A stretch of DNA of 64,000 bases, taken from NCBI RefSeq assembly GCF_017498565.1, contig NZ_CP071794.1, positions 1,781,001-1,845,000 of the forward strand, written 5' to 3'. The notes beneath the pieces are model-generated. The model was not told the DNA's origin and ran no database searches. It was given only the letters and a program-made list of their open reading frames with translations. Shown piece by piece: positions 1-64,000 of this stretch (position 1 is the stretch's first letter; each line of letters opens with the position of its first letter). This DNA is from Parasphingorhabdus cellanae (GTDB lineage: Bacteria; Pseudomonadota; Alphaproteobacteria; Sphingomonadales; Sphingomonadaceae). Both the position numbers and the translations under genes were made by a program.

Positions 1-165
1 CAGATGAACCGGCACCGGGTGAATTTCAAACTTGCGAAGTTTTTCTGACGGTAGCTGATTTGCGATGGCTATTCTTGGCATCGCCCGACAACCAACTCTT
101 GCTCCTTGCGGCGACCACGCTATAGGAAATAGCGCATCACGTCGGCCATCGGAAAAGCGAGATTC
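1..165. other. Left window edge, unassigned sequence upstream of purS
   Basis: No recognisable gene. The minus strand is open through the whole stretch, with an ATG at position 81 that would give an N-terminus reading MPRIAIANQLPSEK and run off the left edge. A plus-strand frame is open from position 3 to a TAG at 123-125. Either could be the end of a neighbouring gene and neither was recognised. The purS promoter must lie in this stretch if purS is not cotranscribed with something further left. Confidence 0.3.
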
Positions 166-420
166 ATGAAGATAAGAATATTTGTGACATTGAAGAACGG
201 TGTCCTCGACCCTCAGGGCAAAGCCATTCATCACGCGCTCGAAAGTCTGGATTTCAAAGGTGTGAAAGATGTTCGCGCGGGTAAGCTTATCGAGCTGGAT
301 GTTGCAGATGATACAAGCGACAGCGACCTTAAAAAAATGTGCGAAAAGCTGCTCGCCAATACCGTGATAGAAAATTTTGAAATCGAGAAACTGACCGATC
401 AAGCGACAGAAGAAGCCTGA
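166..420 (+). CDS. purS: Phosphoribosylformylglycinamidine synthase subunit PurS
   Basis: Small subunit of the three-part FGAM synthase (PurS-PurQ-PurL), which carries out the fourth step of de novo purine synthesis in the cytoplasm. The 84-residue length, the opening MKIRIFVTLKNGVLDPQGKA and the downstream KGVKDVRAGKLIELDV segment are typical of PurS, which forms dimers that bridge PurL and PurQ. The ATG at 166 is preceded by a purine-rich AAAAGCGAGA. purQ starts three bases after the stop codon, so the two are cotranscribed. The purL gene is not in the window. The adjacency to purQ makes the call secure. Confidence 0.97.
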   Translation: MKIRIFVTLKNGVLDPQGKAIHHALESLDFKGVKDVRAGKLIELDVADDTSDSDLKKMCEKLLANTVIENFEIEKLTDQATEEA

Positions 421-423
421 CCG

Positions 424-1080
424 ATGAAATCCGCTGTACTTGTTTTCCCTGGTTCCAACTGCGATCGCGATATGGCCGTCGCGCTGGAAACCGTCACCGG
501 GAAGAAGCCGCATATGGTGTGGCACGGTGATAGCGCGCTGCCTGACGGGCTCGATATTATCGCGATTCCGGGCGGATTCTCTTATGGAGATTATTTGCGG
601 TCAGGTGCGATGGCTTCTCGCGCCAATATTATTGATGCTGTGGTGCAGGCAGCTCGCAAAGGGATCAAGGTTCTGGGTATATGCAATGGCTTCCAGATAT
701 TGACGGAAATCGGCCTGTTGCCGGGCGCTTTAATGCGTAACGAGAATATTGAATTTATCTGCAAGGATGCGGTGCTGACCGTTGATGGGGCCGGTTCGGC
801 ATTTACATCTGGCTATAAGGCAGGTGAGACAATTTCGATTCCTGTGGCCCATCACGATGGTAATTATTTTGCAGATGATGAAAGCTTGGACCGTTTGGAA
901 ACTAATGGTCAAGTCGCGTTTCGCTATGCCGAAAATATCAATGGCTCTGCACGCAATATTGCGGGTGTTTTCAATGCTGAAGGCAATGTCCTGGGCATGA
1001 TGCCGCATCCCGAACGGGCTATTGATAGCAAACATGGCAGGACTGACGGCTTGCGATTGTTCCAAAGTCTTTTAGGCTAA
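424..1080 (+). CDS. purQ: Phosphoribosylformylglycinamidine synthase subunit PurQ (glutaminase)
   Basis: Class I glutamine amidotransferase subunit that hydrolyses glutamine and delivers ammonia to PurL for FGAR to FGAM conversion. The 218-residue chain is of normal length. The nucleophile is Cys87 in LGICNGFQ, and the other triad members are His195 and Glu197 in the PHPERA motif; the [12 protein letters not shown] oxyanion segment is at about residue 50. It follows purS by 3 bp in an operon. The next gene on the right is convergent (ends 9 bp away), so the purine operon stops here and purL must be elsewhere. Confidence 0.97.
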
Positions 1081-1088
1081 TCCGATCA

Positions 1089-1598
1089 TTATTTTACCGG
1101 CGGCCACCGGGTTGCCACATAAAGTGTGTCGATACAGGCATCCAAATCCCGAAACGCATCGGAAGCGGGCCCAGGATCCCTTTTGTTCAGGCGGAGCTGC
1201 GCCAACCCTTTTCCGAGAAGGGCATGCCGCAGCGCCAGTTGCAACAAGCCGATCCGGAAGCGGAAAAATTCTTGTCGTTTTGCCTCGCCTGCGATTTGCT
1301 CGCTAAGCCTGACAATCAAAAACAGGCGGTCGATCACCAATTCATTATAGCGTGGATGGGGCCCGCGATGCAGCGGGCGCCCGGTTTCTAAAGCTGTTTG
1401 TTCATCAGATGGCAGCAGAACCCCGTTTCGATCGAAGTCATCAAAGTCGAAACTGTCTGATAGATCGTCATTTAGCGGCTTGATAATATCGGTCATCGAA
1501 GCCGCCTGCAGCGGTATCAGATGATGGCGTTGATAGTTGGGATTATATCCCACTGCATTTTTTCGGTTTACCGCAGAAAAACGAGTGATAGCCATCAT
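1089..1598 (-). CDS. AHH/HNH-fold nuclease-like protein
   Basis: Short protein (about 169 residues) whose N-terminal third contains the RHHLIP motif, followed by a NGVLLP segment and then HRGPHPRYNELV. This order (HH, asparagine-glycine strand, histidine-glycine-H) is the pattern of the AHH branch of HNH/ENDO VII nuclease folds, usually found at the C-terminus of polymorphic toxins. Here it is a stand-alone protein with no toxin-delivery domain, no signal peptide and no obvious immunity gene. The start is uncertain: a TTG at 1631 gives 11 extra residues and the tandem ATGs at 1598/1595 are preferred, none with a strong ribosome site. It is convergent with purQ. A housekeeping rather than toxic role is possible. 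Confidence 0.6.
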   Translation of the reverse strand: MMAITRFSAVNRKNAVGYNPNYQRHHLIPLQAASMTDIIKPLNDDLSDSFDFDDFDRNGVLLPSDEQTALETGRPLHRGPHPRYNELVIDRLFLIVRLSEQIAGEAKRQEFFRFRIGLLQLALRHALLGKGLAQLRLNKRDPGPASDAFRDLDACIDTLYVATRWPPVK

Positions 1599-1733
1599 CC
1601 GCAGGAAAGGTGGTTGCGGCTTTGCAGTCAAGTATCAACGGTGTCATGACGTGAACCAATTGGTCGATATTGGTGCTATTTATCTTGGTAATAATGCGTA
1701 TGCCCACCGGGCAGCAAAATCAGTGCATATAAA

Positions 1734-1769
1734 CAAAAAAAGGGCCGGTCGGAAGACCAGCCCTTTTCA
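1734..1769 (-). terminator. Rho-independent terminator of the OmpA-like gene
   Basis: On the minus strand the sequence reads GAAAAGGGCTGGTC, loop TTCC, GACCGGCCC, then a T-run. It lies about 20 bp beyond the stop codon of the OmpA-like gene and ends transcription coming from the right. Confidence 0.85.
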
Positions 1770-1790
1770 TTATTTCGAGATTGAAAGTTA

Positions 1791-2897
1791 TTAGTTTCCT
1801 GAACCAGGACCATACATAACTTCAACACGCCGGTTTTGTGGCTCACGAACGCCGTCTGCGGTTTCAACGCGAGGACGCGATTCACCGAAGGCTTCGCTGG
1901 AGATCGCTCCGCCGCCGATGCCGCGTGATTCGAGATAAGCCCGAACCGAAGCGTTACGACGTTGGGACAGACCAACATTGTAGCTAGCGGAACCAGATTT
2001 ATCAGCGTGACCCGCCAACATAACCTGGGCCGAACCACAATCACCATAAGCTGTAACCGCGTTATCCAGAACAGTAGCTGCTTCTGGCGTGATGTCTGAC
2101 TGATCCCAGTCAAAGAACACGATATACGGTCCAGGCGCACATACTGCAGCCGGTGGCGGCGGCGGTGGTGGCGGTGGAGGCGGTGGTGGTGGCGGAGCAG
2201 GCGGTGGTGGTGGTGCCTCTGGCTCGCCGCCAAAGTTGTAGATCAAGCTACCCAATACGGAGTGTGTCCGCAAACGGGTGCTGACGTCCAGACCGCGCTG
2301 GTCAACCAGGTCGATCTTGTCCGCGTTGAAGAAACGATATTTCAGACCAACGTCCCAGCTGTCGCTCAGTGGCGCACGGATACCTGCAATCGCCTGCCAA
2401 GCAAAACCGGTGTCCGAATCGTCAAGATACGGTCCGGCCAGAATATTGGTGATCTCGGTACGAGCCACACCAACACCGCCGCCGACAAAGCCTTGAATGC
2501 CGTCATCGTCGCCAAAGTCGAGCATACCGTTGAGCATGAAGCTCAATGCATTGACTTCGCCGTTAATGTCGGTGGTGCCAGCAAAAGTGCCAGTTCCATT
2601 AGCATTGCTTGGAACGCCTGGCGCGCCGATCTGAAGACGATCAGCAGCGGCCATTTTGTAGCCAACTTCCGCTTCCAGACGGAAACCGCCGAAATCGTAA
2701 CCTACGATACCGTCAAAGTCATAACCAATGTCATGATCAACTTCTGAAGTATTATTATTTGTGCCGATGTCCGATGTAATATCTTCAACCAGCATCGCGC
2801 CGCCTTCTACGCCCACATACCATTGGCCATCACGGGCCAGGGCAGGTGAAGCGAGCGCCGTGGAGGCAAGCGCCAATCCTATGGCAAGCTTCCGCAT
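1791..2897 (-). CDS. OmpA-type outer membrane protein
   Basis: Outer-membrane porin-like protein with a peptidoglycan anchor. Residues 1-21 form a signal peptide ending ASPALA. Residues 22 to about 225 are an eight-stranded OmpA-like barrel rich in alternating aromatic/glycine strands. Residues about 227-250 are an extended proline tract (a run of roughly fifteen prolines), and the remaining 120 residues are an OmpA C-terminal domain with the FDWDQSDIT opening, HADKSG, and the NRRVEV peptidoglycan-binding motif. The ATG at 2897 has a good AAGGGGA ribosome site. It stands alone, with its own terminator. It probably tethers the outer membrane to the cell wall. Confidence 0.93.
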   Translation of the reverse strand: MRKLAIGLALASTALASPALARDGQWYVGVEGGAMLVEDITSDIGTNNNTSEVDHDIGYDFDGIVGYDFGGFRLEAEVGYKMAAADRLQIGAPGVPSNANGTGTFAGTTDINGEVNALSFMLNGMLDFGDDDGIQGFVGGGVGVARTEITNILAGPYLDDSDTGFAWQAIAGIRAPLSDSWDVGLKYRFFNADKIDLVDQRGLDVSTRLRTHSVLGSLIYNFGGEPEAPPPPPAPPPPPPPPPPPPPPPAAVCAPGPYIVFFDWDQSDITPEAATVLDNAVTAYGDCGSAQVMLAGHADKSGSASYNVGLSQRRNASVRAYLESRGIGGGAISSEAFGESRPRVETADGVREPQNRRVEVMYGPGSGN

Positions 2898-3059
2898 TTA
2901 TATTCCCCTTCTCATTTAGGTTCTGAATTCACGGCGCTTTGTAACCTTTCCCCAAAGACAGCGCAAGCCGACAAATCACGTAACTGTTGCGAAAATGTCG
3001 CCATTTTCGTGATTTACTGGAAAAAATGCCTTCTAAGGTGCTGCAATCCGGCTAAATTG

Positions 3060-3533
3060 TTAGCCGGAACCAGAATCATTGGACGGGATTTGCGGTAGAA
3101 TCGTCGCTATTCTTAAAACGGCCAAAATCGAATCGATTGCGGATCGGGCTTCAATATCCACAATAGCGCCATCAACCGGCACATTAATAGCCTCGATAAA
3201 ATGCCATTCGCCATCGCGATAAACCGCTGATTGGTTGGTTTCGATCACCATAATCTTCATCGATTCCTGTGACTTAACAAAATGCCAGCCACCATCAGAC
3301 CATCCGACGATATGCCCGGATCTTCCGCTCCATTCTGCCACGGGCGATGGGCCGACCAGCCAGGATTGGCCAGCAACGGGCGACAATATCTGCGGGTCAT
3401 CGGCAACAGCCTGAACCACGGGATGGATCAAAAAATCAAGTAATAGAAGCGCTTCATTATGAAAAAGCTCCTTGTGGGCCTGTCCTGCGGCTAACAAGGG
3501 CAAGGCAAAACGCGCGGTTTCAAATATTGTCAT
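3060..3533 (-). CDS. DUF2793 domain-containing protein
   Basis: 157 residues matching the DUF2793 pattern: FALPLLAAGQAHKELFHNEAL at the start, then tryptophan-rich segments with Gly-His-Ile-Val-Gly-Trp and a WHFVK strand. Proteins of this family are found at the ends of GTA and prophage tail clusters in Alphaproteobacteria. It lies 55 bp downstream of the gp15-like gene in the same direction with a good AAGGAAA ribosome site, so it is probably the last gene of the GTA transcription unit. A role as a tail fibre accessory is an inference from position; the biochemical function is not known to me. Confidence 0.8.
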   Translation of the reverse strand: MTIFETARFALPLLAAGQAHKELFHNEALLLLDFLIHPVVQAVADDPQILSPVAGQSWLVGPSPVAEWSGRSGHIVGWSDGGWHFVKSQESMKIMVIETNQSAVYRDGEWHFIEAINVPVDGAIVDIEARSAIDSILAVLRIATILPQIPSNDSGSG

Positions 3534-3588
3534 TTATTTTCCTTTGAATAGACAAAACGGACCGGGGACAGTTGCTCCCCGTTTCAAC

Positions 3589-5805
3589 CTATATTTTGAC
3601 AGTGAATGATAGAGGATCGGAGATATCATGGCGGCCAACCTGCTGTACCTTGATCGGCAGCATGGCCGCGCCGGTATCCCGATAATCTTGAACCTGATCC
3701 GCCGGAATGACGACAGATGGCTGCGCTTGTTCGACCGGTGCGTTGGAGCCGATCGTTATCCGGTATTGCTCTGTCTCTTCTGCCAGGGGCGTTTCGATAT
3801 TATCCGGCCATGCCAGTCCAGCCCGCGACCGCCGGGTCCAGCTGATTTCCAGATCATCGAGCCTATTGAAAGCAAAGCGCGGGTGCACCGGAGACCAGGG
3901 CTTGAGCGCGCGTCCCGGGTCATCGATCACCTGCGATACCGCCTCCTCGTCTCCCCTGCCGATCGCCGCAATCCCAGCAGGCTGCGACGGAACATAATGA
4001 CGGGGATCAATCTCGGTCAGACTGGAACCGTCGAGCAAGACAAAATTCTCACCCGCGCTGTGGCGATCCATTTCTTTTTCGGTACCTCCCAGACCTCTCA
4101 AGAAATAGGATAGAAGAAACCGGCCATCGCCAATCGGTTTGGCAAAGCCAAATTGGAAAATTTCCGCGCCAATAGCCGCGATATTATAGCCGGCCGACAA
4201 CTGCGCCCTGTCCGCGTCATTCAAAACCATATTGCGATTGTGCATTTGCACGACCAGCCTGTTCTTCCGGTCAATAATATGCGCCCCGCTGGGTCCGATT
4301 GGTGCTGGCGCGGTTCCGATGATCGCTGGTGCGGCAATCTGCCCGATAAGATCGGTATTGCTCCCGTTTGGGCCGGTCGCGAAAAGCTGGGCATTGCGCC
4401 AGCCAATATCGCCAGCAGCCGCGGCATAGAGGCGCGGAACATCGGATACTTGTATCGGCGCATCCAGCGCAAAAGGCAGATCGATCAACGCCAGCCGCGT
4501 AACCCCTGCCAGAGCATCCATTTCCTTGACCGGGCGACCATTGTCCGTTGGCCTGTCTGCGGTCACCAGACTGCTGGTCGCTTTCGACAAGCCCAACGCG
4601 ATACTGCCATGGTTCAGCTCACAGTTCCGGACCAGCCAGATATCATCGCCATCATCTGTTCGAACAAATGTTCCAGGCATGACTGGCTCTCCAGTCCTTG
4701 CGATATGGGCCTGCGCGGTGACCCGTTCCTGATAGAGCGACCATAGCTTTGTCTGCGCGATATTCTTTGCCTGTGCCGCCGAGATAGCGGCGGGAAAGTC
4801 GCGATCGAGCACCACCCTGCTCATCCCGGGACGAAACGCATTTTGCAAACCGGACTGATAGTCCCGCGCGGGATCATAATAGCGCAGCGTATATTGCCGG
4901 GGCAATTTTGTTTCTGGCAAAATTCGGGATTCCGCGCGGTCGACCGGCTGCCCATTTTGCCGGGACAATATATTATCGCCAATGGGCAATATAACCGCAT
5001 CCGGGTCCAGATCACGCGCGGCCGCTTCCATCATGTGCGAAGGCCAGGATCGGAAAGACGTCATCTGAAAAGACAGCGAAAAATTATCACCAATCGCGTC
5101 CAGAACCTCGCGGCGGTTCTGGCCGCCCGCTGCAAATCCATGAAGCGGTTCGTCAACAGATGCGCTAATCTTTTGTCCGGAAACATCGTCAATGATGACG
5201 GCCAGACTGACTGTCCCGTCGTCCGCGATAACCTCGAAGGTCAAAGACGGGATGCGATTGCCGTAATCCGTCAGGTCCATATCCTCAAACACCGCCAGCG
5301 CCAGGCCACGATAAGCCGGCGTTCCACTGGCCGCCTCCGCACTGGCGATTAGGCCGTCAACGGCTTGATCTTCCTGGCCGCGATAAAAGCGAAAGCCGGT
5401 TTCTGTTTTAAAATCGCCGGCGCTGCCACGGAAAATTTTGCCGTCGGCCCATATCCGGCCGATATTTTTTATGGTCCGGCTCGACAGCGCCACCGCAAAA
5501 CAGGCTGAATAGCTGTAGATCGTGCTCTTGGGGCGGCCTTTGCCGCCGCCCCGTCTTTCTCTTGTTTCCTTGAGATCGGTCGCCCAGATGACCGTTCCGG
5601 CGACACGCATCCTGCCAAAAATACGCGGGATTTGCGATCCATAGCTAGAGGTCTGCACGGCCAATTCCTGCAAGCGCGGGCCTTCCACGCCTTTGGGTTT
5701 GAAAAGGACATTCTGATCAAATTGCCGCCCAAGTAATCCGCCCAATGCGCCGCCAATTGGTCCGCCCAAAGCTGTACCGACGGCGGTCAAAACCAAAGTC
5801 GCCAT
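3589..5805 (-). CDS. GTA gp15-like host-specificity / baseplate hub protein (lacks TIM barrel)
   Basis: 738-residue tail-tip protein corresponding to RcGTA gp15, the large fibre/hub protein that contacts recipient cells. The N-terminus has the glycine-rich opening followed by IPRIFGRMRVAGTVIWATDLKE, a signature of this family, and the middle has phage-tail-3-like strands with repeated YNIAAIGAEIFQFG-type segments. RcGTA gp15 is about 1300 residues and includes a TIM-barrel-like domain after this N-terminal motif. Here that domain is absent and a comparable domain is in the gp12-like protein. The ATG abuts the TGA of the peptidase gene (TGAATG), with GGAGG inside that gene, so the two are translationally linked. 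Confidence 0.88.
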   Translation of the reverse strand: MATLVLTAVGTALGGPIGGALGGLLGRQFDQNVLFKPKGVEGPRLQELAVQTSSYGSQIPRIFGRMRVAGTVIWATDLKETRERRGGGKGRPKSTIYSYSACFAVALSSRTIKNIGRIWADGKIFRGSAGDFKTETGFRFYRGQEDQAVDGLIASAEAASGTPAYRGLALAVFEDMDLTDYGNRIPSLTFEVIADDGTVSLAVIIDDVSGQKISASVDEPLHGFAAGGQNRREVLDAIGDNFSLSFQMTSFRSWPSHMMEAAARDLDPDAVILPIGDNILSRQNGQPVDRAESRILPETKLPRQYTLRYYDPARDYQSGLQNAFRPGMSRVVLDRDFPAAISAAQAKNIAQTKLWSLYQERVTAQAHIARTGEPVMPGTFVRTDDGDDIWLVRNCELNHGSIALGLSKATSSLVTADRPTDNGRPVKEMDALAGVTRLALIDLPFALDAPIQVSDVPRLYAAAAGDIGWRNAQLFATGPNGSNTDLIGQIAAPAIIGTAPAPIGPSGAHIIDRKNRLVVQMHNRNMVLNDADRAQLSAGYNIAAIGAEIFQFGFAKPIGDGRFLLSYFLRGLGGTEKEMDRHSAGENFVLLDGSSLTEIDPRHYVPSQPAGIAAIGRGDEEAVSQVIDDPGRALKPWSPVHPRFAFNRLDDLEISWTRRSRAGLAWPDNIETPLAEETEQYRITIGSNAPVEQAQPSVVIPADQVQDYRDTGAAMLPIKVQQVGRHDISDPLSFTVKI

Positions 5806-6243
5806 TCAATCCTCCAAAATTCGAAAAATGGCTTCCAGCGGCCATTGGGCCTCGCCGGGCGTAAAAACGACCTCGCCGAGCCCTGCATGCGCGTGGACAA
5901 AGCCGCCTTCGGTCCTGACCATCAGATGCCATTGGATCGGACTGGGCCGCACCAGCACGATATCCCCTTCGCAAAGCGGTTCATCGCGTGGCAGCGCCGC
6001 AAATCCGGCGAGCGTCATCACCTCGGCAATCTGCGCGATTGAGCCGCCGCGGATCGAATAGCCGGTGGGGACATCGTAGGCCATATCAGCCGCTCCCAAA
6101 CATTGCGCCGCCAGCCCGATGCAGTCGAGCCCGTGCTCTGCACTGCGGCCGTGGAGCCGAAAATCTGTGCCGCATAGCTGCAAAGCCATTTCGGCAATCA
6201 TCGTCGAGGATTTGGCAATCGGTTTGTCTGATGACATAGTCAT
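5806..6243 (-). CDS. GTA gp14-like NlpC/P60 peptidoglycan peptidase
   Basis: Tail-associated cell-wall hydrolase that would open the peptidoglycan of the recipient during DNA entry. The catalytic Cys is in the GLDCIGLA motif, the His in QWHLMV, and a second His in VHAHAG, matching the NlpC/P60 papain-like triad. I chose the ATG at 6243 (145 residues) rather than the longer open frame to 6351: it overlaps the TGA of the DUF2163 gene as ATGA, the usual coupling in this cluster, and gives the expected family length. Confidence 0.9.
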   Translation of the reverse strand: MTMSSDKPIAKSSTMIAEMALQLCGTDFRLHGRSAEHGLDCIGLAAQCLGAADMAYDVPTGYSIRGGSIAQIAEVMTLAGFAALPRDEPLCEGDIVLVRPSPIQWHLMVRTEGGFVHAHAGLGEVVFTPGEAQWPLEAIFRILED

Positions 6244-7070
6244 GCTCCGGGATAGCGAGTGAGCAGGTCGTTGCCGGGCAGATGCGGCTCCCCGCGAAAA
6301 TTGATGCTGTTGTGAAATCGTGCGCGGCAGGTGGCAAAAGTCTTGTCGCACCCGGCGGTCAGCAGCGCCCGATCCCCCACGGAGACCGGCTGTGTCGGTT
6401 GGTCAGCCAGCCGCAGCGCGTCCCCCGCGCCGCCGATAATCGCGAAGCTGAGCCCGCAATTGCGCCCGCTGAGCCAGCGCAATTCGCCATAGATATAGTC
6501 GGACGCCCGCCCTTGCAGATCGGCAAATATCAGCTGTGATTCCGCCATTTGCGAAAGCTCCATCTCCGCCTGATGCGCGGCCAGACTGACCTTGCACGCC
6601 CGGTCACCCAGACGCGCGCGGCACGTGGGGGAGGTCAGCGGTGCAATCGCCTCGTCCAGAAACGATGTGCCGCCCAGCATCTCCACCCGAAACGCATCGC
6701 CGCTGCGCGCAATTTCACCAAATTCGCCGCTGATCAGATGCAGCGGTTCGTCCTCCGGGTTTTCCCAGTTCACCAGCGATATGTGCAGCCGCGCGCCGTT
6801 CCAGCGGCCCGCGACCAGATCGGGTTCGGCAATCGCCGCGCTCGTCATCACGCCGGCAATATCAACGCTGTCCATTTCCAGACTGTCCGACAGCGCGATG
6901 GTCGAAGGGACCATGCCCGGCGCCGCGCGATAGCGCAGATTGTCGATCACCAGATCGCGGTCATGCGAGACAAAGCCGATGGTCACGCCGTCGCTGCGCT
7001 CCAGCCGCCACGCATAGCAACAGGTCGTTAGCGGCGCGTCAAGCCAGTGCCCGTCCATCCCCCCGCTCAT
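6240..7070 (-). CDS. GTA gp13-like tail hub protein (DUF2163 / phage BR0599 family)
   Basis: 276-residue tail-hub component. The N-terminal DUF2163 part has the typical CYAWRLERSDGVTIGFVSHD strand, and the C-terminus has the BR0599-type cysteine-rich signature: CDKTFATCRARF, then NSINFRGEPHLPGND. The cysteines are conserved in the family and were shown in RcGTA gp13 to coordinate a metal site; I infer the same here. The start overlaps the gp12-like stop by ATGA and its own stop overlaps the peptidase start, placing it in the tightly coupled late part of the operon. Confidence 0.92.
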   Translation of the reverse strand: MSGGMDGHWLDAPLTTCCYAWRLERSDGVTIGFVSHDRDLVIDNLRYRAAPGMVPSTIALSDSLEMDSVDIAGVMTSAAIAEPDLVAGRWNGARLHISLVNWENPEDEPLHLISGEFGEIARSGDAFRVEMLGGTSFLDEAIAPLTSPTCRARLGDRACKVSLAAHQAEMELSQMAESQLIFADLQGRASDYIYGELRWLSGRNCGLSFAIIGGAGDALRLADQPTQPVSVGDRALLTAGCDKTFATCRARFHNSINFRGEPHLPGNDLLTRYPGA

Positions 7071-9418
7071 GCCCCTTCCCGCAGTTCGATCAGGCGCACT
7101 TCGGGAATGTCGCCGGCCAAAAATGTACTGGCGCTGACGTCGAGCCGATCCTCGGCAAAACGGACCGGCACATCGAACAGGAAGCCAGCGGTGATCGCGG
7201 CAGGGGCGGCAGGGGGTTGATCAAAGACAATCTCACCGAGCGGGCCAAGCGACCAGTTGCTGACCAGCGCGCCATCAACCGCGACCAGCACAGAGGCCGC
7301 GCGCGGCCGGGTTATCCGTCTTTGCTGCGCGTCACCGCCGTTCTCGCCATAATTTTTAATAAGCGCAAAACGCGTCTGCTCACCGTCACCGGTGCCGATG
7401 ACCTGATCCGTCGCAGTCGGCGGATCGACCATATTGTTGCTGCTATGATCAAAGGGATCGGCAAAGCGAAACCCCTTGGCCGCGCCGCGCCGCGCGCGAA
7501 AAAAGGCGATCAGGCGGCGCAGCTCGTCCTCCGACCGCACCCCCGGCCCGGCATCAAATTCCAGCCGCGCGTCGGCCCAGTCGCTATTGCGCTTTTCATG
7601 GCCCGACAGGGTGGTGACGATATCGGTCGAAAAGCCCGGCGACACCGCCGCGCCCTGCCCGATGGCGAGCGGAAACTGCACGTCGTCAAACGCGTTCATA
7701 TCATCCTCCTGTTCCTGAAAATAAGTAAAGCCATCGCGCGCCACCTGCGGCAGCGCCCAGATGAAAATATCCGGCGTACCGCGGGCGCGGGCGGTCTCCA
7801 CCGCATCGACCATATTGGCCCAGATGAAAGCGTCTTCGGCGCGAAGGACAAAGCCGGAAAAATAATGCTGCCGCGCCATCGGATAGCCGAGCCGCTGTGT
7901 GGCCAGATCAATGCCGCGCTGGGTTTCCGACTGGTCGCCCGCGATGACCCAGTCATAATCCTCCAGCTGCAATATATCGAAGGCCGGGCTGGCCCAACCG
8001 ACGGGCAGATTGGCGCGCTTTGCCTCTGGTGCAGCGGCGTCCAATATCGTTGGCAGATAGGCGAGCAGCAGCGTCTCGACCGGCGCGCCAAGCGCCTCGT
8101 CCTTGACCGCTGCGACCAGATCGGCGGTCGATTGAGCCAGCATCTCGCCGGCCTGATCCAGCATCGCCTTTTGCGCGGCGGTTTTGGGGCCGCGTATATC
8201 CGCTATGCTGACCAGCGCATCACCAAAGGCCGCACGCGCTGCTGCATCATAGAGGCAGATCCGCCCATCATCCGGCATCACCCACCACCACGGTTCGCCG
8301 ACCTGAAACTTGATCGCCGCCCCGGCATCGCGCGCAATCGCGGTAAAGGCGCGCGCCACCGCCTGCAGATAGCGCATCGCGGGCGCGCGCGCGGGAGACA
8401 AGAGAGCCGATGGCGGCACCCAGCCGGTCAGCGCCGGATCACCATTTTCCGCCCGCTGTTTCCAGTTGTTCCAGCAATGGGCATCAAACAGCTCATAAGA
8501 CAGCGAGAGGATGACAGTAAAATCCATCGCCGTGGCGCGCTCCACAAAATCACGGTGCCAGACCGCGCAGGGCTGATTGATCGCGGCAAATTCCTCGCCC
8601 GGCTGCGGCGCGGACAGGCTGACATACAATCCCGCGCCATTGGTCTCGAGCCGGAAATAATGGCTCATCCCGACATAATGATTAATCGCCCCGCGATAGC
8701 CGAGCGCGCGGATCGCGCGCAGCAGGCGTGCGGGCGTCTGGTTGAAACTGTCATCATAGCCGGTCGCCATCGACAGACCGTTTTCCGGCACCATGATATC
8801 GCCGATTTCCAGCACCGCGCCGCCGCCATCGGCCGCAATCGCGCTCATCTCGACCCAGCCGGTTTTGGGCGTCGCATAGCGTGTGCCTGCGCCGTCATAA
8901 TCGGGCGGGATGATCGAGATGAACATCCGGTCAATATCATTCGGATGCACCGGGTCCGCTTCACCCGGCAGCACAAAGCCGCCATCGAGCGCGGAAAATT
9001 CCAGATCGATCAGCGCATCGGTCGGCGTGCCGCTGGCATAGTTCCACAGCCGGACATACCAGGCCTTGGGCTGGCCGCTGGCATCGCGCCCCTCAATCGT
9101 CAGCGTCGGGCCATTGACCCGATTGAGCGGCATGATCCCCTGCGAGCGCCAGCGGAATTTCAGCCGCAGCCGCGCATAATCGCGATTCGTTTCATAAGCG
9201 AGCAGCGGGTGATCGAGCGTATCTTCGCTGTCCCAGATCAACCCCGCCAGATCATCGGAGTTATAAAATACCGCATCGACGCGCAGCGCATCGGGCGCGG
9301 TCGTCACCACCGAAGCCATCATCGGGCGCGGAAAATTGACCGTCCAGAAGCGCGGATCAAAGCGCGGGATAAAACCCGCCTGCTGCGCGCCGCGCTCTTT
9401 GGCTAACCAGAAACCCAT
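7067..9418 (-). CDS. GTA gp12-like distal tail protein with internal TIM-barrel-like domain (DUF2460 C-terminus)
   Basis: 783-residue tail protein with three parts. Residues 1 to about 230 are beta-rich. Residues about 230-565 look like a glycoside-hydrolase-type TIM barrel: a Gly-Tyr-Arg-Gly-Ala start, VILSLSYELFD, FQVGEPWWWV with Glu375 in the acid/base-type position, DILQLEDYDW with Glu486 in a nucleophile-type position, and IFIWALP as the last strand. Residues about 570-783 are the DUF2460 domain that makes up the whole of RcGTA gp12 (RRGAAKGFRFADPFDH). The fusion is four times longer than RcGTA gp12. The ATG lies 3 bp after the gp11-like stop. A glycan-binding or sugar-cleaving role at the tail tip is an inference. 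Confidence 0.85.
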   Translation of the reverse strand: MGFWLAKERGAQQAGFIPRFDPRFWTVNFPRPMMASVVTTAPDALRVDAVFYNSDDLAGLIWDSEDTLDHPLLAYETNRDYARLRLKFRWRSQGIMPLNRVNGPTLTIEGRDASGQPKAWYVRLWNYASGTPTDALIDLEFSALDGGFVLPGEADPVHPNDIDRMFISIIPPDYDGAGTRYATPKTGWVEMSAIAADGGGAVLEIGDIMVPENGLSMATGYDDSFNQTPARLLRAIRALGYRGAINHYVGMSHYFRLETNGAGLYVSLSAPQPGEEFAAINQPCAVWHRDFVERATAMDFTVILSLSYELFDAHCWNNWKQRAENGDPALTGWVPPSALLSPARAPAMRYLQAVARAFTAIARDAGAAIKFQVGEPWWWVMPDDGRICLYDAAARAAFGDALVSIADIRGPKTAAQKAMLDQAGEMLAQSTADLVAAVKDEALGAPVETLLLAYLPTILDAAAPEAKRANLPVGWASPAFDILQLEDYDWVIAGDQSETQRGIDLATQRLGYPMARQHYFSGFVLRAEDAFIWANMVDAVETARARGTPDIFIWALPQVARDGFTYFQEQEDDMNAFDDVQFPLAIGQGAAVSPGFSTDIVTTLSGHEKRNSDWADARLEFDAGPGVRSEDELRRLIAFFRARRGAAKGFRFADPFDHSSNNMVDPPTATDQVIGTGDGEQTRFALIKNYGENGGDAQQRRITRPRAASVLVAVDGALVSNWSLGPLGEIVFDQPPAAPAAITAGFLFDVPVRFAEDRLDVSASTFLAGDIPEVRLIELREGA

Positions 9419-9421
9419 GGC

Positions 9422-10006
9422 TCAACCCTCCCGATAGGCCAGCGCACCGCGCACGGCGCGCGCGACCTGGCGGCTGGACCGGCGCAACTGGTCGGGTGCG
9501 CTGCCCTGGCCATGGTCGGATATGTTGATGGTCAGGCGGATATTGGGCTGCGCCGGTGCTGTACCGGCAGACGGCTCAATCCGCCCGGCCGCGGTCGGCA
9601 CGAACAGCTCCGGCCCCTGCTCGCCCACCATATAAGCGCGCCCGCCCGTCACCGGCCCGCCGGTCGCGCGACCCGGCAGGCCCAGAGCCGCGCCCAAGAG
9701 CGACGTTCCAAGGCCCAGCAATCCGCCACCCGATCCGCCGCCGCCGAACAGGCTGCCAATACCGCTATTCACTGCGGCGCTGGCAATATCATCCATCACC
9801 GACAGAGCGACGCTTTTGAGATCCTGAAAATCCAGCGACCCGCGCCGGATCGCCCGGCTGAGGCCGGTTTCGAGTGCAGAACCGGCGCGTTCCATTCCGC
9901 GCGCCAGCGGCCCGTCAAGCTGTGCCTTCATATCCGCGACATCTTTTGCAAATCCGGCGGTATCGGCGCGCACGGCGATGACCAGACGTTCGATTTCTTC
10001 ATCCAT
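9422..10006 (-). CDS. GTA gp11-like tail tape measure protein
   Basis: 194-residue short tape measure protein. The N-terminus is an amphipathic helix region with MDEEIERLVIAVRADTAGFA followed by a long coil, then a glycine-rich block, and a conserved ATGGPVTGGRAYMVGEQGPE segment seen in tape-measure C-termini. The length fits the short tail of GTAs (RcGTA gp11 is about 220 residues). Its ATG overlaps the end of the tail chaperone gene by 8 bp. A role in setting tail length is inferred from family and position. Confidence 0.9.
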   Translation of the reverse strand: MDEEIERLVIAVRADTAGFAKDVADMKAQLDGPLARGMERAGSALETGLSRAIRRGSLDFQDLKSVALSVMDDIASAAVNSGIGSLFGGGGSGGGLLGLGTSLLGAALGLPGRATGGPVTGGRAYMVGEQGPELFVPTAAGRIEPSAGTAPAQPNIRLTINISDHGQGSAPDQLRRSSRQVARAVRGALAYREG

Positions 10007-10214
10007 GGTTGAGAGTGTCTTTCAGTGTTTGGAGTTGGCTTTGGGTGAGCGGCGGGGCGGTTTGATGACCCGGACCAGCACCGGACAAAGCGGTCAGAAC
10101 AGCCGCCAATTCAGCAGGCGTGGCGTTCCAAAATTGATCGGGCGTCCAGCCAAGAGCGGCGGGTATCAGCCCAGCGAGATGGGCGGCAGAGGTGCGGAAA
10201 TTATTGATCATCAT
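9999..10214 (-). CDS. GTA gp10.1-like tail assembly chaperone
   Basis: About 71 residues, of the rcc01693/phage tail assembly chaperone type: a hydrophobic helix with LAGLIPAALGWTPDQFW, then the conserved ATPAEL segment. These proteins coat the tape measure during tail assembly. The open frame reaches 10238 but the tandem ATGs at 10214/10211 are the likely start. The upstream 400 bp is filled by repeats, so this is the first gene of the repeat-free late block. Confidence 0.8.
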   Translation of the reverse strand: MMINNFRTSAAHLAGLIPAALGWTPDQFWNATPAELAAVLTALSGAGPGHQTAPPLTQSQLQTLKDTLNHG

Positions 10215-10282
10215 TATGCTCAAATCTGAGTGCAACATGCTCCGCGCTGGATGCGAAGCACAGGTAGGATTGCCCCATTCAT

Positions 10283-10452
10283 CCTCTCCCCTTGAGGGAG
10301 AGGACAGGGGAGCTTGCGGCCCTGGCCGCTAGCGAAACTTGGAGAGGGGGGAGCGGTTATCGTTAAAGGTGGCGGCTCCCCCTTCCCCTCTCTAAGACTT
10401 GCTAGGCAGCAAGCTGCCAAGCCAAGTCTTTTCTCTCCCTCAAGGGGAGAGA
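10283..10452. repeat. Family B palindromic element, copy 1
   Basis: Begins with CCTCTCCCCTTGAGGGAGAGG and ends with the reverse complement, each end being its own hairpin. Internal hairpins GCGGCC-CT-GGCCGC and AAGACTTG...CAAGTCTT are visible. It forms a composite with the A half-element that follows and fills the gap between gp10 and gp10.1. Confidence 0.9.
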
Positions 10453-10485
10453 AAAACAGGCGAAACCGCAACGCTGCCACCAAAC

Positions 10486-10611
10486 CGACGCGAAGCGGAG
10501 GCAAGGCCGACCGGCCGCCCGAGCTTATGCGAGGAAAGCCAAGGCGACGGATGTCGCCGCCCGGCGCCTGAGGTCTTAAAAAAAACTCCCGGCGTTTGAG
10601 GGCCCAATAAA
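10486..10611. repeat. Family A palindromic element, right half (copy A1)
   Basis: Contains the right half of an A element (CGAAGCGGAGGCAAGGCCGACC through CGCCCGGCGCCTGAGG), followed by a second degraded end, GGCGTTTGAGGGCCC. It is joined to B copy 1 by a linker also seen next to B copies 2 and 3. It lies directly after the stop codon of the gp10-like gene. Confidence 0.88.
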
Positions 10612-10621
10612 AACTTCCCCT

Positions 10622-10936
10622 TCACCGCCCCGCCAGTATCTGCCGCAGCACGATCTTCAGCACCGGCGTCACGCTTGCCAGCCCCAGCGCCAGCATCGCT
10701 TCGCCAAAATCCTCGCGCGTCAGACCATCGGGCCGGTCCCGGATCACGTGCCACAACAGCCCCGCGACTTCGGCCAGGGTCAGCTGCCCATTCGCCGCTC
10801 GCTCGACCAGATCGAACAGCGATCCCAGCTCTTCCTCCGCCGCGACGAGCGCAGCAAAACTCGGCCGCAGCACCAGCTGCTCCCCCGCCACCGTCAATTC
10901 CGCTTCGCCGCGCAATGCATTCGCCCGCTCAGACAT
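10622..10936 (-). CDS. GTA gp10-like tail assembly chaperone (gene transfer agent family protein)
   Basis: 104 residues with the hallmark of GTA gp10: a small beta-hairpin (GEAELTVAGEQLVLRPSFAAL) followed by AAEEELGSLFDLVERA and a helical C-terminus. It probably works with gp10.1 as a tail assembly chaperone pair. It overlaps the major tail protein gene by 8 bp. An A element end follows the stop by about 10 bp. Confidence 0.9.
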   Translation of the reverse strand: MSERANALRGEAELTVAGEQLVLRPSFAALVAAEEELGSLFDLVERAANGQLTLAEVAGLLWHVIRDRPDGLTREDFGEAMLALGLASVTPVLKIVLRQILAGR

Positions 10937-11336
10937 GGGACACCGCGCCGGAGCTTTCGAGGCTCAGCGTATAGCTGCGCTCGCCATTATAATCGCCGGC
11001 ATAATCAAGCCGCGTGACCAGAAAATCGCCGCGCATCCGCTCGCCGCTTTCAAAGCTCAGCTCATAAGCGTCGATCAACCCGGCGAGCGCATGGTTCTTG
11101 ACCCGGATTTCGGCATCCGACCCGGTAAACACCCCGGCGCCCGACACCGACACCGAGCGCACACCCGCGCCCGACAACAGCTCGCGCCAGCCGCCGCTAT
11201 CCTTGTTCGTAATCGCGACCGGCTCGCCATTGACCGACAATTGCGTCGTGCGCAGGCCGGCAATGGTGGAATAGGTCGCTGGGTCCTGCCCGTCGCCGAT
11301 TTTAAGGAGAAAGGCGCTGCCTTTTTCTGCTGCCAT
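10929..11336 (-). CDS. GTA gp9-like major tail (tube) protein
   Basis: 135-residue major tail protein of the TIGR02126 type: it opens MAAEKGSAFLLKIGDG, contains GLRTTQLSVNGEPVAITNKDSGGWRELL split over the next strands, and ends in SYTLSLESSG. It polymerises to form the tail tube. I chose the ATG at 11336 because of the AAGGAACC ribosome site seven bases upstream; the longer frame to 11378 starts in repeat-flanking sequence. The gp10 gene overlaps its end by 8 bp. A 430-bp gap filled by repeats separates it from gp8. Confidence 0.93.
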   Translation of the reverse strand: MAAEKGSAFLLKIGDGQDPATYSTIAGLRTTQLSVNGEPVAITNKDSGGWRELLSGAGVRSVSVSGAGVFTGSDAEIRVKNHALAGLIDAYELSFESGERMRGDFLVTRLDYAGDYNGERSYTLSLESSGAVSHV

Positions 11337-11370
11337 AGTTGGTTCCTTTTTTTGTGGGTGATTTTTATTG

Positions 11371-11500
11371 GACCTCAAGCGCCGGGGAGTTTTTGTTTTG
11401 ACCTCAGGCGCCGGGCGCGGGCATCCGCCCGCTTGGCTTTCCTCGCATAAGCTCGGGCGCGCGCCATCTGATTCTTGGCGCGCTTGCCTCCGCTTCGCGT
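11371..11500. repeat. Family A palindromic element, left half (copy A2)
   Basis: A duplicated left terminus (CCTCAAGCGCCGGGG, then about 25 bp later CCTCAGGCGCCGGGCG) followed by the left half of the A body up to GCGTCACTCC. It is joined by a linker to B copy 2, forming the inverted orientation of the composite seen at 10283-10611. Confidence 0.88.
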
Positions 11501-11548
11501 CACTCCGTTGGCAGGCTTGAGGTTGTATACGGCGGTGGCCCCTTTCAT

Positions 11549-11720
11549 CCTCTCCCCTTGAGGGAGAGGACAGTGAAGCTTGCGGCCCTGGCCGCTAGCG
11601 GAACTTGGAGAGGGGGGAGCGTCCATCGCTGACCTTAGCGTTTGCCGCCTTACCCCTCTCTAAGACTTGCTAGGCAGCAAGCTGCCAAGCCAAGTCTTTT
11701 CTCTCCCTCAAGGGGAGAGA
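11549..11720. repeat. Family B palindromic element, copy 2
   Basis: Full-length B element with the same terminal hairpins and internal AAGACTTGCTAGGCAGC hairpin as copy 1. It lies between gp9 and gp8 of the GTA cluster. Confidence 0.9.
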
Positions 11721-11751
11721 ATTGGTGTGTTGAGCACAGGTACAATCTCTC

Positions 11752-11778
11752 GTCATCCTGAACTTGGTTCAGGATGAC
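11752..11778. repeat. Family C short palindrome, copy 1
   Basis: GTCATCCTGAAC-TTG-GTTCAGGATGAC, a 12-bp stem. The same sequence with a slightly different loop is at 32745. It overlaps the last codons and the stop codon of the DUF3168 gene. Confidence 0.92.
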
Positions 11779-12173
11779 GATGAGAGGACCCGCGCGCGAT
11801 ATTCGATCAATCCGCTCCACGGGCTCACCGCGCTGCGCAATATCCGCGTCCGGCGGAAATCGAACGTCACGATCTGCCAACCCTCCGGCTCCGGCACACC
11901 ATTTTCCAGCGCCGCTTCCGCCAACGCCATCACCCGGTGCAGCCGTGCGGCACTCATGCCATCGTCGTGCACGCTGAGCGCCAAGCTCAATTCCCGGCCC
12001 GTCCCGCCCTTGAAGCTCCAGTCCAGCGCGGCACCCGTCGCCAAGGCGATATAGGGAAAGGCAGCGCGCGCGGGTGGGCCGTCATAAATGCCGCTGATTT
12101 CATCCAGCAACGGCTGGTGCGCATTCATCGCCACAACCAGCTCTCGCTGCACTGCTTCAAGCGCGCTTGTCAC
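11769..12173 (-). CDS. GTA gp8-like tail terminator protein (DUF3168)
   Basis: 134-residue tail-completion protein of the DUF3168 family; the segment PARAAFPYIALATGAALDWSF and the LSLALSVHDD strand are typical. It caps the tail and joins it to the head. The last codons (a run of four serines) and the TGA are supplied by the family C palindrome, so the native C-terminus appears to have been replaced by repeat sequence. The start overlaps the stop of the preceding 72-residue gene. Confidence 0.92.
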   Translation of the reverse strand: MTSALEAVQRELVVAMNAHQPLLDEISGIYDGPPARAAFPYIALATGAALDWSFKGGTGRELSLALSVHDDGMSAARLHRVMALAEAALENGVPEPEGWQIVTFDFRRTRILRSAVSPWSGLIEYRARVLSSSS

Positions 12174-12388
12174 CGGACACCCCGCATCAAAAACGCGACA
12201 TCGCGCAGACTGTTATTTTCGATAATTTCCGCTCCAAGACCGCGACCGGCAACCACAATGCCATCACGCGTTTCTGCGACCGAAACATCCTCAGGTAATT
12301 CCTGGTCCAGCGCCGCCTGCATTTCCGCTTTGGTTTTTTGCAGCTCCCTTGCTGCCACCGCCTCTGCCTTGCGTATTAGATTCTCCAT
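12170..12388 (-). CDS. Small conserved hypothetical protein in GTA head-tail joining block
   Basis: 72 residues, acidic and mostly helical, opening MENLIRKAEAVAARELQKTK. It sits between the gp7-like and gp8-like genes, with TGATG overlap on one side and ATGA on the other, so it is translationally coupled to both. RcGTA has no separate gene at this position that I can name. The middle (LPEDVSVAETRDGIVVAGRG) resembles the first strands of HK97-gp10/minor tail proteins, but the chain is too short for that domain. Function unknown. Confidence 0.72.
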   Translation of the reverse strand: MENLIRKAEAVAARELQKTKAEMQAALDQELPEDVSVAETRDGIVVAGRGLGAEIIENNSLRDVAFLMRGVR

Positions 12389-12732
12389 CACCGTTTCTCC
12401 TCGGCTTTCAGGATAGTTTTCGGAATGAATCGATGATCGGCAGACACAGAGCCGACAACCATCTTCCGGTCGCCCCAAGCCAGATGATCGCCAACGCGAA
12501 TGGCATCGGTTTGCCGCAGCGTGAACCGCCACCGCGGCAATGCCGACCGGCTGTTGCCAAGCGCCTCCAAGCCCGTCCCCAGCGGTTCTGCGGAAGCCCA
12601 GAATTCGCCAATCGGCACGCTTTGGTTGGTCGCAGAGCCGATGGCGTCACGCTGTGAAGATGGCCGCGCGATGCTTATACGTTCGCGCAAAAGCCCGCTA
12701 AATTCATGCCCGGTAAAATTTGACCTGCTCAT
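12388..12732 (-). CDS. GTA gp7-like head-tail stopper protein
   Basis: 114-residue head closure/stopper protein of the phage head-tail joining family: FSGLLRERISIARPS at the start and WRFTLRQTDAIRVGDHLAWGDRK in the second half. I chose the ATG at 12732 because it overlaps the TGA of the gp6-like gene as ATGA; the frame is open further upstream but that stretch is inside gp6. It closes the portal channel after packaging, by family. Confidence 0.85.
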   Translation of the reverse strand: MSRSNFTGHEFSGLLRERISIARPSSQRDAIGSATNQSVPIGEFWASAEPLGTGLEALGNSRSALPRWRFTLRQTDAIRVGDHLAWGDRKMVVGSVSADHRFIPKTILKAEEKR

Positions 12733-13292
12733 GCCAACCTCATCCGGCGATGGGGGCGCCATAAAGCTGTCACCGCGCTCGGCGGCGGCGCAGCATCGAG
12801 GCCATCGCGATGGGAATAGAGATAGCCCGCCAGCCGGACCACGCCCTGCCGCAAGGTCGTCGGCACTGTCATCCAATCCACTGCCAGCCCGGCATTATAG
12901 GTGACCGCGATGCGCTGAAAGTTGCTCGCCGCACGCAGCTTAACCCAACCGACACCGTCCCCATCGATATCAATCGCATAGTCGTTGGCGGGCAACGCCC
13001 TGGCGTTACCATCTGGTGCAATAGCTTCCACAGACGTGATCGCTTGCACCGGGCGTCTCTTCAGTTTCTGCCAGTCTGCCCGCGCCGGTATCCGGTCACA
13101 TAGCGACCGGACTATCAACATTTGTCCGGTGAAATTCTCACACAGATGCGCGGCGCTGCTGGCGAACCGGGCAATGGCAGCATCATCTTCGCCATGATCA
13201 AGGCGGAGGAAATCTTTGACCTCCTGGATTAACTCTACCGGCAATGCGGGCAGATCTTTGGGGGGAAGCTCACGGGTCGGGCGTCCTTTCAT
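12729..13292 (-). CDS. GTA gp6-like head-tail adaptor (connector)
   Basis: Up to 187 residues. Family signature of the phiE125 gp8/head-tail connector type: EVKDFLRLDHGEDDAAIARFASSAAHLCENFTG, then KRRPVQAITSVEAI and a C-terminal LRQGVVRLAGYLYSHRDG helix. It links the portal to the tail. The start at 13292 is uncertain; internal methionines are absent until late in the chain, so it is likely near this point. The 400 bp upstream is occupied by repeats. Confidence 0.88.
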   Translation of the reverse strand: MKGRPTRELPPKDLPALPVELIQEVKDFLRLDHGEDDAAIARFASSAAHLCENFTGQMLIVRSLCDRIPARADWQKLKRRPVQAITSVEAIAPDGNARALPANDYAIDIDGDGVGWVKLRAASNFQRIAVTYNAGLAVDWMTVPTTLRQGVVRLAGYLYSHRDGLDAAPPPSAVTALWRPHRRMRLA

Positions 13293-13383
13293 TGGGGGAT
13301 GGGGTGGGGTGGTGTGGGAGGGTTTGTTATTTTACCTCAGGCGGTAGTGTCGATGTTGTACACAATGGTGGCCGCTCCTTCAT

Positions 13384-13554
13384 CCTCTCCCCTTGAGGGA
13401 GAGGACAGTGGAGCTTGCGCCGACTGGCGCTAGCGGAACTTGGAGAGGGGGGAGCGGTTATCGCTAACCACAGCGTTTGCCGCCTACCCCTCTCTAAGAC
13501 TTGCTAGGCAGCGAGCTGCCAAGCCAAGTCTTTTCTCTCCCTCAAGGGGAGAGA
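13384..13554. repeat. Family B palindromic element, copy 3
   Basis: Full B element between the capsid gene and gp6, same termini as the other copies, with a variant CTTGCGCCGACTGGCGCTAGCG internal hairpin. The left flank has ACCTCAGGCGG, a remnant of an A terminus. Confidence 0.9.
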
Positions 13555-13585
13555 AGAACCGGCGAAACCTCAAGCTTACCACCAG

Positions 13586-13677
13586 TCCGACGCGCAGCGG
13601 AGGCAAGCGCGACTGCGCGCCCGAGCTTATGCGAGGAAAGCCAAGGCGACGGATGTCGCCGCCCGGCGCTTGAGGTT
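13586..13677. repeat. Family A palindromic element, right half (copy A3)
   Basis: Right half of an A element ending CGCCCGGCGCTTGAGG, twelve bases past the stop codon of the capsid gene. The linker to B copy 3 (ACCTCAAGCTTACCACCAG) matches, on the other strand, the linker next to B copy 2. Confidence 0.88.
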
Positions 13678-13689
13678 AATCAAACACAA

Positions 13690-14859
13690 TCAACTCACAC
13701 TAAAGCGCATCAGCTTAATCGCTTCGCTGTTCATCACCTGACCACCGACGCGCTTGGTCGCATAGAAATGCACAAACGGTTTGTTGGTGAACGGGTCGCG
13801 CAGGATGCTCGTCGCGCTGCGCTCTGCGATCAGATAACCGGCGCGGAAATTGCCGAAGGCGATGGACAGGCTGTCCGCTGCCACATCCGGCATATCCTCG
13901 GCCTCGACCACCGGATAGCCGAGCAGCATATCGGGTTGTCCAGACGCCAGAGACGCCTGCCACAAAAACGCGCCATCGGCGGTCTTGAACTTGCGGATCT
14001 GCGCCAGTGTGGCGCTGTTCATCACAAAGCTTGCGCCCTGCCGGTAGGCGGGTTTCAGCGTATGGACCAGGTCAACCAGCGCATCCTCGCCATCCGCGCC
14101 GGCAAAGCCGCCTGCCGCGCCCGACGGCACATATTGCAGCGAACCGAACGCGCGCGCGCCGTCCGGCTCGTCCGTCACCGGCGCGTTGAGAAAGCCGCGC
14201 GGTTGGTTGACCCCGGAACCGCCAACAAAAGCGGCCCCCTCGGCCTGCGCAAATTCGCGGGCAATCTCATCGGCCAGCCAGGCCTCGACATCAAAGGCGG
14301 CATCATCGAGCATCCCCTGCGACGCCGCCGGGTTGGCATAAAGCTCTCCGGTCGGCGGCGCGATTTCGTTGAAATTGGGCGTGTCGGTTTCGGGCCGTCC
14401 CGCCGTCTCGCTGACCCAGCCCGATGGCGTGCCGCCATGGGTGACGAGCTTGCGATAGCCCGCGCTGCCGGTCTGCACAACGGTGGCGATGGACCGGATC
14501 GGCGAGATGTCTTTCAGCGTCCGCCCGATCAGCGCGTCAATCTCCTGCGGTACGGCAAAGCCGCCTTCGGGGCCAGACGCGCCGGAAAAGCTTTTCAGCT
14601 CGACCCCTGCATGATCGCCCCGGCGGAGATATTTTGTGACGAAATCCTGTGCGGCGGCGGAAGGCGCCATGCCTTTTACGCCGTCCGCGTTACCGGCCAG
14701 AACGGGCCGCGCCGATGCTTTCGAAATGTCGTCCATCTGACTTTTCAGGCCATCAACATCCGTGCGCAATACGGCGATATCCTCGGCCATCAGCACGGTG
14801 TCGAAACTGTCCTCCAACGTATCGGCTTTCGTTTCGAGAGGGGTATTGGAAATGTCCAT
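13690..14859 (-). CDS. GTA gp5-like major capsid protein (HK97 family)
   Basis: 389-residue HK97-fold major capsid protein. Residues 1 to about 100 form a coiled-coil delta domain (MDISNTPLETKADTLEDSFD, then LRTDVDGLKSQMDDISK), which is removed by the protease in RcGTA. The rest shows the HK97 core motifs: YLRRGDHAGVELKSFSG, GGFAVPQEIDALIGRTL, and the C-terminal RVGGQVMNSEAIKLMRFSVS. The start at 14859 has an AAGGAAT ribosome site; the open frame further upstream is not coding. An A half-element sits just past the stop codon. Confidence 0.96.
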   Translation of the reverse strand: MDISNTPLETKADTLEDSFDTVLMAEDIAVLRTDVDGLKSQMDDISKASARPVLAGNADGVKGMAPSAAAQDFVTKYLRRGDHAGVELKSFSGASGPEGGFAVPQEIDALIGRTLKDISPIRSIATVVQTGSAGYRKLVTHGGTPSGWVSETAGRPETDTPNFNEIAPPTGELYANPAASQGMLDDAAFDVEAWLADEIAREFAQAEGAAFVGGSGVNQPRGFLNAPVTDEPDGARAFGSLQYVPSGAAGGFAGADGEDALVDLVHTLKPAYRQGASFVMNSATLAQIRKFKTADGAFLWQASLASGQPDMLLGYPVVEAEDMPDVAADSLSIAFGNFRAGYLIAERSATSILRDPFTNKPFVHFYATKRVGGQVMNSEAIKLMRFSVS

Positions 14860-14987
14860 GTTATTCCTTTCTTGGGGGTGATGAAATCTCGTAGATGAAA
14901 AAAACCACCTAAAATCAGGCGGCTGAAGCGAATTCAGAATGAATATTGGGGTCGACAAAAACCGGCTCCGGCGATAGCCATGGAGCC

Positions 14988-16106
14988 ATGCATTATTTGA
15001 ACAGCTTGGCAGCGCTGGCTGCTCTTTTCCTGGCCGCGTTTTTTCCGGCGGCACCTCTGGCCGCGCAAGCGGAAAAGCCGGCACCGCAACAAACAACCGA
15101 ACCGACCACCCAAGGCGCTCCCCCGGTAATCCCGCGACCGCGCCGTCCGCCCAACCCGATGCTCAGCCATGACATTCCGCCCGAAAAGCGCGGTGATCTG
15201 TCCGACTGCGCCAGCCGCGACAAACGGTCGATCGAATTTGTCGCCAAAAACTGCTGGCCGGTCCTGCAGGCTTATAAGACCTTGATCCGACTGCGCGGTG
15301 CGAGCAAGTCAGCCATTGCCAAACAGGAACGCCAGGCACCCGATGCGATAGCTACCAAAAACCGCGCCCTATCACTAGCCAACCAGCTGCACTCACAGCA
15401 TGTCGGTGGCCGCTGGCCGATGCAAAATTATGTCGCGCAAAGCGGCTATCAACCGCTGATCGCTATGCTGAAAGCATTTGGCGATCATGAGGCCGCCCTC
15501 GCCGCGCATGATGATTATATTGCCTTGCAGGGACGCACGTTGATGAACAATCCGACATTCCTGCGCGGCTATCTCTATAAAGACAAAAGCGAATATCTCC
15601 TTGAACTGGGCCGCCGTGATGAAGCGCTGGCCAATTTCACCGCCGCAACCGCGCTTGCCGACCGCGAGCCGATCGACATGATATCCAATGTCGAACATGC
15701 CGAGCTGATCGCCTATGATGCGATCATCGCGAAAGACGAGGATCGCGCGCTGGGCGCCATTAATATGTTCCTCGACAAAACCGAGCGCCACAGCCGCCAC
15801 CAGGATTTGGTCTATTATCCGATCCGGATATTGAAAATCTACATATTGGCGGGCCGGAAAGATTATGATGGCGTGCTGGCCGAGTTAAAGACTTTCAACA
15901 GTCTGTCGCGCCGCAATTTGTGCCAACATGACAAGCCGATAGAATTTTACTTCCCGCAAGTTGTCTCTCCCACCCAAAGCGACCCGCGCATCGCCGCCGA
16001 GCTGAAAGATTTCGGCTGCAGCGAGGCGATCATTGCCGGATTGGATGACAATATGGCCGATGGTGTCCCAGCTTCGGAAGGGGTCAAACCGCTGCCGCCG
16101 CGATAG
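14988..16106 (+). CDS. Secreted TPR-like hypothetical protein inserted in the GTA cluster
   Basis: About 372 residues on the strand opposite to the GTA genes, between capsid and protease. Signal peptide MHYLNSLAALAALFLAAFF ending AAPLAAQA, then a proline-rich stretch, then a largely helical body with TPR-like pairs (around GDHEAALAAHDDYIALQGRTL and LGRRDEALANFTAATALADREP). Four cysteines in two spaced pairs. I start at the ATG at 14988; a TTG at 14946 would precede the signal peptide. The gene is not part of RcGTA and interrupts a gene pair (protease-capsid) that is adjacent in nearly all GTAs, so it is an insertion. It ends 18 bp before an A repeat. Confidence 0.7.
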   Translation: MHYLNSLAALAALFLAAFFPAAPLAAQAEKPAPQQTTEPTTQGAPPVIPRPRRPPNPMLSHDIPPEKRGDLSDCASRDKRSIEFVAKNCWPVLQAYKTLIRLRGASKSAIAKQERQAPDAIATKNRALSLANQLHSQHVGGRWPMQNYVAQSGYQPLIAMLKAFGDHEAALAAHDDYIALQGRTLMNNPTFLRGYLYKDKSEYLLELGRRDEALANFTAATALADREPIDMISNVEHAELIAYDAIIAKDEDRALGAINMFLDKTERHSRHQDLVYYPIRILKIYILAGRKDYDGVLAELKTFNSLSRRNLCQHDKPIEFYFPQVVSPTQSDPRIAAELKDFGCSEAIIAGLDDNMADGVPASEGVKPLPPR

Positions 16107-16123
16107 TAGGTGTTTTTGTTTGA

Positions 16124-16325
16124 CCTCAAGCGCCGGGCGCGGGCATCCGCCCGCTTGGCTTTCCTCGCATAAGCTCGGGCGCGCAGTCGCGCTTGCCTCG
16201 CTGCGCTCGGACAATCCTCTAAAGTTTGGCACCGGACCGACGCGAAGCGGAGGCAAGGCCGACCGGCCGCCGCGCCTTATGGCGCGATAGCCAAGCGGGC
16301 GGATGCCCGCGCCCGGCGCTTGAGG
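16124..16325. repeat. Family A palindromic element, full copy A4
   Basis: About 202 bp from CCTCAAGCGCCGGGCG to CGCCCGGCGCTTGAGG. The spacer core (CGGACAATCCTCTAAAGTTTGG) is almost the same as in copy A9 at 39948. It supplies the C-terminal codons and the stop of the prohead protease. Confidence 0.92.
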
Positions 16326-16723
16326 TCCAATAAACAATGCACCCGAGCCAAGGGCTGCATCGGACAGGTCACCAGCGAGATCTCCGCGACATCGAGAGCA
16401 AGTAACGCACGCGGCTTTTGGCCCGCTGCTTGCTGCACGCGATAGCCGAAGCTGAGCCCCTTGATCGCGCTGTTTTTCAACATAGCTGCCGCTTCCCGCC
16501 CGGCTCTGGTAGCGGTTGAAAGACTACCGATGACCCGCAGGCCGCGCTGATCTTCACGGGCATAGCTGATGCTGCCAATGCGTTGGTCCGGCCTGTGCTG
16601 CCAAAGCAAAGGGAGTGATTGTCCCCGGGCCAGCGCACCGAACGCGCCGGGCCGGATTATGTCCCCGCCCTTGTCGATGCGGTTGAAAATCGCGGCATAG
16701 CCAGCGAAGCGGATGGCGCTCAT
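16277..16723 (-). CDS. GTA gp4-like HK97 prohead protease (repeat-derived C-terminus)
   Basis: 148 residues. U35-type capsid maturation protease that removes the capsid delta domain: FAGYAAIFNRIDKGGDII, LPLLWQHRPDQRIG with the catalytic-type His, KGLSFGYRV with the Ser, and AEISLVTCPM. The start at 16723 overlaps the preceding gene as ATGA. Family members normally end soon after PLARVH; here the reading frame continues for about 19 residues (LLDLKRRARASARLAIAP) entirely encoded by repeat A4, and the stop is in the repeat. Confidence 0.92.
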   Translation of the reverse strand: MSAIRFAGYAAIFNRIDKGGDIIRPGAFGALARGQSLPLLWQHRPDQRIGSISYAREDQRGLRVIGSLSTATRAGREAAAMLKNSAIKGLSFGYRVQQAAGQKPRALLALDVAEISLVTCPMQPLARVHCLLDLKRRARASARLAIAP

Positions 16724-17028
16724 GTAACCAGATTCCCGAACCCCAACCGCATCGCGATACCGATCAACAGCAGTGCCAGTGCGCCGCGAATGATCCAGGT
16801 AATCGCCGCTTTCCAAGCGCTCGCCTTGGCATCGCGCCAGGCGCGGAGCAACTCGCGCAGTTCGTCGAGATCATCCTGCGCCTTGTGGTCGGCGAGACCC
16901 AGCCGGTCGAGCACGCGTTCCGCGCCGCTATCGGTCGCTTCCTCCACAATCGCGCGGAGGGTAACCAGATCTGCCCCATCGCCTTCCGCCTGCGCCACCA
17001 GGCGGGCGAGCATTTCTTCGTTTAGCAT
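16720..17028 (-). CDS. GTA gp3.5-like small protein (DUF6127 type)
   Basis: 102 residues: an acidic coiled N-terminal two-thirds (MLNEEMLARLVAQAEGDGAD; DDLDELRELLRAWRDAK) and one C-terminal membrane helix (ITWIIRGALALLLIGIAMRL). It sits between portal and protease, the position of RcGTA gp3.5, and overlaps the protease start by ATGA. I assign the DUF6127 name from memory of sphingomonad annotations. A role in head formation is inferred from position. Confidence 0.7.
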   Translation of the reverse strand: MLNEEMLARLVAQAEGDGADLVTLRAIVEEATDSGAERVLDRLGLADHKAQDDLDELRELLRAWRDAKASAWKAAITWIIRGALALLLIGIAMRLGFGNLVT

Positions 17029-17052
17029 GTGTAATGATTCCTTTTTTTGATT

Positions 17053-17362
17053 CCCTCAAGCGCCGGGCGCGGGCATCCGCCCGCTTGGCTTTCCTCGCAT
17101 AAGCTCGGGCGCGCGGTCGCGCTTGCCGACGCGATGCGTCGGTTCAGCGCGACACTAAACGCTTCGTTTGAGACCATATAACCGAGCGCAGCGAAGGCAA
17201 GGCCGACCGGCCGCCGCGCCTTATTGGCGCCTAGCCAAGGCGACGGATGTCGCCGCCCGGCGCCTGAGGTTCAATAAAAACTCCCGCGCCCGGCGCCTGA
17301 GGTTAAAAAGAAGACGCCCGCGCCCGGCGCTTGAGGTTCAATAAAAAACGCGCCTGAGGGCT
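17053..17362. repeat. Family A palindromic element, full copy A5 with multiplied right ends
   Basis: A full A element (17053-17269) followed by three further right termini in tandem (ends at about 17304, 17336 and 17362), each with CGCC(C)GGCGC(C/T)TGAGG or a degraded form and a TCAATAAAAA-like tail. It occupies the gap between portal and gp3.5. Confidence 0.9.
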
Positions 17363-17380
17363 CAATAAAGACTCCTCCTT

Positions 17381-17565
17381 CCTCTCCCCTTGAGGGAGAG
17401 GACAGTGAAGCTTGCGGCCCTGGGCTTGTCCAGGGGCGCTAGCGAAACTTGGAGAGGGGTGGGCGGCACACGCAAAGGGCTGCGATTGTCGCTCCCCCCC
17501 CTCTCTAAGACTTGCTAGGCAGCAAGCTGCCAAGCCAAGTCTTTTCTCTCCCTCAAGGGGAGAGA
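17381..17565. repeat. Family B palindromic element, copy 4
   Basis: B element with a slightly longer internal hairpin (GGCCCTGGGCTTGTCCAGGGGC). Its right end stops exactly at the stop codon of the portal gene. Confidence 0.9.
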
Positions 17566-17566
17566 A

Positions 17567-18703
17567 TCATAAACCCAACATCGCCCGCTTTTCCTCCGGC
17601 GACAGAAAATCCGCCGCGCTCACTTGGCTCCACAACCGTTCGCGGTCCTCGGACAGCGCCGGGATCTGATCGCGGTCCACCGCCAGACCCGCATCCTCTC
17701 CCCAAGCCCTCAGCGCACCCGACAGCCCGTCCAAAATCTTCCCTGCTAGCGGCAATATCGTCAGCCGCCACAGCGCGCGATTGGCCTCGCGGTAGTTCGC
17801 ATAGCTATTATCCCCCGGCAGGCCGAGCAGCATCGGCGGCACACCAAAGGCCAGCGCAATTTCCCGCGCGGCGGCCGCTTTCAGCGCGACAAAATCCATA
17901 TCCGCCGGGGTCATGCTCATGCTTTGCCATTTCAGCCCGCCTTCGAGCAGCATCGGCCGCCCCGCATTGCCCGAACCAGCAAAGCTCGCCTCCATCTCGG
18001 CCTTGAGCCGGTCAAACTGATCCGCCGACAGCGCCGATCCATCCGGGCCGGGATCGAACACCAACGCCCCTGAGGGCCGCGCGGCATTGTCGAGCAATGC
18101 CTTGTTCCACTGCGCCGCCGCATTGTGCACCGCCACCGCCTTGGCCGCGGCGCCAAGACAGCCGAGGCCATAATGGTCGTCGGTGGGGTGAAAGGCCTTG
18201 ATGTGGATGATCGCCGGACGGCCCATCGCATCCTGCGCGGCCAAGCGGGTCTGATGCTCGCCAGCCCGATAGGCATAAGCGGCCGGCCAGCCCTTTGCAT
18301 CCGGCTCGATCGTGATCCGGTCGGGGCGCAGGGCGAAAAGCTCGACCGGCTGGTCGTCAGCGCCGCCCAGTACCTGCACATAAGCATTGCCGTGCAGCAA
18401 CAGATGCGCCGCGATGGTTTCGAGCAGAGACTGGCCCGCGCTGGTGGCGTTGACCAAGGTCGCGACGCTATCCTCCATCGGCAAGAGCGGCGCACTACCG
18501 ATGCCCTCAGCGACGATCCGCACGGCGCGCTGCGCGACGGGGTTATTGATGTAAGCGTCGCGCACCTGTCCTTCGTAAGAATAGGGCGCCGCGCCGGTGA
18601 AAGAAGCACCGCCATAGGTACCAATATAGCTGCGCCCCAAAGGCGGCCGTGATTGTCCACCCCCGCCCTTGAAGGCGAGGGATAGGGTTTCCCAAAATTT
18701 CAT
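17567..18703 (-). CDS. GTA gp3-like portal protein (HK97 family)
   Basis: 378-residue portal ring subunit through which DNA enters the capsid. Motifs: YINNPVAQRAVRIVAEGIGS near residue 50, LLLHGNAYVQVLGG, LFALRPDRI, DHYGLGCLGAAAKAVAVHN and the C-terminal FGVPPMLLGLPGDNSYANYREANRALW signature spread over the last third. Normal length for the family. The TGA sits at the boundary with B copy 4, which may have been inserted exactly at the stop. It is separated from the terminase gene by an A element. Confidence 0.96.
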   Translation of the reverse strand: MKFWETLSLAFKGGGGQSRPPLGRSYIGTYGGASFTGAAPYSYEGQVRDAYINNPVAQRAVRIVAEGIGSAPLLPMEDSVATLVNATSAGQSLLETIAAHLLLHGNAYVQVLGGADDQPVELFALRPDRITIEPDAKGWPAAYAYRAGEHQTRLAAQDAMGRPAIIHIKAFHPTDDHYGLGCLGAAAKAVAVHNAAAQWNKALLDNAARPSGALVFDPGPDGSALSADQFDRLKAEMEASFAGSGNAGRPMLLEGGLKWQSMSMTPADMDFVALKAAAAREIALAFGVPPMLLGLPGDNSYANYREANRALWRLTILPLAGKILDGLSGALRAWGEDAGLAVDRDQIPALSEDRERLWSQVSAADFLSPEEKRAMLGL

Positions 18704-18726
18704 GTTTTTTGATTCCTTTGTTTATT

Positions 18727-18968
18727 CCCTCAAGCGCCGGGCGCGGGCATCCGCCCGCTTGGCTTTCCTCGCATAAGCTCGGGCGCGCGGTCGCGCTTGC
18801 CTCCGCTTCGCGTCGGATCAGCGCGACCTTTTACGCCACGTCTATGAGCATCGTCCGAGCGCAGCGAGGCAAGGCCGACCGGCCGCCGCGCCTTATTGGC
18901 GCGTAGCCAAGGGCCCGGATGGGCCCGCCCGGCGCCTGAGGTTCAATAAAAAACGCGCTTGAGGTTCA
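18727..18968. repeat. Family A palindromic element, full copy A6 plus extra end
   Basis: Full A element (to 18941) plus one additional right end (CGCGCTTGAGGTTC) at 18955-18966. The TTCAATAAAGACT tail of the extra end encodes the last codons of the terminase and its stop codon. Confidence 0.9.
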
Positions 18969-20315
18969 ATAAAGACTCCCCACCCGCGGCTTGCGCCGCT
19001 TCCCCAGCATCAATTCCGTCAGCGCATAGACCAGCGCGTCGGCACGGTCCGGGGACCGCCCCGGCCCTTCATAACCGCCGCCGATTAGCAGCCCGCACAG
19101 CTCGTCCTCCAGCCGCGGGAAAGCGCCCGCATGCAGCACCCGGCCCGCCTCGTACAGCGCCGCCACCGGTTCCGCCCTAGCCACCTTGCCGCGCGACGCG
19201 TGGACCAGCCGCACCGGTAGCGAAACATTTGTCGCATGCAGCACCGATTGGACCATCGCTCCGCCCTGATTGGCTTCGGCAATCACCCGGTCCGCGCCCC
19301 AATTACGCGCCGCTTTTGCAACCGCCCGCGCCCATGTTTCGGGGCTGGCTTTTTCGGCGCTGCAATCGGCCAGAATCACCGCCTTGTTATCGGTCCGCAA
19401 TCCCGCGACGATAATCCCGCAGGCATCACCGGTTTGTGAAGCCGGAGGATCGACGCCGATCACGATGCGGACCGCGTTCGCCGCATCGTCGGCCGCCACC
19501 CGGCACGCCTCCAGCATTGCCCGGCTCCACAGCGCGCCTTCCAGCTCCTCGATCAGCTCGCCGTCCAGCTCCTGCCGCCCCAGCCGCGTGCCGCCATAAT
19601 CCGCCTCCATCACCTTGATAAATTCACCAGGCAGGTTTGCGACATTATCCGTCGTCCCGCCCCGCGTAATCACCACGCCTCTGGTCTGGTAATCGCCTTT
19701 CACGAGATTCCGCACCAATGCCACCGGCCTTGGCGTGGTCGTCGCGGCAATTTTCGGCGCATGCCCCAGCCGCAAACCCATTTTCAGATTATCCCACGCC
19801 GCCAGCGCCTGCCCGCTATTATTCGCCCATTTGGCGATTTCATCGCACCAGCTATGGCTGTGCTGCGGCCCGCGCAGGCCCTCTGGTTCCGCCGCCGAAT
19901 AGAGATAAGCCTCCGCACCGCTCGACCAGCGCAGCCGTTTGAGCGAAGGCTCCCAAAGCGGGCGCGTATCATCGGGTGCAATCGACAACAAACCGCTTTC
20001 CCCCTCGACCATCACCATCCGTGTCTCGGCAAAATTCGCGCCGACCAGCGCAAAGCGCGCGCTGCCATCGGCTTCACAAATTTCGCGGACCCATTCGGCG
20101 CCCGCACGGGTCTTGCCAAAGCCGCGGCCCGCCATGATCATCCACACCGTCCAGTCGCCGGTGGGCGCGAGCTGTTCCTGGCGTGCCCATTTGTGCCAGC
20201 TCGCTTCATATTCGAGGCGGGTCTCACTATCCATGCAACCCAGGAAAAATGCCCGATCATCGTCATCTTCAATCTGGTTGATTTGACGCGCCGTGATCAC
20301 ATCATGCGTCATCAA
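18966..20315 (-). CDS. GTA gp2-like large terminase
   Basis: 449-residue DNA-packaging motor. The ATPase part has the Walker A AGRGFGKTRAGAEW and the Walker B-type SWCDEIAKW; a coupling motif TTTPRP follows. The nuclease part has the first acidic residue in IGVDPPAS and the last in DRADALVYALTEL. In GTAs this enzyme cuts host DNA by headful packaging. The final codons (SLY) and the TGA lie in an A-element terminus. Its start overlaps the gp1-like gene by 14 bp. Confidence 0.95.
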   Translation of the reverse strand: MMTHDVITARQINQIEDDDDRAFFLGCMDSETRLEYEASWHKWARQEQLAPTGDWTVWMIMAGRGFGKTRAGAEWVREICEADGSARFALVGANFAETRMVMVEGESGLLSIAPDDTRPLWEPSLKRLRWSSGAEAYLYSAAEPEGLRGPQHSHSWCDEIAKWANNSGQALAAWDNLKMGLRLGHAPKIAATTTPRPVALVRNLVKGDYQTRGVVITRGGTTDNVANLPGEFIKVMEADYGGTRLGRQELDGELIEELEGALWSRAMLEACRVAADDAANAVRIVIGVDPPASQTGDACGIIVAGLRTDNKAVILADCSAEKASPETWARAVAKAARNWGADRVIAEANQGGAMVQSVLHATNVSLPVRLVHASRGKVARAEPVAALYEAGRVLHAGAFPRLEDELCGLLIGGGYEGPGRSPDRADALVYALTELMLGKRRKPRVGSLY

Positions 20316-21012
20316 TCACGCGAACCCTTTTGCCATTTTTCTCCCCTTCGGCATGGCTTTCACCATTATCGGCACCACTATCGAACCCGGCATCGAACCC
20401 GCTATCGATCCCGCCTTCGTCTCCGGCATCGTCTCTGGCATCCCCATGCGCCGCACCCGCCTGCTTTTTGCGCCGCTTCTCCGCCTGATAGGCGCGCAAG
20501 CGGACGTTGATCTTCTTGAGCTTCTCGTCGAGCGTATCGCGCACCGGTTCCGGCTCCGCCGCCAGTTCGGCCCGCGCCGCGCGGACCAGCGCCACCGACT
20601 CCTTATGCAAGCGCAGCAATTGCAGCCCGGTTTTGTGGTCATAGTCGCGCACGGTTGCAACATGCTTGCCATGGTAATAAATCTTGCGCTCCACCCCGTG
20701 GCGGGCGCGCTCCAGCATTTCCATTTCCAGCAGCTCGTAACCGGCGGCCAGCGCCTTTAACCAGGCGGCGGCGAAATCAGGGTCAGTGTCTCTCCATAAA
20801 TAAAGCGTGCTATTGGCAATATCGGCCACGTCTGCCGATTGCTTGATGCTCGACGTGATCGCCAGATGTTCCAGAAAAGCGCGTTTCTTGGCCATCTTGT
20901 GCCCGGCTCGGGGATCGCCTTCATGCTCCACCTGTTCATCCGGTTGGGCATCCGGTTGGGCATCCTTTTGTGCATGCGGCTGTTGTTTCCTGTTTTCCAT
21001 GGTTTCAGACAT
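20302..21012 (-). CDS. GTA gp1-like small terminase / DNA-binding protein
   Basis: 236 residues from the ATG at 21012, which has a GGAAGG ribosome site. Residues 1-45 are low-complexity (a QPDAQPD repeat). The centre has a helix-turn-helix: KKRAFLEHLAITSSIKQSADVADIANSTLYLWRDTDPDFAAAW in outline. A charged coiled segment follows, and the C-terminus is a Gly/Asp-rich repeat (GFDAGFDSGADNG) ending in a basic RVRVIDD. Position before the large terminase and the HTH suggest a small terminase subunit. In RcGTA, gp1 was long missed for its low similarity. The frame to 21093 has a poor start. Confidence 0.8.
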   Translation of the reverse strand: MSETMENRKQQPHAQKDAQPDAQPDEQVEHEGDPRAGHKMAKKRAFLEHLAITSSIKQSADVADIANSTLYLWRDTDPDFAAAWLKALAAGYELLEMEMLERARHGVERKIYYHGKHVATVRDYDHKTGLQLLRLHKESVALVRAARAELAAEPEPVRDTLDEKLKKINVRLRAYQAEKRRKKQAGAAHGDARDDAGDEGGIDSGFDAGFDSGADNGESHAEGEKNGKRVRVIDDA

Positions 21013-21406
21013 AACTATCCTTCCGCCCGGATCGCGGGCGTTAAAAAGGGCTGAAGCGCTGAAACCAGGACCAGCCCAAAGGGACCAAGCCATGTTTCAG
21101 AGCCGCTCGGCCCGAATCACAATTTCTCGATGTTCCTGTTTTGTACCTAAACAGCGTGACGATGTCAAGCGTTTTGTGCCTATTTGGTTATTTTTGTCTG
21201 GTCAACAGTAGGGAAAGCGGGTGTATATCGCAGGCCGGGATTGACCTTGCCATTACAGACGACAGAAATCCAAAACACCGCGCGCTGGTAATTTTCGTTT
21301 ATATCCAATCGTTTTTGCCCTATGTTCGAACATAAGAAGACGCGGGAAGGGGCTGGGCATAAACTACTCGAAGCGGATAATCTCGCCAGAGAATCCTGAT
21401 AATGTC
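21013..21406. promoter_or_regulatory. Divergent intergenic region between GTA cluster and SARP-like regulator
   Basis: 394 bp without a convincing gene. It must hold the promoters of the GTA cluster (leftward) and the regulator (rightward). Seen in it: a perfect 14-bp palindrome TATGTTCGAACATA at 21321-21334, 73 bp before the regulator start, and GTTC-N7-GTAC at 21132-21146, one base off the alphaproteobacterial LexA box (GTTC-N7-GTTC), about 120 bp upstream of the small terminase start. Both are candidates only. Confidence 0.5.
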
Positions 21407-23500
21407 ATGGGCGCGAGGCTATTTGGGGCATTTCAACTCTTTGCGCCGGATGGCGAGGAGATATCGATATCTAATCAACGCGCCCGCGCGCTGTTGGCTA
21501 TGCTCTGCGTCATGCCCGACGAACCCGTGTCGCGAACATATTTTAGCAAGCTGCTTTGGCCCGATCGGTTTGAAGCCCAGGCCAAGGCCAGCTTGCGACA
21601 ATGTTTGCACTATCTGGGCAAATTGCTGAATCCCTTTCAGCACAATATTCTTAGCATTACGCGCGAAACGATCCATCTGAACCGGTCGGCGCTACAGTCC
21701 GATCTCGATGCCTTGGAAGACCGCCTTGCCTTCGGCGAAGATGATCAGGCTATTACAATGCTCGATTTTATCGGATCGAAGCAATTGCTCGAACAGATGC
21801 AAATTGGCGATGGTTTTGACGACTGGCTGGAAGCACAGCGCGAAACGGTCGAGCAGCGACTGAAACAGGCAGTGAAAAAAGCGCTGGGCAAGCTGGAAAA
21901 AGGTGGCGACAAAAAAACCCGCCGCCGTTTGCTGAATAGCTGGCGCACCCGGCATCCTGAGGCCGTCGATATGGTCGCAACCACCACTGACCAAACAAAA
22001 ACGGATAAATCGAAAAGCAAGATAAAACGCTTCCGATGGCTCGTTGCGGCGGCAACAATTCTGCTTGCTCTGATCGCCTATATCACGTTCGATGCCTTTC
22101 GGTCGCCAGCCCCGGCGACCAATCTGGTGCGAATCGAACCTTTTCAGGTGATTGGCGATGACGCTGATCTTGAAAAATTGGCTGCGGATATCACCCCGCA
22201 GCTGTTATCGGCGCTTACGGCCAATCGTATTTCCACCATTTTGGAAAACAAGCCAGGAAATGCCCTTCAGGAGTTTGATCTGAAGGGGAGTATCAGTACC
22301 CAGGGGGCTGATCGACAGGTTACTCTCCAGCTTTTGGATCATGGAACCGGGCGCGTCATCTGGTCTGAAATATTTGCGCGCCCGCAGAGTCAGATAGACT
22401 TATTTGCCACTCATATTGCGTCCAAACCAGCCGGAATATTGCGCTGCATCGCCCAGTTACGGTCCGATGTCTATAAAAGCACGGGAAAGTCGCTGCCTCT
22501 TTATGCACAATATTGCGCCGAAAGTTCGGATGGCGATTATAACAAGAATTATGTGCTGTTCTCTGAGCCCATTTATCTGGCGGAACCCGACAATCCCAGT
22601 GCCATCAGCCTCTATGCCGATACACTGGCGCGACAGGCCCAATGGGGTGACTCGCTATCGGAAACTGAGCGATCCAAGCTGAGACAAAAGTCTCGAATGC
22701 TTATCGATCAAGTCATTGCCGATGATCCGGACGCACCCTATGCGAATTATCTGCTCGCCAACAATATGCCCATGTCCGGGAATTGGGCTGCTGTAGAAAA
22801 ACTGAGCCTGCTCGCAACAGCGCAGACCAGAATGCCGGATGCCGTTTACAGACATCAAGCGAGCCTGCTGCGACAGGTTGGGCGTTTGAAAGACGCGACC
22901 AAAGTGTTCGAGGAGCTGGCGGCTGCTAATCCGGCAGATGTTTTTGCGCATGCACGGCTAGGCTGGATGTATATCTCACTAGGCGATAAAATTGGCGCCA
23001 AACGCGCCTTAGCCATGGCCGAACGGCTGGACCCTGACTGGCCCGAATTGCACATCAGGAGGCTGCAACAGGATCTTTACTTGGAGGATGCTGAGTCCGC
23101 TTTAAGACGTCTTCGCGAACCACTAGTTATGACGACGACACAACTGAAATGCTCGCAAATTTTCGCGCGCGCGAGATTAGCGGCCAAACCCGATCTTGCA
23201 GCGCTTGAGGCGGCTTGCAAAGACGAGGGACAGCACTGGCTGATCCGCATGTATGTCGGGTTGGGCGAACTGGACCGTGCATTTGATCTGGCAGAGCGAT
23301 TTGACTGGAGCACCATAGCCGGGTCGACCATGATATTATATTATTCAGATACCGCTGCCTTTCGCAGAGATCCCAGATTCTGGCCTCTGGCCAAACGGAT
23401 CGGCCTGCTGGACTATTGGCAGAAAACCGGTCGTTGGCCCGATTTCTGTGAAGATGAAGAATTGCCCATTGCATGCAAGACCGCAGCTTCAACACTATAA
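21407..23500 (+). CDS. Membrane-anchored SARP/CadC-like transcriptional regulator with TPR domain
   Basis: 697 residues. Residues 1 to about 95 are a winged-helix DNA-binding domain of the SARP/OmpR type (LFGAFQLFAPDGEEISISNQRARALLAML and LWPDRFEAQAKASLRQ in outline). A helical BTAD-like region follows, then a single membrane helix at about 207-226 (WLVAAATILLALIAYITF). The outer part has an adenylate-cyclase-associated/TolB-like beta region and TPR pairs at about 440-600. Such one-component regulators sense a signal outside the membrane. It diverges from the GTA cluster across 394 bp. A role in GTA control is an inference from this position. Confidence 0.8.
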   Translation: MGARLFGAFQLFAPDGEEISISNQRARALLAMLCVMPDEPVSRTYFSKLLWPDRFEAQAKASLRQCLHYLGKLLNPFQHNILSITRETIHLNRSALQSDLDALEDRLAFGEDDQAITMLDFIGSKQLLEQMQIGDGFDDWLEAQRETVEQRLKQAVKKALGKLEKGGDKKTRRRLLNSWRTRHPEAVDMVATTTDQTKTDKSKSKIKRFRWLVAAATILLALIAYITFDAFRSPAPATNLVRIEPFQVIGDDADLEKLAADITPQLLSALTANRISTILENKPGNALQEFDLKGSISTQGADRQVTLQLLDHGTGRVIWSEIFARPQSQIDLFATHIASKPAGILRCIAQLRSDVYKSTGKSLPLYAQYCAESSDGDYNKNYVLFSEPIYLAEPDNPSAISLYADTLARQAQWGDSLSETERSKLRQKSRMLIDQVIADDPDAPYANYLLANNMPMSGNWAAVEKLSLLATAQTRMPDAVYRHQASLLRQVGRLKDATKVFEELAAANPADVFAHARLGWMYISLGDKIGAKRALAMAERLDPDWPELHIRRLQQDLYLEDAESALRRLREPLVMTTTQLKCSQIFARARLAAKPDLAALEAACKDEGQHWLIRMYVGLGELDRAFDLAERFDWSTIAGSTMILYYSDTAAFRRDPRFWPLAKRIGLLDYWQKTGRWPDFCEDEELPIACKTAASTL

Positions 23501-23630
23501 TATTCGATCGGCAATTTTCAGCGACTTTGTTTGAAACCCAGCGAATAGGCGGCAAACCAGAGCTTTGACGTATATTGCCTGGCCTGCCGCATTTCGCCCG
23601 CAATGATGCTTAAGGGAGCATCAAGAGCTT

Positions 23631-24224
23631 TTAGCTGTAATTGAGTTGTACATTTGCCCGACGCCGGGACCGCATGGCACCCCCAATGGCTCCAAATCCG
23701 AGGATCATCATCATCCATGTCCCCGGCTCTGGAACAGCAGCGGCAAGGACCTGCGTCCCGCTGCTGATCGCGTTGTTCGAAAAGTCAAAGTCCACGATGA
23801 GCAGCTCGTTACTGCCCGCACCGGCATTGCAGAAATTTGCAAAAGCACCGACACTACCTGCCGCACAATAACCATCATTGCCGGTCGGGCGCGGGTCGAA
23901 CTGAAAAAAGCCTTCGACGTCAAAGTCGAATAATAGCTGCGTGGCGGTGGCGCTCAAGGAAGTGCCTTCGACATCCAGGTCGGTGCCGAACGCATCGCCG
24001 GAGAAAAGCCTTTCGGTGTTTATGCCATTGTCCAAGACTACACGGTAATCGAGAATATTGTCACGACCCAGCACGCCGATTGTATCGTCCGTGGTGATTG
24101 TGAATGTCGCCGTCGCAGCCCCGACATCCCGGGACCCGACAAAGACCGCCGCCGACGCCGGCGCGGCCACCGCAAGCGCCAATGCCGTGGTCGCTGCCAA
24201 TTGAACTACACTTTTTATTTTCAT
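23631..24224 (-). CDS. PEPxxWA-CTERM sorting domain protein
   Basis: 197 residues. Signal peptide ending APASA, a beta-rich exported body with aspartate-rich strands and two cysteines, and a C-terminal sorting tail: VPEPGTWMMMILGFGAIGGAMRSRR (PEP motif, hydrophobic helix, arginine cluster). The tail marks it for recognition by an exosortase-type system and likely release into the extracellular matrix. No exosortase is in the window. The specific function is not known. Confidence 0.9.
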   Translation of the reverse strand: MKIKSVVQLAATTALALAVAAPASAAVFVGSRDVGAATATFTITTDDTIGVLGRDNILDYRVVLDNGINTERLFSGDAFGTDLDVEGTSLSATATQLLFDFDVEGFFQFDPRPTGNDGYCAAGSVGAFANFCNAGAGSNELLIVDFDFSNNAISSGTQVLAAAVPEPGTWMMMILGFGAIGGAMRSRRRANVQLNYS

Positions 24225-24377
24225 AATTTATTTCCTGTTTGACTGGTGCCAAAAAGGTAAAGGAAAAGCCCCGGCCCAGGTCAATCCAGCGACCAGCGGA
24301 ATAACCTGTTTGGCCAAGCTTTAACGGATTTTTAACGCTATTTTAACGAGCGTGCGCGGGCTGCGGCCCCTCACATG

Positions 24378-25034
24378 CTAACCCGCCTCTCCCAAAACCT
24401 CGCGGTAGATATCCGCCTTTTCGTCAATCGCCAGCCGCTGCGCTGGCTCCAGCTTGATCGGGACAGCGAGCGGCTCGCCCGTCGCGTCATCGAATAAGGG
24501 CGATTTTTTAAGCTCTGGGTTGAACCGCGCTTTGATGGTGCGGACCAGCAAATTCCATAACATGCCCGGCATGCTTGCGGTTCTGACCTGACCCAAGTCG
24601 CCGACGCCGGATGCGATCGCGACATGCTCGACCTCCCGCCCCAGCACCGCATCGGTTTTGCCAGCGTCAAAGGCTGAGAGGATCAGCGACAGAAAGGCAA
24701 AGCGGGTGCTGCTGAGTGTATTGGCAATCGGGGTCTGGCAATCGTTGCAATACCAGCGCAGCAGCGGACCGCCGGTGACGGTTACGCAAGCAAGCTTGTC
24801 TTGTCCCTGGCTCAGGGTGAATTTCGCGGAGTCCATCTGATAAACATGCGTCCCGGCATGGTCGTCGAGCATCCGCTTTTCCTTGCCGAGATAATGGGCA
24901 AAGGCCTGGCAGTCGTTGCAATGGCACACCAGACGGCGGCCGGTTGGCGGGGTTGATTCGGTAACGGCGCCTTTAATCGCGCCGCATTGGCATTGGAAAT
25001 CAAGGGTTTGAGAGGGGTTGGCGGTGGGGGTCAT
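24378..25034 (-). CDS. DUF6151 family protein (GFA-like zinc-binding fold)
   Basis: 218 residues with CQCGAIKG near the start, CHCNDCQAFAHYLG at about residue 37 and CNDCQTPIANT at about residue 95. The three cysteine clusters resemble the zinc sites of the glutathione-dependent formaldehyde-activating (GFA) fold. The C-terminal half is helical. The gene is monocistronic, ending about 150 bp from the PEP-CTERM gene. Substrate unknown. Confidence 0.75.
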   Translation of the reverse strand: MTPTANPSQTLDFQCQCGAIKGAVTESTPPTGRRLVCHCNDCQAFAHYLGKEKRMLDDHAGTHVYQMDSAKFTLSQGQDKLACVTVTGGPLLRWYCNDCQTPIANTLSSTRFAFLSLILSAFDAGKTDAVLGREVEHVAIASGVGDLGQVRTASMPGMLWNLLVRTIKARFNPELKKSPLFDDATGEPLAVPIKLEPAQRLAIDEKADIYREVLGEAG

Positions 25035-25229
25035 ACGCAGTCCTTATACACATTTTGCAACCCCACGGGGCGCAGGCTTTATCCCCAAAGCCGGGCTCGG
25101 TGCAAGCTTATCCTCCCCACCGTGGTGAAGGGAAACGGCGGACGCCGGGAACGTCACCCCATCTGTGGCTCTGCGCTGGGTGGATCGCGGCAGGTGACTC
25201 GTTCCACCCTGCGCAGGGGCACAGCGGAC

Positions 25230-27017
25230 TTACAATGCCTTCAAACCGGCACTTTCGACGACATTATGCGTGATATAATCCGCTGCCATCCCGGCCAGTT
25301 CGCGGCCGAGATGCCAGTCGAGAATCTGCATATCGGGGATGATCGGCGGGTTGACGAGAATGTCGTGCTCGCCCAGCATTTCCTTCGACGCCATGCGGCT
25401 GGCGACGACCATAGATCGCGACATGATCTCGACGATGGAGGGGAACTCCGCCTCGCGCTTGCGGCGCAGCAGCACGTCCTTCATCAGGGTCCAGCGCCCC
25501 CGAATATCGTCATATTCGACATTGGTGCGCCAGACTTCATCGGGATCGCCCAGCGACACGACGATATTCGGTCCGGTTTTCAGGCCGTGCATGACTTTCA
25601 CCGGGACATTATCGAGCACCCCGCCATCGACCAGGATGTTGCCCTCGCCGTCAATGAAGGGCGGTAAAATCGTCGGCAGGGAGCCTGACGCGCGGACACA
25701 TTCCCACAGCGGCCCGCGCCGGTGGACGTGCAGGCCGTTGGTCGATAAATTGGTAGAAACTCCAAAGAAAGCAATGGGTTGGTCGGCTATGTCCTTGGTC
25801 CCGTAACGGCTGCGCAGCTCCGCATCGAACACCGTCGGGTCGAGCAGCGAGTAGAGCGGCAGGGTCAGCCGGCGCATCGCCTTGGCTTTGATGAACATGG
25901 CCTCCATCTGGTCCAGCGTCTCGTCCACCGTCATGCCGCGCGCAATCGCCCCGCCCATCGCCGCGCCTGCGCTCGCCCCGCCAATGAAGTCAATCGGGAC
26001 GTTCGCCTCTCTCAGCGCCTGCACGACGCCGAGATGCGCGCAGCCCAGCGCGCCGCCGCCGGCCAGCACCAAGCCGACTGCACCGCCGGTCAGGAAGCGC
26101 GCGACCTTAGCAAAGTCGGCATCGCTGTCGAGCGCGACATGATGGTGCAGCTTGGGATCGCGCGGGTCGATCCACACCGCGCTTTTGGTGATCGTCTTCT
26201 CGGCCTTCTCGCGGACCAGAAGCAACGTGCGCTGCGGCGGAGCGATCCAGCGCATTGCGGTCTGTTCCATCGCATTGGGTTCCGGTTCGGCGCGGCCGGG
26301 ACGCCCCATCATAACCAGCGCATCGGCGTTGCGACAGACCTGGCTGCCCCACTCTTCTGACCCGCTGCCATCAATCAGGACATAGGCGCCCTTGGCCTCC
26401 TGCTCCGCCAGCCAGGCCTGATAGGCGGCGCTGTCTGAGGCTTCATTGGTGCCTTGGTCCACCGCGATCACCGGCGTGTCGGCTTTCACCACCGCTTCAA
26501 ACGCCTCGGTCAACCGCGCCAGAAAGCCATCAGGCAACTGACTGGTTCCGGCGGGGATCAGCGCGATAACCCGCGGCGTGCTGCTGGATACGGAACCGGC
26601 ACGGCTAGTGGCAACCACCAACCGTTCGGACACCAGTTTGAGCATCGCCTGCGTGAGTTCAGGGTGCGTCTGCGCAATATCGTCAAAGGCGCTGCGCGAG
26701 ACCTTGAGAACCACAGAGTCGCGGGTCGCAATGACATCGGCGGTCCGCTTTCCGCCGGCAAAAAAGGCGAGCTCGCCTACCGCTTCGCCGGCTTCGATAT
26801 GGGCGACAATATGGACCTTGTTGACCACCACGCGGAACCGGCCGGATTCAACGAAGTACAGAGCATCGGCATCATCGCCCTGGGCAACCAGGATCTCGCC
26901 GCCGGATATAGCTTTCAGTGTCGATACCGATTCCAGCGCATCAATCGCGGCCGCAGATACGCCGTCAAACAGCGCATGCCGGGCCAGATTTGGGCCAGAA
27001 ACCGGTACTAAGCTCAT
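25230..27017 (-). CDS. Cyclic-nucleotide-binding patatin-like phospholipase
   Basis: 595 residues related to neuropathy target esterase. Residues about 10-130 form a cNMP-binding domain (GEILVAQGDDADALYFVESG, GEAVGELAFFAGGKRTADV). Residues 160-300 are a linker domain. Residues about 320-490 form the patatin domain: GGGALGCAHLGVVQALRE oxyanion segment, GGASAGAAMG with the nucleophile serine, and DGGVLDNVPV with the catalytic aspartate. It probably hydrolyses phospholipids or lysophospholipids, perhaps under cyclic nucleotide control. Single gene; no operon partner. Confidence 0.93.
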   Translation of the reverse strand: MSLVPVSGPNLARHALFDGVSAAAIDALESVSTLKAISGGEILVAQGDDADALYFVESGRFRVVVNKVHIVAHIEAGEAVGELAFFAGGKRTADVIATRDSVVLKVSRSAFDDIAQTHPELTQAMLKLVSERLVVATSRAGSVSSSTPRVIALIPAGTSQLPDGFLARLTEAFEAVVKADTPVIAVDQGTNEASDSAAYQAWLAEQEAKGAYVLIDGSGSEEWGSQVCRNADALVMMGRPGRAEPEPNAMEQTAMRWIAPPQRTLLLVREKAEKTITKSAVWIDPRDPKLHHHVALDSDADFAKVARFLTGGAVGLVLAGGGALGCAHLGVVQALREANVPIDFIGGASAGAAMGGAIARGMTVDETLDQMEAMFIKAKAMRRLTLPLYSLLDPTVFDAELRSRYGTKDIADQPIAFFGVSTNLSTNGLHVHRRGPLWECVRASGSLPTILPPFIDGEGNILVDGGVLDNVPVKVMHGLKTGPNIVVSLGDPDEVWRTNVEYDDIRGRWTLMKDVLLRRKREAEFPSIVEIMSRSMVVASRMASKEMLGEHDILVNPPIIPDMQILDWHLGRELAGMAADYITHNVVESAGLKAL

Positions 27018-27106
27018 TCGATCCCCTCAACAGGTGCGACCCCGTTGCTTCGGTTATCGGCGGTTATGCCCCGATAATCAATGGCTTTTCGTGTCGGTCC
27101 TGCATC

Positions 27107-28186
27107 CTAGCCAAAGGCGCAGATCAAACCGCGATTGGGCGCAACCTTGTTGGCCAGCATCTCCAGATAAGCGCTTTGCAAAGCATCTTGTCCAGCCATA
27201 TGTTCGACCGATAAATGGCCCTGCACGCTAGCGACAAAGGCCGTAAATTGCTCGTCCACCATCGCGCGAAATGTCGCAGGGCCGACTTCTTTCATCAGCG
27301 ATTCCGCTACAGTCGGCGCAAAGAACAGGACCGGCTTTGGTCCTTTCAGATCGCCGGTTCCATCACGCTCCTCAAAATGGGTGGCCCCGACCATGGAACT
27401 GAATTTCAGATTGTCCTGCCAGTGATCATGGATCGCCGCGAGCAGCTTGCTGTTACCGGCAAAATCGACTGAGACGGTGGGTTGATCCTTCACCGCCTTG
27501 CCAAGATCATCATAGGTCAGCACTTGATCGTAAAGTCCCGTCTTGTCGACAAAATCACGGTTGGGCGGCGACGTCAGGCCGATACGCTTGATATCGGGGC
27601 TCAGATTTTTGGCCACCAATGCCAGACCCAAAGCCGTTTTCGATGAGGCACTGGTAAGCAATACAGCCTCTGCGCCATGCCATTCGGCCTTGCGCATCAT
27701 GTCCTCGATCAGAAAGCTGGTCGTGAATAGCGGTTGATAGAGTGCACGCTCAGCTTCCATCTGTCCGGCATCCATACCCAGCCGATTATATTGATTGTAG
27801 ATAATCGCAAGGCCCTGGCGATGTTCCGCGCTATCGACAAAACCGGCATTAGTAACGTTAGCGGGCGACACCACCAAATGGCTGGCCATTGGTAGATAAC
27901 CATAGATCCGTTCGCCAACCGCAATATCAGCGTGGTGGGATGCCACCACCTTGGCGAAACCCCAGACTGGCACGATACCCCAATCCGCGTCGCCCGTTGG
28001 GAAGAAATTCCAATAGCCAAAGCCGTCACCCACCGCGGCATAAGTGATGTTATTGGCGGTCAGTGCATATTTCTCGATCTCCAGCAAAATCTGTCCATCG
28101 GCCAGTTCCGGGACCGGGTTATCGTGCCATTCGGCTTGGGGGAGATCGGATTTCTTTACCCAAAGACTGCTGATCTGGTCACTCAT
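27107..28186 (-). CDS. DUF2855 family protein
   Basis: 359 residues matching DUF2855 by outline: EKYALTANNITYAAVGD near residue 37, WGFAKVVASHH, YLPMASHLVV and AVLLTSASSKTALGLA at about residue 180. The last motif and the layout resemble medium-chain dehydrogenase/reductases without their zinc ligands, so an oxidoreductase function is possible but unproven. The gene is 89 bp downstream of the patatin start, on the same strand. Confidence 0.82.
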   Translation of the reverse strand: MSDQISSLWVKKSDLPQAEWHDNPVPELADGQILLEIEKYALTANNITYAAVGDGFGYWNFFPTGDADWGIVPVWGFAKVVASHHADIAVGERIYGYLPMASHLVVSPANVTNAGFVDSAEHRQGLAIIYNQYNRLGMDAGQMEAERALYQPLFTTSFLIEDMMRKAEWHGAEAVLLTSASSKTALGLALVAKNLSPDIKRIGLTSPPNRDFVDKTGLYDQVLTYDDLGKAVKDQPTVSVDFAGNSKLLAAIHDHWQDNLKFSSMVGATHFEERDGTGDLKGPKPVLFFAPTVAESLMKEVGPATFRAMVDEQFTAFVASVQGHLSVEHMAGQDALQSAYLEMLANKVAPNRGLICAFG

Positions 28187-28370
28187 ATGCGCTGCTCCAT
28201 CTGAAAAGAATCACGTTATTGGTTTTGATTTTCTAACTTTATCATAGGCTTTCACAAGCGATTGGCAAAAGCATTTGCCAAAAACGGCGGGACTGCTAAT
28301 CCTGTTGCGATTGTAATTAAATTACAGAGCAAATTTCAGCATCAAAGCATGCGAAACGGGGAGAATTTGA

Positions 28371-29942
28371 GTGAGTACAGCGCCAGTTTCGGGGTTTGAA
28401 GCCGCGATTAAGCCCGTCACCAACGTATCAGACTTTATCTGGGGCGGCAGCTGGAACGGGGAACCGGTTCTCGCCATTGCTGGCCAGCCAATCCCGCCGA
28501 TGGTGATCATCCTTTTGGGCGCTGGTATCTATTTCATGATCGGCTTGCGCGGCTATCCGCTGCGCCGTCTGTTTCCTGCGCTTGCCGGTCTGTTCAAGAA
28601 ATCCGATGGCAAGGGCGCAGGCGAGATTTCACCCTTTGCCGCGCTTTCAACGGCCTTGTCAGGGCAAGTCGGGACCGGTAATCTCGCCGGGGTTGCAACC
28701 GCAATCACATTGGGCGGACCCGGCGCCATATTCTGGATGTGGGTCACGGCCCTGTTCGGTATGGCGCTGGCTTTTGCCGAAGGATCGCTCGCTGTGCGGT
28801 TCCGCGAAAAGACCGCCGATGGCGTCTATCGCGGCGGGCCGATGACCTATATCAGCATTGGCCTAGGACCCAAATGGACCTGGCTGGCAGTGCTCTTCTG
28901 TCTCGGCGCGCTGTTTTCCGCGCTGGTCACAGGCAATGGTATTCAGGCCAACAGCCTGGGCGATAGCGCCAATGAACTGTTCGGCGTGGAGGAATGGATT
29001 GGCGGCGCGGTTGCTGCCGTAGCGGTTTTTGCGGTCATTATCGGCGGTATCAAGTCCATCGGTAAAGTCGCTGAAACCATCGTTCCATGGATGGCTGCCG
29101 CTTATCTCGTGATGGCTTTCGTCGCGCTGATGATCAACCTGCCCTATCTGCCGGAAACCTTTTCTCGCATTTTTGCCGGTGCCTTTGGTTATGACGCAGC
29201 CGCTGGCGGGTTTCTCGGCGCCATGATCATGATTGCCATTCGGGCCGGTGTTGCGCGCGGGCTGTTTTCGAACGAAGCTGGTCAGGGCTCGACCCCGATC
29301 GCCCACGCTGTGGCACAGACCAATGACCCGGCGGCACAGGGCCGCTTTGCGATGATGGGCACGTTTATCGATACTATCGTGATCTGCACGATGACCGCGC
29401 TGGTCATGCTGACGGTGGCCGGTGACTTTACCGTGACTGATGCCAATGGCGTCAAAACAGCGGTCGAACATGCCTGGCAATCCGATCTTAACGGCTTTGC
29501 CATGACATCAGGCGCTTATGCTGCCGCCTTCCCGTTTGAACTGTTCAGCATTCCCATCGGCACACTGATCGTCTCGGTCGCGCTAATCCTGTTCGTGTTC
29601 ACAACGTTGCTGACGTGGAGCTATTACGGCGAGCGCGCGATCACCTATCTTTATGATCTGCTGCCCGGCGCGTCGCTAAGCGGAGAGAAGAAGCTGCATT
29701 TCATGTGGCGGGTCGTGTGGTGCGTGGTCATTTTCTTCGGCTCCTTCGCGCCGCTGGAGCTGGTCTGGCGGCTCGGCGATATTTCCAATGCGGTGATGAC
29801 CTTGCCGAACATTGTCGCGCTGCTGGCCCTATCCGGCGTAGTCTTTGCGCTGGCGAAAGGCAATCGCACCGCAGGCACTGATCATGGGCGTGAAACGCCG
29901 GTTGAGCTACAAGAAGAAATCTCGGGAGCGCCGGGGCATTAG
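28371..29942 (+). CDS. Alanine/glycine:cation symporter (AGCS family)
   Basis: 523-residue inner-membrane amino acid transporter driven by Na+ or H+. Signatures: FAALSTALSGQVGTGNLAGVATA, GGPGAIFWMWVTALFGMALAFAEGSLAV, and GVARGLFSNEAGQGSTPIAHA in the middle, with about 11 hydrophobic helices. It starts with GTG at 28371 after a GGGGAGAA ribosome site. It is divergent from the DUF2855 gene. Family A repeat A7 begins 17 bp past the stop codon. Confidence 0.94.
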   Translation: MSTAPVSGFEAAIKPVTNVSDFIWGGSWNGEPVLAIAGQPIPPMVIILLGAGIYFMIGLRGYPLRRLFPALAGLFKKSDGKGAGEISPFAALSTALSGQVGTGNLAGVATAITLGGPGAIFWMWVTALFGMALAFAEGSLAVRFREKTADGVYRGGPMTYISIGLGPKWTWLAVLFCLGALFSALVTGNGIQANSLGDSANELFGVEEWIGGAVAAVAVFAVIIGGIKSIGKVAETIVPWMAAAYLVMAFVALMINLPYLPETFSRIFAGAFGYDAAAGGFLGAMIMIAIRAGVARGLFSNEAGQGSTPIAHAVAQTNDPAAQGRFAMMGTFIDTIVICTMTALVMLTVAGDFTVTDANGVKTAVEHAWQSDLNGFAMTSGAYAAAFPFELFSIPIGTLIVSVALILFVFTTLLTWSYYGERAITYLYDLLPGASLSGEKKLHFMWRVVWCVVIFFGSFAPLELVWRLGDISNAVMTLPNIVALLALSGVVFALAKGNRTAGTDHGRETPVELQEEISGAPGH

Positions 29943-29959
29943 TTTGATTCTTTATTTAA

Positions 29960-30166
29960 CCTCAAGCGCCGGGTGCGGGCATCCGCCCGCTTGGCTTTCC
30001 TCGCATAAGCTCGGGCGCGCGGTCGCGCTTGCCTCCGCTTCGCGTCGGATCGGCGCGACCTTGAGAGATATCACCAAACCGAGCGCAGCGAAGGCAAGGC
30101 CGACCGGCCGCCGCGCCTTATTGGCGCGTAGCCAAGGCGACGGATGTCGCCGCCCGGCGCTTGAGG
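29960..30166. repeat. Family A palindromic element, full copy A7
   Basis: 207 bp from CCTCAAGCGCCGGGTG to CGCCCGGCGCTTGAGG. The spacer (GCGCGACCTTGAGAGATATC) recurs, reverse-complemented, in copy A8. Its right end provides a GAGG ten bases before the yqaA ATG. Confidence 0.93.
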
Positions 30167-30176
30167 TCCAATAAAA

Positions 30177-30758
30177 ATGCTCAAACGTCTCTATGAATGG
30201 ATGCTCAACAAAGCAGGCCACCCGCACGCCACGAAATGGCTCGCCGGATTCAGCTTTACCGAATCCAGCTTCTTCCCGATCCCGCCGGATGTCCTGCTCG
30301 CGCCGATGTGTCTCGCCAAGCCGGAAAAGTCTTTCTGGTATGCGTTTATTTGCACGGTCTCGTCGGTTCTCGGTGCGCTACTCGGCTATGCCATCGGTTT
30401 CTTCCTGTTTGAAACCATCGGCATTGCGATCCTCGACTTCTACGGCATGGCAGACAAATTCGATACATTTGCGCAGAGTTTCAATGAGCAGGGCTGGGTC
30501 GTGGTCATCCTCGCCGGGTTCACGCCGCTGCCGTTTAAAGTGATCACCATAGCGGCTGGCAGCACTGCGATGCCGCTCTATATCCTGATTATTGCGGCGA
30601 TTATTGCGCGTTCGGCGCGCTTTTTTCTCGTCGCAACCTTGCTGCGCTTTTTCGGCCCACCGATGAAGGAATGGATCGACAAGAATTTCGCATTGGCCAC
30701 TACGGTTGGCGGAATATTGTTCGTTGGCGGTTTTGCGGCGGTGAAGTTGCTGGTTTGA
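30177..30758 (+). CDS. YqaA family membrane protein (VTT/SNARE-associated domain)
   Basis: 193 residues with four to five hydrophobic helices and the VTT-type motifs FTESSFFPIPPDVLLAPM near residue 28 and AGFTPLPFKVITIAAGS at about residue 118. Members of this DedA-related family act in membrane homeostasis; a lipid scramblase-like or transport function is likely but not known for YqaA. There is no ribosome site other than GAGG from repeat A7. Inverted A copies lie 11 bp before the start and 25 bp after the stop. Confidence 0.88.
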   Translation: MLKRLYEWMLNKAGHPHATKWLAGFSFTESSFFPIPPDVLLAPMCLAKPEKSFWYAFICTVSSVLGALLGYAIGFFLFETIGIAILDFYGMADKFDTFAQSFNEQGWVVVILAGFTPLPFKVITIAAGSTAMPLYILIIAAIIARSARFFLVATLLRFFGPPMKEWIDKNFALATTVGGILFVGGFAAVKLLV

Positions 30759-30782
30759 GCAAGGGTTTTTTGTTTTTTTTAA

Positions 30783-31024
30783 CCTCAAGCGCCGGGCGCG
30801 GGGATTCTCTTTTTAACCTCAGGCGCCGGGTGCGGGCATCCGTCGCCTTGGCTACGCGCCAATAAGGCGCGGCGGCCGGTCGGCCTTGCCTTCGCTGCGC
30901 TCGGTTTGGTGATATCTCTCAAGGTCGCGCCGATCCGACGCGAAGCGGAGGCAAGCGCGACCGCGCGCCCGAGCTTATGCGAGGAAAGCCAAGCGGGCGG
31001 ATGCCCGCACCCGGCGCCTGAGGT
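30783..31024. repeat. Family A palindromic element, full copy A8 (inverted relative to A7)
   Basis: Duplicated left terminus (30783 and 30817) then a full element ending CACCCGGCGCCTGAGG. The internal part is nearly the exact reverse complement of A7, spacer included, so the yqaA gene lies between long inverted repeats. Confidence 0.93.
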
Positions 31025-31095
31025 TAAATAAAGAATCCTTCTTCCGCCCATATAAAATATTTCTAGCGATATTTCGGACACTTGCTTAAACGCAA

Positions 31096-32472
31096 ATGAT
31101 GAGCACGAGACAAGTTTCAAATAGCAACGATCCTGTGATCGAGCATGTCAGCCAGCTGATCGAGCCAATGCAAGGCGGCGAGAAGCCGAAAGAGCAATGG
31201 CGCATCGGCACCGAGCATGAGAAATTCGTCTATTGCACCACCGACTATCATGCCCCGACTTATGACGAGCCCGGCGGGATCAGGGACCTGCTGCTGGCGC
31301 TGCAGGAATTTGGCTGGAAGCCGGTTGAGGAAAACGGGAAAGTTATTGCCATGGCGGGCGATGACGGCACGGTCAGTCTTGAACCGGCGGGGCAGTTGGA
31401 ACTATCTGGTGCGCCGCTCGAAAATCTGCACGAAACCTGCAACGAAACCGGCCGCCATTTACAGCAAGTAAAAGCCATTGGTGAGAAGACCGGCAAGGGC
31501 TTTCTGGGCATGGGCATGTGGCCTGACAAGACCCGCGCCGAGTTACCGATCATGCCCAAGGGCCGTTACGGCATCATGCTGAACCATATGCCGACCGTCG
31601 GCAGTCTCGGCCTCGACATGATGCTGCGTACCTGCACGATCCAGGTTAATCTCGATTATGCCAGCGAAGCCGACATGGCGCAGAAATTCCGCGTCGGCTT
31701 GGCCCTGCAACCGCTCGCCACCGCGCTATTCGCCAACTCGCCATTCACGGAAAACCAGCCCAATGGCTTTGAAAGCTTCCGCAGCCATATCTGGTCGGAC
31801 ACCGATCCGCACCGCACCGGCATGCTGCCCTTCGTGTTTGAAGAGGGTTTTGGCTATGAACGCTATGCGGAATATATGCTCGACGTGCCGATGTATTTCG
31901 TCTTTCGCGACGGCAAATATATCAATGCGGCGGGTCTCAGTTTCCGCGATTTCCTGAAAGGTGAATTGTCGGTGCTGCCCGGTGAGAAACCAACAATGGC
32001 CGACTGGAATGACCATCTGTCCACCGCCTTCCCCGAAGTGCGCCTGAAAAGCTTCCTCGAAATGCGCGGGGCCGATGGCGGACCGTGGAGCCGGATTTGC
32101 GCCCTGCCCGCTTTCTGGGTCGGACTGCTTTATGATCAGACCGCGCTGGATGCGGCCTGGGATCGGGTCAAAGGCTGGAGCATGGAAGAGCGCGAGGCCC
32201 TGCGTAATGCCGTGCCGAAACAGGGACTCAGCGCGCCGTTGCCTAATGGCGGAAAGCTGCTCGATCTGGCGGGAGAAATTCTCGATATTGCTTCCGCTGG
32301 TCTGACCGCACGCGGTCGGCTCAACACCAGCGGCGACAATGAAAGCGGCTTTCTCGACCCGCTGCGAGAGGTCGTCGCCAAAGGCAAATCCCCCGCCGCC
32401 CAGCTGCTCGATCGCTATCATGGTGAATGGGATGGCGATGTCAGCCGCATCTATGACGAGATGAGTTTTTAG
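31096..32472 (+). CDS. gshA: Glutamate-cysteine ligase
   Basis: 458-residue enzyme for the first step of glutathione synthesis, ATP-dependent joining of glutamate and cysteine. It is the proteobacterial/plant class: WRIGTEHEKFVY near residue 35, GTVSLEPAGQLELSGAPLENLHET at about residue 95, GMGMWPDKTRAELPIMPKGRYGIM, and LDYASEADMAQKFRVGLALQPLATALFANSPF. Length normal for that class. Start is either ATG of a tandem pair at 31096/31099. Monocistronic; repeats follow. Confidence 0.95.
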   Translation: MMSTRQVSNSNDPVIEHVSQLIEPMQGGEKPKEQWRIGTEHEKFVYCTTDYHAPTYDEPGGIRDLLLALQEFGWKPVEENGKVIAMAGDDGTVSLEPAGQLELSGAPLENLHETCNETGRHLQQVKAIGEKTGKGFLGMGMWPDKTRAELPIMPKGRYGIMLNHMPTVGSLGLDMMLRTCTIQVNLDYASEADMAQKFRVGLALQPLATALFANSPFTENQPNGFESFRSHIWSDTDPHRTGMLPFVFEEGFGYERYAEYMLDVPMYFVFRDGKYINAAGLSFRDFLKGELSVLPGEKPTMADWNDHLSTAFPEVRLKSFLEMRGADGGPWSRICALPAFWVGLLYDQTALDAAWDRVKGWSMEEREALRNAVPKQGLSAPLPNGGKLLDLAGEILDIASAGLTARGRLNTSGDNESGFLDPLREVVAKGKSPAAQLLDRYHGEWDGDVSRIYDEMSF

Positions 32473-32550
32473 GGGCCCCCGCCGCAGGGGGGTGACGAAG
32501 GAGACCGGGTTGACGCGCCTGCGGAATATCAACCGCCATTTCAGGCGCTG

Positions 32551-32701
32551 TACTCCCGCGCAGGCGGGAGTCCATCTCCTCGTCGTCACGTCAGACACAT
32601 GCATTTGGGGTAGCTGAGGAACAGCCATCGCGCGATCTTCTGCTGGCGCGTGGTTTTCGGTCGAACTGGAGATAGGCTCCCGCCTGCGCGGGAGCACTGA
32701 T
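32551..32701. repeat. Family E element E1 (paired inverted hairpins)
   Basis: Left hairpin CTCCCGCGCAGGCGGGAG followed by TCCATCTCC; right end GGAGATAGG then CTCCCGCCTGCGCGGGAG. The two ends are inverted with respect to each other across about 100 bp. Same layout as E2 and as element D. Confidence 0.85.
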
Positions 32702-32744
32702 TGCTTGTTGCACCGCTTTTTCATCATCTTGCTCCCACCATGTC

Positions 32745-32772
32745 GTCATCCTGAACTTATTTCAGGATGACG
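32745..32772. repeat. Family C short palindrome, copy 2
   Basis: GTCATCCTGAA-CTTAT-TTCAGGATGACG, the same palindrome as at 11752 apart from the loop. Confidence 0.9.
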
Positions 32773-32985
32773 AAAAAGGATTGAGAAGGCAGACCAACCC
32801 ATCTCTCCACCCAAACCTCTCATTTTGTAACGCAATTGCAACACTCGCGCTGGATTCCGCACGTTTCCGCCCCTTAACACCGCCGTAAACTTGACCATGG
32901 GCCTTCAGAGGGTCAGGGGTTTGCGCACGGGGAACAGGGAACCTCTCCGAATCCATTATCAAATTCATTGCCGGAGAACATCGTC

Positions 32986-35262
32986 ATGCGCCGCATATCT
33001 GTATCTGCAATTTCACGTTTCGCGCTAGCTGGAGCTTTACTCACGGGCGGCATATCCCAACCTGTGCTTGCGCAGGACGAGGCGGGTGCGGATGATGACC
33101 AGCTCGGTACGATTGTCGTAACCGCCCAGCGGCGCGAGGAAAATATTCAGGATGTACCGCTGTCCGTTTCAACATTGAGCAACGATGCCCTGAACGCCGT
33201 ACAATCTGGCGGTAATGATATTCGCAGCCTGGCTGGCCGCGTTCCAAACCTCAATATCGAAAGCTCCTTCGGCCGGACCTTCCCGCGGTTTTTCATTCGC
33301 GGCCTTGGCAATACCGACTTTGACCTCAACGCGTCACAGCCGGTTAGCTTGGTTTACGATGACGTTGTGCTGGAAAACCCAATCCTCAAAGGCTTCCCGG
33401 TATTCGATCTGGACCGGATTGAAGTATTGCGCGGTCCGCAAGGCACATTATTCGGTCGCAATACACCAGCTGGTATCGTGAAATTCGACACAGTGAAACC
33501 AGGTGAGACGAGTGGCTATGCGAAGGTTAGTGTCGCGCGCCTCGGCACCTATCAGGTGGAGGGCGCAGCTGGCGTTACCGATGATAATGGTTTCTCGGTT
33601 CGTCTATCGGCGCTTTATCAGCACCGTGATGACTGGATCGACAATATCGACAATGGCCCTGGCGATGATCTGGGCGGATATGACGACGTCGCTGCCCGTC
33701 TGCAGCTACAATATGAAGATGGTCCACTGACCGCAAGGCTGGTCGGGCAGGTCCGTACAATGGATGGTTCTGCTATCGTCTTTCGTGCCAATAGCTTTGC
33801 CACTGGCAGCAACGATCTTGTCGGCCTCGGCGGACCGGGTACAGAATTTGAGCGCGATTTAACCCGGTCGGATGGTATAAACTTCCAGAAGCTGAACAAT
33901 TACAACCTCGGGCTGACAGTCGAATATGATTTCGGGCCGGTTACGCTGACCTCGGTTACATCCTATTGGGAAGGCGATTTGCAAAGTCGCGGCGATATCG
34001 ACGGCGGCTTTAGCAACGACTTTCCATTCACCCCGCCGGGCGGGCCAGGTTCCATACCTTTCTCTGCCCAGACTCAGGATGATGTCCCAAGCCTCAACCA
34101 ATATACCCAGGAAATCCGCGTTGCCTCGAACAATGAAGAAGGTCTTGGTTATCAATTTGGCGGCTTTTATTTTAACGAACGTCTGGACATTACAACGCTC
34201 GATTTTAGCAACCCACAGGATTTCATTCCCGGAGCAATAGCGCGTCAAAGGCAGGTCAGCGAAGCCTTCGGTATTTTCGGATCTATCTTTTATGCGTTCG
34301 ATAATGGCCTGAAACTGCAGGGCGGCCTGCGTTATAATGACGACCAGCGCGACTTTGTTGCTGGGAGAACGTTTGATACTCGCAATCCTTTTGTCAGCAA
34401 CGGCGGACCTGTTCCGTTCCAGCGCACCAGCGTGGATGCAAACTTGCTAACTTGGGATTTAAGCGCGCTTTATGAAGTCAGCCCGGACATTAATGTTTTT
34501 GCCCGCGCAGCCCGCGGCTATCGCGCACCGGCAATCCAGGGACGGCTGGCCTTTGGTCGCACACTATCGACCGCCACGGATGAGCGCACCATGTCCTATG
34601 AAGCGGGCATAAAAACCACCTTCCTGGATGGCCGTGCCCGGTTCAACCTGACAGGCTATTATTACAATACCGAAGATCTGCAGCTGACAGCTGTTGGTGG
34701 CGGTTCAAACTTCACCACTCTCCTCAACGCTGATGATGTCGAAGGCTATGGCTTTGAAGCTGAGTTGGAAGCGCGCCCGGTGGAAAATCTGACTTTCACC
34801 GTTGGTGTTGGCTATAATGAAAATGAGATCAAGGACGATGATCTTGCGGTAGCTGGGTGCGGCGCGCCCTGCACCGTTCTGGACCCCGCCGTGGCGGGCA
34901 GTCCGGGTATTTTCTCTATAGATGGCAATACCTTACCGCAATCTCCCCGCTGGACGGTCAACTGGACTGCAGGCTATAATATCCCGCTTGGCAGCGGCGA
35001 GCTTTACGCCTTTACCGACTGGTATTACCGTTCGAAAATCAACTTCTTCTTGTACGAGTCCATTGAGTTCAGCGACGATAGTTTGCTCGAAGGTGGATTG
35101 CGGGTTGGTTATCGCACAGGAAACGGCAAAATCGATATTGCCGGGTTTGTGCGGAACATCACGGGTGATGAGTCCGCTGTGGGCGGCATTGACTTCAACA
35201 ACCTGACCACATTTGTAAATCAGCCGCGTATTTATGGCTTGGAGATTGGTACGAAATTCTAG
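32986..35262 (+). CDS. TonB-dependent outer membrane receptor
   Basis: 758 residues. Signal peptide with ALAGALLTGGISQPVLAQ, then a TonB-box-like TIVVTAQRREENIQDVPLSV, a plug domain with FFIRGLGNTDFDLNAS, RIEVLRGPQGTLFGRNTPAGIV, and a 22-strand barrel ending in aromatic F. The architecture is that of the FecA/CirA-like receptors common in sphingomonads. The ligand cannot be told from the sequence. The ATG at 32986 has GGAG nine bases upstream; a TTG at 32968 is less likely. No TonB or regulator gene next to it. Confidence 0.92.
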   Translation: MRRISVSAISRFALAGALLTGGISQPVLAQDEAGADDDQLGTIVVTAQRREENIQDVPLSVSTLSNDALNAVQSGGNDIRSLAGRVPNLNIESSFGRTFPRFFIRGLGNTDFDLNASQPVSLVYDDVVLENPILKGFPVFDLDRIEVLRGPQGTLFGRNTPAGIVKFDTVKPGETSGYAKVSVARLGTYQVEGAAGVTDDNGFSVRLSALYQHRDDWIDNIDNGPGDDLGGYDDVAARLQLQYEDGPLTARLVGQVRTMDGSAIVFRANSFATGSNDLVGLGGPGTEFERDLTRSDGINFQKLNNYNLGLTVEYDFGPVTLTSVTSYWEGDLQSRGDIDGGFSNDFPFTPPGGPGSIPFSAQTQDDVPSLNQYTQEIRVASNNEEGLGYQFGGFYFNERLDITTLDFSNPQDFIPGAIARQRQVSEAFGIFGSIFYAFDNGLKLQGGLRYNDDQRDFVAGRTFDTRNPFVSNGGPVPFQRTSVDANLLTWDLSALYEVSPDINVFARAARGYRAPAIQGRLAFGRTLSTATDERTMSYEAGIKTTFLDGRARFNLTGYYYNTEDLQLTAVGGGSNFTTLLNADDVEGYGFEAELEARPVENLTFTVGVGYNENEIKDDDLAVAGCGAPCTVLDPAVAGSPGIFSIDGNTLPQSPRWTVNWTAGYNIPLGSGELYAFTDWYYRSKINFFLYESIEFSDDSLLEGGLRVGYRTGNGKIDIAGFVRNITGDESAVGGIDFNNLTTFVNQPRIYGLEIGTKF

Positions 35263-35268
35263 GCCTTG

Positions 35269-35416
35269 TGCCCCGGCGCAGGCCGGGGTCTATCTCCAGA
35301 CATCGCGATTATATACAGCCGTTTTGGGGCGCTGTTGAACCCGAACCCTTCGCCTTCCAAACCATAACGCTTTTGATGACAGTTAGGAGATGGGCCCCCG
35401 CCTGCGCGGGGGCACC
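35269..35416. repeat. Family E element E2
   Basis: Left hairpin CCCCGGCGCAGGCCGGGG then TCTATCTCC; right end GGAGATGGG then CCCCCGCCTGCGCGGGGG. Located between the TonB receptor and dinB, just after the receptor stop codon. Confidence 0.85.
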
Positions 35417-35424
35417 GGCCTGCC

Positions 35425-36528
35425 CTAAAACTCAAACGCCGATTGTCCCGCCTCACCGGCCGACGCTTCTTCCGCCGCCTCAACCACACCCTCAAGGTTC
35501 GCCAGCGTCAGGCCCAATAGCCGCACGCCATTTTCAACCGGCATGATGCTCGCGAGCAATTCGCGGCCGATATCGGCAAATTCCGCCTTGCCCTCGATAT
35601 TGCGCTCCAGCGATTTTGACCGGGTGATCTGCCGAAAGTCCGCATATTTGGCCTTCAGTGTCACTGTCCGGCCGCGCGCACCGGATTTCTCGATACTGTT
35701 CCAGACGATCTCGATAATCTTCTCCATCGCTTCTTCCAGATCGGTATCGCTGACCAGATCACTGCCATAGGTGCGCTCTCCGCCGACGGATTTGCGGATA
35801 CGATTGGGTTTGACCTCGCGGTGGTCGACACCGCGAGAGGCGCGGAACAGATAACCGGCCGACTTGCCAAAATGCTGGCGTAGAAACTCCTCCGACTGCG
35901 CCCGCAAATCCGCGCCGGTATGGATATTGAGCTTCGCCATCCGCTCCCCTGTCTTTGGCCCCACGCCAAAGAAACGTCGCACCGGCAATTGCGCGACAAA
36001 ATCCGCACCCTGATGGGGTTTGATGACGCACATGCCATCGGGTTTGTTCTGGTCAGACGCGATCTTGGCGATAAACTTGTTGTAGCTCACCCCGGCACTG
36101 GCGGTCAGCTGCGTCTGCTTCTTAATCTCGGCGCGGATCATTTCGGCAATCCGGGTGGCATTGCCAATCCCCATCTTATCTTGGGTCACGTCGATATAGG
36201 CCTCATCCAGCGATAGCGGCTCGACCAGATCGCTATGGGTGCGGAAGATGGCGCGGATCTGCTGTGACACCTCCCTATAGACATCAAAGCGATGCTTGAC
36301 GAATATCAGGTCGGGACAGCGCCGTTTCGCGGTGACCGATGGCATGGCGGAGCGCACACCAAATTGCCTTGCTTCATAGCTTGCCGCCGCAACCACGCCG
36401 CGCGCGGCCGATCCGCCGACGGCAACAGGCTTGCCGCGCAATTCGGGATGGTCGCGCTGTTCAACACTCGCAAAAAACGCATCCATATCGATATGGATGA
36501 TTTTGCGGATGCCGAGCTGTTCCGTCAT
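35425..36528 (-). CDS. dinB: DNA polymerase IV (Y family)
   Basis: 367-residue translesion polymerase. Metal-binding residues are in HIDMDAFFASVEQRD and LSLDEAYIDVT; the PGAS-like VAVGGSAARGVVAAASYEAR and the TASAGVSYNKFIAKIASD segments are typical. Helix-hairpin-helix at about residues 185-215 and the little finger domain after 245. The beta-clamp tail motif is near the end (QSAFEF). The start overlaps the stop codon of the pentapeptide/LprI gene as ATGA, so dinB is second in a two-gene unit and I see no SOS box immediately upstream of the pair. Confidence 0.96.
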   Translation of the reverse strand: MTEQLGIRKIIHIDMDAFFASVEQRDHPELRGKPVAVGGSAARGVVAAASYEARQFGVRSAMPSVTAKRRCPDLIFVKHRFDVYREVSQQIRAIFRTHSDLVEPLSLDEAYIDVTQDKMGIGNATRIAEMIRAEIKKQTQLTASAGVSYNKFIAKIASDQNKPDGMCVIKPHQGADFVAQLPVRRFFGVGPKTGERMAKLNIHTGADLRAQSEEFLRQHFGKSAGYLFRASRGVDHREVKPNRIRKSVGGERTYGSDLVSDTDLEEAMEKIIEIVWNSIEKSGARGRTVTLKAKYADFRQITRSKSLERNIEGKAEFADIGRELLASIMPVENGVRLLGLTLANLEGVVEAAEEASAGEAGQSAFEF

Positions 36529-38096
36529 CGTTCGGTTTCGGCAGCCTTGCGGTATCGTTCCATCACCGCCGCAGGAACTGCCATCCGGACCATCGGCGGA
36601 AAACTCGCCCGCGCGCCGCAGCTGACATAGTTCATCGCCGGGCTATCGTCTTCACCCAGAAACTTCCCGCGCTTATAAATTTCAATCTGTCCGTCATGAT
36701 ACCGCAGAACCGGGTAGTTGCGGGCCACACCATTTTTGGATTCCGCTATGCTGTACCAACCGGTAGCCGGATCAAACCGCAAACCTTTGATACCGAGATT
36801 GCATAGATGTGCATTGGCCCCGACTGCATCGCCAGAAGCTTCAAGGCTGCCATCCACGCTGCGTTTGACCCAGAGGCTGGAGCGCCCCGCTCCCGCCAGT
36901 ATCGGCACCAGCTGCGTATAGCTTGGCGATTGTTTGATATCGTCCGTTAGCGGCAGAACGTCTTGCAAGAACAAAGCCTCTTCGCCGGGCCTCAACCAAT
37001 CTTGTTCCCCCAAAAGCCCAATTAACTGTCCAACCCGCTTATCATAAGACCGGCGTAAACAATCGGTCGGATATTCCGCAGCACCGCAAGTATTGCGCTG
37101 TTTTAGCCACGCTTTCTGGCTCGCTTTCACGCCGCCGCCCTGCTTGCGAGCCCGTTTATATAAAGCAGCAACTTGCCGGTCATATTGCCGCAAGTCGCTG
37201 TTATATTCGCCGCAAATTTCCTTCTCAATATCGGTTCTGGCTTCGCCGCAATCGAAAGAGGGCGCGTCATTTCCCTGCGCTGTCAGTGCGGATGACATCA
37301 ACACCAACCATGTTTCGGGCAGCACCATGACCTTTTCATCGCCGCCGGCGACAAAGACCGCACCCATATTGCTCGCATCCTTGAAAGCCGTGAGCTGACG
37401 CGGGCTGATCACCGTCTGGTTCAAAATAGCACCTGTCATATCAGCATCGTAGAAACCAAAGCTGCTAATATCGGCAAAGGCCAAGTTTGTACCGCGGGCA
37501 CTGATGCCATTACGCGCAATCGGGCAGCCATCAGACACGGTAATGCCGCAGTCAAATTTGAATCCGGTCAAGTCGGCAGCATCGATATTGAGACCCTCGA
37601 CATCGCCTTCCCAGCCGCCGTCAAGCTTTCCACTGGTCCAGTCCGCGGCCTTGGCATCAACCCCGGCAAAGATGCTGCTGCGGATCAGGATATCCTGCAT
37701 TCTCGCGCCGATCATTCCGGCGTGTTGCATATTTGATTTAATGAAACCAAGGCCCGGCGCCTTCGTCCCGGTCCAGTCGGAGCGACTGAGATCGGTCTCT
37801 ACGAAACAGATATTGGATAGCTCCACGCCTGTGAAATCCCAACCCGAAAAATTGCCGCCCTCGATCAATATGGTCTTGTCGCCTGCGGCTCGAGAATAGC
37901 TCGCGATTTGTTCCGGCGATGTGATTTTCGTGCCGTCATAGGTTCGCATCGCTTCGCCTGCTCGCTCGCCGTCAACACCGCCATAGATATTGCCATAGGC
38001 ATATTGGCAACCCGGAACGGGCGGGGTCGGCAGCTGCGCCGCCGCTGGCGTGGCAATGAAAAGGAAGGTCAGAGCCTTGCTCCAAAGCGACAACAT
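36525..38096 (-). CDS. Secreted pentapeptide-repeat protein with LprI-like domain
   Basis: 523 residues. Signal peptide ending AAAQ; residues about 75-215 are pentapeptide-like repeats (A(D/N)LXX units such as NFSGWDFTGVELS and NIDAADLTGFKF). Residues about 280-350 carry the LprI/DUF1311 pattern: FDCGEARTDIEKEIC, then LRQYDRQVAALYKRA and a later pair of cysteines (C..C in NTCGAAEYPTDC). The C-terminal 170 residues are unassigned. It is exported to the periplasm. It is upstream of and translationally coupled to dinB. Confidence 0.8.
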   Translation of the reverse strand: MLSLWSKALTFLFIATPAAAQLPTPPVPGCQYAYGNIYGGVDGERAGEAMRTYDGTKITSPEQIASYSRAAGDKTILIEGGNFSGWDFTGVELSNICFVETDLSRSDWTGTKAPGLGFIKSNMQHAGMIGARMQDILIRSSIFAGVDAKAADWTSGKLDGGWEGDVEGLNIDAADLTGFKFDCGITVSDGCPIARNGISARGTNLAFADISSFGFYDADMTGAILNQTVISPRQLTAFKDASNMGAVFVAGGDEKVMVLPETWLVLMSSALTAQGNDAPSFDCGEARTDIEKEICGEYNSDLRQYDRQVAALYKRARKQGGGVKASQKAWLKQRNTCGAAEYPTDCLRRSYDKRVGQLIGLLGEQDWLRPGEEALFLQDVLPLTDDIKQSPSYTQLVPILAGAGRSSLWVKRSVDGSLEASGDAVGANAHLCNLGIKGLRFDPATGWYSIAESKNGVARNYPVLRYHDGQIEIYKRGKFLGEDDSPAMNYVSCGARASFPPMVRMAVPAAVMERYRKAAETER

Positions 38097-38165
38097 AATG
38101 TGTTTATCGAAAATCTCAGAAAACTCCCTGTCTGAATAGCAATAGCATTTTCACCTATAGCCACG

Positions 38166-39479
38166 ATGAATATTAGTTGCCATAGGCCGCCCGTGAATAA
38201 CAACGTGCACAACAAAGCGAATAACACGTCTCTTCCCTTTCCGATTGGCCGGATTGAGCTGATCATCATGATGGCCAGCTTGATGTCGCTCAACGCGTTG
38301 GCGATCGACATCATGCTGCCTGCGCTTGGCCTTATTTCCGATGACTTTGCCCTGGCGGGCGAGAATGACCGGCAATGGATCATCACCTCCTATATTTACG
38401 GCATGGCCATAGGCTCGATCCTCTATGGCTCATTGGCCGATCGTTATGGACGGAAGCCTGTACTTTTGGTGACTACCGCAATTTATGTCGGCTTTGGAAT
38501 CCTCTGCGCGTTTAGCGAAAATTACGATCTGCTCCTTGCCGCGCGGTTCATTCAGGGGCTGGCTGCATCCGCTATGGGTGTTCTCGCGAACAGCATCATC
38601 CGGGACCGCTATGAAGGTGATGCGATGGCGCGGACCATGTCGACCATCATGATGGTGTTTATGGCCGTGCCGGTGCTTGCGCCGATGCTGGGCCAGCTCG
38701 TGCTGGTCTTTGCGCCATGGCAGGTAATTTTTATCGTCTTGTCCGGTTTCGGATTGCTCGCGCTGATCTGGGTCTTTATCCGGTTGCCGGAAACGCTGAA
38801 CCCTGATGACAAAACATCAATCAACATTTCATCAGTCGCTAGCGCATGGGCCCATGTGATTCTGCATCGCAACGCTGTTGGCCATGTGCTGGCCAGCGGC
38901 CTGATGATGGCACCGCTTTTTGCGTTCATCGCATCGGCGCAGCAAATATTCTTCAACACTTTTGATGCAGCCCATATTTTCGTGTTCATCTTTGCGGTCA
39001 ATGCCATCGCGATGGCCTTTTGCAATTTCATCAACAGCCGGATCGTCATGCGATTTGGCGCGCGGCGCGTGTCGCAAGCCGCCCTCATATTTTTCATCGT
39101 GATCGCGATAATACACTTGGGTATCACGCTGGCGGGTTGGCTGACCATGTGGATATTCGTCGTCTTACTCGCCGCATCCATGGGTATGGTCGGCTTCACT
39201 GGCGCGAATTTTAGTTCAGTGGCGATGCAACCATTTGGTAAAACTGCTGGTGTAGCCTCTTCATTCCAGAATTTCACACGGACCTTGATCTCCGCCGCGA
39301 TTGGTGGGGCGATCGGCCTTCAATTTGATGGCACAACTCTGCCGCTCGTCATCGGATTTTTCATTTGCGGTAGCGGCGCTTTTTTGTTTGTACTCTGGGC
39401 TGAAAAAGGGCGTCTATTCCGCCGCGTTCAGACAGCGGCAACAAGCGGACCGTTATCGCCAGACCAACGCGCCGTATAG
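38166..39479 (+). CDS. MFS multidrug efflux transporter (Bcr/CflA type)
   Basis: 437 residues with about 12 membrane helices. Signatures: the LADRYGRKPVLL loop between helices 2 and 3 (GSLADRYGRKP), ARFIQGLAASAMGVLANSIIRDRY in helix 4-5, and the helix 5 motif PVLAPMLGQL. These match the drug:H+ antiporter-1 Bcr/CflA group. The substrate cannot be told. Divergent from the pentapeptide gene by 69 bp. The downstream DUF2147 gene follows 21 bp later in the same direction. Confidence 0.9.
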   Translation: MNISCHRPPVNNNVHNKANNTSLPFPIGRIELIIMMASLMSLNALAIDIMLPALGLISDDFALAGENDRQWIITSYIYGMAIGSILYGSLADRYGRKPVLLVTTAIYVGFGILCAFSENYDLLLAARFIQGLAASAMGVLANSIIRDRYEGDAMARTMSTIMMVFMAVPVLAPMLGQLVLVFAPWQVIFIVLSGFGLLALIWVFIRLPETLNPDDKTSINISSVASAWAHVILHRNAVGHVLASGLMMAPLFAFIASAQQIFFNTFDAAHIFVFIFAVNAIAMAFCNFINSRIVMRFGARRVSQAALIFFIVIAIIHLGITLAGWLTMWIFVVLLAASMGMVGFTGANFSSVAMQPFGKTAGVASSFQNFTRTLISAAIGGAIGLQFDGTTLPLVIGFFICGSGAFLFVLWAEKGRLFRRVQTAATSGPLSPDQRAV

Positions 39480-39500
39480 AATTGATAGGAACAGCACGAT

Positions 39501-39929
39501 ATGAAACGCAATCTGATCGCAAAAACCATGATTTTAACTGGCGGCCTAATGCTGGCCACGCCGGTCCTGGCCGCTGATTCGATTGACGGCAATTGGGTCA
39601 CGGAAGACCGCGACGCGATTATCAAAATCGGGAAATGCGGCAATACCGTGTGCGGACGCATCCACAAATATCTCGTCACGCCGCCTAATGGTACGGACCA
39701 AAAAGACGTCAATAACCCCAACAAGAAACTGCGCGACCGCAAAGTGCTCGGCATAGCTATTTTGACGGGTTTCAAACCAGATGGCAAAATCTGGCGCGGC
39801 AAGGTCTATGATCCCAAAAGCGGCAAGACCTATCGTTCTGAAGTGCAGCGGATTTCACCAACTAAGCTTAAGATGAAAGGCTGTATCGCCTTTATCTGCC
39901 AGGGCCAGAATTGGACGCGGGCGAAATAG
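39501..39929 (+). CDS. DUF2147 domain exported protein
   Basis: 142 residues. Signal peptide ending TPVLAADSIDG, then the DUF2147 beta-barrel-like fold with GNWVTEDRDAIIKIGKCGNTVCGRI, DRKVLGIAILTGFKPDGKIWRGKVYDPKSGKTY and a C-terminal LKMKGCIAFICQGQNWTR. The two cysteine pairs could form disulfides. Periplasmic, function unknown. It ends 19 bp before A9. Confidence 0.88.
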   Translation: MKRNLIAKTMILTGGLMLATPVLAADSIDGNWVTEDRDAIIKIGKCGNTVCGRIHKYLVTPPNGTDQKDVNNPNKKLRDRKVLGIAILTGFKPDGKIWRGKVYDPKSGKTYRSEVQRISPTKLKMKGCIAFICQGQNWTRAK

Positions 39930-39947
39930 GGGAGTTTTTATTTATTC

Positions 39948-40198
39948 CCTCAGGCGCCGGGCGCGGGCATCCGCCCGCTTGGCTTTCCTCGCATAAGCTC
40001 GGGCGCGCGGTCGCGCTTGCCTCGCTGCGCTCGGACAATCCTCTAGAGTTTGGCACCAGACCGACGCGAAGCGAGGCAAGGGCGCCAAGAATCAGATGGC
40101 GTCCGCCGCGCCTTATTGGCGCGATAGCCAAGGGCACGGATGTGCCCGCCCGGCGCTTGAGGGAATAAATAAATCCCTCGCGCCTGGCGCTTGAGGTT
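39948..40198. repeat. Family A palindromic element, full copy A9 plus extra end
   Basis: Full A element (39948-40162) plus one additional right terminus (GCGCCTGGCGCTTGAGG, to 40198). Spacer shared with A4. It lies between two convergent genes. Confidence 0.92.
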
Positions 40199-40228
40199 CG
40201 ATAAAGACTTTCCCTTAACGGCAAGAAA

Positions 40229-41245
40229 TCAGTCTTTCCCCATCTCCGCGATCCATTGGCTGAGCAATTCCGCGCCTTCTTTGTGCACTAACGAACGCCC
40301 CACTTCCGGCATGGCGACGCCGGGCTCCAAGCTTTTCAGCCGGTGCATCAGGATACTCTGGTCCGGCGCGCCTGGCGCAATCGCAAAGGCAAAACCACCG
40401 CTACCGCGTCCCGCGGCGACCGGCCGTTTGCCGACACCGATATGGACAGGCGATTCCTCTTCATAGGTCAGGAACAGGCCGGAATTGCTCGCCGAGCCCT
40501 GCCGGTTGTGACAATGCGCGCAGTTGATATCAAGATAGGCCCGCGCGCGTGATTGCAGCGGCATCGCGGCATCGGCATAGTCGGGTATTGGCGGATGGTC
40601 CCCGGATAGTGATTGCAGCATATTGTTACTGAGCAACATATCCAGGCTGTCATGCGACAGGTTTCTCACCTTTGGCCCAATTGGTACCACCGCCCCGTCG
40701 CGCGAATGACATTCTTTGCACTGGTTCTTGTTCGGCACCGCATAGCTGATGTCGCGCACCATTCCGGATGGATCAGTAAAACGCACCGGAATACGGGTGC
40801 CCGCCACCTTCAACGTGGCCTCTGTCTGATCCGCATTCCAGACATAAGGCAAGGCAAGCCAGCCATCAGCGCGGTGCAGCAACACGCGGGTTTCGAGCAA
40901 GCGGTCTTTACCGTCAATCTGATATCCAAAGCTTTTGATAATCGCCGAGCCAACCGGAAATTTCAGCAGGCCGTTGGCGTTTTCGGCCACGGCCTGCTGC
41001 CCTGCGGGAACATAGATATAGCGATATTTCTCGGCATAGTCAGTGAATAGCGCGCTGTTGAGCTGATAAAGCTCAACGCCTGCATTAGGCTGCCAACCCG
41101 CAGCATCCTTGAAAAAGCCAAAGTCCGAGAGCTTTTTCGGCATCCCCGCCGATATAATCACCGCGTCCGCAACCGGCCGGCTTGGTGCGGCGCTGACCGC
41201 AAAACCGATGAGGCACAAGGCAATGGCGGCAAAGAAGGTGCGCAT
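40229..41245 (-). CDS. Diheme c-type cytochrome (SO2930 type, TIGR03806)
   Basis: 338 residues. Signal peptide ending AVSAA. Two heme-binding CXXCH motifs: CKECH at about residue 177 and CAHCH at about residue 245. Flanking motifs ARAYLDINCAHCHN and VPNKNQCKECHS are typical of the TIGR03806 family. Such cytochromes are found directly after a TIGR03805 parallel beta-helix gene, as here; the pair shares a TAATG overlap. Periplasmic electron transfer is likely; the partner reaction is unknown. Confidence 0.9.
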   Translation of the reverse strand: MRTFFAAIALCLIGFAVSAAPSRPVADAVIISAGMPKKLSDFGFFKDAAGWQPNAGVELYQLNSALFTDYAEKYRYIYVPAGQQAVAENANGLLKFPVGSAIIKSFGYQIDGKDRLLETRVLLHRADGWLALPYVWNADQTEATLKVAGTRIPVRFTDPSGMVRDISYAVPNKNQCKECHSRDGAVVPIGPKVRNLSHDSLDMLLSNNMLQSLSGDHPPIPDYADAAMPLQSRARAYLDINCAHCHNRQGSASNSGLFLTYEEESPVHIGVGKRPVAAGRGSGGFAFAIAPGAPDQSILMHRLKSLEPGVAMPEVGRSLVHKEGAELLSQWIAEMGKD

Positions 41246-42435
41246 TATTTCAGCGCCGCCTCCATGGAAGCGGGCAAGACGATTGGCGACAATGCAACCG
41301 TTTCTCCGGCTCCATCTTGTTTATAGAGCGACGGCTGTGCTTCGGTCGGCGACTGACCGACCTTGGTGAGACCGAGGCTAAGAACTGGCACCGCATCATT
41401 GACGATAAGGTCGCGCCCGAGTCCGTCATACACGATTCCCGGCAAGGCCCCGCCAAAAGCAGCGGCCAATTGTTTTCCGCCTTCAAAATCCGGCGCAAAT
41501 CCTGCCCTGCCATAAACATTTCCAGCTATATAGACCTCGCGCGGGGTCGGATCATAGTTCGCGTCATCAAAGCTCTGGGTATAGGCCACCACCATCACAT
41601 TGGTCGTACCATTATTGATCATCGCATTTTCGACGACTTGGACGTTGCGGTTGGCCATGACCATCACGCCGGTACCCGCCGGAACGCTGGCCACAATATT
41701 ACCTTCGGGGGCAAAATTATCCGTGTTATTGTCGATGATCGCATTGCGCGCGACCAGCACATTATGACCACCCATTTGCGGCAGATTGGGAAGGTCAAAC
41801 ACCAATATACCGCCGGTATTTCCGGTCACCAGATTTTCGGTTACTTCCGCATCAAAGCTGTTTTCTATCTCGATCCCCGCGACATTTTCAATCGCGGTAT
41901 TGCGGCGGACGATGATATTTTTGGACTGGCCAACGTAGATACCGGCATCCGACGCGCCGCGCACGACGCTATCCTGCACCAGGACGTCGCTCGCTTCGAC
42001 CGGATAGATGCCATAGGCGCCGTTGCTCGCCTTGGGACCGCCGGTCCATTCGACGCGGATTGCATGATAGACAATCCGGTCCGCACCCTTGGATTTAATG
42101 CCGTCACCTTTGCTGTCCTCAACCGCAAAATCGCGCAGTACCACATCATCGGACGTGACGAGCAAGCCCTCGCCAGCGCCAAGCTGTCCGGCAAAGCTTA
42201 GAATGCTTTTATCCATCCCGGCGCCGCGCACGACCACATTATCGACATCCAGCGACAAGCCATCGGTCAGTTCAAATCTACCGGCTCCCAGTTCGACAAC
42301 ATCACCCGGCTCCGCAAGGATCAGCGCTTCCTGCAAGCGTTCCTGCGCGTCTGCGCCCGCCTCTACGGCAATGGTTTTTGCCAGGGCTGGCATAGTGCAG
42401 CATAATGCCGTTGCGGCCAATAACGTCCGGATCAT
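41245..42435 (-). CDS. Parallel beta-helix repeat protein (TIGR03805)
   Basis: 396 residues. Signal peptide MIRTLLAATALCCTMPALA. The body is a right-handed parallel beta-helix, with repeat-like strands such as VVRGAGMDKSILSF, VLVQDSVVRGASDAGIYVGQSKNIIVRRNTA and VAGIEIENSFDAEVTENLVTGNTGGI in outline. The family is linked to the diheme cytochrome that follows. The fold suggests polysaccharide binding or cleavage, but I see no catalytic signature I can name. A 7-bp inverted repeat lies about 58-75 bp upstream of its start. Confidence 0.87.
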   Translation of the reverse strand: MIRTLLAATALCCTMPALAKTIAVEAGADAQERLQEALILAEPGDVVELGAGRFELTDGLSLDVDNVVVRGAGMDKSILSFAGQLGAGEGLLVTSDDVVLRDFAVEDSKGDGIKSKGADRIVYHAIRVEWTGGPKASNGAYGIYPVEASDVLVQDSVVRGASDAGIYVGQSKNIIVRRNTAIENVAGIEIENSFDAEVTENLVTGNTGGILVFDLPNLPQMGGHNVLVARNAIIDNNTDNFAPEGNIVASVPAGTGVMVMANRNVQVVENAMINNGTTNVMVVAYTQSFDDANYDPTPREVYIAGNVYGRAGFAPDFEGGKQLAAAFGGALPGIVYDGLGRDLIVNDAVPVLSLGLTKVGQSPTEAQPSLYKQDGAGETVALSPIVLPASMEAALK

Positions 42436-42492
42436 ATTTCTCTCTCCCAGTTACAAGCAATAATGACGCAATTTTGCGCTCTTGCCAAGGGC

Positions 42493-42510
42493 ATTGACAG
42501 GGATGTCAAT
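42493..42510. promoter_or_regulatory. Inverted repeat upstream of the beta-helix/cytochrome pair
   Basis: ATTGACA-GGGA-TGTCAAT, a perfect 7-bp inverted repeat with a 4-bp centre. It could be an operator; no regulator gene is adjacent. It also contains TTGACA, a -35-like hexamer, in the other orientation. Confidence 0.4.
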
Positions 42511-42734
42511 AGGGGAAAGCAAAAGCACAGGCTGTCCTCCACACCAGATGCAGCCCAACTATCGGGATTGAAAGAGGAATTCTCGCCCCGCTAAGCTAAA
42601 GCCCACTTTAGGCGCAAAAGCCGACATTGTGGATACTATAGGGGTTTGTCGGCAAACGACCCCATAGACGGTCATTCTGACATTGATTGACTATTCCCGA
42701 AAGCAGACCCTTCCAACGATTTGAGTTCGCTAGG

Positions 42735-43493
42735 TTAAATGCGACCCTGACTTTGCTTCAATCCTTGGACCTGTGTATCGACGAGAAATTTTGTGGTTGC
42801 CTCCTCGATAATATCGGTCATTGGCAATCCATTGATGCGCGGAGTATCTTTTTCCAGTGTTTGGCCCAAAGTCGCAGGGAAAGCAGAACCCCACTCCTGT
42901 ACGCAATCTTTTGTTGAAACCCGCTCTGTCAACCAACCCGGAGCGCTTTGGCCTACTGCCACCAGTTCATTCTGCATGTCGTGTATCATTTCCCCCATTT
43001 CTGCTTCCGGCCCCGTCCAAGCCTTGCCGAGGGGCCTTATGAATCGCACCCAACATAGCATTAGGTGGGCATCCATCAATTGCCGAGGAACTTCAGAAAT
43101 GGCAATTTGCGACCTTTCGACCGAGGGTGGCAAGTCCTCCAATATTAATACTGCATTTAAAATTAGGAACATGCGAAAGTGAGGTTCAAAGCTAAAGCTG
43201 CGAAAATCTTTCGAGCGTCCAAGCGCCAGAAATTCTTTACCTTCTTTGCCGGAGTATACGATGCAATCGGCGAGTAGCAAAGAAACTTTGGCGGGGGGTT
43301 CTCCTGACAGAGCGAGGCGACCACAATCTAGACCAGCTTGTTCAAGCGTTCGGGAGAACAAACGGATCGCGGCTTCGAGCGCTATAATCATCTTGTCTTC
43401 AGGCTCCCAGCTATCAACTGGGGGGCCGGGAGGAGGAGAAGGCGGAGTATCCACCGCTTTCTTTCCAAAAACTGAAGTACGTTTTCCAAACAT
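42735..43493 (-). CDS. Hypothetical protein, unrecognised
   Basis: 252 residues. The first 30 are a basic stretch then a proline-rich segment (PPSPPPGPPV). The rest is mainly helical, with an IALEAAIRLFSRTLEQAGLD helix, a hydrophobic LILNAVLILEDLPP helix and MDAHLMLCWVRFIRPLG. No signal peptide, no motif I recognise. Its flanks are AT-richer than the neighbours: about 300 bp without genes on the right and 500 bp on the left, so the locus may be horizontally acquired. Confidence 0.6.
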   Translation of the reverse strand: MFGKRTSVFGKKAVDTPPSPPPGPPVDSWEPEDKMIIALEAAIRLFSRTLEQAGLDCGRLALSGEPPAKVSLLLADCIVYSGKEGKEFLALGRSKDFRSFSFEPHFRMFLILNAVLILEDLPPSVERSQIAISEVPRQLMDAHLMLCWVRFIRPLGKAWTGPEAEMGEMIHDMQNELVAVGQSAPGWLTERVSTKDCVQEWGSAFPATLGQTLEKDTPRINGLPMTDIIEEATTKFLVDTQVQGLKQSQGRI

Positions 43494-43999
43494 CTTTATT
43501 CCTATGATATTAGTATAGTATCATAGGCACTGATTGGTTAACTTTACGGAAATGGGGCAATCAAACTCTATCTCTTGTGAGGGACTCAAAATGCATTTGT
43601 TCAGCTCTAGCTCTGCTCATTTTGGCTTTCTATGTGCAGTGACGGTATCCGCACTTTAGACGTTCGCTTTTCTAGAATGTCTACCAAAACCCGCACTTCA
43701 GCTTCCCACCCAGTTGTTGTTGTTAAACACTACTAAACCTAATACCCGCTCTCGGCATTCCACTGCCGCCAGAAAAAGCGCTTTCCTACACGGATCAGGC
43801 TGTGATATTTTCAAGCCGTTCTCGCTCACTAGAGCCTATTGGCCGCATATTATACGCTGCAATTTTGCGCCCCAAACCTGCGGAAAATTTTTAGGCGATT
43901 CTGTGTATAAGCCGTATAATGTGTCCATCGTTGTCCAACTGGAAAAACGACGTAACCTGCTAAAAAATATAAGCTTTCAGTAAATCAGACCCGATCGGG
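43494..43999. other. AT-richer gene-poor region
   Basis: About 506 bp. A plus-strand frame at 43714-43983 gives an 89-residue product without family features or a good ribosome site, so I do not call it. No repeat family from this window is present here. Confidence 0.5.
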
Positions 44000-44695
44000 C
44001 TAATCTTCCGCCAAAATCCAGTCGACCGCGGCATCGGCATGAATTTCAGTGCTGTCATAAATCGGCAGGATATTGGCTTTCGGGTCAACGATCATCGCTA
44101 ACTCTGTAGAGGCCAGAATAACCGCATCAACGTCCTGCTTGGCAATATCGGTGATGAAGGTTTTCAGCGTACGCTCCGAATCCCGTTTGACCTTACTGAA
44201 CATCAATTCTTCATAGATGATCCGGTCGATCTCTTCGACCCGGTCTTCATTTGGCGGGGTCAGCGTGATGCCCTTGCCCACCAGCCGCTTGCGGTAAAAA
44301 CCTTCTGTCATGACGTTGCGCGTACCAATCAGGGTTGCCGTTTTGGCGCCATCGGCAATCATTTTGTCGCCCACCATATCCGCGATATGAAAAATCGGAA
44401 TGTCGACTTCCGGTGCGACTTGCTCGTAAATCTTGTGCATGGCGTTAGAGCAGATCAAAATAGCGGTCGCACCGGATTGCTCCAGCCGCTTGGCAGAGCG
44501 CGTCATCAGACCGGCGGCGGCATCCCAATCGTCGCTTAGTTGCAGCCGCGCATAATCGTTAAAATTAACGCTCTCGATTAAGAGATGCGCACTGGCAAAA
44601 CCGCCCAGCCTACGCTGAACCTCCCGATTGATCCGGCGATAATAGCTCTCGGTCGAGACCCAGGACATCCCGCCAATAAGACCAATTTTACGCAT
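44000..44695 (-). CDS. Aspartate/glutamate racemase family protein
   Basis: 231 residues of the Asp/Glu/hydantoin racemase fold: MRKIGLIGGMSWVSTESYYR at the start, ILICSNAMHK with Cys82 in the first catalytic position, and ILASTEL where the second catalytic cysteine is expected (LGCTE in the canonical enzymes) but Ser196 is found. Enzymes with only one cysteine exist (YgeA-type has Thr at the first place and Cys at the second); this one has the opposite arrangement. Likely a D-amino acid or related epimerase; substrate unknown. It is 37 bp downstream of pntB. Confidence 0.85.
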   Translation of the reverse strand: MRKIGLIGGMSWVSTESYYRRINREVQRRLGGFASAHLLIESVNFNDYARLQLSDDWDAAAGLMTRSAKRLEQSGATAILICSNAMHKIYEQVAPEVDIPIFHIADMVGDKMIADGAKTATLIGTRNVMTEGFYRKRLVGKGITLTPPNEDRVEEIDRIIYEELMFSKVKRDSERTLKTFITDIAKQDVDAVILASTELAMIVDPKANILPIYDSTEIHADAAVDWILAED

Positions 44696-44732
44696 GATGA
44701 GAAACTTCCCCGATAAATGTCGAATCAGGTGG

Positions 44733-46304
44733 CTATAGCGCCTTTACAATATCCTCACACATTTTCTTTGCGTCGGAGAGCAACATCATCGTCTGGTCCA
44801 TATAAAACACCTCATTATCGACACCAGCATAACCGACACCGCCCATCGAACGTTTGATGAAGAAGATGGTCTTGGCTTTCTCGACATCGAAAACGGGCAT
44901 GCCATAAATAGGTGATCCCTTGTCGGTCTTCGCCGCCGGGTTCACGACATCATTGGCGCCGATGATAAACGCCACATCAGCCTGGGCAAATTCGCTGTTA
45001 ATATCTTCGAGCTCAAATACCTCGTCATAAGGCACATTGGCTTCAGCCAGCAGCACATTCATATGGCCCGGCATCCGGCCTGCGACCGGATGAATGGCAT
45101 ATTTGACGTTCACGCCTTCTTCTTTGAGCATATCGCCCATTTCGCGCAAAGCATGCTGGGCCTGCGCCACCGCCATACCATAGCCCGGCACGATGATGAT
45201 ATTTTCCGCCTGTTTCATCATATAGGCCGCGTCTTCGGCGCTGCCGCGTTTCCATGGACGGTCAATCTTCTCCGCCCCTTCCGATGGCCCGCTGTCGGCA
45301 CCAAAGCCGCCGGCGATCACACTGATGAAGCTGCGGTTCATCGCTTTACACATGATGTAGGACAGGATCGCACCGGACGAGCCCACCAGCGCGCCGGTAA
45401 TGATCATGGCGGTGTTGCCAAGCGTAAAGCCCATTGCTGCCGCGGCCCAGCCGGAATAGCTGTTCAGCATCGACACGACGACCGGCATATCCGCGCCGCC
45501 AATGGGAATGATCAGCAGGAAGCCGATGATAAAGGCCAGCGCCAGGATGATCCAGAAGACCAGCGCGGTTTCCGCCGTGGGCAGGATCGCAAAATAGGCG
45601 GTCAAGCCGATAATACCGGTCAGCACGCCGAGATTGATAACGTGGCGGCCCGGCAGCATGATCGGCGCGCCGGACATATTGCCGTTGAGTTTCAGGAAGG
45701 CAATGACGGAACCGGAGAAGGTAATCGCACCAATGGCAACGCCCAGGCCCAGTTCAACGCGGCTGACAACCAGTATCTCGCCGGCACTATCCAATATGCC
45801 AAAGGCACCGGGATTAAGATAGGCAGCCACACCGACCAGCACCGCCGCCATCCCGACAAGGCTGTGAAAACCGGCCACCAGTTGGGGCATGTCGGTCATC
45901 GCAATCTTGCGCGCGACAATGAATCCGAAACCGCCACCAATGGCAATCGCCACGCCAATTTCCGGCAGGCTGGCAATATCATGGGTGACCAAAGTGGTCA
46001 CCACCGCGATCAACATGCCGATCATGCCATAGCGGTTACCCGCACGGCTGGTTTCCGGTGATGACAGACCGCGCAGAGCGAGAATGAACAACACGCCCGA
46101 GATAAGATAAGCCACGGCGACCCATGGATTTACCGCTTCGCCTGATGCCGCCATGGCCGGCGTGGCAAAACAGAACATAAGCGCGGCCATCAAGACTTTC
46201 GTCATCCCAGCGAAAGCTGGGATCTGCCTGATGCTCGGCGCTATACTTGAGGAGGTCCCAGCTTTCGCTGGGATGACGGTAACAGCAGATTGATCACGGC
46301 GCAT
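44733..46304 (-). CDS. pntB: NAD(P) transhydrogenase subunit beta (PntB)
   Basis: 523 residues. Membrane domain II (about eight helices) followed by the NADP-binding domain III, with VPGYGMAVAQAQHALREM, HPVAGRMPGHMNVLLAEANVPYD and GANDVVNPAAKTD. It couples proton entry to NADPH formation from NADH. The ATG at 46304 has AGGAGCG upstream and overlaps pntAB as TAATG. Residues 7 to about 36 (VTVIPAKAGT...IPAFAGMTKV) are encoded by an inserted D-type palindromic repeat; a signal-peptide-like segment (MAALMFCFATPAMAAS) follows. Downstream starts at residues 34 and 39 are possible. Confidence 0.93.
   Translation of the reverse strand: MRRDQSAVTVIPAKAGTSSSIAPSIRQIPAFAGMTKVLMAALMFCFATPAMAASGEAVNPWVAVAYLISGVLFILALRGLSSPETSRAGNRYGMIGMLIAVVTTLVTHDIASLPEIGVAIAIGGGFGFIVARKIAMTDMPQLVAGFHSLVGMAAVLVGVAAYLNPGAFGILDSAGEILVVSRVELGLGVAIGAITFSGSVIAFLKLNGNMSGAPIMLPGRHVINLGVLTGIIGLTAYFAILPTAETALVFWIILALAFIIGFLLIIPIGGADMPVVVSMLNSYSGWAAAAMGFTLGNTAMIITGALVGSSGAILSYIMCKAMNRSFISVIAGGFGADSGPSEGAEKIDRPWKRGSAEDAAYMMKQAENIIIVPGYGMAVAQAQHALREMGDMLKEEGVNVKYAIHPVAGRMPGHMNVLLAEANVPYDEVFELEDINSEFAQADVAFIIGANDVVNPAAKTDKGSPIYGMPVFDVEKAKTIFFIKRSMGGVGYAGVDNEVFYMDQTMMLLSDAKKMCEDIVKAL
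46201..46278. repeat. Family D palindromic element inside pntB
   Basis: Left end CGTCATCCCAGCGAAAGCTGGG and right end CCCAGCTTTCGCTGGGATGACG, inverted across about 30 bp. It is of the type translated as IPAKAG/PAFAGMT in many proteobacteria. It lies within the N-terminal codons of pntB. Confidence 0.9.
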
Positions 46305-46600
46305 TATTTGCGCTCCTTTTTCTTATACATGGCGAGCATCCGCTCGGTCACGGCAAAGCCGCCAAATATGTTCACGCTGGCCAGAACAACGCCCACCAGA
46401 CCCAGCCATTTCGCGGTCTGACCACCGTCAGCCTGCGACCCCGCAGCCGCTGCAATCAGCGCCCCGACAATGATCACCGAGCTAATCGCATTGGTCACCG
46501 CCATCAGCGGTGTGTGCAGCGCCGGTGTCACCGACCAGACGACGTAATAGCCAACAAAACAGGCCATCACGAAAATTGAGAGAATTGATATAAAGTCCAT
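46304..46600 (-). CDS. pntAB: NAD(P) transhydrogenase alpha subunit 2 (membrane part, PntAB)
   Basis: 98-residue membrane part of the split alpha subunit: three hydrophobic helices (ISILSIFVMACFVGYYVVWSV; PLMAVTNAISSVIIVGALIAAA; WLGLVGVVLASVNIFGGFAVTERML) ending in a basic MYKKKERK tail. VTPALHTPLMAVTNAISSVI is the family signature. In alphaproteobacteria PntA is split into a soluble and a membrane polypeptide, as here. A PH-domain gene lies between the two pieces. Confidence 0.95.
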   Translation of the reverse strand: MDFISILSIFVMACFVGYYVVWSVTPALHTPLMAVTNAISSVIIVGALIAAAAGSQADGGQTAKWLGLVGVVLASVNIFGGFAVTERMLAMYKKKERK

Positions 46601-46608
46601 TTTTTGCC

Positions 46609-46968
46609 CTAACGGTTTAGCTTTTCAGCCATGAGTTTTTGCATACCTGACACGTCAGAATTCTTGCCAATCTTGAACTCCACAGGGTCGCGTCCCGACA
46701 AGTAGATTTTGATTTCTGCATCCAGATCCAGCGTTCCTGCGCTTTCGATCGAATAGGCGCTTATTGAACGGTACGGAATCGTAAGATATTCTTTCTTGCT
46801 GCCTGTGAGCCCCTGAACGTCAATGTAAATGACGCGCCAATCTGTAAACGCAATCCAATCGCGAACAGTTTTGAAGACCACAAGCACGTCTTCGCCATCA
46901 GTTAAGACATGCCCATGCGCATCAACGAATGCAGAAGGGTCTGACGCTGTTGCGTTCAATAATCCCAT
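46609..46968 (-). CDS. PH-domain protein inside the transhydrogenase operon
   Basis: 119 residues forming a single bacterial PH-like domain (bPH, YokE type): EDVLVVFKTVRDWIAFTDWRVIYIDVQGLTGSKKEYLTIPY and the ISAYSIESAGTLDLDAEIKIYLSGRD strand pair in outline. No signal peptide or membrane helix. It is 8 bp from pntAB and 11 bp from pntAA and in the same direction, so it is cotranscribed with the transhydrogenase. A structural or regulatory link to the transhydrogenase is an inference. The insertion is not part of the usual pnt operon. Confidence 0.85.
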   Translation of the reverse strand: MGLLNATASDPSAFVDAHGHVLTDGEDVLVVFKTVRDWIAFTDWRVIYIDVQGLTGSKKEYLTIPYRSISAYSIESAGTLDLDAEIKIYLSGRDPVEFKIGKNSDVSGMQKLMAEKLNR

Positions 46969-46979
46969 TTATCGCCCCC

Positions 46980-48107
46980 TCACCCCAGCAATCGCTCATT
47001 CACAACTTTGCCGTCTTTGGTCAGCCGGATGCCAATCGTCACTTCATCGTCATCGGGCAGCACAGGCCGTTTGGCCTCTTCGTCCCAATAAGCGCTGAGG
47101 AAATTATAGAGGTTACGGGAGAATAAAGCCGAGCTATCGGCTGCCATGCTGGATGGCATATTATCAGCGCCGACGATTTTCACGCCATGCTTTTCGACGA
47201 CTTTGCCAGCAACTGCGCCTTCGACATTGCCGCCTTGCTCAGCGGCGAGATCGACAATCACGCTGCCCGTGCGCATTGTCGCGATCTGGGCGTCACTGAT
47301 CAGCCGCGGTGCCGGGCGCCCCGGGATCAGCGCGGTGGTGATCACAATATCCTGCTTGGCGATATGTTTGGATACCAGTTCGGCCTGTGCTTTTTGATAT
47401 TCCTCGCTCATTTCGGTGGCATAGCCGCCTGTGCCCTCGCCTTCGATGCCCGCGACATCTTCGACAAAAATGGGTTTCGCACCGAGCGATTGAATCTGTT
47501 CCTTGGTCGCGGCACGCACATCGGTTGCCGATACCTGAGCGCCGAGACGCCGGGCCGTTGCAATGGCCTGCAAGCCGGCAACACCGACGCCCATGACAAA
47601 ACATTTAGCCGCACTGACTGTACCCGCAGCCGTCATCATCATCGGAAAAGCGCGTCCATAATGCGAACCCGCCTCAATGACGGCCTTGTAGCCGGAGAGG
47701 TTTGATTGCGAGGACAGGATATCCATCGACTGCGCGCGCGTAATCCGCGGCATGAATTCCATCGCCAGCGCGTCAATGCCAAGCTTGGCATAGTCATCAA
47801 CCCGTGCCCGCTCACCAAAGGGATTGAGGCTGGCAACCAGCCAAGCCCCCTTTTTCATACCCTTGAGCGATTTCGGGTCCGGCCCCTGCACACCCAGCAC
47901 AATATCGGCATCTTTCAGAACCGCCGCCCGGGTGCCGATGCTGGCCCCTTCCGCTTCATAATCGGCATCTGTTACCGAGGCGGATAGGCCGGCGCCTTTT
48001 TCGACCGCCATGCTAGCGCCCAGTGCTGTAAACTTCTTCACCGTTTCCGGGGAAGCACTCACCCGCTGCTCACCCTCGGCGAGTTCTTTCAATACCGCTA
48101 TTTTCAA
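46980..48107 (-). CDS. pntAA: NAD(P) transhydrogenase alpha subunit 1 (soluble part, PntAA)
   Basis: 375 residues, the NAD(H)-binding domain I of the proton-translocating transhydrogenase, related to alanine dehydrogenase. Motifs: MKIAVLKELAEGEQRVSASPETVKK at the start, GVGVAGLQAIATARRLGAQVSATDVR dinucleotide-binding fold at about residue 170, and PGRPAPRLISDAQIATM. Operon order is pntAA-PH gene-pntAB-pntB. The upstream small cytochrome oxidase gene ends 12 bp away on the same strand. Confidence 0.96.
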   Translation of the reverse strand: MKIAVLKELAEGEQRVSASPETVKKFTALGASMAVEKGAGLSASVTDADYEAEGASIGTRAAVLKDADIVLGVQGPDPKSLKGMKKGAWLVASLNPFGERARVDDYAKLGIDALAMEFMPRITRAQSMDILSSQSNLSGYKAVIEAGSHYGRAFPMMMTAAGTVSAAKCFVMGVGVAGLQAIATARRLGAQVSATDVRAATKEQIQSLGAKPIFVEDVAGIEGEGTGGYATEMSEEYQKAQAELVSKHIAKQDIVITTALIPGRPAPRLISDAQIATMRTGSVIVDLAAEQGGNVEGAVAGKVVEKHGVKIVGADNMPSSMAADSSALFSRNLYNFLSAYWDEEAKRPVLPDDDEVTIGIRLTKDGKVVNERLLG

Positions 48108-48119
48108 GGATTATTCCAA

Positions 48120-48245
48120 TCAGGTAACAAGAAGAATGATGACCAATATTGTCACCAGAGCCGTAATAATCGAACCGATTTTCAGCCAGCCCAAAAACCG
48201 CTCATAAGTCTCTTCTGCAGATTTCATATTATTGTCAGAAGCCAT
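48120..48245 (-). CDS. aa3-type cytochrome c oxidase subunit IV
   Basis: 41 residues: MASDNNMKSAEETYERFLGW then one membrane helix (IGSIITALVTILVIILLV). The short polar head with an AEETY(E)xF motif followed by a single helix is the alphaproteobacterial aa3-oxidase subunit IV pattern. The ATG at 48245 has GGAGG upstream; a longer frame to 48308 is not used. It is the first gene in the pnt transcription unit. The oxidase itself is not in the window. Confidence 0.82.
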   Translation of the reverse strand: MASDNNMKSAEETYERFLGWLKIGSIITALVTILVIILLVT

Positions 48246-48424
48246 GATTCCTCCAAATATTCGAATAAAGATTGCCGATGCTCTAACCATATATATCGCA
48301 TCGCTCAAGGCCTCGCGGCCTGATTCGCCCTAATAAGAGTGATAGAAAACATAGTGGCTTCTTAATCCAGTCTTTACCCCTCGTTGTTACAGAATTGGTT
48401 CATTCTGGCACATATGGGATAAAA

Positions 48425-49852
48425 ATGGCTCAAAACGGCACGAAATTGCTGATGTTAATCGATGATGAGCCGGCACAATGCCGGTTAATATCTGCTCTCG
48501 CATCCCGGGCTGGCTATCGCACCATATTCGCGCGCGATGCCGAAACCGCTATTGCCACATTGGGCACGCAAGACGGGATGATGCTGGACGCGATCATCCT
48601 TGACCATTGGGTGCCGGGATCCGAAGCAACCGAATTGATCGCCGAGCTGAAATCCCGCCGTCCAGCCCTGCCGATATTGATGCTCACCGCCGTTGGTTCG
48701 ATTACCGAAGCGGTTGATGCGGTTCGCGCTGGGGCAACCGATTATCTCATCAAGCCAGTTGCACCGGAACAAATGCTACAGGCGCTGACCGCAGCGGTGG
48801 AAAGCTCCAAGGAAACCGGCGAACTTCAGCCGCTGACCGAGAAAATTTCGGCGCCGCTGGAATTTGAAGAAATTGTCGGCGCAGCACCCGCCTTTCGGGC
48901 CGCGCTCGCCATTGCCGCCAAGGCCGCACGGGCGCGTGTTCCGGTTCTGATTGAAGGCGAAGGCGGTGTCGGTAAAGAAGTCATCGCCGATGCCATTCAC
49001 GCGGCGAGCCCGCGCTCCAAACTCCCGATGCTGAAGATAAATTGCGGTGCAATCACCGGCAACTTGCTCGATTCGATCCTGTTCGGACATGAAAAAGGCG
49101 CGTTTACCGGTGCCTTTGACCGCAAAATCGGCCTGTTGCAACAGGCGGAGGGCGGTACAATATTCCTGGATGAAGTGGACCGGATTCCGCCGGAAACGCA
49201 GGTTCGCTTGCTCCGTTTTTTGAAGACATCCGAAATTCAACCGCTTGGCAGCCCCAACAGCTATCAGATTGATGTCCGCATCATCGCCGCGACCAACCGG
49301 CGGTTGGAGAAGGAAGTCGGCAAGGAACGATTCCGCGAAGATCTCTATTACAGCATGAATGTCGTGCAGCTCACCATCCCGCCGCTACGCGATCGCACTG
49401 GTGATATTCCAGCGCTTGCGCGGCATTTTCTGGCTCGGCTTGCGCACCAGCCGGGGCTTCGCAGTCTCGGCATTACCGATGAAGCGCTGAACCTGCTGCG
49501 CAGTTATCAATGGCCGGGCAATGTCCGCCAGCTGCAAAGCGTTTTATTTCGCGCTGCTGTCATGTGCGACCGTGATGCACTGACTTGTGATGAATTTCCG
49601 CAAATCGCTTCGTTCGTGGCCGATTCTGGTGACACCCCGTCGCATTTATCCAGCAGCCCCGAAGGCATTGGGATAACGCTTTACAAGGAAGATGGGAATT
49701 TGCGGCCGCTCGAAGAAATTGAAGCGGACGTCATTCGCCTTGCCATCGGCCATTATCGCGGCCGGATGACCGAAGTCGCGCGCCGACTTGGCATTGGTCG
49801 GTCGACTCTTTATCGCAAATTGGCCGACCTGGGAATCGACAACGCCGCTTGA
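48425..49852 (+). CDS. NtrC-family sigma-54-dependent response regulator
   Basis: 475 residues. Receiver domain with Asp13/Asp14, phosphoacceptor Asp60 (ILDHWVPG) and Lys110 (LIKP). AAA+ domain with Walker [15 protein letters not shown] loop (contact with sigma-54), Walker [11 protein letters not shown], and R-finger [14 protein letters not shown] sequence. C-terminal Fis-type HTH ([19 protein letters not shown]). I start at the ATG at 48425; the frame is open 10 codons further. No sensor kinase is adjacent, so the signal is unknown. Confidence 0.93.
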
Positions 49853-49950
49853 TCGAGACACCGTCAACGCGCGCTCACTTGCACAGCGCAAGCGAATTGC
49901 TTCATCTTCTAAGTTGATGTTTAACGCGCTACTCCCTAAGTCTAGCGAAT

Positions 49951-50553
49951 ATGAAAAACATCCAATCTCCATTCTCGATTAGCATTGCCCTCACTGCGGC
50001 TGTGCTTCTGTCCTCTTGCGGCAAACAGGAAGCTGTTGGCGACGTTCCTTCCAGCGATGAACTGGCCAAACAGGCTGATGCCGCAAGCAAAGCCATTCGC
50101 GATGAAGAGGCCGCCGCTAGTGCCGAAGGCGCACCGGTTGTCGATAGCGCAGAAATGACCAGCTATGCGAATGCGCTGCGCGGTTTTTCGATCATGGTGC
50201 CAAAAAACTGGGCCATTGATGAAGCCGCCAGCGATGACAATGGCCAGGTATTTAATGACGCAGATTCAAAAGCCACGCTAACCGCTGGCTGGATAGAGAA
50301 TCGCGAAGATGCCGATCTGACCGCCGCAGTCAAAACGCTGGAAGAGGCCGGGGAAGGCATGACCGGCGATTATGTCAATGAAAACGAATATCGCGCCTCT
50401 GGCTTTATCGAAGAAGGTAGCAAAACGGCCCAGCGCATATTGCGCAAACCCGATGGCACCATGATCAGGGCCATAGTAACTTATCCTGCCGATAGCGCCG
50501 AAGCGGTCGATCCGCTGGCCCAACAAATATTGGATAGCCTGACGCTGCAATAG
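49951..50553 (+). CDS. Putative lipoprotein, hypothetical
   Basis: 200 residues. Lipobox LLSSCG with Cys at residue 24 marks a lipoprotein. Residues 30-65 are acidic and alanine-rich. The rest (YANALRGFSIMVPKNWAIDE, then alternating strands) resembles PsbP/DUF1795-type domains in outline, but I am not sure. Convergent with the helicase gene on the right. Confidence 0.75.
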   Translation: MKNIQSPFSISIALTAAVLLSSCGKQEAVGDVPSSDELAKQADAASKAIRDEEAAASAEGAPVVDSAEMTSYANALRGFSIMVPKNWAIDEAASDDNGQVFNDADSKATLTAGWIENREDADLTAAVKTLEEAGEGMTGDYVNENEYRASGFIEEGSKTAQRILRKPDGTMIRAIVTYPADSAEAVDPLAQQILDSLTLQ

Positions 50554-50588
50554 CGGAATTCGCAAAAATGCAGTTTTGAAAACTTGGC

Positions 50589-51950
50589 TTAACGATCCAG
50601 TTTCGCGTCCAGAAAACCTGGAACTGGCCCGTTCCAACCATCATCATCCGCATCATCAACGGGCTGTGACTTAGGTGACGGCTTAGGTGGTTTTGAAGAT
50701 TTCTTCGGGCGACTTTTTGTATCCGTCGCCTGATCGTCAGAACGCTGTTGTTTGGGCTTGTCGGTTTTTGGCTTGCCAGCAGCAGGCTTTTCTGGGGCGG
50801 GCTTTTTGCCGCCCTGCTTTTTCTCGGGCTTGACCGACTTGCTGTCACGTACCGGCAATTTCATTCCGGTCAGCTTTTGGATGCTGTCGACATGCTCATC
50901 ATCGCGCTTGGTGACAAAAGTTATCGCAACGCCGGTTGCGCCGGCACGACCGGTCCGGCCGATTCGGTGAATATAATCATCGGGATGCCACGGGATATCG
51001 TAATTGACGACATGGCTGACGCCTTTGATATCTAGCCCGCGGGCCGCGACGTCAGACGCGCACAAGATATTGATTTCGCCCGATTTAAAGCGTTCCAGCT
51101 CCGCAAGACGCGAGCTTTGATCCATATCGCCATGGATTTGTCCGGCGTCGAATCCATCTTTACGCATCTGCTGACACAGGTCACGAACTTCGGTTTTGCG
51201 GTTGCAAAAAATGATCGCGGTGTCGACGCCCTCATTGTCCAATATGCCATAGAGCAGCTTGCGCTTGGCTTTCGGAGCAACATGGATGATCGATTGGTCA
51301 ATCGAGGTGTTGGCGGTGGCCGGTCTGGAAACTTCAACCGATTTTGGATTATTGAGAAACTGGTCGGACAATTTCTTGATCGGTGGCGGCATCGTCGCCG
51401 AAAACAGCATCGTCTGCCGGGTCGCCGGCAATTTCGAACAAATTTCCTCGATATCGGGAATGAAACCCATGTCGAGCATCCGGTCCGCTTCATCGATGAC
51501 CAGCAATTCACAGCCGGACATCAAGATGCGTCCGCGTTCAAACAGGTCCATCAAACGGCCTGGCGTCGCAATCAGAACATCCACGCCTTTTTCCAGATCC
51601 TTGACCTGATCCCCCATCGAAACACCACCGATGAGCAATGCCATGCTGAGGTTATGGTTCTTACCATATTTTTCAAAATTTTCTGCAACTTGCGCCGCCA
51701 GTTCCCGGGTTGGTTCCAGAATCAGCGACCGCGGCATCCGCGCGCGCGACCGGCCATGTGCCAATATGTCGATCATCGGCAGGACAAAGCTTGCCGTCTT
51801 TCCGGTACCAGTTTGCGCGATTCCGATAATGTCCTTCATCATCAGCACCGGCGGAATGGCCTGCGCCTGAATCGGCGTCGGTTCATCATAGCCTGCATCG
51901 GCTACCGCTTTTAACAATTCATCAGAGAGGCCGAGGTCGGCAAATTTCAT
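50589..51950 (-). CDS. DEAD-box RNA helicase (RhlE-like)
   Basis: 453 residues. The Q motif near residue 1-25 (FADLGLSDELLKAVADAGYDEPTPIQ), AQTGTGKTASFVLP Walker A, PTRELAAQ, TPGRLMDL, VIDEADRMLD (DEAD), SAT, and in domain 2 VATDVAARGLDI-like, ARGLDIKGVSHVVNYDIP and HRIGRTGRAG. The C-terminal 90 residues are a lysine/proline-rich basic tail for RNA binding, ending in WNGPVPGFLD. Start at 51950. It acts in RNA remodelling, perhaps ribosome assembly or decay. Confidence 0.94.
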   Translation of the reverse strand: MKFADLGLSDELLKAVADAGYDEPTPIQAQAIPPVLMMKDIIGIAQTGTGKTASFVLPMIDILAHGRSRARMPRSLILEPTRELAAQVAENFEKYGKNHNLSMALLIGGVSMGDQVKDLEKGVDVLIATPGRLMDLFERGRILMSGCELLVIDEADRMLDMGFIPDIEEICSKLPATRQTMLFSATMPPPIKKLSDQFLNNPKSVEVSRPATANTSIDQSIIHVAPKAKRKLLYGILDNEGVDTAIIFCNRKTEVRDLCQQMRKDGFDAGQIHGDMDQSSRLAELERFKSGEINILCASDVAARGLDIKGVSHVVNYDIPWHPDDYIHRIGRTGRAGATGVAITFVTKRDDEHVDSIQKLTGMKLPVRDSKSVKPEKKQGGKKPAPEKPAAGKPKTDKPKQQRSDDQATDTKSRPKKSSKPPKPSPKSQPVDDADDDGWNGPVPGFLDAKLDR

Positions 51951-52090
51951 AATATTTCCGGAAAATAACGGTGCAATATTGCACAATTAGCAGGCGTGTA
52001 AAAGCCGCATCGGGGGATGGTGCCAAACATCACTTTTGTCAAGTTATCTAGCGTGTTGGCCTCGTCAGCAAACCGCCGCTATGCCTACGG

Positions 52091-52585
52091 TCATTCCGGC
52101 ACCAACAACCGGAACCGGTCAATCTCACATTTCGACCCGGTGCGCGAATGCAATATGTCCCGGTCTGCGCAGATTTTCCCGTCACTGGATTTCTCCATAT
52201 AAAAGCCGGAATAAAAACTGCGCGCCTGGCATTTTTTTTCCAGCCGGGCACGGATTTGCTTACGATCTTTTGTCACCAGATCGACGTAACGCTTGCCAAA
52301 TCTTTGCACGCCCAGGATGTTATTCATCGGCAGGCATTTGCCTATCTTCTTTTGTGTGTAGGTCGGCGGCTCGGATCGGCGGTTGATGTCAGCCAAAGCC
52401 GAAGAGAAAACGTTACGCCGGCGAGGCACCCGGATAATGACCCTTTTCTCTATGCGGACTTGCGCAAATCGGCGCTCTACAGGCGCTACAAATATACCCT
52501 CGGGATCAGAAAGACCGTCAGTTGCCGGCGGTTCCTCGGCAATGGGCGCGGCTAACAGCAATGATCCATAGAGAAAAAGACTCAC
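52091..52585 (-). CDS. Hypothetical protein with N-terminal signal-like segment
   Basis: 164 residues. N-terminal hydrophobic segment MSLFLYGSLLLAAPIA suggests export. Four cysteines spaced widely (GKC, KKC, GKIC, SKC) with basic stretches. Not recognised. It ends about 140 bp from the helicase start and is divergent from the FAD oxidoreductase gene. Confidence 0.65.
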   Translation of the reverse strand: MSLFLYGSLLLAAPIAEEPPATDGLSDPEGIFVAPVERRFAQVRIEKRVIIRVPRRRNVFSSALADINRRSEPPTYTQKKIGKCLPMNNILGVQRFGKRYVDLVTKDRKQIRARLEKKCQARSFYSGFYMEKSSDGKICADRDILHSRTGSKCEIDRFRLLVPE

Positions 52586-52725
52586 TGAAAACCCCTAGTT
52601 ATCATCGCCAAGCCTATAACAACGCCGATTGAACATTTGATGAACTATCGTGTCCACTGGTATATTGGTGTTTTCACATAAAGCATCTATATTCGTAATT
52701 ATCCTGAAAATAGCCGGAGCAAATC

Positions 52726-54177
52726 ATGTCGGAAACACCCGATTGGCTGAATAACATGGCAGAAATCGTGGGACCAAAAGGTTTTACGCGTGCCGCGGAA
52801 GACATGCAGCCATGGCTGACCGATTGGCGCGGGCGCTATACTGGCAAAGCGCATGCGCTGGTTTCGCCAGCGTCTACCGCGGAGGTTTCGGCGATTGTAA
52901 AAATTGCGCATGCCCATTCGGTTGCGTTGGTACCGCAAGGCGGAAATAGCGGCATGGTCGGCGGCGCGACACCCGATAGCAAAGGACAATCAGTTTTATT
53001 GTCCCTGCGCCGGATGAACCGGATTCGGGAAATCTCGGCAGGCAGCCAGCTGACAGTTTGCGATGCTGGTGTCATATTGCAAAACCTTCATGCAGCGCTG
53101 GATGAACATGGCCAAAGATTCCCGCTGACATTGGGCGGCAAAGGATCGGCAACCATTGGCGGACTGGTATCGACCAATGCGGGGGGCACACAAGTTCTGC
53201 GTCACGGTACAATGCGGGCGCTGGTCGCCGGACTGGAAGCGGTTTTGCCCGATGGCTCGATTTACGATGGGCTGGCGCCACTGAAAAAAGACAATCGCGG
53301 CTATGACCTGAAGCAGCTGCTGGTCGGCGGTGAAGGCACCTTGGGTATTGTCACGGCGGCAACGCTGAAAACCGTTCCTGCCCTAATTGATCGATGCGTG
53401 GCATGGGCCGGTGTTTCGTCCCCGCAAGCGGCGTATAAGCTCTTTCAGTTTCTCAACGCACGCGAGAGCCAGTCGCTGGAGGGCTTTGAAATTATCCCAA
53501 AATCCTGCCTAGACGCTGTGCTTACCCATATTCCTGATACCCGCGCCCCGCTTGAGCCAGCCGCGCCCTGGAATGTGCTTATTGAAATTATTCGCGATCA
53601 ATCCGATTCTATCGACCCGCGCGAGCTGACCGAAAGCCTGCTAGCCAAGGCGATGGACAAGGGGCTGATTAGCGATGCCGCAATCGCCGCCAATGAAAGT
53701 CAGGCCGAAGCCTTTTGGAAGATACGCGATTCAATCTCGGAAGCCGAGCGCGCCGATGGACCGGCCTTGCAGCATGATATCAGTGTGCCTGTCGCGCAAA
53801 TGGCTGATTTCATTACCGAAGCTGGCGCGAAAATCGAAGCCCGCTTTCCCGGTACCGAGGTCGCAGCCTTCGGTCATATGGGTGACGGCAATGTCCATTT
53901 TCACGTCAAGGCTCCTCCGGGCACCAGCGGTCCGCAAGATTGGATGTCCCAATCCGCGCAGGTGATCTCGCCGATGGTTCATGATCTGGTTATAGCCTCC
54001 AATGGCTCCATTTCGGCAGAACATGGTATCGGCCAAACCAAACGCGATGAGCTTGGCCGCCTATCCAGTGATGCGCGTATGTTAACGCTCCGCGCAATCA
54101 AGACCGCCATTGATCCCAAAAACATAATGAATCCGGGCAAGCTAGTTCCTCTTGCGTCGAACACGCCAGCCTCTTAA
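52726..54177 (+). CDS. FAD-binding oxidoreductase (D-2-hydroxyacid dehydrogenase-like)
   Basis: 483 residues of the vanillyl-alcohol oxidase/GlcD fold. N-terminal FAD-binding part with ALVPQGGNSGMVGGATPD, GGLVSTNAGGTQVLRHGTMRALVAGLEAVLPDG and GEGTLGIVTAATL. C-terminal substrate cap with GHMGDGNVHFHVKAPPG (a metal-binding GHxGDGNxH) and SAEHGIGQTKRDEL. These match the D-2-hydroxyglutarate/D-lactate dehydrogenase group. Substrate not determined. Confidence 0.9.
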   Translation: MSETPDWLNNMAEIVGPKGFTRAAEDMQPWLTDWRGRYTGKAHALVSPASTAEVSAIVKIAHAHSVALVPQGGNSGMVGGATPDSKGQSVLLSLRRMNRIREISAGSQLTVCDAGVILQNLHAALDEHGQRFPLTLGGKGSATIGGLVSTNAGGTQVLRHGTMRALVAGLEAVLPDGSIYDGLAPLKKDNRGYDLKQLLVGGEGTLGIVTAATLKTVPALIDRCVAWAGVSSPQAAYKLFQFLNARESQSLEGFEIIPKSCLDAVLTHIPDTRAPLEPAAPWNVLIEIIRDQSDSIDPRELTESLLAKAMDKGLISDAAIAANESQAEAFWKIRDSISEAERADGPALQHDISVPVAQMADFITEAGAKIEARFPGTEVAAFGHMGDGNVHFHVKAPPGTSGPQDWMSQSAQVISPMVHDLVIASNGSISAEHGIGQTKRDELGRLSSDARMLTLRAIKTAIDPKNIMNPGKLVPLASNTPAS

Positions 54178-54226
54178 AGCGACTGCAACAGATTTATATA
54201 TTTTAGTCTATTTTCGGAGAACCCAT

Positions 54227-55006
54227 ATGGCCAGCGCGCCTCAAGCCCAAGCTCTTCCTATGTTTTACAAGGACCTCGTTCCGCTCAACTCCAAGGAACA
54301 TGCCAAGTGGAAAGTGAAAGGTCTCGATGATGCATCGTTCATGCAGGAACAGCATGCGATTCCGTTGACGATTGACGAATTTTCCAATGCAGCGCGCAAT
54401 TATCCGATCGTCTTTTCAGTCGGCGAAAATAGTGTTCCGTTGATCTTGATGGGCCTCAACGAAGGCGTGAATACTTTCATGGGCGAAGATGGTCGGTTCA
54501 ATCAACCTGCTTACGTTCCCGCCTATGTTCGCCGCTATCCCTTCATGCTCGCCAAATTACAGCCAGACGCCGATGAGCTGTCACTCTGCTTTGACCCCAC
54601 TACAGGCGCGATTGGCGACTATAAAGACGGCGAGCCGTTGTTCGATAAAGATCAACCTTCTGAGAAAACCAAGAGCATATTGGAATTTTGTGAGCAATTT
54701 GAACAGGCAGGCCAACGCACTGGTCAGTTTGTGGAAGAGCTCAAAAAACTGGACCTTTTGATGGAAGGCGAAGTCGCTATTCAACAAACAGGTGTCGAAA
54801 AGCCATTTGTTTATCGCGGGTTCCAAATGGTCAACGAAGAGAAGCTCCGCGACATGCGCGGCGACGAATTACGCAAGATCAACCAGAACGGGATGTTGCC
54901 ATTGATTTATGCACATCTTTTCTCGTTGCAAATCATGCGGGAAGTCTTTGCCAAACAGGTTCAGGCCGGAAAAGTACCTCAGGTAACAGAGGCTCCGACC
55001 GTTTAA
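54227..55006 (+). CDS. SapC family protein
   Basis: 259 residues: FYKDLVPLNSKEHAKWKVKGL near the start, FSNAARNYPIVFSVG, PAYVRRYPFMLAKLQPDADELSLCFD in the middle, and the LPLIYAHLFSLQIMREVF end are the SapC signature. The family is typical of sphingomonads and usually lies near TonB receptors; none is adjacent here. Function unknown. The ATG at 54227 has GGAGA upstream; the longer frame starts inside the FAD gene. A strong terminator follows 260 bp later. Confidence 0.9.
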   Translation: MASAPQAQALPMFYKDLVPLNSKEHAKWKVKGLDDASFMQEQHAIPLTIDEFSNAARNYPIVFSVGENSVPLILMGLNEGVNTFMGEDGRFNQPAYVPAYVRRYPFMLAKLQPDADELSLCFDPTTGAIGDYKDGEPLFDKDQPSEKTKSILEFCEQFEQAGQRTGQFVEELKKLDLLMEGEVAIQQTGVEKPFVYRGFQMVNEEKLRDMRGDELRKINQNGMLPLIYAHLFSLQIMREVFAKQVQAGKVPQVTEAPTV

Positions 55007-55159
55007 ATCTTATACAATCAACCGATAGAAAATATCATCATCCGATGAGAGCGGCGGAATAAAACACCGCTGCTACTGGTATTTGAGGGGCTAGCCGGAG
55101 GGCTTGTGCGCCATAGACTTGGAAATCACACGAAATCGGATCAAATATTCCTGATTGGG

Positions 55160-55298
55160 TCTTGCAACTCGTTACATAAGCGACCACATTACGAGTCGTA
55201 CGGGTCTATCTCCCCCGATTGGACCGGTACGGGCATTCTCAGAATGCCACCTCCCTGAACCTTGGCCACCTCGCCGAATTGGCGAGGTGGTTTTTTTT
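55160..55298 (+). ncRNA. Candidate small RNA with terminator
   Basis: A region with no open frame that ends in a strong intrinsic terminator. Ahead of the terminator there is a hairpin GGCATTC-TCA-GAATGCC (55232-55248), a weaker ACTCGT/ACGAGT stem (about 55168-55195), and unpaired pyrimidine motifs CTATCTCCCCC and CCTCCC that could pair with ribosome binding sites, as in some alphaproteobacterial sRNAs. The start is not known and no promoter was clear. It might also just be the SapC 3' untranslated region. Confidence 0.4.
55266..55298 (+). terminator. Rho-independent terminator
   Basis: CCACCTCGCC-GAATT-GGCGAGGTGG followed by eight T residues. A perfect 10-bp stem. It ends transcription from the left (SapC or a small RNA). 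Confidence 0.93.
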
Positions 55299-55318
55299 CG
55301 ACTTGACCGGTACCTGTT

Positions 55319-56206
55319 TCATTCCGCGGCAAGCAGAAACTGGCCACTAACCTGATCCGCTAGCCGCCTTGACAAATTCTCGATGTGATCCGCCATCATA
55401 GATATTTGATCACCCGGTTCCCGCAAAGCCGCGTCCAGATAACAGGCCCGATTCACCTCTAATTGCAGCGCATGAATGTCCGCTTCCACCTTGCTGTGCC
55501 GCTCCAAGATATAGCCGCCCGCATAGGGGTGATTCAGCCGCGCTGCGATGCCCGAACGGCGAAATAAAGCAAGGCTGAGCTCTGAATAACGCGACCCCGC
55601 ACTACGCCCGAAACGGTCGCCGATGACGATATCAACACTATCATCTTCATCTAACGGGGGCATACTATGTAGATCCAATAAAATAGCGCCACCGAATTTC
55701 CGGCGCATATTCTCCAGAATCGTAGTGATATTGCTGTGATACGGCTCATGATCACATTCTAATCGGTTGCTTATGTCTTCCCACGCCCATTTTTTTTTCC
55801 ACAGAGTGCCAATACCGTGCAAACGGCTTGGGACAACGCCCAATCCGCCGCGCACTTTTCGGCTGGGTGTCGGCAGTTGCGAGGATGACAGCCCGACAAC
55901 CATAGCTGTATCGATTTCCGACCTATTGCGATTCAAATCCACCCAAGCACGCGGTCGACGGGCTATGATGGCGGGAAAACCGGCGGCAATAGCCGAGCTA
56001 GCGAGACGGTCCGCATAACGGTCTTCCAACCGCAACAAATGTGTTGCTGGCACGGCAAGATTCTCCACAATCTCCTCTGGGTAGAGCCGTCCAGCATGCG
56101 GGACGCTAATCAGGAGGGGAAATTGCAAATCATCGATGTTGTAGAATGAAAAAGGTCCATCATAGGGCTCTGATTGCAGCAAGTTATCGTCGATTTGATC
56201 AGGCAT
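55319..56206 (-). CDS. N-formylglutamate amidohydrolase (HutG family)
   Basis: 295 residues: VPHAGRLYPEEIVENL, RLEDRYADRLASSAI, RRPRAWVDLNRNRSEID and LLDLHSMP match the family, whose metal ligands are the His and Glu residues in these segments. Family members remove the formyl group from N-formylglutamate or open N-formyl/peptidoglycan-type amides. Divergent from cpdR, as in many alphaproteobacteria. No hut operon in the window, so histidine catabolism is not implied. Confidence 0.9.
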   Translation of the reverse strand: MPDQIDDNLLQSEPYDGPFSFYNIDDLQFPLLISVPHAGRLYPEEIVENLAVPATHLLRLEDRYADRLASSAIAAGFPAIIARRPRAWVDLNRNRSEIDTAMVVGLSSSQLPTPSRKVRGGLGVVPSRLHGIGTLWKKKWAWEDISNRLECDHEPYHSNITTILENMRRKFGGAILLDLHSMPPLDEDDSVDIVIGDRFGRSAGSRYSELSLALFRRSGIAARLNHPYAGGYILERHSKVEADIHALQLEVNRACYLDAALREPGDQISMMADHIENLSRRLADQVSGQFLLAAE

Positions 56207-56336
56207 GATGCTCCACTCGTTAGGATGCTCAATATCGTAAAAAAACCGCCGACAGAACCAAATTATTAAGAGATTTGCGCCTAAAAGCCATATTAGGCAT
56301 AAGCAGTATAATATTTTTAGTTGATATTGATAGGGA

Positions 56337-56726
56337 ATGACTCAACCGATGATCAGAATTCTTCTTGCAGAAGATGAGCAAGCAATGCGCGAACATCTGA
56401 CCCGTGCATTGACCAAGTCCAATTATGACGTTGTCGCGGTTGATCGCGGGACGGCAGCACTGCCTTATCTTGAAACAGAGAAATTCGACTTGCTGTTGAC
56501 CGATATTGTCATGCCAGAAATGGACGGGATTGAGTTGGCACAGCATTGCGCCAAAATTTCGCCCGATACCCAGGTCATGTTCATTACCGGCTTTTCAGGT
56601 GTTACCCTTCGCGCAGGCGAGTCTGTTCCCAAAGCAAAAATTCTTTCGAAACCGTTTCATCTTAAGGACCTGGTTCTCGAAGTGCAGCGGCTATTTGAAC
56701 CGGATAGTATCGGCGAATTGAATTAA
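56337..56726 (+). CDS. cpdR: Cell-cycle response regulator CpdR
   Basis: 129-residue stand-alone receiver domain. Acidic pocket Asp/Glu (AEDE), phosphoacceptor Asp in LLTDIVMPEMDG, conserved Lys in ILSKPFH. Length, the VMFITGFSG segment and the location between a HutG-type gene and tRNA-Val match CpdR. In Caulobacter, unphosphorylated CpdR recruits ClpXP to the cell pole for cell-cycle proteolysis. The start at 56337 is close to GGGA; an ATG at 56349 is an alternative. Confidence 0.9.
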   Translation: MTQPMIRILLAEDEQAMREHLTRALTKSNYDVVAVDRGTAALPYLETEKFDLLLTDIVMPEMDGIELAQHCAKISPDTQVMFITGFSGVTLRAGESVPKAKILSKPFHLKDLVLEVQRLFEPDSIGELN

Positions 56727-56769
56727 GTCTTGCACCCTGTCTAGGGGCTAGCTAGACGGCCTGCAGCGT

Positions 56770-56844
56770 GGGCGTATAGCTCAGTGGTAGAGCACTTCGT
56801 TGACATCGAAGGGGTCGGGAGTTCAACTCTCTCTACGCCCACCA
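56770..56844 (+). tRNA. tRNA-Val (anticodon GAC)
   Basis: Acceptor stem GGGCGTA/TACGCCC, D arm TAGCTCAGTGGTAGAGCA, anticodon loop TGACATC with GAC, T arm GTTCAACTC, and an encoded CCA end. 75 bases. No phage integrase or att repeat next to it. Confidence 0.97.
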
Positions 56845-56861
56845 TTTTTCGAATTTTGTGA

Positions 56862-57902
56862 TTAAGCTGCAAGCGCAATATGCGCGGCCAGGTCCCGGCT
56901 TGGGGAACGACCATGCCACGCGGTGTAGGCGCGGGTAAATGCGCTCAGTTCACTATAACCCAATTTTGTGGCAATCTCGGAAAGAGACCTTGTGCCTTCC
57001 AGGAAATAGAGTTGGCAGGCATCCCGGCGCACGCGTTCCAATATTTGACGAAAAGAAGCTCCTTCTGCGACTAGTTTGCGGCGCAGGGTGCGTTCAGCCA
57101 TGCCAAAAGTTTCGGCCGCGGCGTCCAAACTAAGTCCAGATTTGTCCAATAGGTAGAACAGATAATTATAGCTGAGATCCGCCAGCAGCATTACCTGCTT
57201 TTCATCGGGCTGAGACTCGTCAAAATGTTCCCGAGCCGCCTCCACCACCATCCGGTTTCGCAGAGGATTGGATAGAAGCATCACGTGCGGATAGAACTCG
57301 AGATAAGTCTGCGATTGATTGAAAAAACAAGGGACATGCAGGGGGTGATTCTCAGTGCGACCAAAATCATCACAAGTCTTCGGTTCGCGATGTTTGAAAT
57401 AGGCCGCCTTAATGGGCGGGAGCCCGCCGCCTGTTATCTGAGCACCGATGTACGACAAGATTGAAAAGATAAGGAAGATAAGGTCTTTCCCAGCGCTGGA
57501 AGTTGGATCGCACACCATACGACAAGTTGAGGCAGTCTGCTCCCATCTCAGCAGCGGTCGGTTAGTGCCAAAATCAACAGCTGCCGCTGCCGCTTGCATT
57601 ACATCTTGAACCGTTTCACCAAACATCGCGGTGTAACCGATGTCCGAAAATCCTGTCGGTATCATCTCATGCCCGATGTCGGGGAAGATATTGTCGCGTT
57701 CAAGTTCGTGAACCGTGGCTTGGTATAATGCGGTTATGGCATCGCTATCGAAACGCGCTTGGGGATCGCGCAACTTGAAGTCTGTAACATTTAGTGCAGC
57801 TAATAAAACTGGCTTGCGCGCGCCGAGATCTTGGCAACTACGGAAAACCTTGAATAAAAATTGCGACGAAACGCTTATATCGTCTAAATTAGTCTGCCCC
57901 AT
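56862..57902 (-). CDS. AraC family transcriptional regulator (OruR-like)
   Basis: 346 residues. N-terminal 230 residues are the arabinose-binding-like/OruR type sensory domain (DIGHEMIPTGFSDIGYTAMFGETVQDVM). C-terminal AraC HTH with LSLDAAAETFGMAERTLRRKLVAEG and ATKLGYSELSAFTRAYTAWHGRSP. It follows fabH by 120 bp in the same direction. The regulated genes are unknown. Confidence 0.9.
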   Translation of the reverse strand: MGQTNLDDISVSSQFLFKVFRSCQDLGARKPVLLAALNVTDFKLRDPQARFDSDAITALYQATVHELERDNIFPDIGHEMIPTGFSDIGYTAMFGETVQDVMQAAAAAVDFGTNRPLLRWEQTASTCRMVCDPTSSAGKDLIFLIFSILSYIGAQITGGGLPPIKAAYFKHREPKTCDDFGRTENHPLHVPCFFNQSQTYLEFYPHVMLLSNPLRNRMVVEAAREHFDESQPDEKQVMLLADLSYNYLFYLLDKSGLSLDAAAETFGMAERTLRRKLVAEGASFRQILERVRRDACQLYFLEGTRSLSEIATKLGYSELSAFTRAYTAWHGRSPSRDLAAHIALAA

Positions 57903-58023
57903 TGCAACAGCTAGGAGCAGCAGGTTTAAAAGCTCAACGCTCTTTCGACCAAGATGTAAAATTGACGACGAACAGGTCGTTTACATTATATCGAGTGAGA
58001 TAATGGCTCTGATGCTTAGATTT

Positions 58024-58995
58024 TCAGTAACGAATGACACTCGCACCCCAGGTGAACCCGCCACCCATAGCTTCTAAGACCAACAGGTCACCTGCCTTAA
58101 CACGGCCATCCCGCACAGCTGTATCAAGTGCCAGGGGGACAGAAGCCGCGGAAGTGTTGGCGTGCTGATCAACCGTCTTGATCACTTTTTCCGGCGCCAA
58201 TTTTAGTTTCTTTGCTGTTGCGTCCAATATCCGCGCGTTGGCTTGATGAGGCACAACCCAGTCGATATTGTCCATATCTTCACCGGCAGCATCCAAAGCC
58301 TCTTTCAAAACGGACGAAAGATTAACGACGGCATGGCGAAATACTTCTCGACCTTTCATCCTTAGCTTTCCGACTGTTCCGGTAGTCCCGGCTCCGCCAT
58401 CGACGTAGAGCAATTGGTTATGCTCGCCGTCGGCATGCAACCGGGTGGACAGCACACCTTTGTCCGTTTCCTCGCCCGAAAGGATAATTGCGCCAGCACC
58501 GTCACCGAACAGGACGCATGTTGTGCGATCCTCCCAATCCAGAATACGGCTGAACGTCTCCGCACCGATTACAATCGCATTTTGCGCGCTGCCTGCGCGA
58601 ATCATGCTTTCGGCAACCGACAGAGCGTATAGAAATCCGGAACAGACCGCAGCGACATCAAAAGCAACGCAGCCGTTGCAGCCTAGTTGATCTTGTACGG
58701 TCGTAGCTGTCGCAGGAAAAGTTTGATCAGGTGTAGCCGTGGCCAATACGATCAAGTCAATATCCTGTGCCGCCATACCCGATGCTTCGAGCGCTCTGCG
58801 TGCGGCTTCGGTGGCCAAGCTTGAAGTTGTTTCGTCATCCTCAGCAATATGACGGAATTTTATGCCCGTCCGTTCAACAATCCATTCGTCGGTTGTATCA
58901 ACTTTTTGCGCAAGATCCGCATTTGAGACTTTCGTTCGCGGCAGAGCAGAACCAGTGCCTTTAATGACCGCACGGCGAGCGGTCACGGCGCTCAT
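58024..58995 (-). CDS. fabH: 3-oxoacyl-ACP synthase III
   Basis: 323 residues. Catalytic triad Cys in [11 protein letters not shown], His in VPHQANARI and Asn in [11 protein letters not shown]. It starts fatty acid synthesis by joining acetyl-CoA and malonyl-ACP. The start overlaps the plsX stop as ATGA. In many alphaproteobacteria ihfA and a merR gene follow; here an AraC gene follows instead. Confidence 0.96.
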
Positions 58996-60041
58996 TTCGC
59001 GGTTGCCTCCAGAGGCGTCACATTGCTGATTTTATTCAAATCTTCGCTGATACGTTCCAAAATGCTATCCTCTACCAACCGTGCTGCCACTTCCACGGCA
59101 TTGGCTACGCCTTTTTCGTCCGCACTGCCATGGCTTTTTACAACCACGCCGTTGAGACCAAGAAATACAGCGCCATTATGATTGTTGGGATCGAGATGCT
59201 CCTTAAGCAGCTCTGTCGCAGGCCGAGAGATGAGAAACCCGATTTTGGATCGTAAAGAACTTAAAAAACTACGCTTCAAAAGATCGGTAACAAAACGGGC
59301 GGTTCCTTCAAGCGCTTTCAGGGCAATATTTCCGGAAAACCCATCGGTCACAATAACATCCACGTCACCTGTCGATATTTTATCGGCCTCCGTAAAACCT
59401 TGAAAGTCCATTGCCAGCCCGTCGGAACTTTTTAACGCATCAGCGGCGACTTGCAGCGCTCCAGTCCCCTTACCGTCTTCCGTACCGATATTCAGCAACT
59501 TGACCGTTGGTCTCTCAAAGCCGTGCATAATTCGGCTATAGGCCGCGCCCATGATAGAAAATTGCACCAGGTTGCGGCTGTCACATTCAGCATTAGCGCC
59601 GAGATCCAGCATAACGACATCGCTGTCTTTCATCGTCGGCAATAAAGCTGCCAGTGCGGGCCGATCGATGCCCGGCATAGTTCGTAGCGCAAGTTTCGAA
59701 ATAGCCATAAGTGCGCCAGTATTGCCGGCACTCACCGCAGCGCTCACGTCTCCGGACTTCACGGCGCCGACTGCCATACCCATTGATGTTTTCTTGGAAC
59801 CGCGCAGCGCTTGACTGGGCTTGGCATCTGCCGAAACAACATCTTCAGCATGCAATATTTCGGACGCTGCGCTGAGGTTAGGGTGGCTTTTTAGCGCCTC
59901 TTTAATCTGGGTTTCATCGCCAACAAACAGGAATTGAAAACCTTCGTGTCGATGTCGAGCGAGGGCCGCACCTGCGACCATTACGCGTGCGCCGATATCG
60001 CCGCCCATCGCGTCAATTGCGATTCGCGGCCTCATCCCCAC
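58992..60041 (-). CDS. plsX: Phosphate acyltransferase PlsX
   Basis: 349 residues. [23 protein letters not shown] at the start, [24 protein letters not shown] in the middle, and [22 protein letters not shown] and [13 protein letters not shown] segments identify PlsX, which makes acyl-phosphate for phospholipid synthesis. It is between rpmF (62 bp upstream) and fabH (4-bp overlap), the usual order. Confidence 0.96.
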
Positions 60042-60103
60042 CGGTTATTCCCCTTGATTAGCTGTGTGATAGTCGTGACGTTAGTCGATTAAAGTCAAAA
60101 AGA

Positions 60104-60283
60104 CTATAGATCGACGGCCATGACTTCACGGCCATTATAATGACCGCAAGAACCACACATATGATGTGGGCGCTTTAGTTCACCGCAATTCGAGCATTCC
60201 TGATAAGCTTCGACTTTCAAAGCATCGTGGGAACGGCGCATACCGCGCTTGGACGGCGTAGTTTTTCGTTTAGGGACAGCCAT
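60104..60283 (-). CDS. rpmF: 50S ribosomal protein L32
   Basis: 59 residues: [20 protein letters not shown] at the start, then a zinc ribbon with C-X2-C (CSNC) and C-X2-C (CGSC), ending [10 protein letters not shown]. Start ATG at 60283, stop TAG at 60104. First gene of the rpmF-plsX-fabH operon. Confidence 0.97.
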
Positions 60284-60499
60284 TGCTCAGCCTGTTCGTT
60301 AAATTTCAAATTTTATATAACTGTGTAATAAGCCAAATGCCAATTGGGAGCAAGCTAACCTCTAAACTTTATAGAGAATCACTAGCCCCGTTCGATTGGT
60401 TTATTCCACGCGAATGGGCGCGTATAACGATTTTCCTGTGCGTTGCAAGCATTGTGCTTCTATAGGGGCGTGATAATTTCAAAAGCTTTTGGGGGAACC

Positions 60500-60931
60500 A
60501 TGATTTTACCTATTACACTTACCATCGCCGGTGCAGCTGCGTTGGTCAATATCTGGCTGATGATCCGTGTCGGACAAGTGCGTACGTCGGAGAAAGTAAG
60601 CGTCGGGGACGGCGGTAATGACAAAGTCATAAGACGGATGCGTGCCCATGCCAATTATGGCGAAAGCTTGCCTATCGTGTTGATCCTGCTCGCAGCAATA
60701 GAACTGGCTAGCGGTTCCGAAACATGGCTCTGGATTGTTGGCGGTGTCTATATGCTCGGTCGGGTTGCTCACGGCATTGGTATGGACGGCGGCAAGCTGG
60801 GCAAGGGGCGGATGGTAGGAACAATCCTGACTATGCTCATCATGCTGGGCCTCGGCGCATATGCCATTTCAATACCCTATTTCAGTACAACTGACGCCAG
60901 CACAGCCCCGGTAACAGTTCAGGCGGGATAA
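60500..60931 (+). CDS. MAPEG family membrane protein
   Basis: 143 residues with four membrane helices. MILPITLTIAGAAALVNIWLMIRVGQVRTSEK, then GNDKVIRRMRAHANYGESLPIVLILL, matches the MAPEG family of small membrane proteins related to glutathione-using enzymes. The ATG at 60500 has GGGGGAA upstream. Divergent from rpmF. Confidence 0.88.
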   Translation: MILPITLTIAGAAALVNIWLMIRVGQVRTSEKVSVGDGGNDKVIRRMRAHANYGESLPIVLILLAAIELASGSETWLWIVGGVYMLGRVAHGIGMDGGKLGKGRMVGTILTMLIMLGLGAYAISIPYFSTTDASTAPVTVQAG

Positions 60932-60967
60932 TGGCAAACGATGGCCATGGACCTTATGGAGACGGTC

Positions 60968-61600
60968 TTACTTAAATACCAATCGCCACAATTGCATGCG
61001 TTTGGGATCCACAACTCCCTGGCTGGTGTCAGTGCCAGCCGGGGGATCACATGGGCGCGACAAAAATATTGATGCCGGCGGAAAGTCATAAGAAATAAGG
61101 AAAATTTCTTCTCCAGCGCGCAAAATTTCTGTCCTATCGTTTTTCAAATCAATGATAGATTTTATGGTGATAGCTCCTGTGTCAACTACTCCAGGATCTT
61201 CACCACCAACGCCATGCCAGCCAAATCGTCCCCCGCGAGGCGGGGTATCGAGAAATAGCGTAGCTATCGGATCGGTGCTCACTGAGTATTTATTCAAAGC
61301 CTCAAACAGCGGGCCATCGATCAAGCTCTGGCACTTCTGCACCTGAGGCCGAAGCAATGTTTCGCGGCCAACGGTTATCCCCAGTTCACTGTCAAACGCA
61401 TCGCCCTCAAATAAATCGGGATGAGGAATAATGCTAAATTCCGTTGCTTTCAGAGCGACTTCATACACTCCATCAACTAGGGTCGCTTCAACCCGCCTAC
61501 CATCTTGCTCGAAGGCAAGATATTGGGCTTCCACTGGTTCTGAGCATCCTATAAAGCCAAAACATATGACCAATATGACCATCAATGCAGCACGCGTCAT
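60968..61600 (-). CDS. Putative lipoprotein, hypothetical
   Basis: 210 residues. Signal sequence with lipobox FIGCSEPVEA (Cys19). The body is beta-rich with three further cysteines and no recognised domain. Convergent with the MAPEG gene. Function unknown. Confidence 0.7.
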   Translation of the reverse strand: MTRAALMVILVICFGFIGCSEPVEAQYLAFEQDGRRVEATLVDGVYEVALKATEFSIIPHPDLFEGDAFDSELGITVGRETLLRPQVQKCQSLIDGPLFEALNKYSVSTDPIATLFLDTPPRGGRFGWHGVGGEDPGVVDTGAITIKSIIDLKNDRTEILRAGEEIFLISYDFPPASIFLSRPCDPPAGTDTSQGVVDPKRMQLWRLVFK

Positions 61601-61777
61601 AGTTAACTCCCTGATGAACCGCTAGCGGGTCATATCGATGAGAAATTGATCGAACAAGCACGTGACCGATAGTGTCAATCCGGCGCGCTGGAGACAGGTC
61701 AGAACCCGCTAAAGCGAGGTATATCGGTCATGCGGGCCGGTATATGCTAAGCAACGCCCTGCGCCGTCAGCAAAACA

Positions 61778-61814
61778 CAAAAAAGCCGCCAACCCATTAG
61801 GTTAGCGGCTTTTT
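61778..61814 (-). terminator. Terminator downstream of tRNA-fMet
   Basis: On the minus strand AAAAAGCCGCTAACC-TAATG-GGTTGGCGGC followed by TTTTTT. It is just beyond the tRNA-fMet gene and ends the rRNA operon transcript. Confidence 0.85.
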
Positions 61815-61816
61815 GT

Positions 61817-61893
<77 letters not shown>

Positions 61894-61931
61894 CCACCAA
61901 TGGAAGCCATATTGCAACAGCGTCCAAAACT

Positions 61932-61971
61932 AAAAAAGCGGCCGGCCCGTTGCCGGACAGGCCGCTTTTTG
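61932..61971 (-). terminator. Hairpin between 5S and tRNA-fMet
   Basis: AAAAAAGCGGCC-GGCCCGTTGCCGGACA-GGCCGCTTTTT. A strong 11-bp stem with an internal hairpin and a T-run on both strands. It could be a terminator or an RNase processing signal inside the rRNA transcript. Confidence 0.7.
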
Positions 61972-62024
61972 AAAAAGTGAATGGGTTATTTCCTCGTGAC
62001 CACATCTCCATGCGCCTGCTGCAA

Positions 62025-62141
62025 TGCCTGGCGACGACCTACTCTTCCATGCCTTAAGACAAAGTACCATCGGCGCAATCTGGTTTCACGGCCGAGTTCG
62101 AGATGGGATCGGGTGGGGCACAGACGCTATGGCCACCAAGC
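62025..62141 (-). rRNA. 5S ribosomal RNA
   Basis: On the minus strand it starts GCTTGGTGGCCATAGCG and ends with GGTCGTCGCCAGG. Contains the conserved CCCGATCCCATCTCGAACTC. About 115 bases. Confidence 0.95.
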
Positions 62142-62309
62142 AATGAAGCAAGCGCATAAGCTGTAATCACGGGTCTTTTAATCGATATATCGTTGGTAAG
62201 ATATGCATGTTAAATCCATGCACATATTACCGTGGGCTGAGCTTATAATGTCCAGCATCTACGACAAGTTGAATTAATCCAACATTGTTGTTGATGGCGG
62301 GATTCTACA

Positions 62310-64000
<1,691 letters not shown>

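What the first reader, a model, noticed from the sequence alone, without database searches (positions are those of the whole stretch)
11752..18968. Repeats supply stop codons and C-termini to three GTA genes
The terminase ends SLY-stop within the TTCAATAAAGACT tail of an A end; the prohead protease ends with about 19 residues and a stop encoded by A4; the DUF3168 protein ends in four serines and a stop from C copy 1. The portal stop directly touches B copy 4. Such precise 3'-end placement suggests insertion at or near stop codons, or selection that tolerated only these positions.
Basis: seen in the sequence. Interest (0 to 1): 0.7.

Follow-up and report, generated by a model that had tools for sequence, protein, structure and literature searches.

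The report
Hairpin repeats abutting phage-like gene ends
In this bacterium and its relatives, many gaps between the genes of a domesticated virus (a gene transfer agent) hold unrelated DNA hairpin repeats that sit right after a gene and sometimes even supply its last amino acids and stop signal, which hints that hairpins in these gaps are tolerated or wanted.

Summary
Terminase (SLY-TGA), prohead protease (19-residue tail, TAA) and the DUF3168/gp8 protein (SSSS-TGA) end inside repeats; the portal stop touches repeat B. Orthologues lack these residues: 0 of 33 terminases, 1 of 30 proteases (the sister genome, which shares the insert), 0 of 29 gp8 (eight genomes counted twice).

Genome-wide these repeats lie mostly against gene 3' ends. 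But insertion exactly at the stop is not shown, and for terminase it is contradicted: the nine nearest relatives keep a TAG there; the window lost about 11 nt including it and now uses the repeat's TGA. Stop capture looks like a by-product and has precedent in GTAG-REPs.

The larger finding: the GTA operon of this clade is loaded with hairpin repeats. Of tandem spacers of 70-700 nt, 34 of 66 in GTA clusters fold far below shuffles, against 9 of 98 in random stretches. Unrelated families occupy the same slots in different species, and a post-capsid hairpin found widely in Sphingomonadales is absent in the window, where A and B sit instead. Best reading: retained or tolerated intercistronic hairpins. 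No function was tested.

The parts
18966..20315 (-). GTA large terminase (TerL); last residues SLY and TGA lie in repeat A
   Evidence: Pfam Terminase_6N/6C; C-terminus compared with relatives
18718..18980 (.). Repeat A in the TerL/portal spacer, with an extra A-end fragment at its TerL side
   Evidence: repeat search and nhmmer A model; right edge extended by eye
17567..18703 (-). GTA portal protein; TGA abuts repeat B
   Evidence: Pfam Phage_portal; ends MLGL* as in the sister L111
17378..17566 (.). Repeat B copy touching the portal stop
   Evidence: nhmmer B model, the repeat finder D3/D10
17042..17377 (.). Repeat A (17042-17281) followed by stacked A-end fragments (17282-17377)
16720..17028 (-). 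DUF6127 protein, overlaps the protease start by 4 nt (no repeat at this junction)
   Evidence: Pfam DUF6127; gap -4
16277..16723 (-). Prohead protease; last 19 residues and TAA come from repeat A
   Evidence: Peptidase_S78 matches residues 5-129 of 148; tail shared only with L111 among 30 loci
16112..16339 (.). Repeat A supplying the protease tail
13690..14859 (-). Major capsid protein
   Evidence: Pfam Phage_capsid
14903..14924 (-). Terminator-like hairpin plus T run just upstream of the capsid gene
   Evidence: consensus scan only; 19 terminator-like sites in 9400-21000 against 13.2 (sd 3.9) in shuffles
13323..13686 (.). A end - B - half A in the capsid/gp6 spacer, where other Sphingomonadales have the post-capsid hairpin
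   Evidence: no match of hairpin model R1 in the window at E<=1
11769..12173 (-). gp8 / DUF3168 (tail completion) protein ending SSSS-TGA
   Evidence: Pfam Tail_completion_gp17; relatives end RVLK*, RVLKV* and similar
11751..11779 (.). Palindrome C that supplies the gp8 end
   Evidence: pattern search, 4 places in the own genome with up to 3 mismatches
11389..11722 (.). Half A (11389-11523) and B (11545-11722) in the gp8/tail-tube spacer
10279..10586 (.). B (10279-10455) and half A (10472-10586) downstream of gp10

Best explanation
The repeats are several unrelated families of hairpin-forming, REP-like elements that, in this clade, have repeatedly colonised the slots between the stop codon of one GTA gene and the ribosome-binding site of the next. 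Elsewhere in the genome they also lie mostly against 3' ends, probably because that position spares start signals. The captured stops and C-terminal tails (SLY, the 19-residue protease tail, SSSS) are by-products: small deletions or insertions near the ancestral stop let the frame run into an element whose edge is rich in stop triplets. I think the hairpins are retained, or at least unusually well tolerated, because the GTA mRNA works with structured spacers: as intercistronic terminators/attenuators or as mRNA 3'-end protectors. Shown: placement, absence of the tails in repeat-free orthologues, loss of the ancestral TerL stop in the window, enrichment in GTA spacers, different families in the same slots, local stem covariation. 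Inferred: any effect on transcription or mRNA, the mobility of A, and the order of events for the protease and gp8.
For: C-termini absent in repeat-free orthologues. Ancestral TAG kept in the 9 nearest TerL relatives, lost in the window. 3'-end placement: own genome 24 of 33 vs 3 of 33 at 5' ends; relatives outside GTA 19 vs 2 of 26, 1 of 26 in a divergent spacer; 23 of 29 tandem non-GTA units closer to the 3' end. GTA enrichment: 25 of 93 listed A units against 0.21 expected in 14 genomes, ten genomes with at least one and four with none (list truncated, GTA-derived query); with a non-GTA query my hand merge gives 18 of 55 units in seven genomes. Folding: 34 of 66 GTA spacers z<-5 vs 9 of 98 random (Fisher p 1.9e-9). 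Clade against loci L049-L110: portal/DUF6127 spacer of 50 nt or more in 18 of 20 vs 1 of 53; folded spacers with z<-3: TerL/portal 15 of 16 vs 9 of 39, gp8/tail tube 15 of 17 vs 3 of 13. At least 9, 9, 4 and 8 label changes at four junctions. Post-capsid hairpin: 12 of 13 pairs changed on both sides, 0 of 500 shuffles. A-arm mini-hairpin perfectly paired in 117 of 131 ends, about 40 after shuffling.
Against: Nothing here measures RNA or protein. A has no U tract after the full hairpin; the mini-hairpin tail CTTGGCT.. holds 4.5 T in 12 on average. Counts are not independent: species are related and some A copies outside the GTA look orthologous. Single slots can be short in clusters whose other GTA genes were found (L112, L116, L120, L123), so no one hairpin is required; L115 is short at both measured slots, but its locus lacks gp6 to gp10. 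TerL/portal spacers of 50 nt or more are common outside the clade too (44 of 60). B beside A and sloppy stop capture fit plain accumulation. Ten of 39 relatives gave no GTA protease match (some of them incomplete genomes), so the GTA may be weakly selected.
Confidence: 0.6

Rival explanations
1. Neutral landing pad: selfish hairpin repeats insert widely; the GTA is silent and dispensable most of the time, so its spacers tolerate them. Position is set only by removal of inserts that break genes or start signals. No hairpin does anything.
For: Several unrelated families, B beside or inside A, stacked A-end fragments; 10 of 39 relatives without a GTA protease match; portal matches cut short in L037 and L038, gp10 cut short in L035, gp6 to gp10 not found in L115.
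Against: In most loci the GTA frames are intact while spacers fill; random stretches of the same genomes show few such spacers (9 of 98); where the post-capsid hairpin is gone in the window, L111 and L113, another hairpin repeat is there.
Confidence: 0.35
2. Terminator/antitermination: hairpins keep the late operon silent unless an antiterminator (GafZ type) rides with RNA polymerase, as reported for Caulobacter, where three 150-bp GC-rich repeats with inverted repeats terminate transcription inside the GTA cluster.
For: Published Caulobacter terGTA (PMC11150451, passages read). A DUF6456 gene in the own genome beside a helix-turn-helix gene; by comparing coordinates it lies within about 3-10 kb of the GTA protease in seven genomes of other families. 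A-arm modules score as terminator-like.
Against: That DUF6456 marks GafZ is recalled; no call shows it, and no paper of the library with that word was listed. Five genomes with a GTA protease match have no DUF6456 match (G006, G027, G033, G036, G039), among them the sister G006, loaded at four of five junctions. Several genomes without a protease match keep the gene. Tails are poor in T.
Confidence: 0.22
3. Target-site specificity: the elements insert preferentially into 3'-end or terminator sequences, so proximity to stops reflects insertion, not selection.
For: 3'-end placement outside the GTA, also in long spacers; 17 of 42 non-GTA A units convergent and 1 divergent.
Against: No Y1 transposase of the RAYT type (PF01797) in the genome; I identified no target motif (none was searched for systematically); one own copy of B (700532-700695) lies inside a called reading frame.
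Confidence: 0.2
4. The repeat-encoded tails are themselves selected as new C-termini of GTA proteins.
For: The protease tail is kept in frame in two species, window and L111.
Against: The tail is just the conserved A end; it lies outside the Peptidase_S78 match; tails after ARVH vary among relatives.
Confidence: 0.05

Closest known systems
GTAG-tagged REP elements (PMC3733652, passages read)
   Same: Palindromic, mostly extragenic, near or overlapping coding regions; termini often provide a TAG stop to flanking ORFs
   Different: No GTAG tag at the A end, about 4-23 units per family in the own genome, and no RAYT transposase found there
terGTA of Caulobacter crescentus (PMC11150451, passages read)
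   Same: GC-rich repeats of about 150 bp with imperfect inverted repeats inside a GTA cluster
   Different: There: three direct copies after the first gene, shown to terminate. Here: elements of several families in most late-gene spacers, function untested
REPIN/BIME-type inverted REP pairs (recalled)
   Same: A and many D copies are pairs of small hairpins in inverted orientation
   Different: A is about 225-250 bp with exchangeable mini-stems; the two arms carry the same stem allele in only 15 of 59 elements
Intercistronic hairpins that set protein ratios in operons, such as the Rhodobacter puf operon (recalled)
   Same: Hairpins between genes that are probably cotranscribed, one directly after the capsid gene
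   Different: No expression data here

Membership tests
REP / REPIN elements | Palindromic, extragenic repeats | tested here: met
   Own-genome units lie between called genes or at their 3' edges except one B copy inside a called frame; arms self-complementary
REP / REPIN elements | GTAG (or CGTC) tag at one end | tested here: not met
   A end consensus is about GGAGTCTTTATTTAACCTCARGCGCC. B and C were not examined for a tag
REP / REPIN elements | RAYT (Y1) transposase in the genome | tested here: not met
   No PF01797 match at E<=0.001; the control rang in 5 of 14 genomes
REP / REPIN elements | High copy number (usually over 100 per genome, abstract of PMC2817692 in the listing) | tested here: not met
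   About 21-23 A units, about 11 B, 4 C places in the own genome
terGTA-type terminator | Inside the GTA cluster, GC-rich, inverted repeats | tested here: met
terGTA-type terminator | Stops transcription, relieved by GafZ | not testable with these tools
   Needs a reporter assay
Rfam RNA families | Match above the curated score | tested here: not met
   Window 9000-21000: eight matches at E<=1, all below their curated score; none at E<=0.5 for L122:8200-8600 with the post-capsid hairpin
Alphaproteobacterial (RcGTA-type) GTA cluster | Terminase, portal, protease, capsid, connector and tail genes in order | tested here: met
   Pfam hits in order, including the GTA-gp10 family

The most novel reading that the evidence does not exclude
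GTA late operons of this clade need, or are silenced by, structured spacers, and each slot is refilled with whatever hairpin repeat is at hand: function kept, sequence replaced. The repeats would be a convergent set of GTA regulators (terminators bypassed during induction, or mRNA segmenters setting capsid-to-tail ratios), and the widespread post-capsid hairpin the original of the kind.
Probability: 0.3. Interest if true: 0.8.

Novelty: new variant of a known kind. Interest (0 to 1): 0.55.

Why it matters
If hairpins are kept in these slots whatever their sequence, repeats that are usually called junk serve as spare parts in controlling a domesticated virus, and a natural set of about 20 related genomes with different hairpins in the same places makes this testable. 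Even on the neutral reading, GTA spacers are a hot spot for short repeats (published work describes GTA clusters as far from repeat regions, there meaning long repeats over 800 bp: PMC9836097, passages read), and the terminase is a worked case of how a repeat takes over a stop codon.

Tried and rejected
Rfam on the window GTA region: eight sub-threshold matches, mostly microRNA families on B. RAYT transposase as the mover of A: none found. Classical intrinsic terminators: A's outer ends are T-rich before and A-rich after the hairpin, the wrong way round; the inner modules look terminator-like, weakly. GTA-specific 3'-end preference: not upheld, since in GTA spacers the element fills the gap and is as close to the next start as to the last stop. 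Element D as a GTA specialist: not upheld for the own genome (18 matches, none in the GTA; copies in the GTA were seen for G006, G010 and G016 in a truncated list). GafZ as a sure explanation: held back because five genomes with a GTA protease match lack DUF6456. Literature: a search for papers holding all six of 'gene transfer agent', 'hairpin', 'intergenic', 'capsid', 'operon', 'terminator' found none; by titles and abstract starts, searches listed no paper on hairpin repeats in sphingomonad GTA spacers. That covers only the held open-access library. After the filing check I recounted: the placement test was rerun with two tandem units (one B, one C) that one search had left out, and the antitermination rival was lowered from 0.25 to 0.22 because five genomes, not one, lack DUF6456.
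Full report
What was checked. The window is G000:C1:1781001-1845000 of a 3.78-Mb single-contig genome. The finding lies in a GTA gene cluster on the minus strand; Pfam gives, in order, terminase, portal, DUF6127, prohead protease, capsid, connector, head completion, gp8, tail tube and GTA-gp10. Named relatives with a similar terminase include Parasphingorhabdus marina and Sphingorhabdus sp. 109. Eight loci are the same contigs as G-handle genomes, judged by equal contig lengths.

The four placements are real: TerL ends SLY-TGA in an A tail, the protease has a 19-residue tail and TAA from A, gp8 ends SSSS-TGA in palindrome C, and the portal TGA abuts B.

Test against orthologues. I read the C-termini of orthologues in 34 loci (eight genomes are present twice). 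None of 33 other terminases ends in SLY; most end PRVRV, PRVR, PRVRI or PRVRW-like, a few otherwise. Of 30 other proteases one, L111 (G006, the sister genome), has the A-coded tail; the others end shortly after the equivalent of VH with varied residues. None of 29 other gp8 proteins ends in four serines. The portal ends normally.

How the TerL stop changed. The nine other members of the window's starred ten-genome clade (L111-L114, L116, L032-L035; tree) all keep TAG right after the codons for R-V or R-I; in L112, L032 and L034 an A end (GGAGTCTTTATTGA or similar) follows that TAG by a few nt. The window runs from GTG straight into GGGAGTCTTTATTGA: about 11 nt including TAG are missing, and the TGA of the A end is used. 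For gp8, L111, L112 and L114 end on the TAA of an A end, while L113, L116 and others keep their own stop just before one. For the protease the insert took the place of the last few codons in both window and L111, in a frame whose A end reads TTGGA and has no stop, hence the long tail. Of 155 A ends seen in fetched loci, 99 have a stop triplet in the last 8 nt before the core CCTCA. GTAG-REPs are already reported to provide TAG stops (PMC3733652, passage).

Placement rule. In the own genome I listed 33 A, B and C units (from and nhmmer) with genes called by a codon model: 24 lie within 25 bp of a 3' end, 3 within 25 bp of a 5' end. I fetched 20 stretches around A copies outside the GTA in G006, G011, G013, G014, G017, G019, G020 and G021, a choice from the best-scoring listed copies: of 26 copies 19 are within 25 bp of, or overlap, a 3' end and 2 a 5' end; 15 are in tandem, 10 in convergent and 1 in divergent spacers. 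In GTA loci of relatives the copies are as close to starts as to stops (10 and 11 of 22), because they fill the gap. Over 29 tandem non-GTA units the mean relative distance from the 3' end is 0.26 (0.5 expected), 23 closer to the 3' end; own A units alone (9) are weaker, 0.32, p 0.03. One B unit inside a called frame was left out of that test. The copies are not independent: several sit at what look like orthologous places in several species.

GTA as hot spot. In 14 genomes with a GTA, 25 of 93 listed A units lie in the cluster, 0.21 expected; ten genomes have at least one, four have none. That list came from a GTA-derived query, was truncated, and the first look was capped for several genomes. 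A query with a copy from elsewhere in the own genome, over seven genomes at E<=1e-10, gave 55 units after I merged neighbours by hand, 18 of them in the GTA (for G016 40 of 46 first-look candidates were scored). In the own genome B has 4 units in or just downstream of these genes among about 11. Element D has GTA copies in G006, G010 and G016 but none in the own GTA.

Folding control. Using one gene caller on 14 GTA clusters and 20 random 20-kb stretches from nine genomes, tandem spacers of 70-700 nt fold with z below -5 in 34 of 66 against 9 of 98, and below -3 in 46 of 66 against 14 of 98 (20 shuffles each; Fisher tests). Some GTA spacers with z near 0 are probably genes that the caller missed.

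Slots and turnover. Of 94 loci measured, 20 distinct genomes form the clade: 14 by handle, 6 (L032-L035, L040, L044) by the tree. L037, L038, L041, L043 and L124, similar but incomplete, were left out. The portal/DUF6127 gap is 50 nt or more in 18 of 20 clade genomes but in 1 of 53 measured loci among L049-L110, where it is mostly a 4-nt overlap. TerL/portal spacers of 50 nt or more are common in both (16 of 20 and 44 of 60), but those folded have z<-3 in 15 of 16 against 9 of 39; for gp8/tail tube it is 15 of 17 against 3 of 13. The same slots hold A, D, E, mixtures or other hairpins in different species. On a tree of four GTA proteins the fewest label changes are 9 (TerL), 9 (portal), 4 (capsid) and 8 (gp8) (composite labels inflate these, unclassified spacers were dropped, and three outgroup rows were set as short by hand). 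G023 (L115) is short at both slots that could be measured, but its fetched locus lacks gp6 to gp10, so its GTA may be decaying.

The post-capsid hairpin. Between capsid and gp6, 37 of 47 folded spacers among L049-L110 have z<-3. I aligned 35 of 53 repeat-free spacers, chosen for a clear stem: 93.2% of cells pair, 12 of 13 pairs have changes on both sides, 0 of 500 shuffles as high. The stems were picked by a hairpin score, so the share paired is high by construction; the changes on both sides are the stronger evidence. TCCCC occurs in 67 of 74 spacers, duplicates and repeat-bearing spacers included. A covariance model finds the hairpin in L119, L033 and L075 (E about 1e-6 or better) but not in window, L111 or L113, whose spacers hold A or A with B, nor in the five random stretches; L035 and L106 gave only weak hits, L112, L089, L099, L049 and L115 none, so its reach is limited. 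L119 and L033 are not an independent test: L119 is in the model's alignment and L033 is close to L032, which is. So in the window lineage one hairpin probably gave way to another.

Structure inside A. Each typical A end carries a small hairpin, five stem letters - ATCC - five letters, with five common stem alleles; 117 of 131 are perfectly paired, about 40 after shuffling partners. The two arms of one element carry the same allele in only 15 of 59, so the local hairpin, rather than the long palindrome, seems to be what is kept. Copies are related, so this is not a count of events.

Mechanism. In Caulobacter three GC-rich 150-bp repeats inside the GTA cluster are a strong terminator that GafZ helps polymerase pass (PMC11150451, passages). 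A similar role here is attractive but unproven: the own genome has a DUF6456 protein (GafZ-like from memory only) next to a helix-turn-helix gene, and this gene lies near the GTA protease in seven genomes of other families (coordinates), but five genomes with a protease match lack it, the sister G006 among them. Segment-wise mRNA protection and plain tolerance remain open.

Verdict.

Noticed in passing
capsid/gp6 spacers, e.g. L122:8366-8422, L119:9291-9347: A covarying hairpin, usually with a TCCCC-containing loop, lies after the capsid gene in many Sphingomonadales GTA clusters; no Rfam match in L122.
   Followed up: partly
window 15159-16106 (+): An extra gene without Pfam match lies on the opposite strand between protease and capsid; in the rows shown some relatives have gaps of about 960-1420 nt there, others about 34-122 nt.
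   Followed up: no
window 13323-13686, 11389-11722, 10279-10586; G000:C1:2414991-2415322: Repeat B sits inside or against half copies of repeat A, suggesting nested insertion.
   Followed up: partly
G000:C1:2399415-2415322 (L131, L132): A second group of A and B units; one A lies between a subtilase gene and a DXP synthase gene and seems to have orthologues in several species.
   Followed up: partly
L143:3129-4299: A DUF6456 gene next to a helix-turn-helix gene, far from the GTA here but near it in several genomes of other families.
   Followed up: partly
G000:C1:700532-700695 (L138): A copy of B lies inside a called reading frame of about 342 codons.
   Followed up: no
L037, L038, L035, L115: GTA genes look cut short or missing (portal in L037 and L038, gp10 in L035, gp6 to gp10 in L115), so the GTA may be decaying there.
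   Followed up: no
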